From: Nereocystis luetkeana
Taxonomy: Eukaryota; Sar; Phaeophyceae; Laminariales; Laminariaceae
Reading direction: 5' to 3'
Assembly: GCA_031213475.1 (NCBI GenBank)
Contig: JARUPZ010000018.1
Span: 806,001 to 870,000 of the forward strand
DNA length: 64,000 nucleotides
Position numbers and translations under genes: made by a program. Positions within the stretch are counted from its first letter, which is position 1. Every line of letters begins with the position of its first letter. Positions 1 through 64,000 of the stretch are shown piece after piece. The notes under the pieces were generated by a model. It ran no database searches. It was given only the letters and a program-made list of their open reading frames with translations, and was not told the DNA's origin.

Positions 1-52
1 CAAGTCCACGAGCGACAACCTGCAACGACGGGCGTTCATGAAAGTTTCGCAC

Positions 53-926
53 CTTGCCCCCGCCAAACTTGCACTCGTCCCCGTATACGGTGTGGTCGGC
101 CTCCACTCGAACCTGTTCCATCCCATCGGTTGTCACACACAAACATTGATCAACATCGACCCAGCCGGAAAAAGTGCGGCGGGAGGTAACGATATCAGGA
201 CGGAGCCGGGGGCGGGCGGGGGGTAATAGAAAAACAGATGCGAGGGCTGGGCTCTGGTACAGTATATCCCGGCAGTACTGTAGTAGTCAACTGGCAGCAA
301 CTATCTACTGATTGAGTCGGCCGGTAGATGTTTGCCAGTATATTTGAGATTGCGTAGGACTAAGAAACACGCCATAAGATATTACGGAAACCCATCAAAC
401 CGCGTTTCGGGAGGAGAGAGGGCACAAGAGAGAGAGGAGGCTTTGTTTTGTTGGTAAGAGCTTACTGTCCTATATATGCCCCAACGGTAGGAGCGACAAA
501 AAAACATCAAATACCCGACTGCTTCATGATGCGCCTGCCCGACGACCAGCATACTGATGCAATCCAATGGACTGATTACTGACGGAGTCAAGCACAATAC
601 ATACTGCTTGAGGCAGCCAGTGCCCAGCTCTAGTGGTTGCAAGACCGTGGCAGTCTCTGCTCTGAGAAGAGGAAATCGAGAAGGCTCGAGCGCGGCATAC
701 GCAGGGAAACGCGTGTAACGCGCGATGAGAAGAACCGATCCGCAACCCCCGTACTCTTGGCCGCCTCCCAAACATCGTCTTGTCGCCAACGTTTTACAAC
801 AGCAGCAGCACCGACGGTTACCGTCGCGGCAACGACCGCACAACAATAGCAACAACGACAACAACAGCATAACCAACATCACCAGTAACAACACCAACAG
901 CTACAACCACAACGACGAGGACGATG

Positions 927-975
<49 letters not shown>

Positions 976-1832
976 CCACAAAAGCGAAAGGGTTTCCGCG
1001 CTACCCTGTACCCCCCAACTCACGTACAGATCCGTGTCCGCCAACCGCACAATATCACCCTCGGTCGGACCGAACACGGCCGCGTAGTTAGCGCGGGTAA
1101 CCGTTATTCTCTTCGAGCTCTGACCCTCATCGTCGTTGCCGGGTTCCTGCGGAGGGGGTGCACGGGATCGCGGAAGGCGCCGACAGCATGGGTGGCGCCG
1201 AAGAAAGTTCGACACGAATCATCATCAGCACGCCGGAAAGATGACAATGTATCTATCTACCTATCTACACATAGATCATCTAGATCCTAACGTGCCGTCA
1301 AGAAATGCTGTGCATGTTGTGTATACAGCACATATCAAACAAACTCAGGACGCTTGTGCTACATATTACATATAGATTGTACGCGGCCCCTGCCCGGCAA
1401 CATGAGCTAGCTCATACAGATCACACAGGTCATATCTGCCCTGAAAGGTCTAGTTCACCAAGCGGGAATACATTATCTATCTGAACTGTCCGTTGTGTGG
1501 AACCATCACAACCACAGTAGGGCCGCGAGGTGGCTTACTACATACACAATCCAGCCGAGCGCTAGTTATTAGGCTGGGGCGGCGAAGTAAACCAACTAAC
1601 CGACATAAAATGTTCACTTATATATATATGTATGTATACCTAGATACAACTCATATATATACATATATATAAAATATACATAATATATATATATACTTCG
1701 TATATGTTTAACCCTGCGGCGGATTGGTAAACACACAAAAATATAACCTTAAGCTCACCACACTTCGACGTTCAAGAATCGTGTCGGGTTTTCAAATTAA
1801 TGCGTCGCTACCGTCGCAGAAGCAGCAGAACC

Positions 1833-1865
<33 letters not shown>

Positions 1866-4800
1866 CATGCATGCGCGCGTGAGCATGTTGACCCGAGAGG
1901 GACAGGTACACATATCAACACGATTCGGGCCTCAAACGCGCGCCAGTCAGAGATATAGATGCAGAGACGCAGAGCTAGCGAAAAACAAGATGTCGCGCGC
2001 AACTACTTGTGCTGGAACTGGAATACTGTGCGTAACCTGAGCCAATCCACCAACTGACTCGTCGGCGCCTTATAGGCAGGCGACTCGCAGCCCCAACCAC
2101 AAAACGGACACGGGGGCGAAAGCCGGCGTTCCCTTTTGCGCCCGACTACAACAGCAGCAGCGCCACTCTTGTTGCCCCTGCTGCTTCCGTAGCTCTGCCG
2201 ATTCCTCCCGCCTGTTCTCCTGCTATATATATAAGCAATACCCGTGCTGACGGTGAGACCCCCATCACCGCTGACACCCACCCCCCGTGCGACAAAACAA
2301 AGAACGGGCATGAGACAGCTCGGGGGGCTACAGAGACTACCTAGAGATGCCCGACAAACCTCCTCCCCTTTTTCGCGTTTGTGCGTAGTTTGATGAAAAT
2401 GCGTTGCATTTGCTTGCCGTGATTACAAGAAGAGACGGGGTGGCTTCCCGACGCCCGATCGAAAGCAAGCAAGGCAACGCCGTGTAACTCTGGGGTAATT
2501 AATCCTTAGACCAACTTCAGTCCTTTCTTGCTGCCCCCCTGGCCTATACACACAGCGTGTTCATACGCTGTGACCCCCGACGACGAAAACATGACCCCCC
2601 GCGCCGGGCCTCATCACGGGGCGACACCAAGCAACAGGAATATAACTCGCTCCACTCCAAGTCTCTCGTCATGCCAGAAACTCGGGTACCATCGCATCGG
2701 CGCCGGCTCGTGACATTATCAGAGAAACCATACCAACACCAATCGCGCAGGGGAACGACACGGCGCGCCAGGTTTGATGCTTGCAAAACGAGCACGGGAA
2801 CCCTAAAAACACGGCAGACGGCCGGGCAACAAACACCCGCGTGGGACACTTACATCTTGGTGGCCGAAACCCCCCGCTACGATGCGTTCCATGATGGTGT
2901 CCCAAGCGGAGGGGTCCACTGGGCCGTCGCACAGCGCTGTGACGACAAGTTTTCGAGTGGCATCCGATCAAACAGGTCAGGTTAAAATGTATACATTGGA
3001 CAAGTTGCCTCGGAAAACGGACGCGCGGACGAACGAACGAACGCTCGGTTGGGTGCGCCTAGGACGGGGTAGGGGGTGGGAGTGGGTGCGCCCAGAAGCC
3101 GGGGGGGGGGGGGGGCGGGTGTACTCAATATCATGCGTGGCCGTAGTCATATAACCATAGACCCTCGCATCCTTACAATGCCGGGACGGAGCACGTCGGG
3201 TTTTCACCGACCAGAGGCAGAAATTGCTTGCACCAAGCGCGAAGCGCCGTGAGGTGTTGGGCGAGTCGCAAGAAGGACGGGCTGCATCCTACAATTATAA
3301 AAACCTCTCTTAAACCGGATTTTCTTCCATATAGAGCGGGGGGGGAGGGGGGGGGGGGGGGTACACGGCCACGAGTCTAGGGTGATGCATGCACACAACG
3401 ATGAAGACCTATAGCCGGGTGCGCGGCTGTTGCATCACGAGGAGGTTGTAGGTGGGCCCACGCGTTGCGCTGCACCCGAGGACGCCTACGCGAGATACCG
3501 CCCTTTTGATTGGCGATCGACAACCTTGGACTTCTGTACAGACTCAAGTACGTTGTTAGCAAAACACGCACACCTCGCTCGGAAAGATATATCATGATCT
3601 ATCTACCTACAGATAGGTCATCTAGTTCCTCCCCTGCCGTTGTGAGAGACTATGCAGGACCTGTGTATAGTGCAGATCCCACCCAGGGGAGAACTTGTGG
3701 TACATCATGCAGACAGGCTACACGGGTCCCACCCGGCGACGCGAGCTAGATTATATATACAAGATCGGCAATAGATCTGCCTTCAACGGTTTAGACTCTG
3801 AATTGGGAATGATCTGTAGATGATCTGGCCGAGGTATGGAAGAGTTGCTTGACCTCTCCCCTCGGCTGCCGTCGCCGACGGGCGAACCAATAACACGGGG
3901 ACGCCAAGGGTTCGAACGACAAGAGGGGGGTGGACGGCCGACGCCCAAAAACTGCAGCGGCGAGACGACGCCCACAGTTTCGTCCACCCGCGGTAACATC
4001 GTTTGATCACATCCGCCGGCAAGTCCGTTAAAACACGCGTCTGCTCCACGCCTTCGCAATCATGCATACAGAACGCGCGGCAGCCCGGGAAGCCGTGCGC
4101 TTACACTTCACCCCGCAGTCATCAGCCCTCGGTTCGCGCACAAGGGGTTGATGTGTACTTGTGGTCCCCGTTTCCGCCGTGGCACCACGTGTGGCAATGC
4201 TTTTCACCTACCTACCTGGTTGCGGTCAAAGCCGATCACACCCTTGCTTGAGAAAATGTGTCGGTTGAAGGTCTATATAGCTTTGACCCGTCAAGGCCTC
4301 TCTGAACTAAATACACGAGTTATCGGGTGGGGGGTTCCTTGACGACTGCCCTTGACGGCCGTCCTTGACGGCCGTCCTCAACGGCTATCCGTGACGGCCG
4401 TCCTTAACGTTCTTTCCTTGACGGCTGTCCGCCAACCGCAAGAGCTTCATCAACCGAAATATTTATTGTGTGCATGAGTAACACAAGACAAAACAGGCAG
4501 ATAAAAAAACGAAACCGAAAACGCGAAACCTTAAGAGCCTACGTACCGAGGACGGAATGCACGAAAAATATTTTCAACACTTGGAAATTTCTACGCTTCA
4601 CTCACCGTTCCCACCCCTGATTACGCGGTTACCGGCGATGTCCACCAGCGTCACCGTCTTGGTGTCCCCAGGCTCGAAGCGAACGGCCGTGCCCGCGAGT
4701 ATGTGGAGGCGCTTGCCGTACGAGCGGCGGCGGTCGAAGCGCAGCTCCCGGTTGGTCTCGACGAAATGGTAGTGTGATCCCACCTTCGCTAGCGTCACGC

Positions 4801-7800
4801 CGGGTATTCGGAACGAAAACGAAAACCAAATCAAACCTGTTGCTAGGTACCGGTTCTGTCCCTATGTGATAAGCTTCGAATCAATTAACCAGGGGGGGGG
4901 GGGGCGTACTCATTTGTTGCTTGCCTTAGTCATTTGACTATTGACCACGCATCCCTTTCGAGACGGAGCGGGGGGGGGTGTACTCGATAGGAGAGATGTA
5001 CTCGATCTCATGCATGGCCGTAGTCGCTGTGGGGGGGTAAGTGCAAGAGCTGCTTTGCACGAACGCGTCTCATGTGCTTCTGCCATTCTGCCCCGCCTCT
5101 CCCGCGGATATGACCTGGAGCCTCTTCCGCGGCTAGACTTGGAGTCTCTCCCGCGGCTAGACCTGGAGCGTATCTCGCGGCTCGACGTTAATCGCCGGCA
5201 GACCTGGTGGGGAAGGAATCTACCGTCGAACACGCAGCCGCTGCTGGGGTAGTCGAGGGCGACAAAAGGGTTTCCGACCGATCCACTCAAGAGCCACATG
5301 AAGAAGACGCTGCTGTTTATTAGTGATGCGAAGGAGTTAGATACCCGCAGCTAAACGTCCGAATACTGCCGGTACGTGATCGCGGCGGCATTACGTCACC
5401 CGTTCGAGCTCAGCGAGCAGGAGGATAAACCACGCGGCCCACGGGATGGAGGGGGGGCGGGATGCAGAGGGTTGCGTTGCCCTTATCCGGAACACGATAC
5501 GTAGGAGCATGGGGTAAAAATAATAACTGACGTCTCTGACGGAATTAACATGCGCAAAGGGTGAATTTGTTTCTCGATCTAATGGGTATGGATCAGCCTC
5601 GCTCGCACCATAAACAGTTTTGTTGACGGTGCGTCCTCGGTAGACAGCTGGACAAAATAACGTTCCGTGTTTCATCCCGCCTCGATCAAAGCGCCAGCGA
5701 GCGCGCAGGTGTTCGCCCGGGCTCTCTAATCAAGTACAGTCGGAATGGCCGTCGGAACACGCACACGGGGGCTACCGAGCAAACGGGCGGGACCCGGGAT
5801 ATTGACACGCCGGAGACCCCCCCCCCCCCCCCGCCGCCCCCTGCAAATCATGCGACCACCAAAAACTGATGAAAAGGTTTCCTCGTCCGTCCCCAACTAT
5901 CCGCGACAAACGCATTGCCTGCTGGATGGATGCATGTGCCATGCAGAAGGGCTTATCGAAACCCCCCATTCACAACACAGCGGCACACAAGGCCCAAACA
6001 CACGGAAAACACGCCTGAATATTCCACTACCGTACATCACACACACTACACAAAAACTGCTCCCAAGGGGACACAGATAAAGGGGGGGGGGTCCGCAGCA
6101 CGCAACCGGGAGCAACAGCAACAGCTAGACCCCCACAACAGACAGAAACACCCATACACCCATGCGAAAGCGCACGCGCAAGCACAGCACAGGCCTACTT
6201 ATATACATACATACCTGGATGGGGCGATCGCCCATGTTGGTGACGCTGAGCGAAAGCGTGGCCCTGCCCTTGTTGATTTCGATCTCTTCCCCGTCGGGCG
6301 TCAGCACCTCGCCGAGGCAGATGCTCCTCTCAGAGTTGCCGAACACCTCGAGGTCGGGAACCGGCAAAAAGGAGCCCTGGAAATAAAAATGACGCCCGCA
6401 GCGGGGAAGGGTGGGGGAGGGGCAGCCGAGGGGGGGGGGTGGTACGCAGTCCGACACGAGCTTATGGCCAAGCAGGGTTTTTTTCTTGGAGGGGGTTTGC
6501 ATGGGCAGGACGGCGTTTCTACGGTCAGGTTTTGAGTCTGGTTGCCGGTCAGGACGGCGACGAGGAGCGGGTGCCGACGTGGGTCGTGGTGCGTGCACAG
6601 GGTTTTCTGCTGATGAGAATGAGCGCAAACACAGCACAAGCTACTGTAGATCAAGCGTGCCACGGGAAAACCACGAGGGGAAAAAAGAAGAAAACGAGCG
6701 TGCCATCAACGGTGGGAAAGAAAAAAACACCCCATCACCAGTACGGATGCCGTCTTCCTCAACCTCTCACAAACGAGCGAGACGACCAAGGTATTTTTTG
6801 CTTCGCCATGAGGGTCGACCGCAGACCGATCACCCGAAAGCTCAACCCATCCCCAATGCAGCGACCATCATCCTGCTCCTTGTCACGCAGTACCAGGTAC
6901 TTCTTGGGTTTCCACATTTTTTCACCCCGCGCCTACCTGCAGCGCGAGGGCGAGGTCTCCGTCCTCCCTGCAGATGGGATGGGCAATGGTCACGAGCTTC
7001 GTGCCGTCGGGGAACGTGCCTTCTACCTGCACCTCGCGGAGTTCCGCTGCTACTCCGGCCATCACCTGCCTCGTCAGCCACACGGCGTGGAAATAAAACA
7101 ATGGTAGTGGTCGGCAGATACAACGCGCAGAAAAAGAAAGAAGAAAAAGTATCCTGCGAAGAAACGCGTCTGCCTGCCTGGTGTGCGGCGCGAGTATGAA
7201 AAAAACTGCACACCATGCACATGTCGGCGGTGCTTAAAATAGTTTGGTGCGGTCGGTTCAACCGCACAGCACGAAGCGAGAGAGCACTTGCCCGCATGGT
7301 GTGTGTTTCTTAGCCGCATCCTGTCCTCGCGAGCCACGAGCTAGTTGCGCACATCAATATGAGTGGGTGCAGGGGGCAATGCTCGCGCTAGCGGTGGCGG
7401 CAGACCCCTCACCGGGACGAAACTGTCTTAACACCATATCCACAACAACAAACCACATGCACACACCGAAAATCCCACACAGAAAACCCACCGACAAAAC
7501 GACAAAGTGCACGATAAGCGCGCCTCTAAGCGTGAGCGACGATTGCCGTACGTCTTGAATCCTATCACTTTTCTCTCTCTCTATTTCCATCTCTCTCTCT
7601 TTCTCTCTCTCTCTTTCTCTCCACCTACCCTTGATTCATTCCACGGTAAGGGTTGGCCTTTTTGCCTTCTGAGGCAACATTTTCTGACCGGTTGACCTCT
7701 TCAAGTGAGCAACTAGTAGTATACCAGTTACTATTACGGGGGACCATAGTTAACAGGACCTACGGCAAACTCAAAAACCTACCAGATATTTATTCACCTA

Positions 7801-9849
7801 TTTTTGCTAACAATATTCGGTCCTATTTACTATGGTCCTCCGTAATATGACACTTTACGACTGTTATAAATTTGTTGTAGGACTAGCGCATAGAAACGTT
7901 GGTCGGGTTTGCGCCAACGAAATTCTTCGGTGGCATGACTTGGGTGATATATGAAGCTCCTCGTGAGAGGAGCTCAGAAATAAGTCACCACCCCTGAAAG
8001 GCACCACCCCTACCGTGGCATTGCTCCTTGTCGCGAAATAACGACTCGAGTCGGGCATCTGCTGCTGCGCGATACACCGCACGCGCGCACCTAAAGCGGG
8101 CTGCCACGCGACCATTTCCACACTGTAGCCCACCATTACCAGCAAGCATCGCTGGGGTCGGGCTAGCTTACCGCCGCTCCCGGCGTTCCCCTTGCTATGG
8201 TAGGGGAAAATAGCCCATGCCGGAGCTGATCAAGGGAGTATATGCGGGCGCTCTAGTGTGTAGGCGAAACCAAAGCGATGTTGCCCTCTCCTGTAAAGAT
8301 CCCCCCCCCGCCATGGTCATACGACTACGGCCATGCACGACAACAAGTTCACACACCCCACAGCGCTCGCGCGCGCGCCCACCGGTCCATGTGATTGGCG
8401 TACCCTCCGGAGCAGCCACAGCTGAAATTGGGACGCTCGCGGTCTACGAGCGCGACAGAGAAAAATCGTTTATTCTTGCAATATCATACCATCCGAACGC
8501 CTACAACAGTAGACGCATCTCCAGAGGCGCTGGGCGCCCATCCAAAGCCCCCGTCCAATACACCAAGTATATACATATGTATACTTCATGTGACTTCTTC
8601 TCGTCGCTGAGAGCGCTAGAGAGCAAGAAAATTCGACGAACATCGACGAAGAGTGGGAATGCTGAACCCGCTGCGGGATAAAAATGAGCGGCAGGTGCCT
8701 GGGCAGGAGAAAGGAAGACACCTGTGACCGCGAAATGTTGTCCTGAAAGATGGAAAGTAAATGTGGTGACTAACAAAAAATGCAACAACAACAACAACAA
8801 AAACTACTTTATTCCGTGGGCAACGACGTACGGCCCTTTTTGTTTCACCTGCCTGTGGCCGATCATCTGCTTCCCGGTGTTCTGCAGCTCTGCCACGCTG
8901 ACGCCGTTCCTGATAAATTCCAGCAGCTGTGGGGTTCATGTTGTGCGCGAAAGATTAGCGGGAGAAACGTTTGCATGCGCGCGCGTGTGTGAGTGGGTGC
9001 AAAAAGCGACGGACACCGGAAGTAGAACCCAAAATACATGGGTGATGGTACGGCATCACAGGGTATGCGATCTCCCCATCGACGCCTTCCGGACACGTCG
9101 GCAGTTTGGACGCAAATGCGTTGCTGTTCAGCAGGCCCACAGAAGGCGACGCGATGTCTCCTCTCCCGTGCCGCTGTTCCAAGCTACCGAAAGCAACAAC
9201 GCTCTCCCGACTCGCCCCGGCCGCTGTGCTATACGAAGCCGACGGGCGGCGAGACACATGCGGCCACCATTACTATAGCGGGTTGTTCCATGGGGGCTGT
9301 ATTTGGAGTAATATACACCCTTGGCATACGGAGCACGGCTGATTTCACCGACCAGGCAGACATTGCTTGCACCAAGCGCGAAGCGCCGTGAGGTATTGGG
9401 CGAGTCGCATGAAGGGTGAGCTGCATCCTACCAAGAACTCCCTGTGAGGCGGACTTTCTTGCACACGGATTACAGCGTCGAATTTATCGACTTGTTTTCT
9501 GGTGTGGCCACCTCCAGAGACAGCAACGAGGATACTATGTAACTACCTCGTGGGTGCCTCACCATATACCTGGTACCTGGTACACACTACGTGATAGGAT
9601 CAGTGTCATTCTGCGGAGTTAAGTGTCTCCACCTCGGACAAATGGTCTGACTCGATTGCAAGCCATGGTGACCGCCGAAACAAACAAACAAACACGGTAC
9701 CCTGTTTGTCTAGCTCACGCGGTGATTGGCGTGTTCAACAGCGTCGCACGCAGAATACAGCCAGCCCACGCGCGCGGGGGGGGGGGGGGGGGTGTACTCA
9801 TGGAGGGGGGGGGGGGGGGGGGGGGGCGGAGGAAGGAAGGAAGACAAAA

Positions 9850-9915
<66 letters not shown>

Positions 9916-10986
9916 CAGTACGTAGTCGTACCAGATGGTTACTCGTATACCGGTATACGACAACACCGCTGCCGTGTTCAACAAGCGACTCGCTGGTTGT
10001 CCCTCGAGGGTGTAGAGTGGTCATTGTATTAGGTAGAGCACCGCCGTACCTCCGGCAGTCATACGTTACAAGTGCGACTACAATAAGTGTGCAAAATACA
10101 TGCTTGTTTCAACACCGAATGAATTGTTGCACGTACCTGCGTAGCGATGAGAGCGACACACTCCGGGAGGTTTAGCCGCGTGCCGCGCGCCAGGCGCTTC
10201 TGAGCGATGAAGCCGACCTGGTGAGAGAGGGCGGGGGGCCGCGACGCATACACCCATTTGGGAGTGTTGGTGCTTTGTTCGGTGCTTTTCTGCTGCTGGC
10301 TACTGTTCGTTGGTTTTCACCGATACATAATCATGCTCATTTGATTAAAGAGTACCAGGTACCTGGTACCTGGTATTTTATTTCACTTCAGTCACTATTC
10401 CGGACAGGCTCCATCTGATTAGCAATATTAACACTATGTAATTTGCTCTTCAAGGACGGACGGATAAACGGTCAACATTACGTCAGCCCTTTCCGTTCGA
10501 GAGACCCCGAGTAAAACTGGGGAAGAATCGGTCAGCATCATCTATGTGCGGGGTTGAAAAATGATAAATAAAGCATGTCAAAGAACAAAGTTCGTGTCCG
10601 AACGACGACACAAGGAGATGTTGTTGCGTGGCGTGATATATACCGCTCGTACTGGTGCACGATGGCACTGAACTGCGTTGACGGATGACAATGACACGCT
10701 CATCATTGTACTGTCCGTTCCCAGGGTACCAGTACGTCCTACGAGTGCGCCGCCGAACAGCAAGAATCCTACGACTGCTCATGACTCAAGATACGTGCGT
10801 TGCATGTTGCGTATGACTGCGTACATTGTTCGTAGTACAGTAGATAAAAAAAGCTTTCATATTACATAGGGTAGCAGCGCTATCGCCTTCGCTGCTGCTG
10901 GAGCTGCGTTACCTTCACGCGGCAGCGGCAATGGGGCTCACATTGTGCAGACGGATTTTCTCGATCTCCCTCGGTGCAAGCCTCAT
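53..10986 (-). CDS. URE: Urease, fused gamma-beta-alpha type, 5' part (nine exons; C-terminus outside window)
   Basis: Urease hydrolyses urea to ammonia and carbamate with a dinuclear nickel centre. Exons I joined by reading frame: 10942-10986, 10137-10217, 8849-8926, 6937-7065, 6215-6376, 4606-4783, 2854-2936, 1024-1146, 53-112; together 939 nt, 313 residues, all with GT-AG junctions and consistent phases. Gamma domain: start [15 protein letters not shown] (ATG 10984-10986), then [29 protein letters not shown]. Beta domain: [13 protein letters not shown], then [22 protein letters not shown]. Alpha domain start: [33 protein letters not shown]. The single-chain order matches plant and fungal ureases rather than the three-subunit bacterial form. 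The nickel ligands and active-site Cys lie downstream and are not visible. No frameshift or stop is seen in these exons. Introns are 560-1783 bp and hold MITE and retroposon insertions. The gene is divergent from the PPR gene. Confidence 0.95.
926..976. repeat. (AAC)n microsatellite
   Basis: About 17 AAC units next to urease exon 8, within the intron. Confidence 0.9.
1834..1864. repeat. (CTG)n microsatellite
   Basis: Ten CTG units in a urease intron. Confidence 0.9.
3101..3335 (-). repeat. Poly(C)-tailed retroposon fragment
   Basis: A G-run (3101-3115) precedes GTACTCAATATCATGCGTGG, and the element continues to the CTCTTAAACCGGATTTTCTT segment. It lies in a urease intron. Confidence 0.75.
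4335..4435. repeat. Minisatellite of CCTTGACGGCCGT-like units
   Basis: Six to seven diverged 13-15 bp units containing TTGACGGCCGTCC, in a urease intron. Confidence 0.75.
4889..4968 (-). mobile_element. LINE 3'-end fragment with poly(C) tail
   Basis: The minus strand matches the last ~70 bp of the 47-kb LINE (GACGCATCCC region, GGCAAGCAACAAATGAGTAC) and ends in a C-run, seen as poly-G at 4892-4904. It lies in a urease intron and is truncated at its 5' side. Confidence 0.75.
4969..5036 (-). repeat. Poly(C)-tailed retroposon 3' fragment
   Basis: GTACTCGATAGGAGAGATGT and CATGCATGGCCGTAGTCG behind a G-run, immediately next to the LINE fragment at 4889-4968. Confidence 0.65.
5085..5195. repeat. 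30-bp minisatellite
   Basis: Three to four diverged units of CTCCCGCGGCTAGACCTGGA plus a short spacer, in a urease intron. Confidence 0.7.
7732..7847. mobile_element. MITE (TATTACGGGGGACCATAG family), in urease intron
   Basis: Ends are near-perfect inverted repeats (TATTACGGGGGACCATAGTT ... TATGGTCCTCCGTAATA) around an AT-rich core with GGACC/GGTCC boxes. Length about 116 bp, no coding capacity. Confidence 0.75.
9320..9755 (-). repeat. Poly(C)-tailed retroposon copy lacking its 3' tail
   Basis: Antisense copy from TTTCACCGACCAGGCAGACA to TGTCTAGCTCACGCGGTGAT. The poly-G end is missing, so it is 3'-truncated. It lies in a urease intron. Confidence 0.7.
9775..9912. repeat. Compound poly-G and (AC)n tract
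   Basis: Two long G-runs (about 9777-9792 and 9806-9826) followed after 25 bp by about 30 AC units (9853-9912), in a urease intron. Confidence 0.9.
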
Positions 10987-11281
10987 GTCTCGTCTTCGAC
11001 ACCGCAGGAGGGGGCGAGAACTCCGGCCTTATTATTGCTCGTTCGAGGACAATGGGAATGACTAGTCATTCCCATTAATGGGAATGACCGAGTATCGGGA
11101 GTTGCAGGAGATCAGGTTTAAAACGTCTACACCGGGAACATGTCATCGAAATCCCACCGCAACTCGCGCAACATGCGGCACAAACAGCAATCTCCGAGTC
11201 TCGTAGCAGTGTAGCTGTGCGCTGGTTTACGTGCACTCCCTGAGCACCTTCCCAAACTCGAGGTACTCCAGCCGAAGCACC
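10987..11281. promoter_or_regulatory. Divergent (bidirectional) promoter region between urease and PPR genes
   Basis: These 295 bp separate the two start codons, so both upstream regions must fit here. They contain a perfect 26-bp palindrome at 11051-11076 (half AATGGGAATGACT) and a third copy of the half-site (AATGGGAATGAC) at 11077-11088. No clear TATA box is seen. Transcription start sites cannot be read from the sequence. Confidence 0.6.
11051..11088. promoter_or_regulatory. Perfect 26-bp palindrome plus a third half-site
   Basis: AATGGGAATGACT is followed directly by its exact reverse complement (11051-11076), then by another AATGGGAATGAC (11077-11088). It lies 65 bp upstream of the urease ATG and about 200 bp upstream of the PPR ATG. 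The arrangement suggests a dimeric factor site, or a cruciform; the protein is unknown. Confidence 0.55.
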
Positions 11282-12191
11282 ATGGACCATGCTCGAGGAC
11301 TCCTACCATGCTTCGCCACGGGCGCGTTCGTCCTGCCGACACCCCCGTCAGCGCCCTCAATACAGCAAAACGGGCGACCACTCTTCACCAGGGCCTCACG
11401 TAGCACGGACTTGCGTACTACCACTACTACGAGGAAGGAGCTCGGCAGCACCAGGCTGAGCTCCTGGGGGGGCGAGAGCGGCTACGACTACGCCGACAGC
11501 AACAGAAGCAACACCTACGAGGGGGGGCAAAACGAAAGTCGAGGGCGTGGGCGAGGGGGCCAAGGCGGCCGGAGAAGCCCGACGGAAGACAGGCGTGGGG
11601 CTGCCGGGAGGGGCAGAGGAGGACGGGGAGGGGGCCGCTCAAGCTACCAGGGTGGGGGGCGCGCAGGAGAAGGCCGCAGGGAATGGGACGGGAGCGGGGA
11701 CCGCGGAGGAGGTCGCAGGGGTCGCGGGAGCTTCGGAAGGGGTGGGGGGCGCGGAAGCTTCGGGAGAGGTGGGCGTACCGGCAGCGGGCGCGGTCGGGGC
11801 AGCGGAGGTCGTGGTTGGGGTCGCCTGGATCCTGAGACGGTGAGAGCTGACCTTTCAGTCGTTCCAGTACGTCTCGGATATCAGCTACCTGGTACCTGGT
11901 ACTGCTGTACGTAAACGAGCATCAGCGTCAGCGCACGCTGTGTGGGTGTTTACTGTACCGGGGGATCATAGTAATCAGGACCCATCGTATGTACAAAAAT
12001 CTATATGTTTCAGTATTTTTACGAAGCGTATTTGGTCCTGATTGATTAGTATGTTCCCCCGTCATAAATATTAATAGCATCCGTAAGACTGCTTTCGTAG
12101 CGTACACTGCTGTGGGGATGCAAACCTGCGGAGGGGTTTGGTGCACATATTGCGAGATCCACCGCCGATCGATACAGCAGCTGTAGTAGCA

Positions 12192-12237
<46 letters not shown>

Positions 12238-14599
12238 CGTCTCAGCCCATACTTGTGCTTGCGGCATGCTGGTAGGCTTCGTGGGAGTTGCTCCTGGGGT
12301 GAAGCGTGCATGCGTGCGGCGCGGCTTGCCGGGGTCGCAACGCCGGTCACAAGGTCGCAACGCGATACAATACCTGGTACTGCAGTAAGTAAGCATAATC
12401 GCGAATATGGTAGGCTGTAGACATTGAGTGCTACCGCTGTGCTGGTACGCGCACGAGGTGACATCAGCTACCTACTGGTGAGCGGCTAAGTTGGACGCTG
12501 CCTAAAAGTCCTACAAACGGACGACCACAGGTACGTACTGCTGTAATATTAAAACGATTTTCCGATGGCCGATGGTTCACCTCTGCTGATGAAATGCGCC
12601 AAGACTTAATACCTGGTATAACTGACGAATCCCTAACGCCGTTCTGTAGAGGTACTCGTAGAGGTACCCCAAAAAGCCCGTCGCGGGGTTCCTTCTCTCT
12701 GTGTGAGGCTCCACTTTTGGAGAAGGAGCGCGCCGTTGCCGTGGTCGTTTGGACTCGCCGAGAACATCGCGACGAGCGTTCGTGCTTCGGCGGTTCTTAC
12801 AGAATACGCGCGGTGTCCGTGATGCTCCTGAAAACAGACATGTTTCCTCTCGACCTCTGCTTTTCCAGGTCGCGAAGGGTAAAATACTCGCGGGCAAGCT
12901 CAAGGAGCTCGGCTACGCCGGAGAGTGGGAGAGGATGCTGGAGGCGCTCGAGGAAGGCCCCAAGAACGCCATCGTCTGCACGTGAGTGGCCGGCGTGCCC
13001 CCCCCCCCGCGAACACGATGAGGGCTGTCCAGGAGCTACAAGTATGTAGCGCTGTATTTTATCCTTCGACTCAATGCTGCCTAATACTCTTCCAACATTT
13101 CCGGTTTTTCGTTTCGTTTTCGTGCGCTCCAGCATCGCAATCAGCGCTCTCGGTCGGATGGGAAAGTGGCAGAAGGCTGTGGAGGTGCTGGACGGCATGG
13201 GAACCGGGGGAGACGGAAGCGACAGGCCCGACGCGTTCGCGTATGCCGCTGCCATCAACGCGTGCGGGAAAGCGGGGAGGCCGGTGGAGGTGAGTGATGT
13301 CCGGAGGGAGTAGAGCAGATGAGCTCCTCCTCATCCTGCTCCTGCCCCCCCCCCCCCCCCCCCTCCGCCTTCTCTCCCCCCTGCTCCCCCCTCTCCTCTC
13401 TCTCCCCCTCCTCCTCTTCCTCTTCCTCCCCCCCACCACCCTCTGCTCTTCCTCCCCCTTCTCCCTCTCCCTCTCTTCTTCCCACGTATAGCGCGCTGCA
13501 TGATATTGCGGCACCACTGCTACAGCACTACCGCTGCGCTTGCGCCATGCTTCTTACGGGACACTAGCTACATCTCCAGGACGTACCCAACGTGGACGCT
13601 TTCGCGCGAAGTGTACCTGGAGTTACACAGTTTTCCGTTTCCGTTCAGCTCTTTTTTGGTTTTGATGTGCGCTTCAATCAAGTAAGACGGCAATGGCATC
13701 TCTCGACGTACGCGCACTCCCTCCCTTTTGAGATAGTCGCGAGGCACTCCATGCTGCCGCGTGTGCTCGGAGCGCTCCGCGCGACGACGTCATATGTGTG
13801 GCACGGCCTACAAAAACTCTCAGCCCTCCCTCCCTCCCTCCCTCCGCGCCAGTATCGCCGCCGCCGTTACTGACAATCCGCAGCGAAGGTTTAGCGATCC
13901 CGCCGCTGCCACTTTTTTTGTTTGTACCTACAGAGCTCTCCCGTTAAGAAACGGACAAACGCCTTACATTTTTCACAAATATGTTCTTGTAACTTGGCTC
14001 GTTTCCCCAACTGCACCCAATGTTTTTGGGGAGATAACCATTCCTGGAACCATTCCTGGAAACGGTGTGGGACGAGTTTTGCCGTAAAGCAGGAGGGTTT
14101 AAAAACACAAACACAAAGTAACTATTAATAGTGATTTTTTTAAAGAAACATACCGGTACGAAAGTATGTCTTTATAATACGCCTTCGCTTTTCCTCACCT
14201 TTTGTAGTACATCCTCGTCGTCGTCGTCGTCGTTCTTTTTTTGTTCCCACTGTCAACGCCCGTCGCAGGCCGTGGCGCTGCTGGCAGAGATGCCGTCCAG
14301 GCGCGTAACACCGGACGTCGTGTGCTTCGGAGCCGCGATCGGCGCCCTCAGCGAAGGGGCCGGCACGCAAAACCGCAGCGCCTGGGGCGCAAAGGCGGGG
14401 GGCGGGAGTAAAAAGCAGGAAGGCGGCGATGGTGACGGTGACGGCGACGGCGCCGGTGTCGGTGCTGCTGTCGCCAAGAGGGCCCCCCCGGTGGCTACGA
14501 CGCGCGCTCACGAGAAGGCCGTTGCTCTGGTCCAGGAGATGCGCCGCGCCGGTCCTAGGTAAGGCGGACGAAGGGTGCCGTTGGTGAGAGGGCGGGGTG

Positions 14600-14632
<33 letters not shown>

Positions 14633-17169
14633 ACTTGTGTCATGCATGGCCGTGGTCGGATGATCGTAGACCCTCGCATCTTTACAATGCCGGGGACATA
14701 GCACGTCGGGAGCGGGGGGGCGGGGGGGGAGGCAGAAATAAAAATATGGTGCGAATACCGTGGATATGTCACGAAAAAAATTGTTGGTATACCAGTAGGG
14801 CGCACGGTTGTGCGACGTGTAGGGTAAGCCGTTTTTGGGTTCACGGACCGGACCACTCAAAGGTGAGTTTGTTTTTCTGTTACTGCTTCTTAACGCCCCC
14901 CCCCCCCCCCCCCCCAATCTATGCTCATTCGAAATATGTCGAGCAGCCTTTATTTTATGAAGAACGTAGAAGGCTTGCGCCATTAAGAGGGTCAGTGGGG
15001 CGGAGGCGTTGACAATTATCGATAGCACAAATATATATATATCGGCTAGTTATGTAGACCCCCCCCCCCCCCTTTTCCCCTTGGGCTGATACAGGCGAAA
15101 TACAACCATTCTGGAAGTTTCCGGCACGTTTGGATACATTTCTTAGGCATGCAACCTTCTCTCGCCCCCCCCCCACCTCCCCCCTCATTATCGGGTTTCT
15201 TGGTGTCCCCCCCCTTCAATTCTCGGCTTGTTATTTCCTGATCCCCCCCCCCCCCCCCCGCCCTCCGCCCCCCGCCTCGTCTCTTCATAATATTCCCGCC
15301 CTCCGCCCTTTCCACATAATGTTTATTGGTGCCCCCCGTCTCCTCCTCCTCTCTACTATTTTTCCTTGCCGCCCCTTTCACCCGTCCACATCTTCCTTCT
15401 CGGTATGTATCCCTCGTCCACATCACGTTAATGCCCAACCCCTTGACGCCACATCCATGCCCCCCCCCCTTCCCCCCCTCCTCGACCGCTCTCGAACACA
15501 GCCCGAACCAGCAGTGCTTTGCGTCGGCGATAACGGCCTGCGCCAGGGCCCTCGACCCGAGGGCGGCGCTGCGGTTGCTCGCGGACATGCGCAAGGACGG
15601 CGTACCTCCCAACGAAGTGGTGCTCAACGCCGCTGTGGACGCTTGCGGAAAGGTGAGGCCGCGCCTCGCGATAAGAGACGAGACAGATGTTTTGCCTCCT
15701 CCTCCTCCTCCTTCTCCTCCTCCTCCTCCTCCTCCTCCTCCTCCTCCCCCTCCTCCTCCTCCTCCTCCTCCCCCTTGTCCTACTCCTCCTCCTCCTCCTC
15801 CTCCTCCTCCTCCTCCTCCTCCTCCTCCTCCTCCTCCTCCTCTTCCTCCTCCTCCTCCCCCTCCTCTTCCTCGTCCTCCTCCCCCTCGTCCTCCTCCTCC
15901 TCCTCCTCCTCCTCCTTCTCCTCCTCCTCCTCCCTCCCTCCCTCTCATCCTCCTCCTCCTCCTTCCCTCCCCCTCGTCCTCCTCCTCCTCCCCCCCCCCC
16001 CCCTCGTCCTCCCCGATTCATCCGTAATAAGGGGTTCTGAGCTCCAAAGTCCTATTTTATATTCAAGTAGTACCCGACTTGGGCCATCACATGGAAAGGG
16101 GTCCCCTGACGTTATGATGCCGTCAACATTAGAAACCCGGGTTCGCTTCGTTGTACTATTGATAGTACGGGGAGGGGGGGGGGGCATATAGAGTAATCCG
16201 AACCCCCGATGGACACCAAAACCATGCACCCCCCCCAGGTTTACGTACCACTTCTGGTTCTGATTGCTATTAGTGCTGTACATGCGTGCCCCCGGTATAT
16301 AGCTGGGAAATGGTTTAAGCAATCCCTTTATCACGGGAGACCATAGTAAATAGGACCAAATATTGTTAGTAATAATAGCGATATACCTAGTTTTTTGTGT
16401 GTACCGTAGGTCCTATTTACCATGGCCCCCGTAATAGTACTGCCCTATATACTCATACTGTACAAAAACCTGATACGGTCGGTAGTGGTTATATACTATT
16501 TCGGAGCGTCGCAGTAATCAGGACCATCATCTATACCAGGTACAAAAAATGATATAATACAGTACTTTCACGGAGCATATTTGGCTCTGATTACAATGTT
16601 CCCCCGTAATAGTAATAACTAGTAAAATATACTTTGTCGTTTCTTTTCTTCTTTTGTTTTGTTTGTCGTTGTTGTCGTGTCTTTTCTTCTTTTTTTTGTT
16701 CGTTTGTTGTTGTTTGAACAATAAGGGATGTTCGTTGTACAGGCAAGTACCGTACGACATCGGCGCAACCACGACACGAGCAGTCGTACACTGCTGTAGC
16801 ATCACAAGAAACGCTCGAGGCTAAATGGTGCCCTCGAACAAGCGTAGTTTCACTCCAAACGGCTCAACAATAGAGCGCCTGTCAATAGGGCGTACACGCA
16901 AAATATGGTGTAGCATGTACTCAAGGAGAAGTGTAATTTCATTTGATTTGCCCCCACAATTGGAGCGCAGTCCTTAAGGGCTACGGTAGAGTGGTTACGC
17001 CTCTTTTCTATGTAATGCCTTGCTTCGCTTGTCGGCAGGGAGGCGCACCCGACGAAGCCGTCCGGCTTCTCTACGGGATGGAGGCCGCGTACGGAGTAAA
17101 GCCGGACAACGTCTCCTTCAACTCCGCCATTTCTGGCCTCGCCAGAGCGGGCCGGCCTCGGGAGGCGAG
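11282..17169 (+). CDS. Pentatricopeptide-repeat (PPR) protein with RGG-rich N-terminal region (3' end lost near gap)
   Basis: PPR proteins bind organellar RNA one base per repeat. Exons by frame and splice sites: 11282-11839, 12869-12981, 13133-13289, 14269-14558, 15502-15652, 17039-17169 (1400 nt, about 466 residues). The start is the first ATG in the exon-1 frame. Exon 1 has a Ser/Thr-containing N-terminus that could be an organellar presequence, then a long RGG/GRG-rich stretch. Exons 2-6 give PPR-type helical pairs, for example SIAISALGRMGKWQKAVEVL, YAAAINACGKAGRP, AVALLAEMPSRRVTPDVVCF, ASAITACARALDPRAALRLL, LNAAVDACGKGGAPDEAVRL and SFNSAISGLARAGRPREA. An Ala/Gly/Asp-rich insert interrupts the exon-4 repeats. 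The last visible donor (after 17169) splits a codon, so at least one more exon is needed; it probably lies in or next to the N gap. RNA target and organelle are unknown. Confidence 0.88.
11955..12066. mobile_element. MITE, same family, PPR intron 1
   Basis: GGGGGATCATAGTAATCAGG at one end, CCTGATTGATTAGTATGTTC then CCCCCGTCATAA at the other. Confidence 0.65.
12193..12234. repeat. (CAG)n microsatellite
   Basis: About 13 CAG units in PPR intron 1. Confidence 0.9.
14588..14712 (-). repeat. Poly(C)-tailed retroposon 3' fragment
   Basis: A G-run of about 30 is followed by GTACTTGTGTCATGCATGGC and the ATCTTTACAATGCCGGGGAC segment. It lies in a PPR intron. Confidence 0.65.
15690..16015. repeat. 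(CTC)n-rich tract
   Basis: Over 300 bp of CTC/CCT triplets with scattered changes just downstream of PPR exon 5. It produces artificial open frames of poly-Pro, poly-Leu, poly-Ser and poly-Gly/Arg. Confidence 0.9.
16329..16437. mobile_element. MITE, same family, PPR intron 5
   Basis: TATCACGGGAGACCATAGTA ... CCATGGCCCCCGTAATAG around a core with CCAAATATTG and TAGGTCCTATTTA. Confidence 0.75.
16490..16614. mobile_element. MITE, diverged copy, PPR intron 5
   Basis: CAGTAATCAGGACCATC ... TCTGATTACAATGTTCCCCC then GTAATAG; adjacent to the copy at 16329. Confidence 0.6.
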
Positions 17170-17261
17170 GTGGGTGAAGGGAACTGGGGGGTTGCGGCTG
17201 GGCCCGAGGCAGAGGCAAGAGGTGGAGCTGGAAGGCGTTGGGGGCGGGGAGGGGAGGGGGA

Positions 17262-17475
17262 TCGGGGGGGGGGGGGGGGGGGGGCGCTTTTTTACTCGTT
17301 TGTTGCTTGCCTTAGTCATTCGACCATTCACCACGCGTCCTTTCCGAGACCTACTCCGAATAGATACACCTCCAACAGTTACAGTTGGGCGCTCATTTCG
17401 TTTTTTCCTTATATTACATTTTGAAAAAATGCTTGTGGTATCCCCTTCCTGTTTTGGCTTTCGTGGCCTATGAGG
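17262..17475 (-). mobile_element. LINE 3'-end fragment with poly(C) tail
   Basis: About 200 bp similar to 47260-47440 (TTGCTTGCCTTAGTCATT, CACCTCCAACA, GGGCGCTCATT), preceded on the plus strand by a long G-run at 17263-17284. It sits just after PPR exon 6. Confidence 0.75.
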
Positions 17476-17525
17476 GCGGGTTATCTTGAACTTCCGGGTG
17501 CTTTTGCATGGCGGTTGTCTCCTAC

Positions 17526-17868
17526 GCCGGTCGCCCCGGTGGTTCAAGTGGTTAACCTCGAATTCTACTTGTTTGAGTCCTGGGTTCGAGCCCCAGGTGG
17601 GTCGGACTTTGACTTTATTTGCAAAAATAAAAAGGATTCAATTGTTGAGAGCGCCTTGCAGCGTGGGTAGGCACAATTCGATGCGAGTCGACGAGAGAAG
17701 AAAAGGCCGAAATCTTCTCGTGATAAAAATGAAGGCACGTACCGTAGCGGGAAGGGGGTAGAAGAGCCTGCTATGTGACCTCGGATCTGAGTTACGAGTT
17801 GGAAGGAGAGAGAGAAGAAGATGTGCGAAGATAATGAATGGGATGAGAAAAAAAAAAAGGAAAAAAGG
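17526..17868 (+). mobile_element. tRNA-headed SINE, copy 1
   Basis: The head resembles a tRNA gene: an A-box-like GGTTCAAGTGGTTAACC near 17540 and a B box GGTTCGAGCCC at 17583-17593. An unrelated body follows, ending in an A-rich tail (about 17848-17868). These are the hallmarks of a polymerase III-driven SINE. It has no coding capacity. Confidence 0.8.
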
Positions 17869-17884
17869 TCAATGCCACACCGGA

Positions 17885-19012
17885 AACTAAATTAGCTCAT
17901 TGAAGCTGTCATCCATGTGCAAGTCCGAACCACAAGCGGTTCTTGGTAGGATGCAGCTCACCCTTCATACGACTCGCCGAACACCTCACGGCGCTTCGCG
18001 CTTGGCACAAGCAATATCTGTCTATTAATAGTCGGTGAAAGCCCGACGCGCTCCGTCCCGCCATTGTAGGGATGTGAGGGCCTGTGGTCATACGACTACG
18101 GCCATGCATGATTCGAGTGCACGCCCCCCCCCCCCTCCCCTGGCCTGCGCTTGGCGCAAGGAATGCCTGCCTGGTCGGTGAAAACTCGACGTGCTCCATC
18201 CCGGCATTGTAGGGATGCGAGGGTCTAAGGTCGTACGACTACGGCCATGCATGATATGGAGTACACCCCCCCATCTCTCCTATCGAGTACACCCCTCCCC
18301 CCCCCCCCGCTGCCCTTCCGTCGTGTACACCTGCCTGCCTCTTTTTCGCCTGCCCGGGTGATATCTCGCTCTACTGCTTGTACTCGTAGTGCCTTACGGG
18401 GTGATGCACTGTTTGTATGATGCTTGTCTCTCGGGGTGGAATCTCTCGGCAGCAGTTTCCCCGCGTCTTTTCTGGGTCATGCCCGAGTTACATTTTAAAC
18501 GCACCAATGCCCTTCTTGGCCTGTGCGCCTTCTTTTTTGGTCCTGTCCTTGTGTTTACGGCTCTTTCTATTGTTGCTATTGCTGCTGCTGCTGCCTGCTG
18601 CTGNNNNNNNNNNNNNNNNNNNNNNNNNNNNNNNNNNNNNNNNNNNNNNNNNNNNNNNNNNNNNNNNNNNNNNNNNNNNNNNNNNNNNNNNNNNNNNNNN
18701 NNNCCTCATGGCGCTTCGCGCTTTGGTTCAAGCAATGCCTGCCCGGTCGGTGAAAACCCGACGTGCTCCGTCCCGACATTGTAGGGACGCGAGGGCCTAT
18801 GGTCATACGACTACGGCCATGCATGATAAAAGGGTACCCCCCCCCCCCCCCCCCCCCCCCATTCCCCCCCCTTGGTTCAAGCAATGTCTGCCTGGTCGGT
18901 GAAAACCCGACGTGCTCCGTCCCGGCATCGTAGGGATGCGAGGGTCTATGGTCATACGACTACGGCCAAGCATGATATCGAGTACCCCCCCCCCCCCCCC
19001 CCCCTCCCCATC
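17885..19012 (+). repeat. Array of four poly(C)-tailed retroposon pieces around the assembly gap
   Basis: Sense pieces at about 17885-18136, 18137-18310, 18704-18860 and 18861-19012, each ending at a C-run after CATGCATGATnnnGnGTAC-like sequence. The array probably explains why assembly failed here. I see no PPR or FAAL exon between 17170 and 19049. Confidence 0.7.
18604..18703. other. Assembly gap of exactly 100 N
   Basis: A conventional placeholder of unknown true size. The missing 3' exons of both the PPR gene and the FAAL should lie in or beside it. Confidence 0.95.
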
Positions 19013-19049
19013 CCCCCTCCACACCGCACTCCCCCCCTCAAACTCTCAC

Positions 19050-38490
<19,441 letters not shown>

Positions 38491-39656
38491 GATATATGCA
38501 GTGGTGGGTGTGTTTACGTGTCGGTTAGTTCTCGTGAAAAGAACGTAGGGGGTGAGTGGCCCGCCAATGCCTTGGAAGTTCCTTGCCGTCTGCACGTCGA
38601 CTGCGGCTTTGCGGCATTGTTGGGGGCGTGCTGTGTGCAACGCGGCGGAATCTTTAAAACCGTGCAGGTTGCTGTTCGCTGTTCGGGACAAAGGACTGAG
38701 GACTGACCAATGAACAAGATATTCTTGGTTACTTGCCGATTCCACCGGGTGTGCTGCGCTGTTGCCGACTGCGAGTGTTGTGCTGTTGTCTCTGGCCTGT
38801 CTGATGTTGATATTGGGTCAAGACGTGAATATGACTCATTGGCCGTACCCCACATGCTTCTCCTGGCCTCGTAGACTGCTGTGCCCTTTGCCCTGAATTC
38901 GTGCGCATTGCCCCCTGGGCCCTGGGGCCTTTCGGTTTCAAATTTTCGGGTTTTCCATTACTTCCTATCGCGTTAGCAAAAACGAAGGCAGGGGATGTCG
39001 TGTTGAAGGTGAGCAGTGTGCTCCAGGTCGTCCCAGTTCTTCTGAGATTTCGACTGTCTAGGCCTTCCGATTACGCGAGGTGAGATTCCACTGGATGACA
39101 GATAATCGACGTCGTCGATCACCGCCGAAAATCTGAGCCTGTCTTCCCCCATGAGCCCGGCCGCAAATCTCTTAAGAGTGACATTTTCTGTTTGCCTCTG
39201 CTTCTTTTTTGGAATATGTCTTGAACCCATCGAATGCAAGACAGGTGCCCTCCGATACTGGTACTGCTGCGCAGCAGCAGTACAGCAGCAGTACAAGTAA
39301 CCCATGCCTTGTTGCCCTGTTGCGCTCGGCGAACATAACCATTACTGCGGTCTGCGGAGGGGTGCGTCCCTTTGCTGCATGTGAAAACTGCAGGGGAAGG
39401 GGCCTGCTTCCTGGAACGCTGCTGCTATTGATAGTTCTCCCCTCCTGTGGCCTACACTTTCGCGCATTTCAGCCTACCACAGGTCGATATGTATACGAAC
39501 ACAACAGATATATGGACCGGTATCTGAAGCTACCCCTGTACAACTACGAGTGCTGCTGTCTATGCTCGTGCGTCAGGTAGACTTCCCGATCCCTCTCGAC
39601 TCTTGACTCGTGTATCTCCTGTTTTGAGCACAGGAAAATATACACTATGGGTGTGT

Positions 39657-39794
39657 GGAAAGTGTTTGGAAGCAACAGCAGCGGTTTCCATGCCCCGAAC
39701 CAGAGTAGCTCGGCACAGAGCATAAGGAAAGTGTTTGGAAGCAACAGCAGCGGTTTCCATGCCCCGAACCAGAGTAGCTCGGCACAGAGCATAA
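39657..39794 (+). repeat. Perfect 69-bp tandem duplication
   Basis: Unit 1 is 39657-39725 and unit 2 is 39726-39794. Both start GGAAAGTGTTTGGAAGC and end GGCACAGAGCATAA, with no differences seen. Confidence 0.9.
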
Positions 39795-40023
39795 AAATGG
39801 ACACATCGGATAGATGAGATCACTGCTCGAGTATAGATCGCGCAAATCATTCATTTTCACGGACTCGCATCATACGAACAAATTCCCTCGCGGCTGATCT
39901 ACAGAACCTGGATGATCTGTGGTACACTTTTCGGCAGTAGTGATCTGCCTGGTGTGGTCCTGTAATCATTCGTGCAGTTGAGCTTACCACGTATTCGAGA
40001 TTTTGTCTGATTGGCTTAGAACC

Positions 40024-40068
40024 AGGGTTAGGGTTGCTCTGACTGGCTTAGGGTTAGGGTTAGGGTTT
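40024..40068 (+). repeat. Interstitial telomere-like TTAGGG block
   Basis: One AGGGTTAGGGTT and, 20 bp on, TTAGGGTTAGGGTTAGGG. TTAGGG is the telomere unit of many stramenopiles. Confidence 0.7.
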
Positions 40069-40383
40069 GGGTCAATTGCTGATCGTCTCGTACAAGTACA
40101 CAGCAGTGCTCATCAACCGTTCTCCATTTCGTGTGCCCGGGTTTATGAGCATGTTGTACCCTGACTTGGCAGGGTCTGTATGATCTGTCCACGTGTCCAT
40201 GTAATCGCCTGTAGGAATACGCATGATCTATCTACATGACTGATCTGTTCTGTACCACTCTGTCCCACAATAGAAGGACCGGTTGTATATTAATATGAAG
40301 TCAAAAAATTCCTTATGAATCGGTACAGAGCGACATAGGTGAGGCCGGTCATGGTCTGTGCGACGTTCGCAGTTTAGTTGCTA

Positions 40384-40522
<139 letters not shown>

Positions 40523-40683
40523 AATACGACGCTCTTACGTACACACTTATCATTATATTTCTTGTTTTGCCACTGGTAATGCTCTGCTGCTGCGCAGGCA
40601 ATCCTTCGGAATATACGTGCGAGGATCACAGGGCGGGAGATACAAACAACTCCCATTCCCCCCTGCTTGAGATTTGGTAAAGC

Positions 40684-43074
40684 ATGATGAACAGGGGGGT
40701 CTTACGGGTCGCCGCCTTCGCCCAGGCGCGAAGGATGGGCGCCGCCGCCCTCGGCGTCCGCAGCAGCGGCGGCAGAGCAACGGCGGATGTCGGCGCGAAG
40801 GCTTGGCTCTCCGCCACACCCGGCAGCGGAGAAAGCAATAACGACAACGACGACGACCCGACCCCCGCTGAGACGAAGTTGGCGTTTTCCTCCACCGTGT
40901 ACGGAAAAGATCCGGCCTCGGCGGCCGAGCTCACCCCCGCCGAGGTAGCCGCGGCGGCGCACCTCAAACAGGCGGCGGCCGCGGCCGCGGCGGGCGGCGG
41001 TAAGCTGTCGGCGGCGACGTCGAGGGGGCACGACGCGCGGGCGATGTTCGACTCGGCGCTGTCCCAGCAGGCTGAGGACGGGAAAAGCTCGGGAGACATC
41101 AAGCGCGACGTGACGGCCGACACGCCGGACGCCACGCGCGTGGCCTTCCGGGCGTCGGCCTACGGGAAGGACCCCCAGATGTCCGCCGAGCTGTCGGAGA
41201 CGGAAGCCGCGGAAATGGAAGAGCTCCGGGCTCGGGCGCGGGGGGGTAATAGCGGCGGCGCGGCCCCAGTTCACGACAGCCGGAACATGTTCGACTCCGA
41301 TTTCACGCAAGGCGCCGGCGATGCGCGGGCGTCCGGGGAAATCAAGCGCGACGTCACGGCCGACACGCCGGACGCCACGCGAGTAGCATTCCGGGCGTCG
41401 GCGTACGGGAAAGACCCTCAAATGGCGGCTGAGCTCTCAGAAACAGAGGCCGCGGAAGTGGGGGCGCTCCGGGCTCGGGCGCGTGGGAGTCGCGGTGGCG
41501 CGGCTCCCCTCCATGACGACAGGAACATGTTCGATTCCGACTTCGCGCATGGCGCCGGTGGGACGCGGGCATCCGGGGACATCAAGCGCGACGTTGCGTC
41601 GAACACGCCGGAGGCCACGCGAGTAGCCTTCCGAGCGTCGGCGTACGGGAAGGACCCTCAGGGGGCCGCCGAGCACTCCGCGGAGGAGGCCGCAGGAATA
41701 GAGGCCATGCGGAAGGTGGTCGAGCGGAGCGCCGGTGCCGGAGCTACCGCCCCTGTTCACGACGAGAGGAGCATGTTCGACTCCGACCTCACCCACGGTG
41801 CTGGAAGCGCGCGCGGCTCGCACGCGATCAAGCGAGAGGTGGCGGCGGACACGCCCGAAGCGACCCGCCTCGTGTTCGGCGGCTCGGACTACGGCAAAGA
41901 TCAGGAGTCGATGGCGCGGTCCGCGCGCGAGCAGGTGGAGATGGATGCGCTCGCCGCGAGGTCGGCGAAGAAGAACGCGGAGGCAGCGGCGGCGGCGGCG
42001 GGGGCGGCTCCCATCCACGATGACCGGTCGATGTTCGACTCCGAGCTGACGCAGGGCGCGGGCGTCGTGAGGGAATCGGGCGCAATCAAGCGGGAAGTCA
42101 CCGCGGGAACGCCGGACAAGACGAGACTCGCCTTCAAGGGTTCGGATTATGGCAAGGACGTGTCCCTGGCTGAGGAGCACCCCGATAAGGTTCTGGCGGA
42201 CGTGGAGGAGCTGCAGCGGCGGAGCCGGGGGGCGGGTGGGGGAGGGGTGGCAGCGATAGCGGCAGCGGTGGAGGCGGCGGGGACTCGACAACCACACGCT
42301 CCGGTTCACCACGACCGGTCGATGTTCGATTCGGACCTCACGCAGGGGGCTGGCACCGTGGAGGAATACAGGGAGATCAAACGAGACGTACAGGCGGAAA
42401 CCCCGGCGCTGACCCGCCTCAGCTTCTTCGGGAGCACCTGTGAGTATTTGGTTGCTTTGCTTGTTTTGTTTGTTTGTTGGGGGCGTTGGGAGAACCTTTT
42501 ACACTTTTTGGCGGTGTAGCATACCTGGTTGTGTTAAGATTTACCGAGGTACTGCAAACCGCGGAGTTTAGAGCAGCGTGCGGTTATGTCCTCAGGTGCG
42601 GTTATGTCCTCAGGCGCCTTACGGGTCGTTGGCGTGGGCCATGTCGGCGCGCGCATGAACCTAGGCTTACCTCGCCGTGACGTCACACCGTGCTCGCTGC
42701 GCGAGTGCGGAAAAAAACTACAATGCTAGCGCTAACGCTAGCACTAACACTAACGCAAACTCCAGAACTAGCGCTAACGCTAACACTAATGTCAGAACTA
42801 GCGCTAGCGCCAACGCTAACGCTATCGCCAGAACTAACGCTAACGCTTACGTTAACTGTAACGCCAACTAACGCCAACTGTCGATTTTGCGAATAAAACA
42901 GACGGCGACGAAGACCCTGGCGGCGACAGCGCGGAGGGCGCCGAGGAGTTGGCGACGAAGCAGGCCAAGGGGCAGAAGCTCGCCACTGTCGGCCGCGGGG
43001 CTCGCAAGTCCAAGGTTCACGACACTAAGAAGGCCATGGCGGATGACGAGTACTCTCAGGCCGGGTCGGAGTGA
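40684..43074 (+). CDS. Unrecognised protein of ~80-residue tandem repeats, probable mitochondrial presequence
   Basis: Exons 40684-42439 and 42902-43074 join in phase 1 (T + AC = Tyr) and restore the repeat word YG.ED, which supports the 462-bp intron; 642 residues. ATG is at 40684, with a second directly after it. Residues 1-30 are rich in Arg and Ala with no acids (MMNRGVLRVAAFAQARRMG), as in mitochondrial presequences. From residue 116 come about six repeats of ~80 residues: HDxRxMFDSDxTxGAG, then a short spacer, IKRDVTADTPDATRVAF, SAYGKDPQ, and an Ala/Glu-rich helical stretch. Half repeats flank the array at both ends; the C-terminal tail is HDTKKAMADDEYSQAGSE. Repeats 1-3 are also close at the DNA level, so expansion is recent. 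I recognise no family and assign no function. The gene is divergent from the FAAL and convergent with TIM50. Confidence 0.85.
42722..42872. repeat. (GCTAAC)n minisatellite in the repeat-protein intron
   Basis: About 25 degenerate hexamers (GCTAAC, ACTAAC, GCTAGC) end 30 bp before the acceptor. Preceded by a 17-bp direct duplication (GTGCGGTTATGTCCTCA, about 42577-42613). Confidence 0.85.
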
Positions 43075-45097
43075 AAATATTGAATGCATTAGTGAGATGG
43101 CTGGATTGAGTAAAATCATCCCACCGCTCTTTTCGATGGTTACACAAATTCGACGTTTATCGATACGTTTGATTTCGATGGCGTTTTTTGTTGTTGTCGA
43201 GTATCAGGGTAGAAAGTACGGTAATGCCAGAGGGGACGGAGGGTAGAACTCGTTCGTTACCATACATCGAGAGATCGATATTTTGAACTTTTTGACACGG
43301 TACCCAACACTAGTACAGCCAGTAGGTAACATAGGAGTAGCAGAAACACCAGCAGCAGTGACTGCGGGCGGACGCGCCCGAAGCAACATAGATGTCGTGC
43401 GTGCGTGTAAGATAGACACTGCTGTTGTGGTACAAGTAGTCAGGCAGAGCACGCGGTTGCTTCGGGTGCGGCTTGCTTGCCCTTTGTCTCTGGGGGCTAC
43501 TGCTTCCTCTGCTGCTTGCTATGCCCGTGGCAGCTGGTGCGCTTGGGCCAGCAGAGCTGTTGGGGTTGATTTTGCACGCGGACTTGTTCGTGATTTTCCC
43601 TTGCGGGGAGGGAGTGGTCGGACGGAAACCTCGACAAATGCGCTCAAGGCATGCCGGTATGTCACCCCTTCCCCCAGCTTCGTCTTGGGCGGCCGTAAGA
43701 CACGTTGTTGACGAGCGCACAAGGGCCTGCACCCTCTTCCGGCCCAATAGGGATTGTGCGCCCGTGCATTTTTGACAAGCGACGGCGGGGTTTGTGTGGC
43801 AGTTGGCGTTTTGAGAAAACGCCTCCTGTTGGTCGGCCGCCCGTCGAGTTTGAACGCTCGTAGTTCACAGGTACGCCGCCACACGGTACATCGTGGGTTT
43901 GACACGGTGGTATCGGGCGCGAACTACTGCGGGAACGTCTTCTACGTACTCCTGAGCAGGACGCAGTGAATGTCCACACGGTGCAAGCGTACGGAGGCGT
44001 CGATACTTTTCGTCCTTGCTGCCTGGGCGGGGGTTACTTCAGCGTTTTGTTTTAAATTTTATTTCCGGAACCGAAACAAATAGGTTTTTCCGGCAACTTA
44101 AGCGACGGCTATTTTCACCCCTTCGGGATTCATGGGGACAAAGTGACGACCAAAAAACAGTTACTGCATCGGCGGCTTGGTTGGGGGCCGACAAAAAGTC
44201 GGTGTCCGAACCAAAATGCAAGGCGTGCAAGAAGTCGTGCCACGCCAGCGAAGCATTATCCTGCTCTTGCTGCTTTTGCTTAGAGCGAAATTTTCTCGTA
44301 GACTGTTGAAATGACCAAACTTATCATTTCCTTCGTTTTCTGTCTCTGGGTCCAAAATAGTTGTGACCAAAACGACCCATTTTGTACGTCCTCAAGTTCT
44401 GCAGTGCGTGATAAGAGAGGCATCGAATGCCTCCTTGGAACGTCTTTCTTTGACGACCAAAATAGACGAGAATAAGCTGGCCAGGGCTCGCAATATAACA
44501 GAGGTGGCCCTCGCCTATCGATAGGCGCCTTGCCTTGAGTCACTGATTTGACCCAAACTCCATACGGATATGACACGAGTGCGCACCATATCATGTTTCC
44601 CTCCAGCCGTATTTGTAGCCTCCATTTTCGTGAGAAATCCCCCTTTTCTCTGTCCTTTGTAAACGCCCGGATTACGAAGCAGACAGCGCTAGGGCGAGCC
44701 ACCCAGCTAGCTACAGTATATCCCAGGAAGACAGCCGGTCATCGGAGCGATAAGAAGAGCCAAGCATCTCCACAGCGACCGGTGTCGCAACAGGCTACAC
44801 CCGGCCCCTCGTGTGTATCATGCACGCATGCCTCGCCTTTTCACTCCTACCCCACGACAAAACACCAACCTAAACCGATATTATGCCAAGGCCAAAGCGA
44901 GAGCTTTTCTTTGTGTTCTTAATAGTACCCAACCGCAAGCTACGCACGCACAAAGCGCCTGACGCCTCTCCCCAGATGCTAATTATTACGCATGGCCTTG
45001 GACAAAGCAGCGGCACGGAACGTATTTCCCTCAATACGCCAATACGTCCAACACGCCTCACGCCTAACGGGCTGTCGCCCAACGCCCTCAAGCGTCA
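43075..45097. other. Convergent intergenic region between the repeat-protein gene and TIM50
   Basis: It holds the 3' UTRs of both genes. I see no conserved coding sequence, no tRNA and no clear transposon; short open frames here lack family features. Confidence 0.5.
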
Positions 45098-48000
45098 TCA
45101 CGCCTTCCCTGCAACTTGCGCCTCTCTCTCCTCCCTCTTGGCCCGCTCCCTGGCCATTCTCTTCTCCATCACCCTCTGGAACATCTCGTTCTTCCTCACG
45201 AACTCCTCCTCCCTCTCCTTTGTGCCCTCGTGGAGGCTCTTCCACAGCCCGCCCTTCTTCTCCTCAGGCACCGGCACCACTCGCGCCGACCGTCCCCCCC
45301 CACCACCTCTCCCGCCCCCTGTAACGGCCGCCGCCGCCGCCGCCATGCCGGCAGAAAGCGTTTCGGGAGCTTCCCCGACGATGTCCTTGCTCGTCAGCAT
45401 GCCGCCCATACCACCGCCGCCGGCGGCGCCGGCCACGATAGGAGCGATCTGGCGCACCAAACCCCCCAGCCCCCGTCCCCTATCCGCCTCTTCCCTCTCC
45501 CGCACGGCGTTGATCTTAGAGCGGAAGTTGCCCACCACGGCGTTGGAATCTTTGCCGACGTGCGGCCGCAGAACGTCGCGGAAGTCGCTGACGCCCTGTA
45601 TGTAACAGGGAACGGCGACGGCGGGGGGGGATTGGGGGGGGGGGGGGAGGGCGGGGCGTCCCAAAAGCGAAAGGGAGGGGGCGGGGGGGGGGAGAGGGAG
45701 GGGGTCAGAATAACGGCGGGGAGGAGGGAGTGCGGGGGGGGGGGGGGTGTACTCGGTAGGAGAGATGTACTCGATCTCATGCATGGCCGTAGTCGTATGG
45801 CCATAGACCCTCGCATCCCTACAATGCCGGGACGGAGCATGTCGGGTTTTCACCGACCAGGCAGACATTGCTTGCACCAAGCGCGAAGCGCCGTGGGGTG
45901 TCCGACGAGTCGCATGAAGGGTGAGCTGCATCCTACTAAGAACCGCTTTTGACGCGGACTTTCTTGCATATGGACGACAGCTTCAATGAGTTGATTTAAT
46001 TTCCGGTGTAGGCATTTCCAGAGACAGCAATGGGAGTACTATGTAACTGCCTCTTGGGTGCCTTACCTTGAACACTACGTGATACGATCATTCCCAATTG
46101 TGCGGAGTAAAGGTTATTTACCTCGCACAAATCATCGAACTCGACAACCAGTTGTGGGCGACCGCCAAAAAAACAAAACAAAAAAAACGGTACTCTGGTT
46201 ATCTAGCTCACGTAGTGAGCGGCATTTTTTACAGTGTCGTTGCCAATCGACACCAACCCAACCTATATAAAATACCTCGCACAAATGATCTAACTCGACA
46301 ACCAGCTGTGGGCGACCGCCAAAACAAAAGAAAAGAAACAAAACGGTACCCTGGTTGTCTAGCTCACGTAGTGAGCGGCATGTTTTACAGTGTCGTTGCC
46401 AACCGACGCAACCCAACCTATGTAAATAGCGTGGGGGTGTACTCGATAGGAGATATGTACTCGATCTTATGCATGGCCGTAGTCGTATGACCATAGACCC
46501 TCGCATCCCTACAATGCCGGGACGGAGCATGTCGGGTTTTCACCGACTAGGCAGACACTGCTTGCACCAGGCGCGAAGCGCCGTGAGGTGTCTGGCGTGG
46601 GGGGGGGGTCTTCATGTCGAGTACGGCCGTGGTCGTATGACCATAGACCCTCGCATCCCTACAATGCCGGGGCGGAGCACGTCGGGTTTTCACCGACCAG
46701 GGAGACATTGCTTGCACCAAGCGCCAAGCGCCGTCAGGTGTTAGGCGAGTCGCATGAGGGGTGAGCTGCATCTTACCTAGAACCGCCTGTGACGCGAACT
46801 TGCAACGGACGACAGATTCGAATTAATTGTTTTTCCTGGTGTGGTCACTTCCAGAGACAGGAATGAGTATACGACGTATCTGCCTCGTGAGTGCCTTCCC
46901 ATACACACTACGTGATACGATCGTCCGCTTCGTGCGGAGTGAAGGCTACCCACCGTGCACAAAATATCTAACGCTACCGCTAGCTATGGTGACCACCAAA
47001 ACAAAAACGGTACCCTGGTTGTCCAGCTCACGCAGTGAGAGGCATGTTGGACAGCGTCACCGCCAACCGACGCCGACCCAACTTATTATTGAAATGGTAT
47101 ATATATACGAGGTATATATACAGGGAGGAGAGCGGGCGTTCCAGAAGCGAAGGGGAGGGGAGGGGGTCAGAATAACGGCGATGAGGAGGAGGGAGGGGGG
47201 GGGTGTACTCGATAGGAGAGATGTACTCGATCTCATGCATGGCCGAAGTCGTGGGGGGGCGTATTCATTTTGTTGCTTGCCTTAGTCATTTGACCGTTGA
47301 CCACGCATCCCTTTTGAGACGAAGCACCGTTCCCATTCCTAATAGAGACACCTCCAACATTTGGGCGCTCATTACGTTGTTTCCATATATAATATTTTTC
47401 CCACTCTTCTCCCGTTCCTGTTTCGCCGTCTGTGGCCACCATCGATCTCCTAGGAAGGCGATCGTTTTCTCGCTGCTACCTAGTGTATCAAACTCCTCCA
47501 CGTCACATTGGTCTAATTCCCTCATCTCTTCTAACACACCTCGTTCCTCCTTGTGCATTTCACATTCTCCTACTATGTTAGTTCTACTCTCTATTGCTTT
47601 GCCACATGGGCACAGCTGTGCATCTTCTTCCTCTCCCTTCCGGCTACTGGTATACCTCTTTCTTCTTTCTGGGCAGGTCCAGGTCACCTACACGGAAATC
47701 GCAGTTTCAGCGTCCCCGTGAAGTCCATTGGGCCGCGCAAATACGTGTGCATTCCTATGCCTTCGCTCAATCCCCCGTATCATCTTTGAGTGTTTCTCCG
47801 AGTTCACCTTGTTTCAAAGCGCTGGCCTTTCCCTTGTTTCTATACTTTCTTCTACTTCTGCCTTGTACCTCCCAGACTTCTCTGCGGACATCGACTCTTC
47901 TTGGTTTCCTCCTATACCCCTCCATACCTTCTCAACTTACGCCATCCCACCTTATTCCAGCTCGCCCTTTCGTTACTTTCTCCAATACAGCTACAGTATG

Positions 48001-51000
48001 TTAACTATGGCTGGGAACCTCTTTTTCGGCATGTTACTCACTTTATATTCCCATTTCAACTTTCTCATGTCTGTATTTTGTCTTGAATGGGTGCATTCCC
48101 AGTTCTGCCCTTACTACCGTATTTCTAGTCGTACTTGAACATCTTGGTGTTTTTTTAGCTGCTGTCATCTCTACTGCTTTCAACTGTTTTACGAGTTTCG
48201 CGTTCCCTTCCCATACTTCTCCTGCATTTTCTAGCTTTGGTACTGTCACATTCATCAGGGTACATCTCTTGATCCTAGTGTCGAGGTGAGAGTCGGTTAG
48301 AATAACCTCCATCTTGCCTGCGTGTGATTTACCCTTTCCTACTACCTGGTACCTGGTATGTGTGTATCCCAAGAGCATTCCTTTGATATCTTTGCGCCAA
48401 GGTACGTATACTGGTCTACGATCGACAATTCATCTTATCCCCACTTCCGACTGGAATTTACCGGGTTCACCTTATCTTCGGTACATACAACTAATGAGCA
48501 ATTCTTGACATTCGCCGTCACCCTCCATTTCCTAGCGTATTCTAGCGCCTTCTCTATTGTTTCTGCAAACCTTCAGGCGTTTCAGATATCCCCACGAAAT
48601 CATCCGCAAACATCAATCCTGACACCGCATCTTCCCCCACCGTGACTCCCTGCCTTGCTGCTTTGACTGCTACTATCAGATCGTTAATACCTGGTACCTG
48701 GTACATATTTGTATCTTGAATAGATGAGGTGACAACATACATCCCAGTGCAACTTCTTGTAAAATATCAATATCAAAGGAGGGGGGGGGGGGGGGGGGGG
48801 GGGTCCAGAAGGGGAGGGGAGAGGATGGGGCGTGGGGTCAGAGGAACGATGTTCCGGAAGAGGAGGGGAGAGTATGAGGCATGGGGTCAGAGAAACGGCG
48901 GGGGGGGGGGGGGTCTTGCTTCCACAAGCGTGCCGTCGGTACCATACTCGTAGACCCACGTACACCAAGAAAATCACGAAGTACGGTGATGACGGCGCTA
49001 TATCTATTTATACGTATACATGAGTTGCAGCATGGCTGCAAAAAAGAAGCAGGAAAACCACAAACGAAAGAAACGGAGAAGAGAAAAAAAACAGCACAGG
49101 CAGCAAGCAAGTACAAGGGCGATCGGCTACGTATGTAGACAGCGGCCCTCGCTCTTATTCCGGAAGATGTGACGGGAGAACGGGAGGGACGTCTGGTAAC
49201 CCTTGTTACCGCTGCCAAAATGATCCCACGAAAAAATCCAAGCAGTCGGCCACTCAACAACACGCAGCCCTTGCAGAAATATGAGATTCGACGAAACCTT
49301 CGATCTCACGGCAGAGGCGTCTTTTTCTAATTATACAAAACTTGGGGTGGGCTTCTAAAAGGGATCAAATCAGGGTGTAAGGCCCCACCTGCGTTGCGAG
49401 AGCCCTGAGGAAGGGGGCCAGGTCGTACAGGACTGTGTCGGCCGTGGGGTCCGAGCCGTCCTCAAGCGAAAACGTCTTCACCTTGATGGCATTTTCCGGC
49501 TGGGGGGGGGGTGGGGGGGGGGAGTGGCGGCGGCAGAGATAGACGGCCGCGGCGGAAAAGGTGCTTGTTTCATCACTCACGATGCGTGTGGTCAGTCAGT
49601 CGTCAGACGTCGTCAGCAGCAACAACGACCGCATCAAGAATAGGGAGGGCAAGGGAACGGGCCACCGACAATCAAACGGTCGATGGCAGCCCCTAACGTC
49701 TGACCGTTAGCCACTGCCTTCAATGAAGGAGAGTATTCCTTGTGCATATATACGTACTGGTACATGTTGTTCTTCGTTTCTTAAGGCCGCAAAACATCAT
49801 CTACATGCACGTACATACCTGGCATGTAGTAGGCACACTTCTTCGCGCAACGAAACACACTGCTGTATCATAGCATCAACGACATGAGTTAGAGAAGCTA
49901 TTAATACTTCGTATGGCGAAATCCTTGACCTCACAGCTGAAGTTTTAAAGTTATGAATATATCGTGCAGAGACGAAAATAGGAACGCGACCAGGGGGTGT
50001 TGAAACCTCGAGAGGACTCGCGGCCGGCTCTTTAGATGGCCACGCGTCAAGCTATCCGGTACAAAATGTTTTCTAACGTAGTCAGTCGATCAGTCCGCCA
50101 CTACTGCAGTACGTCATTTCATACTGGCTCGGCTGTGTGAACGGAAAGAAGAAAGCGGCAAAACTCTTGCTTCTTTTACACAGTGCTATCGCATGATGTT
50201 GAGCCGCCGCTAGCAGCCTAGAGCAGCAGCACGAACAGTAGCACCACCAGCAGCAGCCCTGAACAACCATCCCCGTAAAAAAAACGCCTACAGGCACGGC
50301 GGCCGCCGAACTATCTTGCCTCACCCCGCCCCATCCCACCCCCCCCCCACACACCTGCATCGAAATGCAGTCGGCGTTGTCGTCGACAATGACGACCTGC
50401 TCCAGCGGTCGGTTGAGCGCGGAGAGGTCCTTGACGTGCTTGCCGTCGATGTACCTCGTCCCGTCACGGTAAACCCTCTGGCTCACGGCACCGAGTGGGT
50501 CCATCTTGGTAATCCACTGTAATTAAACACCGAAATCAACGTTGGGTGGGAGCCGGGAGGGTGTCGCGGGGCGGGAGGGGAGGGGGTGTAAGGAAGGGAG
50601 GAAGAAGGCGGCGGCGGCGGCGGCCGTGCCTGTGGCCGCGGCAAGATTAGGGTTGATCAATACACCTCGGCACCTTCGTCCGTTCCCTTGCAAGTTTCTG
50701 GCTCCAAGAAAAAACAGCGTGCGCGGCAGGTAAGCGATGCAGCACACCTGCACTCCCCCCCCCCCCCCCCCCTAACCCACGCCAACTCTATATAACGCCT
50801 ACGCCTCCCCCATCTCCCGTATAGTTGCTGTTGCTACAGAGTGTCGTTCGTGCCAGCTGCCACTTGCCGCGTTGACGAAAAATCTAGAACATGTCACATC
50901 CTATTTGAGCAAAAATAGCACCAAGATACAAGATAACTACGTAGCCCTCCCGCGGCACACACAACCCCTCCCCCCGCCGGCACCCTCCCCTCCTCGCATG

Positions 51001-53750
51001 CGCATACCGACGGAGCAAGCTCCTCCTTTCACCCCCCATCAAAAACGCAAGGACACGCTCGCGGGGGAGCTCGCACACCTCATCGGCCAGCCCGCCCAGG
51101 CTGTCGGTGAACACAACGATCTCGTACAGCTGGGCCATCTCTTTCAGAAAGTTATCCAAGCCCGGCCGCTTGGCAACCCTCCACCTGCATAGCATGGTAC
51201 GTATCATACCGGGACGAAAGAGACCCAACAACAACGACCACAACGACAACAACAACAACAACAACAACCACAACCAAATGGCGTGCCAAGCGGAGAGGGA
51301 AGGGGGGAGGAACAGGAAGAGGGAGTGGGGGGGAGCGGGGGCGGAGACCTAAGGGTGGGCCGGCCAGGAAGACGAAAGGAAGGGGCAAGGCCTGGGCGGC
51401 GGGCGTCACCACCCCCAACCCCCAACCAATTATGCACATTTCGGGCAAAGATCACGATCTTCAGCAGCAGCAGTAGTAGATAATCCTCCTTTTTCCGATA
51501 TTATATGATTGTCCTTGAGAGCCAAAACATAACAGACCCCACCTGACAAATACGAGCGCAAGAAAACATGCCATATGCAAATATCCCACCCGTGAGCATG
51601 ATCTACATACAGCAGTAGATCGTGCAGATTGTACAGATCAGGGATATATCTGCCGCGAAATATCTTCTAAAAAAATATGGAGATCTGACCTCTTCGATGT
51701 GTGCAATCATACAATAAACGCGGGGATGTTGCATGCACGAGGAACAAAACATATACCAGATATATCTTTGTGCGTACTGCGCGATCTATACACCGGTGTC
51801 ACGACGTAGGCGGGAAAATATCCATAAACACGTGGAGGCGTTACGGTAGTGAGATGTTAATAGCAGAACACACCTCGCGACACGTAGCACTTAGTTTTTG
51901 GCTCGGATTTTTTTGCACGAAATGTGTGATGATTTTTATCGTCTTCTTAAACTGGGATATAAAGTGTTGGACACACCCTGCCTCACATATAAAAAAAATG
52001 TGAGCCTGGCCCCTATTACACCTAGTACAGCAGTATCAAGAGTTTGCTTTGTATGTACGGCTGTACGGAGATTTCGGTTTTACATTACGTGACGAGGGAT
52101 TACTGTGCTGATTGGCTTGCCCCAGGATGAATCCCCGAGTGGGTGGCTTGTCCTGCGGGGCAATGATGATGGCAGTACGACACGACTCGGGTTTATGATA
52201 GCATCGTAGACTCGAGTCGAGCCGAATAATCATCATCGACTGCCGACCGTCTCGAAGGGCTAGCCCCCCAGCTGGGGATTTATCTGAAGACAGGCCACTC
52301 GGCACAGCAATCCCTCGTCACGTGATATAAAACCCCAAATCTCCGTAGACCAGTATCAACCACCGCAGTATCACAACCAAGTGTTGCGTACTGTCGCATA
52401 CTATAAATGCTAACACAAGTCTGTGTCGTAGCGGTTCTCGTCTGCCCGTGCGAGAGGACCTCACTAGCGGAAGCATCTCTTCTACTAACAGAGAGGATAC
52501 AAACAACACCGCAGGCTTGGTCAAAACGCGCCCTACCCTGACCCTAGCATCCCACCGCACGCGACAACGCCCGCCCGCCCGCCCGCCCGCCCGACTCTAC
52601 GACAGCGGACACAGGAACATGAAAAAAACAACAACCCGGCGGAAACAAACACGCGCGCGCAAAGAAAAAAGGTTTCGCTTCTTCACTCCAACGGTATCGC
52701 CCATGTCGCCTATCGTACTGATGTATGTACGGAAAGGGCTAAAGGTGTTGATTGTACTCGGTGCGCGCGTGATGACGTTGTCACGGCCCGGGGGATACGC
52801 GAAGGCAACCGACGTATTTCTCCGTAGGTCGGTGGGTCGGTCTGTTCGTCGGTCGGTCTGCCTGTCCGTCTGTCGGTCTGACGGCCGGTTGGCCCTCACC
52901 CTTTCTTGTGGGTGTAGGTGATACCCAGCAGCGTGCCCTCCAGGTCAAGCACCAGAGTCGGCGGCGGTATAGCCCCTGGCGGCACCGGACAGTCCAGCAG
53001 GAGCTTGTCCTTCACCGGGCTCGAGTACTGTTTTTGGCAACCCAGACAGGAAAGGCGGCCGGTGCACGGGGGGGGGGGGGGGGAGGGGGGGGGGGTGCAT
53101 GCATGACATGCATGGCCCAAGTGTGGGGGGGGCAACACGCCGTTTCCCACCGTCCGGGACAAAACCAACACGGACGTGTGGAGCGGCGGGACGACGGAGT
53201 GGGTCCGGGCGGAGCAAAGCAACGAGTGCTGGAAACGAAAACAATCATCATCGTTAAAAGTAAGAAAACGACATCGAGACACACTCATAGGCGCACGAAA
53301 ACGAGCCGATCCCGCCACACAACCGTCGGGGATAGATAAACCAACCAAACTTACAAATCTACCACCACGGAAAAATTCGGCTCTCACCAGAGAGTACTTG
53401 CTCATCACCCAGACGGCGAAGTGATCAATGGGGCTGTCGTCCAGCAGCTTTCGCACTTCGTCGGGCTTCAGCTGCCACGCGATCCCCAACACGGCCAAAC
53501 CCGCCGCCGACGCCCCAAGAATTTTCGTGCCCCACCCCCAGCTGGCTCGTCCTCCCTGCGACGCCCCCCCCGCGCCCCCCGTCCCTGCCACCGCCGCGCC
53601 TCTTCCTGCCGCCCCCGCCCCTCCTCCCCCCGCCCGCGCCGCCGCTGCCGCCGCTGAAGGCACCGCCCCCGGCACCGCGGCCGCCGCAGCCGCCGCCCTG
53701 TTCGCTGACGTGGTTGCGCTTTCCTTTCGCGCCTTCCGCGCCGCTAGCAT
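45098..53750 (-). CDS. TIM50: TIM50, presequence receptor of the mitochondrial TIM23 translocase
   Basis: TIM50 sits in the inner membrane and hands presequences from the outer-membrane TOM complex to TIM23. Exons: 53388-53750 (5' limit uncertain), 52900-53027, 51079-51184, 50355-50516, 49389-49499, 45098-45595; at least 455 residues, all phases consistent. Exon 1 has Arg-rich sequence, then a Gly-rich TM segment (TKILGASAAGLAVLGIAWQL). The FCP1/NIF-like domain follows: TLVLDLEGTLL, GWRVAKRPGLDNFLKEMAQL, YEIVVFTDS, KMDPLGAVSQRVYRDGTRY, GKHVKDLSALNRPLEQVVIV, PENAIKVKTF, DLAPFLRALATQ. The phosphatase motif is degenerate (DLEGT), normal for this non-catalytic family. The last exon adds about 130 residues after the conserved end, finishing in a charged helix (FQRVMEKRMARERAKREERE). 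The frame stays open upstream of 53750 to about 54070 without another ATG, so a separate start exon is likely. Confidence 0.93.
45735..46275 (-). mobile_element. Poly(C)-tailed retroposon, long copy
   Basis: Antisense copy beginning with a G-run (45734-45747) and TGTACTCGGTAGGAGAGATG. It extends through the AAACCTATATAAAAT-like 5' region. It lies just upstream of TIM50's last exon in a 3.8-kb intron. Confidence 0.8.
46276..47090 (-). repeat. Cluster of nested and truncated poly(C)-tailed retroposon pieces
   Basis: At least three pieces in the same orientation: a 5' fragment (about 46276-46435), a 3' fragment (46436-46600) and a longer copy (46605-47090) starting at a short G-run. Together with the copy at 45735 they form a head-to-tail array. 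Confidence 0.7.
47194..47252 (-). repeat. 3' fragment of poly(C)-tailed retroposon abutting the LINE
   Basis: G-run, TGTACTCGATAGGAGAGATG and CATGCATGGCCGAAGTCGTG, then directly the poly-G of the LINE 3' end. Confidence 0.7.
47255..48742 (-). mobile_element. Degraded LINE (non-LTR retrotransposon): reverse-transcriptase and C-terminal remnants
   Basis: On the minus strand the reverse-transcriptase palm motif SGLMFADDFVGISETPEGLQ lies near 48560-48625, followed by thumb-like sequence (KMEVILTDSHLDTRIKRCTL, near 48300) and a C-terminal Cys/His segment (LCPCGKAIESRTNIVGECEMH region, near 47590). The frame changes between pieces and upstream domains are missing, so it is a dead copy. The 3' end is followed by a short C-run (G on the plus strand, about 47251-47258), abutting a fragment of the 540-bp retroposon. 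Confidence 0.8.
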
Positions 53751-54070
53751 TTCGCTTTTGGTGAAGCCACCACCACCGCCACCGGCGCTGCGGGCGCCTC
53801 CGATACCCGCTGGTGGAGCAACGGGTGCTACGCCGCCCCCGCCCCCGCTCCCCCCCGCCCCACCGCCACGGCCACCATGTGTCGCCGCTGCTAGCGGTGA
53901 CCCCCCCCCCGCGGTTTGCCTCGGTGGGCCTTTCCGCCCTGCTGCCTTCTTCGCGAGAAAGCGGCGTTGGGCCGTCGCCCTGCACGCGGAGCTTGGGGGG
54001 GAGAGGAGGTTCGATTCGATTCCCGATGGATGATTGCCCCAAATAGGTGTGTGATGTGGTGAGTATTTTT

Positions 54071-55736
54071 TTTAGAGCGAGGGAGGCGGTATGGGGAGCA
54101 GGGGGGGGGGGGGGGGGGGGAGCCGAACGAGGTACGATTAAGAAGCGCTTCACTTGAGTTATCGAAGTGTAACTAGCAGGTACTCAGTACGGGTACGTAC
54201 TGGCACCGTTAGTTTTTTCACAGTTTCGCGGAATGAGCGTGGGAAGGTGAACATTTTGGTGTTTGCTACACGCGGCTCAAGGGCATGCTGGCGAATTGCG
54301 ATTGCACCATTGCCGATTGCCAAGGTCAAGGTGGGAAACGGGAACGGGGTTCTCCCGGGGGATCGAGAAACATAAATCGAATTGCTAAATTCCTACCAGG
54401 AGGGGGGGATGGGAACGTACGCATTATCCATGGAGTATGTTGCCTGGTACGCGCATAAAAGTGGGGACACCTTTCACGTCTGCGTATGATACGAGTACTA
54501 TAAAGATACTTATGCACGGGGAAACCGCACGCTGCCAAACCAGCGAATCCAGACGGAAGAGAGCCGGGAGCCTTAGCCGTGCCGTGGGGTGTACCATGTA
54601 CCTGGTATTGCCTACCAGGTATGTGTTGCTTCAGACACGGCACAGCAGCGAACACGTACCCAATCCCTTACCGGGTACGACCTGGTATATTCGTATTCTC
54701 GATGCTGACGAACTCCTACTGCTGTCGTACGTACTGCTGTCTGTAGCTTAGGAATCAGAGTCTTCCCCCGCATGATGCACCTCCAACTTAGCGGTGGGAG
54801 CTATGCTGCTGCTCATGAGTGCAAAGTTTAATTCTAGGAGGTTCAGCTTTATGGTGAGTGACCAAAGGTATTCGTACCAGACAGCAGCAGCAGCAGTGCC
54901 GGGATTCTGAGAGGAAGGTTTGCCCACACCAGAGCACACTGCTGAAGACAACAACCCAACCACAAAAGTGCTGTACCAAGGTATCATTCTTTGGGCACGA
55001 TTGACCGCTTTCGCAAATTGCGGAACCGCTGTCGAATGTTATTCCTGACCCGAAGTGCCTCAACGCACAAAGGTAAGCGAATGTCATTCGGAAAGGCATG
55101 CAGATGGCCTCATAAAGCACTCCTGCTGATGCATTGTAACGGACTGCTGAGCTGTTGCTGCTGCTGTCTGCTATTGGACAGCAATCAGTCGCGGAACAGA
55201 GGTGGTTTGGAAGCGCCCAGTCACTCGTGGTTGAGTTTGCGAGTCCTTCAGATTGCGAATAAAAGACTTATATCACCTTGGTGCAAGCGAGGCCACGCGT
55301 CCGAGAAGCATAGCAACCACGAGTCCGCTTCAGACTGGGTGTTCCTGTGGGCTTGTTGGTCGTGTCCCGCACGTCTGTTTTCTGTGTTCCAACCCCGTTG
55401 CTTGTGTTGAAAACGCCATCCAAGTAATAAAACCTCTCAAGGGTAATTGGTAATCCCTTCACGATCTCAGGTGTCCCGGAGTTTTCTGTACAGGGTGGAG
55501 TTTCCGTCGGATTTTACTCCGGAATAGCGCATTACGTCGGTAATGGCCAGCTGAGTCGATTGCAATGATGTACAAAAAAAAAAACAACATTATAGGGGTG
55601 GTTTTCCAGGAAAAACAGTGCGGCGCAATCAGTTTCACCATCTTGCAAGCCTCGGACAAGTCTGTACACCGCGGCAATCGAACCAGCAGGGTCGAGTTAG
55701 GGGGGTTAGGCACAGTTTGCTTGGGGCTCCGACACG
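54071..55736. other. Intergenic region between TIM50 and the transposon
   Basis: It includes a poly-G run near 54100-54120 and several TACCTGGTA-type words near 54600. A TIM50 start exon could be here but I could not identify one. A minus-strand frame at 54748-54987 is open but has no recognisable feature. Confidence 0.5.
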
Positions 55737-58700
55737 ATGTCCACCCTCGGCGGGTGTGCCGGTCCGGGCGCCTCGACAGGCAAGGCAGCCGCTGGCAAAA
55801 AGACGTTCGACCGAGAAATAAAAATTCATGGAGACGCGAGGATCGTGAGGCATTCATGGAGAAAGCACACCAGGGGGTGGTACCTGACCTCCACCCTTCT
55901 CTGGCGAGGCGGGACGACCTCTGGCGTGAAGGAGGGGAGTGTGGTGCCAGGCAGCGATGAGGCCCTCCTCGAGAGGGCGTCCTGCCACGCCGAAGCTATC
56001 AAGACGCGCGCCGAAAAATGTCGAACCAACGTTTTTTCTCCTGCTGCTGCTGTTCGGAACAAGCGCAAGACAGCAGATACGGTACTCTCCAAGCCGATGG
56101 CGGTGGCGCTTGCTGGCGGGACAAGGGGTAACGCAGCCGCTAGGACTCAAGCTCGGCAAGAATCCGTGAGTGTTTGTTCGTTGGTGCTCAGGGTTGGGCT
56201 TGTTGGCAGTCGTGGTTGTACCATCTTGCTCCCTCCTCTCGCTGCAGCGTGACCTAATTTTGCGATTTTGTAGAACAAAAATTGATCTGCTGTGGGCATA
56301 AATGTAAGATTTTTTTTGTCTTCATATCAATATGTGAATGAACCTTATATTTTCGGCCAGAAGAGCGTACGTACGAGCGGCACGCGTGCTGCGATTTTGT
56401 TCGACAAAAATTGATCTGCTGTGGGCATAAATGTAAGGATTTTTTGTCTTCACATCAATATGTGAACGAACCTTATATTTTCGGCCAGAGCGTACGTACG
56501 AGCGGCACGCGTGCTGGTACGTACGAGTGCTCGTCGTGCACACTATTAATATGTTTTTTATGTTGCACTCTATATACAAGTAAATAGAGTGGGTACGTAC
56601 TACACATCAGCTACAAAAATGTGCGCGATATACGCACTCTATTCACAAGTGATATACCGGTATATCAGCTTTGAGTTAATACAGTGTTTACCTCTCATGT
56701 ACGCTCTCAAACACCCTCACAGGAACTGGCGAAGCGTCGCGCTGACTTGCTGCAGGAGGTAGAGGCAGATCCTGTGCTCAAGGAGCAGGTACGATCATCG
56801 CGGGGGGATGTGGCAACACAAGAGGCGGCAGAGGCGGCAGAGGCGGCGGCAGAGGCGGCGGCAAAGGCGGCACTCAACGAGGTCAACATGCGCGAGATCG
56901 GCACCTCGTTGGAGGCGTTGCGCGGTAACTGTTACACCGAGCGCGGCCGTGTTGCGTATCAGACTGTGCTTGCGGCCGTAGCTGGAACAGGGGAGCACTC
57001 GACTGATGCCGAAGGTCTGAATGACGCCGGGGTTACGAAGAGGGCGGAGAGCTATGGGGTCCGGTTCGAAACCTTCAAGGATGCGCAGGATCGGATGAAG
57101 CGCGCGCGACACGACCTTGCCCCAGACGAGGCGTTCGAGAGTGGTCAGTACGTCTACGATCAACGCAAGAAGCGATCCGACTGCACGCATCCTGGGTGTC
57201 TGGATCTTGCGAGGAGATTCTGGCACAGCGACGATGTTTCCCGCGCGACGGGAAATTCAGGTGACCCTTTCAATAGTTTGGTACACTCTGTTTTCAAGAG
57301 CTGTCCAGTATCTCGCGTTGTAGAGCTCTTTGTCATGTTTATTCCACGTTGTTGACTGCTTGTTCGAGCTGCCGTCATGTTTCCCATAGCGTAGAACTGT
57401 GTTAGTTTCCCTATGCTGTACTGCGCACGAGTGCCGCACCAGCTGGCATCCTCTTCTGCGTACTCCTGCCGTGCGAGCGAGAGCGATAATTTCACTGAAC
57501 GAACAACATGATTTCTGCCCGCCCCTCTTCAGGACCCAGGGATATGTGGCGCGCGTCGAAGGCGAAAGATGCAGAGACCCATCCCCGGAGGCAGCTCTTT
57601 GTGAACGGCGACGACGTCTACAAGATGTTCCTCGGGTGGACGGAGTACCTGGCTTTCAAGGAGGAGGTGTTAAAAGAAGACAGCAGCTTTGCAGACCCTG
57701 CTAAATCAACCTTCCTGAAAACGCGGTGTCCGTGCTTAGGTGGGTCGCCGTATGAGCGTCGGTACCACGCATCTGTTTTCAGTAGCACCGTATCCACAAC
57801 CTTTTATGTATATATAGCGCCCATTATATAGAGAGTGCGACAGCATAGTCCAGCACCCTGACGGTTTCGACCTTCCCGCCCTACCCGTTACCTTTTACCT
57901 GCCTTTCGCCGCCTCCGCGTTCGCTTTTCCACGCCCTCAGTTGAGCCTACAGCGTTGCAGTGTGCGTGCCAGATTCATACACAACAGGGGTTTTACCTCG
58001 AGTCGTTGGGGTGGTTGTGGGGGTCTATCCATTCTGATTGCGAGTGCGACTGCAGCTGGTGCGACCGAGAAGGCTGTAAGAAGTGGCGCGACATGTCGAA
58101 AGATTTGCCGTCATTTTCGCAAGCGCTGGCATGTGCGAAGGTCAACTTGCTGAGCGGTGACCCGGACGGTGGGTTCGTGTTCATGGGAAGGAAGCCCGCA
58201 TGCAATGCGATGGAGTGCTCGGACTGTGGTTTTGGGAAGCCTAACGGTATCCCTACTAACTGCAAGGCCCTGCTGCGCTCCGCAGACAGGCATGTAGGGT
58301 GGATCCGCTTCGAGGACCAAACCATGGAAAACGGACAGGTGCACAAGAAGCAACAGATACCGGTGGTGGGAAAGCTCGGCGAGCTTTGGGACGAGTTCAT
58401 GAAGCACTCGGCGAAGGTGACCTGCGCGATCTGATTTATGAGTGGAGTGCTGTCTTGTATATATATAGTATGTTAAGGGCTTCATAATTGTGTCCTGCGT
58501 CGGGGTAGCCGTTTAGCGAGCACTTCATGGGAATAACCACTGCGCGTAATCTTTGTTGTTGGCGGAAGCCTGAACACACATTCTCCTGTATTTGTTCGTT
58601 GTCCGCCCCGCTGTCTACAACCTCTTTTTACAGTACATGGAGCATCACGGCATCGCGAAGTGGCAACGCCAGGCCCACAAGATGTGTATTGGCAACTCTT

Positions 58701-59762
58701 AAGTGGGGTCACTTGTTGGTGGAGACAGACTTTATTGAGAAGTATAGGCACCTCGCTCGCGTTATTATGACCTGCGGAACGGCGCCCACCACGACCATGA
58801 TGGTTGCCCTCGTCCACCACAGCCCCGCTTTAGACGGGCGACACGAGACGGACGCGTGGATCTTTCTCTCCGCTGACCCCAACCATGACTTCGATTTCCA
58901 CATCTTCGCGATGACCGAGATTTTTGAGCACTACATGACCGGGGAGGGATCAGCCGCTACGAAGCGCCCCGTGGCCGATGGAGCTGGTGTGGCTGCAGGT
59001 AGTGTCGCCGGCGCAGAGACCCCTAGAGTACACATGTTCACGGACGGGTGCGCAAAGCAGTACAAAGGGAAGCGCAATTTTCAGGCGGTGGCGATGAGCA
59101 AGGGGGCGCTTGGAGTCGTTATAGACCACAACTTTGCTGCCACTTCGCATTTTAAGGGCGCACACGACGGGATCGGGGGGTTGGCCAAGAGCATGATGCG
59201 CAGGGCAGAGACTCAGGGCCGGCGCATCCACGACACACAATCTGCCTACGACTTCCTTCGCATCTACGCCGAGGGGAGTGGTACGAAGAATGCCGGCGCT
59301 CTTGCGGATTGGTCCGCCTACAAGATTTCGCGCTACCACGTCAAGCTTGTGGGGATGAAGGAGATTCCTCGCCCGCCCGTTGACTTGGAAGGCATCACCG
59401 GTAGTGCAAAGTTGTATCAGTTTATGGGGGGGGTTGATCAGGATAGGTGCCCTGTGGTAGAGTGCGGTATGGTGCACGCAGAGAACGCAAGTAATAACGA
59501 GGAGGCATTGGCAGGGGAGCGGGTGATAACCGCGAGACCGTACCAACAGGACCCGAGAGCGTGGGTAATCCCATCAACCGTAAGGAGGGCGTGGAAGCTC
59601 CGGGTTCGCAAGGCATCGTGTTATTGTTCGGCGTGCAGGAATGAGGCGTTCAATGATTGCAAGGTAGCGAGCATTTATCCGGGCTTGGTTGGCGCGGTCA
59701 GGACAGTAGCGGTGAAGGAGAAGGCGACTGTCACGTCGGGTGCAACCCAAACCGATGAATAA
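55737..59762 (+). CDS. Transposase-like protein, copy A, with in-frame stop at a TCT-TAA-G site
   Basis: Exons 55737-56165, 56723-57260, 57533-57739, 57941-58416, 58634-59762 join in phase; 925 residues if one base is skipped at 58700. The ATG chosen opens the first exon. Exon 2 has an Ala/Glu-rich coiled region and a CTHPGC segment; exon 4 has a Cys cluster (CECDCSWCDREGC) and CNAMECSDCGFG, probably zinc-binding. Exon 5 reads YMEHHGIAKWQRQAHKM, stops at TAA (58700-58702), and continues in the +1 frame as KWGHLLVETDFIEKYRH, HMFTDGCAKQYKGKRNF and ATSHFKGAHDGIGG. The WQ...DF...DG..KQYK...HDGIGG order resembles DDE-type transposon proteins I know from animal genomes, but I cannot name the superfamily. 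A second copy lies opposite. Expression cannot be judged. Confidence 0.75.
56270..56520 (+). repeat. Tandem duplication of ~128 bp in intron 1 of transposase copy A
   Basis: The segment beginning ACAAAAATTGATCTGCTG occurs at about 56274 and again at about 56402. Both copies continue through TATTTTCGGCCAG and GCGTACGTACGAGCGGCACG with small indels. Confidence 0.85.
58697..58703 (+). other. Frame interruption TCT-TAA-G in transposase exon 5, possible +1 recoding site
   Basis: The spliced frame arrives as GGC AAC TCT TAA. Skipping T58700 continues as AAG TGG GGT CAC into the conserved VETDF segment. The layout (sense codon, stop, one skipped base) resembles +1 sites such as antizyme UCC-UGA-U. 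It may equally be an inactivating indel. The same site is present in copy B (62170-62176). Confidence 0.45.
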
Positions 59763-59814
59763 ACACCGTTTAACGCACGTTCTCGTGTTCCTGCAGGCAG
59801 AACAAGGCACTTGT

Positions 59815-60330
59815 CGGCGGTGTAAAATTTCAGCAGCCTCTTACGTTTGTACGGCACAAACTGGGTTCGGCAGGGCCTCAAAAACCCTATAATATCGTGT
59901 TTCCCCTGGGGGGGGGATGATAACATATCGTCCCCTACTTCACCTTTCAGCTTGTTTATGGATCGCATGACTATACTGTGGTAGGGAATCAAATTCCGGC
60001 CGTCCCCTAAAGTTGTACGTCACAAAACAAACAGCATTTTTTTTTTTTCGCCTAAAAATCGCTGTATACCCATTGTTCAACCGGGGGGGGGATGATAACA
60101 TACCATCCCCTGCTTCGCTTTATTCCATATTTTTATACATGCGAAAAAAAATGTCGGCCAACAATTTCCGCCTATTCCTACTTTTGTGCGACTCAAAACG
60201 AGCTCTAAATAGCCTGATTAACGCCGTATCCCCGTTTTATCCCCGGGGGGGGATGAAAAAACGCTGTCCCCTATTTCGTCTTTTCCATACATTTAGTAGT
60301 ATAAATACTCAAAATCGCTGAAAACCAACG
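59815..60330 (+). repeat. Three diverged subterminal repeats (~170 bp each) in transposon tail, copy A
   Basis: Three successive blocks each carry a TTGTACG/TTGTGCG-type word with CACAAA or CTCAAA, then a run of 8-9 G followed by ATGATAACAT (or ATGAAAAAAC) and GTCCCCTA-like sequence. The G-runs lie near 59909, 60084 and 60248. The mirror set is at 60543-61058. Subterminal repeats of this kind often bind transposase; no gene is visible in 59763-60419. Confidence 0.6.
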
Positions 60331-60419
60331 TTTCCAGTGTGCAAATTAAAAATTGACAAGCGCAATCGAATGCATACACCAAAAGGTTACTTGTGGTGAA
60401 CCACCGAGGCTTTAAAGTT

Positions 60420-60453
60420 AGATTCGTTTTTCGTCGATAAAAAGAGATCCCGG
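60420..60453. other. 34-bp spacer at the centre of the inverted repeat
   Basis: Unique sequence between the arm tips CTTTAAAGTT and AACTTTAAAG. It holds no recognisable gene or motif. Confidence 0.8.
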
Positions 60454-63400
60454 AACTTTAAAGCCTCAGTGGTTCACCACAAGTAACCTTTTGGTGTATG
60501 CATTCGATTGCGCTTGTCAATTTTTAATTTGCACACTGGAAACGTTGGTTTTCAGCGATTTTGAGTATTTATACTACTAAATGTATGGAAAAGACGAAAT
60601 AGGGGACAGCGTTTTTTCATCCCCCCCCGGGGATAAAACGGGGATACGGCGTTAATCAGGCTATTTAGAGCTCGTTTTGAGTCGCACAAAAGTAGGAATA
60701 GGCGGAAATTGTTGGCCGACATTTTTTTTCGCATGTATAAAAATATGGAATAAAGCGAAGCAGGGGATGGTATGTTATCATCCCCCCCCCGGTTGAACAA
60801 TGGGTATACAGCGATTTTTAGGCGAAAAAAAAAAAATGCTGTTTGTTTTGTGACGTACAACTTTAGGGGACGGCCGGAATTTGATTCCCTACCACAGTAT
60901 AGTCATGCGATCCATAAACAAGCTGAAAGGTGAAGTAGGGGACGATATGTTATCATCCCCCCCCCAGGGGAAACACGATATTATAGGGTTTTTGAGGCCC
61001 TGCCGAGCCCAGTTTGTGCCGTACAAACGTAAGAGGCTGCTGAAATTTTACACCGCCGACAAGTGCCTTGTTCTGCCTGCAGGAACACGAGAACGTGCGT
61101 TAAACGGTGTTTATTCATCGGTTTGGGTTGCACCCGACGTGACAGTCGCCTTCTCCTTCACCGCTACTGTCCTGACCGCGCCAACCAAGCCCGGATAAAT
61201 GCTCGCTACCTTGCAATCATTGAACGCCTCATTCCTGCACGCCGAACAATAACACGATGCCTTGCGAACCCGGAGCTTCCACGCCCTCCTTACGGTTGAT
61301 GGGATTACCCACGCTCTCGGGTCCTGTTGGTACGGTCTCGCGGTTATCACCCGCTCCCCTGCCAATGCCTCCTCGTTATTACTTGCGTTCTCTGCGTGCA
61401 CCATACCGCACTCTACCACAGGGCACCTATCCTGATCAACCCCCCCCATAAACTGATACAACTTTGCACTACCGGTGATGCCTTCCAAGTCAACGGGCGG
61501 GCGAGGAATCTCCTTCATCCCCACAAGCTTGACGTGGTAGCGCGAAATCTTGTAGGCGGACCAATCCGCAAGAGCGCCGGCATTCTTCGTACCACTCCCC
61601 TCGGCGTAGATGCGAAGGAAGTCGTAGGCAGATTGTGTGTCGTGGATGCGCCGGCCCTGAGTCTCTGCCCTGCGCATCATGCTCTTGGCCAACCCCCCGA
61701 TCCCGTCGTGTGCGCCCTTAAAATGCGAAGTGGCAGCAAAGTTGTGGTCTATAACGACTCCAAGCGCCCCCTTGCTCATCGCCACCGCCTGAAAATTGCG
61801 CTTCCCTTTGTACTGCTTTGCGCACCCGTCCGTGAACATGTGTACTCTAGGGGTCTCTGCGCCGGCGACACTACCTGCAGCCACACCAGCTCCATCGGCC
61901 ACGGGGCGCTTCGTAGCGGCTGATCCCTCCCCGGTCATGTAGTGCTCAAAAATCTCGGTCATCGCGAAGATGTGGAAATCGAAGTCATGGTTGGGGTCAG
62001 CGGAGAGAAAGATCCACGCGTCCGTCTCGTGTCGCCCGTCTAAAGCGGGGCTGTGGTGGACGAGGGCAACCATCATGGTCGTGGTGGGCGCCGTTCCGCA
62101 GGTCATAATAACGCGAGCGAGGTGCCTATACTTCTCAATAAAGTCTGTCTCCACCAACAAGTGACCCCACTTAAGAGTTGCCAATACACATCTTGTGGGC
62201 CTGGCGTTGCCACTTCGCGATGCCGTGATGCTCCATGTACTGTAAAAAGAGGTTGTAGACAGCGGGGCGGACAACGAACAAATACAGGAGAATGTGTGTT
62301 CAGGCTTCCGCCAACAACAAAGATTACGCGCAGTGGTTATTCCCATGAAGTGCTCGCTAAACGGCTACCCCGACGCAGGACACAATTATGAAGCCCTTAA
62401 CATACTATATATATACAAGACAGCACTCCACTCATAAATCAGATCGCGCAGGTCACCTTCGCCGAGTGCTTCATGAACTCGTCCCAAAGCTCGCCGAGCT
62501 TTCCCACCACCGGTATCTGTTGCTTCTTGTGCACCTGTCCGTTTTCCATGGTTTGGTCCTCGAAGCGGATCCACCCTACATGCCTGTCTGCGGAGCGCAG
62601 CAGGGCCTTGCAGTTAGTAGGGATACCGTTAGGCTTCCCAAAACCACAGTCCGAGCACTCCATCGCATTGCATGCGGGCTTCCTTCCCATGAACACGAAC
62701 CCACCGTCCGGGTCACCGCTCAGCAAGTTGACCTTCGCACATGCCAGCGCTTGCGAAAATGACGGCAAATCTTTCGACATGTCGCGCCACTTCTTACAGC
62801 CTTCTCGGTCGCACCAGCTGCAGTCGCACTCGCAATCAGAATGGATAGACCCCCACAACCACCCCAACGACTCGAGGTAAAACCCCTGTTGTGTATGAAT
62901 CTGGCACGCACACTGCAACGCTGTAGGCTCAACTGAGGGCGTGGAAAAGCGAACGCGGAGGCGGCGAAAGGCAGGTAAAAGGTAACGGGTAGGGCGGGAA
63001 GGTCGAAACCGTCAGGGTGCTGGACTATGCTGTCGCACTCTCTATATAATGGGCGCTATATATACATAAAAGGTTGTGGATACGGTGCTACTGAAAACAG
63101 ATGCGTGGTACCGACGCTCATACGGCGACCCACCTAAGCACGGACACCGCGTTTTCAGGAAGGTTGATTTAGCAGGGTCTGCAAAGCTGCTGTCTTCTTT
63201 TAACACCTCCTCCTTGAAAGCCAGGTACTCCGTCCACCCGAGGAACATCTTGTAGACGTCGTCGCCGTTCACAAAGAGCTGCCTCCGGGGATGGGTCTCT
63301 GCATCTTTCGCCTTCGACGCGCGCCACATATCCCTGGGTCCTGAAGAGGGGCGGGCAGAAATCATGTTGTTCGTTCAGTGAAATTATCGCTCTCGCTCGC

Positions 63401-64000
63401 ACGGCAGGAGTACGCAGAAGAGGATGCCAGCTGGTGCGGCACTCGTGCGCAGTACAGCATAGGGAAACTAACACAGTTCTACGCTATGGGAAACATGACG
63501 GCAGCTCGAACAAGCAGTCAACAACGTGGAATAAACATGACAAAGAGCTCTACAACGCGAGATACTGGACAGCTCTTGAAAACAGAGTGTACCAAACTAT
63601 TGAAAGGGTCACCTGAATTTCCCGTCGCGCGGGAAACATCGTCGCTGTGCCAGAATCTCCTCGCAAGATCCAGACACCCAGGATGCGTGCAGTCGGATCG
63701 CTTCTTGCGTTGATCGTAGACGTACTGACCACTCTCGAACGCCTCGTCTGGGGCAAGGTCGTGTCGCGCGCGCTTCATCCGATCCTGCGCATCCTTGAAG
63801 GTTTCGAACCGGACCCCATAGCTCTCCGCCCTCTTCGTAACCCCGGCGTCATTCAGACCTTCGGCATCAGTCGAGTGCTCCCCTGTTCCAGCTACGGCCG
63901 CAAGCACAGTCTGATACGCAACACGGCCGCGCTCGGTGTAACAGTTACCGCGCAACGCCTCCAACGAGGTGCCGATCTCGCGCATGTTGACCTCGTTGAG
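60454..64000 (-). mobile_element. Right arm of giant inverted repeat (transposon copy B)
   Basis: Reverse complement of 56873-60419, still continuing at the window end, so the full arm is longer than 3.5 kb. The arm tip at the centre is AACTTTAAAGCCTC. Confidence 0.9.
61111..64000 (-). CDS. Transposase-like protein, copy B (5' part beyond window)
   Basis: This mirrors copy A. Visible exons 62239-61111, 62932-62457, 63340-63134 and part of 64000-63613. The protein sequence is the same as in copy A over the shared length, including the TCT-TAA-G interruption (62176-62170). The first exon and part of the second lie past base 64000. Confidence 0.75.

Follow-up and report, generated by a model that had tools for sequence, protein, structure and literature searches.

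Why do the copies of a LINE and of a short retroposon lie next to runs of C in this DNA, and what do these runs represent? In the window, by which we mean the whole stretch of 64,000 nucleotides analysed here, a sequence-only reading had claimed that a LINE and a short non-autonomous retroposon (540 bp in that reading, ~530 bp here; RP in the following) share the last ~55 bp of their 3' ends and a poly(C) tail, that the retroposon borrows the LINE machinery as some SINEs do, and that both explain many of the G/C homopolymers. The reading we propose from the sequences, at a probability of about 75%, is that a non-LTR LINE and its ~530-bp partner would insert into C-homopolymer tracts, the C strand being the sense strand.

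The LINE remnant that had been reported at 47 kb is present on the minus strand, among the following features of the window:

4905..4969, minus strand: LINE insertion consisting of the shared tail alone, 65 nt; C9 upstream, C13 downstream
17293..17454, minus strand: older truncated LINE, ~160 nt; C21 (17264-17284) near the 3' end, no 5' C-run
24248..24314, plus strand: LINE insertion consisting of the shared tail alone, 67 nt; C9 upstream, A + C14 downstream
25993..26525, plus strand: full-length RP, the reference copy, 533 nt; flanked by C19 at 25974-25992 and again at 26526-26544
29155..29343, plus strand: older truncated LINE, ~190 nt; C12 near the 3' end, no 5' C-run
45734..45747, minus strand: C-run (14) at the 3' end of RP 45748-46274
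45748..46274, minus strand: near full-length RP copy (reference 4-533)
46438..46597, minus strand: 5'-truncated RP copy (371-533) with an RP piece on either side; (C)10ACGC at its 5' flank and CCCCCACGC at its 3' flank
46625..47086, minus strand: older RP copy (12-496)
47195..47203, minus strand: C-run of 9 directly 3' of the 49-nt RP tail
47204..47252, minus strand: RP tail, 49 nt, 5'-truncated, between two C-runs
47253..47259, minus strand: C-run of 7 directly 3' of the LINE copy
47260..48773, minus strand: LINE copy truncated at its 5' end so that the last ~1.5 kb remain; identity to the reference copy 85.6%; ends ...GCAAGCAACAAAATGAATACG
48781..48803, minus strand: C-run (23) a short way ahead of the LINE copy's 5' junction; TCCTTTG separates the two

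Another RP fragment abuts the 5' end of the young RP at 45748-46274, with no C-run between them.

The two families and their termini

By its coding content the LINE is a non-LTR retrotransposon, with a match to RVT_1 (2.8e-28) and a reverse transcriptase (RT) resembling the LINE-1 ORF2p and R2 chains of the PDB. Upstream of the RT and in frame with it, copy L017 gives matches to Exo_endo_phos_2 (1e-5; 25.8 bits, under the cut-off of 27.4) and Exo_endo_phos (8e-4; 19.6 bits, under the cut-off of 24.5), and the strings GDFN and TDH, which we take to be motifs of an APE-like endonuclease, are visible in the LINE; the endonuclease N-terminal to the RT is probably of the APE type. Ten frames of the window compared with Pfam gave no family above its cut-off. 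The longest copies seen reach 6.05 and 6.8 kb, and a length of 4.13 kb was rejected as too short, the source copy, L010, being itself truncated there. Young copies are 94.5-98% identical among themselves.

The 3' ends common to both elements comprise 66 nt of the LINE and 74 nt of RP, collinear to the very end and beginning at GTGCTCCGTC; the alignment claimed over ~55 bp is thus real and longer, and the words listed for it (GGATGCG, GGTCA, GACTA, GGC, GCA and GAGTAC) are correct. The alignment score is 46, whereas the best of 5000 dinucleotide shuffles attains 26 (0/5000 reach 46), and when the LINE was scanned against the RP tail in 80-nt windows (step 10), the five best were the last five; chance is therefore excluded for this likeness. 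That the autonomous LINE and RP, short and non-autonomous, have a tail in common is well supported by these comparisons. The LINE terminates in TGA, then GTACG, then the C-run, and since the stop codon lies only 5 nt ahead of the run, the common tail is coding in the LINE. Five diverged copies pooled show a tail less diverged than the remainder (21/315 vs 349/2708, p 0.001), a difference that is significant copy by copy in L026 alone and absent from the window copy at 29155. Two tail hairpins (GUCYC/GGGAU and UGGUC/GACUA), 91-95% paired in both families, showed no compensatory double change and were set aside as unproven; RNAalifold found no structure on the joint alignment of LINE and RP tails.

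The 5' ends also have ~43 nt in common (37/43 identical; 0/2000 shuffles), and with matches at both ends RP therefore carries both LINE termini. Its interior contains only short, mostly T-rich matches to the LINE. Rfam over full-length RP gave three chance-level matches only (E 0.87-2, far below the gathering scores), ARAGORN with the bacterial code detected no tRNA in the whole window, and a tRNA, 5S or 7SL head for RP was rejected for want of Rfam or tRNA support. At the common 5' end Rfam yielded no hit to an HDV ribozyme with E values of up to 5 admitted, a search that divergent ribozymes could escape.

UnaL2 and UnaSINE are a LINE/SINE pair with a common 3' tail, presumably the RT recognition site. 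The 3' tail is shared in both systems, whereas here it lies in coding sequence and no RNA-gene head was found. The idea of a SINE-like borrowing of the tail consequently stands for the sharing with an autonomous LINE and fails for the class of the borrower: with its LINE tail, a 5' end that resembles the LINE's over its first ~45 nt and no tRNA/5S/7SL head found, RP is not a typical tail-borrowing SINE. In the ingi/RIME and L1Tc/NARTc pairs, which carry Pr77, the long and the short element are described as sharing a 5' signature and the short ones as truncated versions of the long (PMC4035085). The common 5' signature is found here too; unlike RIME and NARTc, RP has an interior without LINE match beyond the short, mostly T-rich stretches, and no HDV-like ribozyme was found at its 5' end. 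As a short LINE derivative of that type, RP would thus qualify by its two termini and not by its interior.

C-runs and repeated bases at the element ends

With a 3' C-run taken as at least 6 C, an early count over 264 kb found one after 32/36 LINE and 35/43 RP copies having a 3' end, which bears out the claimed C-run after the tail, and a G-run in no copy. Among the 12 exceptions several have 4-5 C's, and some are diverged or have a match ending before the tail. In all five LINE tails found in the window the C-run begins at most 14 nt from the matched end. Some of the 12 exceptions, such as the one at window position 8313, have no run at all. In the same 264 kb, and among 5'-truncated copies alone, 19/29 LINE and 23/32 RP carry a 5' C-run (random, 2.2%), and 0/29 and 1/32 a 5' G-run; seven LINE copies that begin at reference 1, L010 with its 5' C-run among them, are outside this count.

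A cleaned count covered the window, 20 LINE regions chosen by similarity and 20 evenly placed stretches, and used 75 of 78 copies after exclusion of those at most 70 nt from a stretch end or with N in a flank. Among young copies (at least 92% identity), a same-strand 5' C-run is present in 21/23 LINE and 14/15 RP, and a 3' run in 23/23 and 13/15, respectively; for all ages the figures are 27/38 and 26/37 at the 5' side and 35/38 and 30/37 at the 3' side, against a background at 20,000 random positions of 2.7% (5' run) and 1.8% (3' run). Of the two young LINE copies counted without a 5' run, L025 begins inside a C8; older copies often have no 5' run, which is present in 6/15 LINE and 12/22 RP. 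The tracts remaining upstream of elements measure ~6-31 C. A target repeat on both sides and in a single orientation is thus seen in young copies and less in older ones. The family control gave 0/33 and is weak, as it used ends of 80-nt-piece matches rather than certified element ends and counted a palindromic family twice.

The bases beyond the runs were compared in 48 two-sided copies. In 8 of them the runs on the two sides continue into the same sequence for at least 4 bases (permutation mean 1.05; 0/10,000), so at those sites the run is older than the insertion, and the summed match beyond the runs is 76 vs 30.5 in permutations (1/10,000). Only 10/48 have at least 3 equal bases; the others are equal in C's only, including the window's LINE copy at 47260-48773, where ACGACTT after the 3' run mismatches and there is therefore no duplication beyond the C's. 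Where it can be read, the duplicated target is the C-run plus 3-10 further bases: (C)13TCGCACT / (C)10TCGCACT in L013, and, beyond the run, GCCGCTC in L018, TTCTATG in L024, TGCACA in L016, ACCCCT in L020 and TCTGAA for the RP in L022. The duplications of L017, AGTAGATG, and L019, CCCCACCCCTGTTC, were read by eye and by the flank-match test. The duplications that the sequence-only reading proposed to look for immediately outside the C-run can thus be read in a minority of copies, and in these a C-run stands ahead of the repeated bases at either end.

A looser test, accepting a match anywhere in the 3' flank (76 copies, 300 permutation rounds), was significant for a core of at least 6 (13/76 vs 5.7 expected, 0/300), weakly so for at least 7 (7 vs 3.7, 16/300) and not for at least 4 (29 vs 25.7, 70/300). 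The length of the 5' run shows no correlation with that of the 3' run (r = 0.10). A duplication of the run as such therefore cannot be demonstrated, and RNA may have been the template for part of the 3' run. The looser test, this correlation and the family control include L017 4572 (an RP cross-matched as LINE), L026 3384 (a LINE whose chain had taken in an RP start) and, in L018 and L022, two LINE chains interrupted inside the element, all of which the cleaned count corrects.

Origin of the C-runs

An element-borne poly(C) tail, with insertion sites that are not sequence-specific, as for RTE elements with simple 3' repeats, would account for C-runs at most 3' ends, for the uncorrelated run lengths and for the many two-sided copies without match beyond the C's, and RTE insertions with repeats between two duplications are described (PMC2887409). 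We nevertheless hold this explanation to be unlikely: the same-strand C-runs ahead of the 5' junctions, which it does not predict, speak strongly against it, and neither does it predict equal bases after the run on both sides. The poly(C) tail of the sequence-only reading therefore survives as C-runs at the 3' ends, and is not simply a tail, as a same-strand run stands upstream of the 5' junction too and the duplicated target, where it is readable, includes the C-run. The 5' runs could also come from template jumping, the RT finishing one RNA and jumping to the C-rich 3' end of another to give element-(C)n-element chains; such chains are common in the window, and a recognisable element tail precedes at least 17/48 5' runs. 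For the other 31/48, an upper bound because interrupted or decayed tails are among them, no tail was recognised, the target bases between run and element appear again behind the 3' run of several copies, and the inner RP at 46438-46597 seems to carry a duplication, (C)nACGC on both sides, all of which makes this origin improbable.

Least probable, in our view, is that C-runs are hot spots of recombination or slippage that shuffle old element pieces between tracts at the DNA level. Many fragments are short and homopolymers are in general excess in the window, where runs of at least 8 number 85 for C/G and 36 for A/T, vs 4.06 and 2.05 expected from dinucleotide shuffles. Against such shuffling stand the equal bases beyond the run, the close mutual identity of the young copies, and a 3' end that is kept while the 5' end varies in the copies examined, only copies with a 3' end being counted. 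Of the 85 C/G runs of the window, 28 adjoin a detected LINE/RP end on the sense strand and 1 on the antisense strand (8/28 and 0/28 in an evenly placed 40-kb sample), so that roughly one run in three, rather than most of them, can be put down to detected elements; to that extent, and not for the rest, the elements do explain the G/C homopolymers as claimed.

The model of insertion into C-tracts would operate as follows. At a C/G tract the endonuclease would nick the G strand, the 3' G-run set free in this way would anneal to the element RNA at its C-rich 3' end, reverse transcription would begin at ...GAGTAC(G/A), and the second strand would be cut 0-10 nt past the tract. C-tracts would be left on both sides by each insertion and would become targets for later ones, producing the nested chains of the window. 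RP would be mobilised by presenting the same 3' recognition sequence as the LINE, and the 5' sequence common to both may serve RP transcription or RNA processing. Human L1 inserts at TTTT/AA, where a homopolymer primer pairs with a homopolymer RNA tail; the pairing would be alike here, whereas C/G replaces A/T and tracts of ~6-31 C stay upstream of the element. Taken as a whole, the picture is one whose odds we consider evenly balanced: a homopolymer-specific LINE system with almost no 3' UTR of its own would use the target C-run as primer site and then as tail, its RT signal would be the last ~66 nt of the gene, RP with both termini would exploit it, and two C-tracts made from one at each insertion would render the sites self-multiplying, a substantial part of the C-tracts in the genome being seeded in this way.

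Known systems and the meaning of the proposed C-tract targeting

Repeat-specific LINEs are known, those named targeting multi-base repeats or RNA genes (PMC2887409, PMC4640811): Dong goes to (TAA)n and TRAS is a repeat-specific non-LTR element (PMC2887409), and Togen inserts in (TG)n (PMC4640811). The LINE studied here would resemble them in inserting into a simple repeat, whereas its target would be a mononucleotide C tract that the short partner uses too. A report of a C-tract-targeted LINE was not found in searches of the open-access literature.

In Ectocarpus, RTEX-N1_Ec32 is described as a very abundant non-autonomous element of ~600 bp whose 3' end is common with RTEX-1 and RTEX-2_Ec32, and the origin of its 5' region could not be determined (PMC12477816). 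Like RP and the LINE, these are a short non-autonomous element and autonomous LINEs with a shared 3' end; compared by description only, they differ in that no C-tract targeting is reported in the portion of that source consulted, and in that the RP 5' end matches the LINE 5' end. The same source gives only a lead towards RTE-X membership of the LINE. A pattern for the EsV-1-7 motif had no match in the DNA analysed, a negative of little weight for or against a brown-algal origin. RTE elements typically have a short 3' UTR, a trait found here (TGA + GTACG + C-run), and their insertion is described as not sequence-specific (PMC2887409), which the C-run junction counts contradict for this LINE.

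In conclusion, a LINE aimed at plain C-tracts, if true, would possess a simple mechanism open to in vitro testing, the pairing of a G-run primer with a C-rich RNA end. An end in common with the LINE, as in RP, could also explain where the similar brown-algal element obtained its 5' region. Furthermore, a C-tract-targeted LINE would, if true, tie the C/G homopolymers of a genome to retrotransposition.

Termini common to the LINE and the retroposon

The assembly searched (465 Mb, 1987 contigs) gave 6940 first-look candidates for the truncated LINE copy listed below and 4736 for a copy of the short retroposon (RP). In each case 40 were scored; apart from the query itself, most of the scored LINE candidates are 82-86% identical to it. 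Twenty LINE-candidate places of 10 kb each (cited by L numbers) and 20 evenly placed 2-kb stretches were fetched.

47260-48773, minus strand: 5'-truncated LINE copy
25993-26525: reference RP, 533 nt
4905-4969: near tail-only copy, 65 nt
24248-24314: near tail-only copy, 67 nt
47204-47252: near tail-only copy, 49 nt

The 20 fetched LINE copies are about 94.5-98% identical, over shared parts, to two of the set. The longest, in L018 (6.05 kb) and L025 (6.8 kb), differ by a repeated 5' region, which in L025, L018 and L022 includes diverged, partly tandem repeats and varies in length by about 0.7 kb. A single frame in L017 carries an endonuclease-like stretch (Exo_endo_phos_2, 1e-5, slightly under the curated cut-off) and the reverse transcriptase (RVT_1; 2.8e-28 in L018), which in a PDB comparison is similar to LINE-1 ORF2p and R2. 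The 921-residue frame of L018 ends at the stop of ...AACAAATGAGTACG, 5 nt ahead of the C-run, so that a 3' UTR is practically absent and the tail shared with RP encodes the LINE C-terminus.

This sharing, which the sequence-only reading had proposed, was borne out by majority sequences of sampled copies (30 LINE tails, 17 long-tailed and 10 short-tailed RP): 66 nt of LINE align with 74 nt of RP up to the final GAGTAC, with scores of 46 and 44 against 26 and 25 for the best of 5000 dinucleotide shuffles, and we consider the common 3' end practically certain. RP terminates either in GATATCGAGTACA or, 18 bases later, in a second GAGTACA; judging from the copy at 18149, in which C7 separates the two ends, the longer tail would have arisen by read-through of a first C-run into a second end. 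Pooled over five diverged LINE copies, differences from the reference affect 21/315 sites in the tail and 349/2708 in the remainder of the final 1.5 kb (p 0.001; individually significant in only one of the five). The numbers are small, but they fit selection on the RNA. LINE copies start recurrently at reference 4054-4055, where the shared tail begins (4/36), and RP copies at 399-400 (5/43); the tail may be a strong reverse-transcriptase stop or a minimal insertable unit.

The 5' ends are also alike. RP starts with, for example, TATTTTATATAGGTTGGGTTGGCGTC..., and the LINE of L018 reads GGATGGGTTGGCGTCGAGTGGCGACGACGCTGTAAAACAAGCC about 18 nt past its 5' junction; LINE and the RP majority sequence are identical at 37/43 positions (score 56; best of 2000 mononucleotide shuffles 27, none approaching it, 0/2000), and blastn of the reference RP against L018 gives an E of 4e-7. 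Sharing at both ends is very probable. Inside RP, blastn found no match to LINE beyond short, mostly T-rich stretches; judged from these alignments, RP is therefore a short element bearing both LINE termini around an interior without such resemblance.

On the minus strand, RP 7-163 (46273-46426) is joined directly to RP 4-533 (45748-46274) with no C-run at the inner joint, possibly by a template switch. In L015 (plus strand, about 5947-5982), bases ahead of the LINE 5' end mirror its start (TCTTCCCCATT...AATGGGGAAGA), as if cDNA had snapped back.

C-runs on both sides of the copies

In a first count over 264 kb, with a C-run taken as 6 or more C, 3' ends were followed by a run in 32/36 LINE and 35/43 RP copies, and a sense C-run ended at most 25 nt upstream of 5'-truncated copies in 19/29 and 23/32, against 0/29 and 1/32 for G-runs and 2.2% of 20,000 random positions.

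C-runs in the cleaned count (304 kb), copies split at 92% identity
LINE, at least 92%: 5' run 21/23, 3' run 23/23
RP, at least 92%: 5' run 14/15, 3' run 13/15
LINE, below 92%: 5' run 6/15, 3' run 12/15
RP, below 92%: 5' run 12/22, 3' run 17/22
Random positions: 5' run 2.7%, 3' run 1.8%

The young copies lacking a counted 5' run are the LINEs of L025, which starts inside a C8, and L023, and the fused RP dimer. As a weak control, based on where matches stopped and not on certified element ends, a palindromic MITE-like family had runs in 0/33. This family (GGGGGACCATAGT...ACTATGGTCCCCC) lies at 16327-16396, 21029-21098, 25502-25571 and 33111-33180, and in L013 and L019; in L013 a member splits an RP copy. 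An assembly gap (100 N, 18604-18703) immediately precedes another RP copy.

Target or tail

The poly(C) tail of the sequence-only reading holds insofar as C-runs stand at the 3' ends, but a pure tail would put no C's ahead of the element. The bases beyond the runs bear on this choice. L013 reads (C)13 TCGCACT, the LINE, (C)10 TCGCACT CGCACC, and other copies behave alike.

Bases repeated after both runs
L018: GCCGCTC
L024: TTCTATG
L016: TGCACA
L020: ACCCCT
RP of L022: TCTGAA
L017: AGTAGATG
L019: CCCCACCCCTGTTC

Among 48 two-sided copies, at least 4 equal bases follow both runs in 8 (1.05 expected with 3' flanks permuted; 0/10,000) and at least 3 in 10 (2.09; 0/10,000). Summed over the 48, the match amounts to 76, with 30.5 expected (1/10,000). 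A looser test gave 13/76 against 5.7 at 6 or more non-C bases (0/300) and no excess at 4 or more. The copies with repeated bases entered a pre-existing C-tract near its 3' edge; the others, including the LINE copy of the window, have only the run in common and are compatible with such insertion without being decisive. The 5' and 3' runs are uncorrelated in length (r 0.10), as unstable homopolymers would give, or C's added from the RNA. We place insertion into C-tracts at a probability of about 0.75; the G strand would be nicked and the element RNA would pair with the primer.

Related elements and genomic C-tracts

The nearest anatomical match to RP, going by published description, is RTEX-N1_Ec32 of Ectocarpus (about 600 bp, >6000 copies), whose 3' end resembles RTEX-1 and RTEX-2 and whose 5' region is left of undetermined source in its authors' description (PMC12477816). 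Long and short trypanosome elements are described with a common 5' signature (PMC4035085). RTE insertion is presented as apparently without sequence specificity, its repeat sitting between the duplications (PMC2887409), whereas the arrangement here differs; the repeat-targeted LINEs named there and in PMC4640811 have multi-base targets. Searches of an open-access library yielded no report of a C-tract-targeted LINE.

The window holds 85 C/G runs of 8 or more, against 4.06 in shuffles. That elements explain many of them is true in part: 28/85 touch element ends in the sense direction (1/85 antisense; 8/28 and 0/28 in the even sample), but the others do not. Repeats of 9 and 12 nt form long arrays at 35948-36400, 15650-16000 and 22794-23133, and a perfect 3547-nt inverted repeat (56873-60419 / 60454-64000, 34-nt spacer), reaching the window end, represents a large palindrome unless the assembly has folded back here.

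The even sample contains 10 blast matches per 40 kb, one an RP/LINE 5' cross-match, which extrapolates very roughly to 100,000 element fragments genome-wide. Ahead of the 5' run, 15/20 LINE and 16/28 RP copies have no recognised LINE or RP tail, counts that are upper bounds because a few of these sequences resemble decayed or interrupted tails (L015 5962, L012 9029, L023 9067, window 18871 and 19947). Besides old element tails, the targets include other C-tracts.
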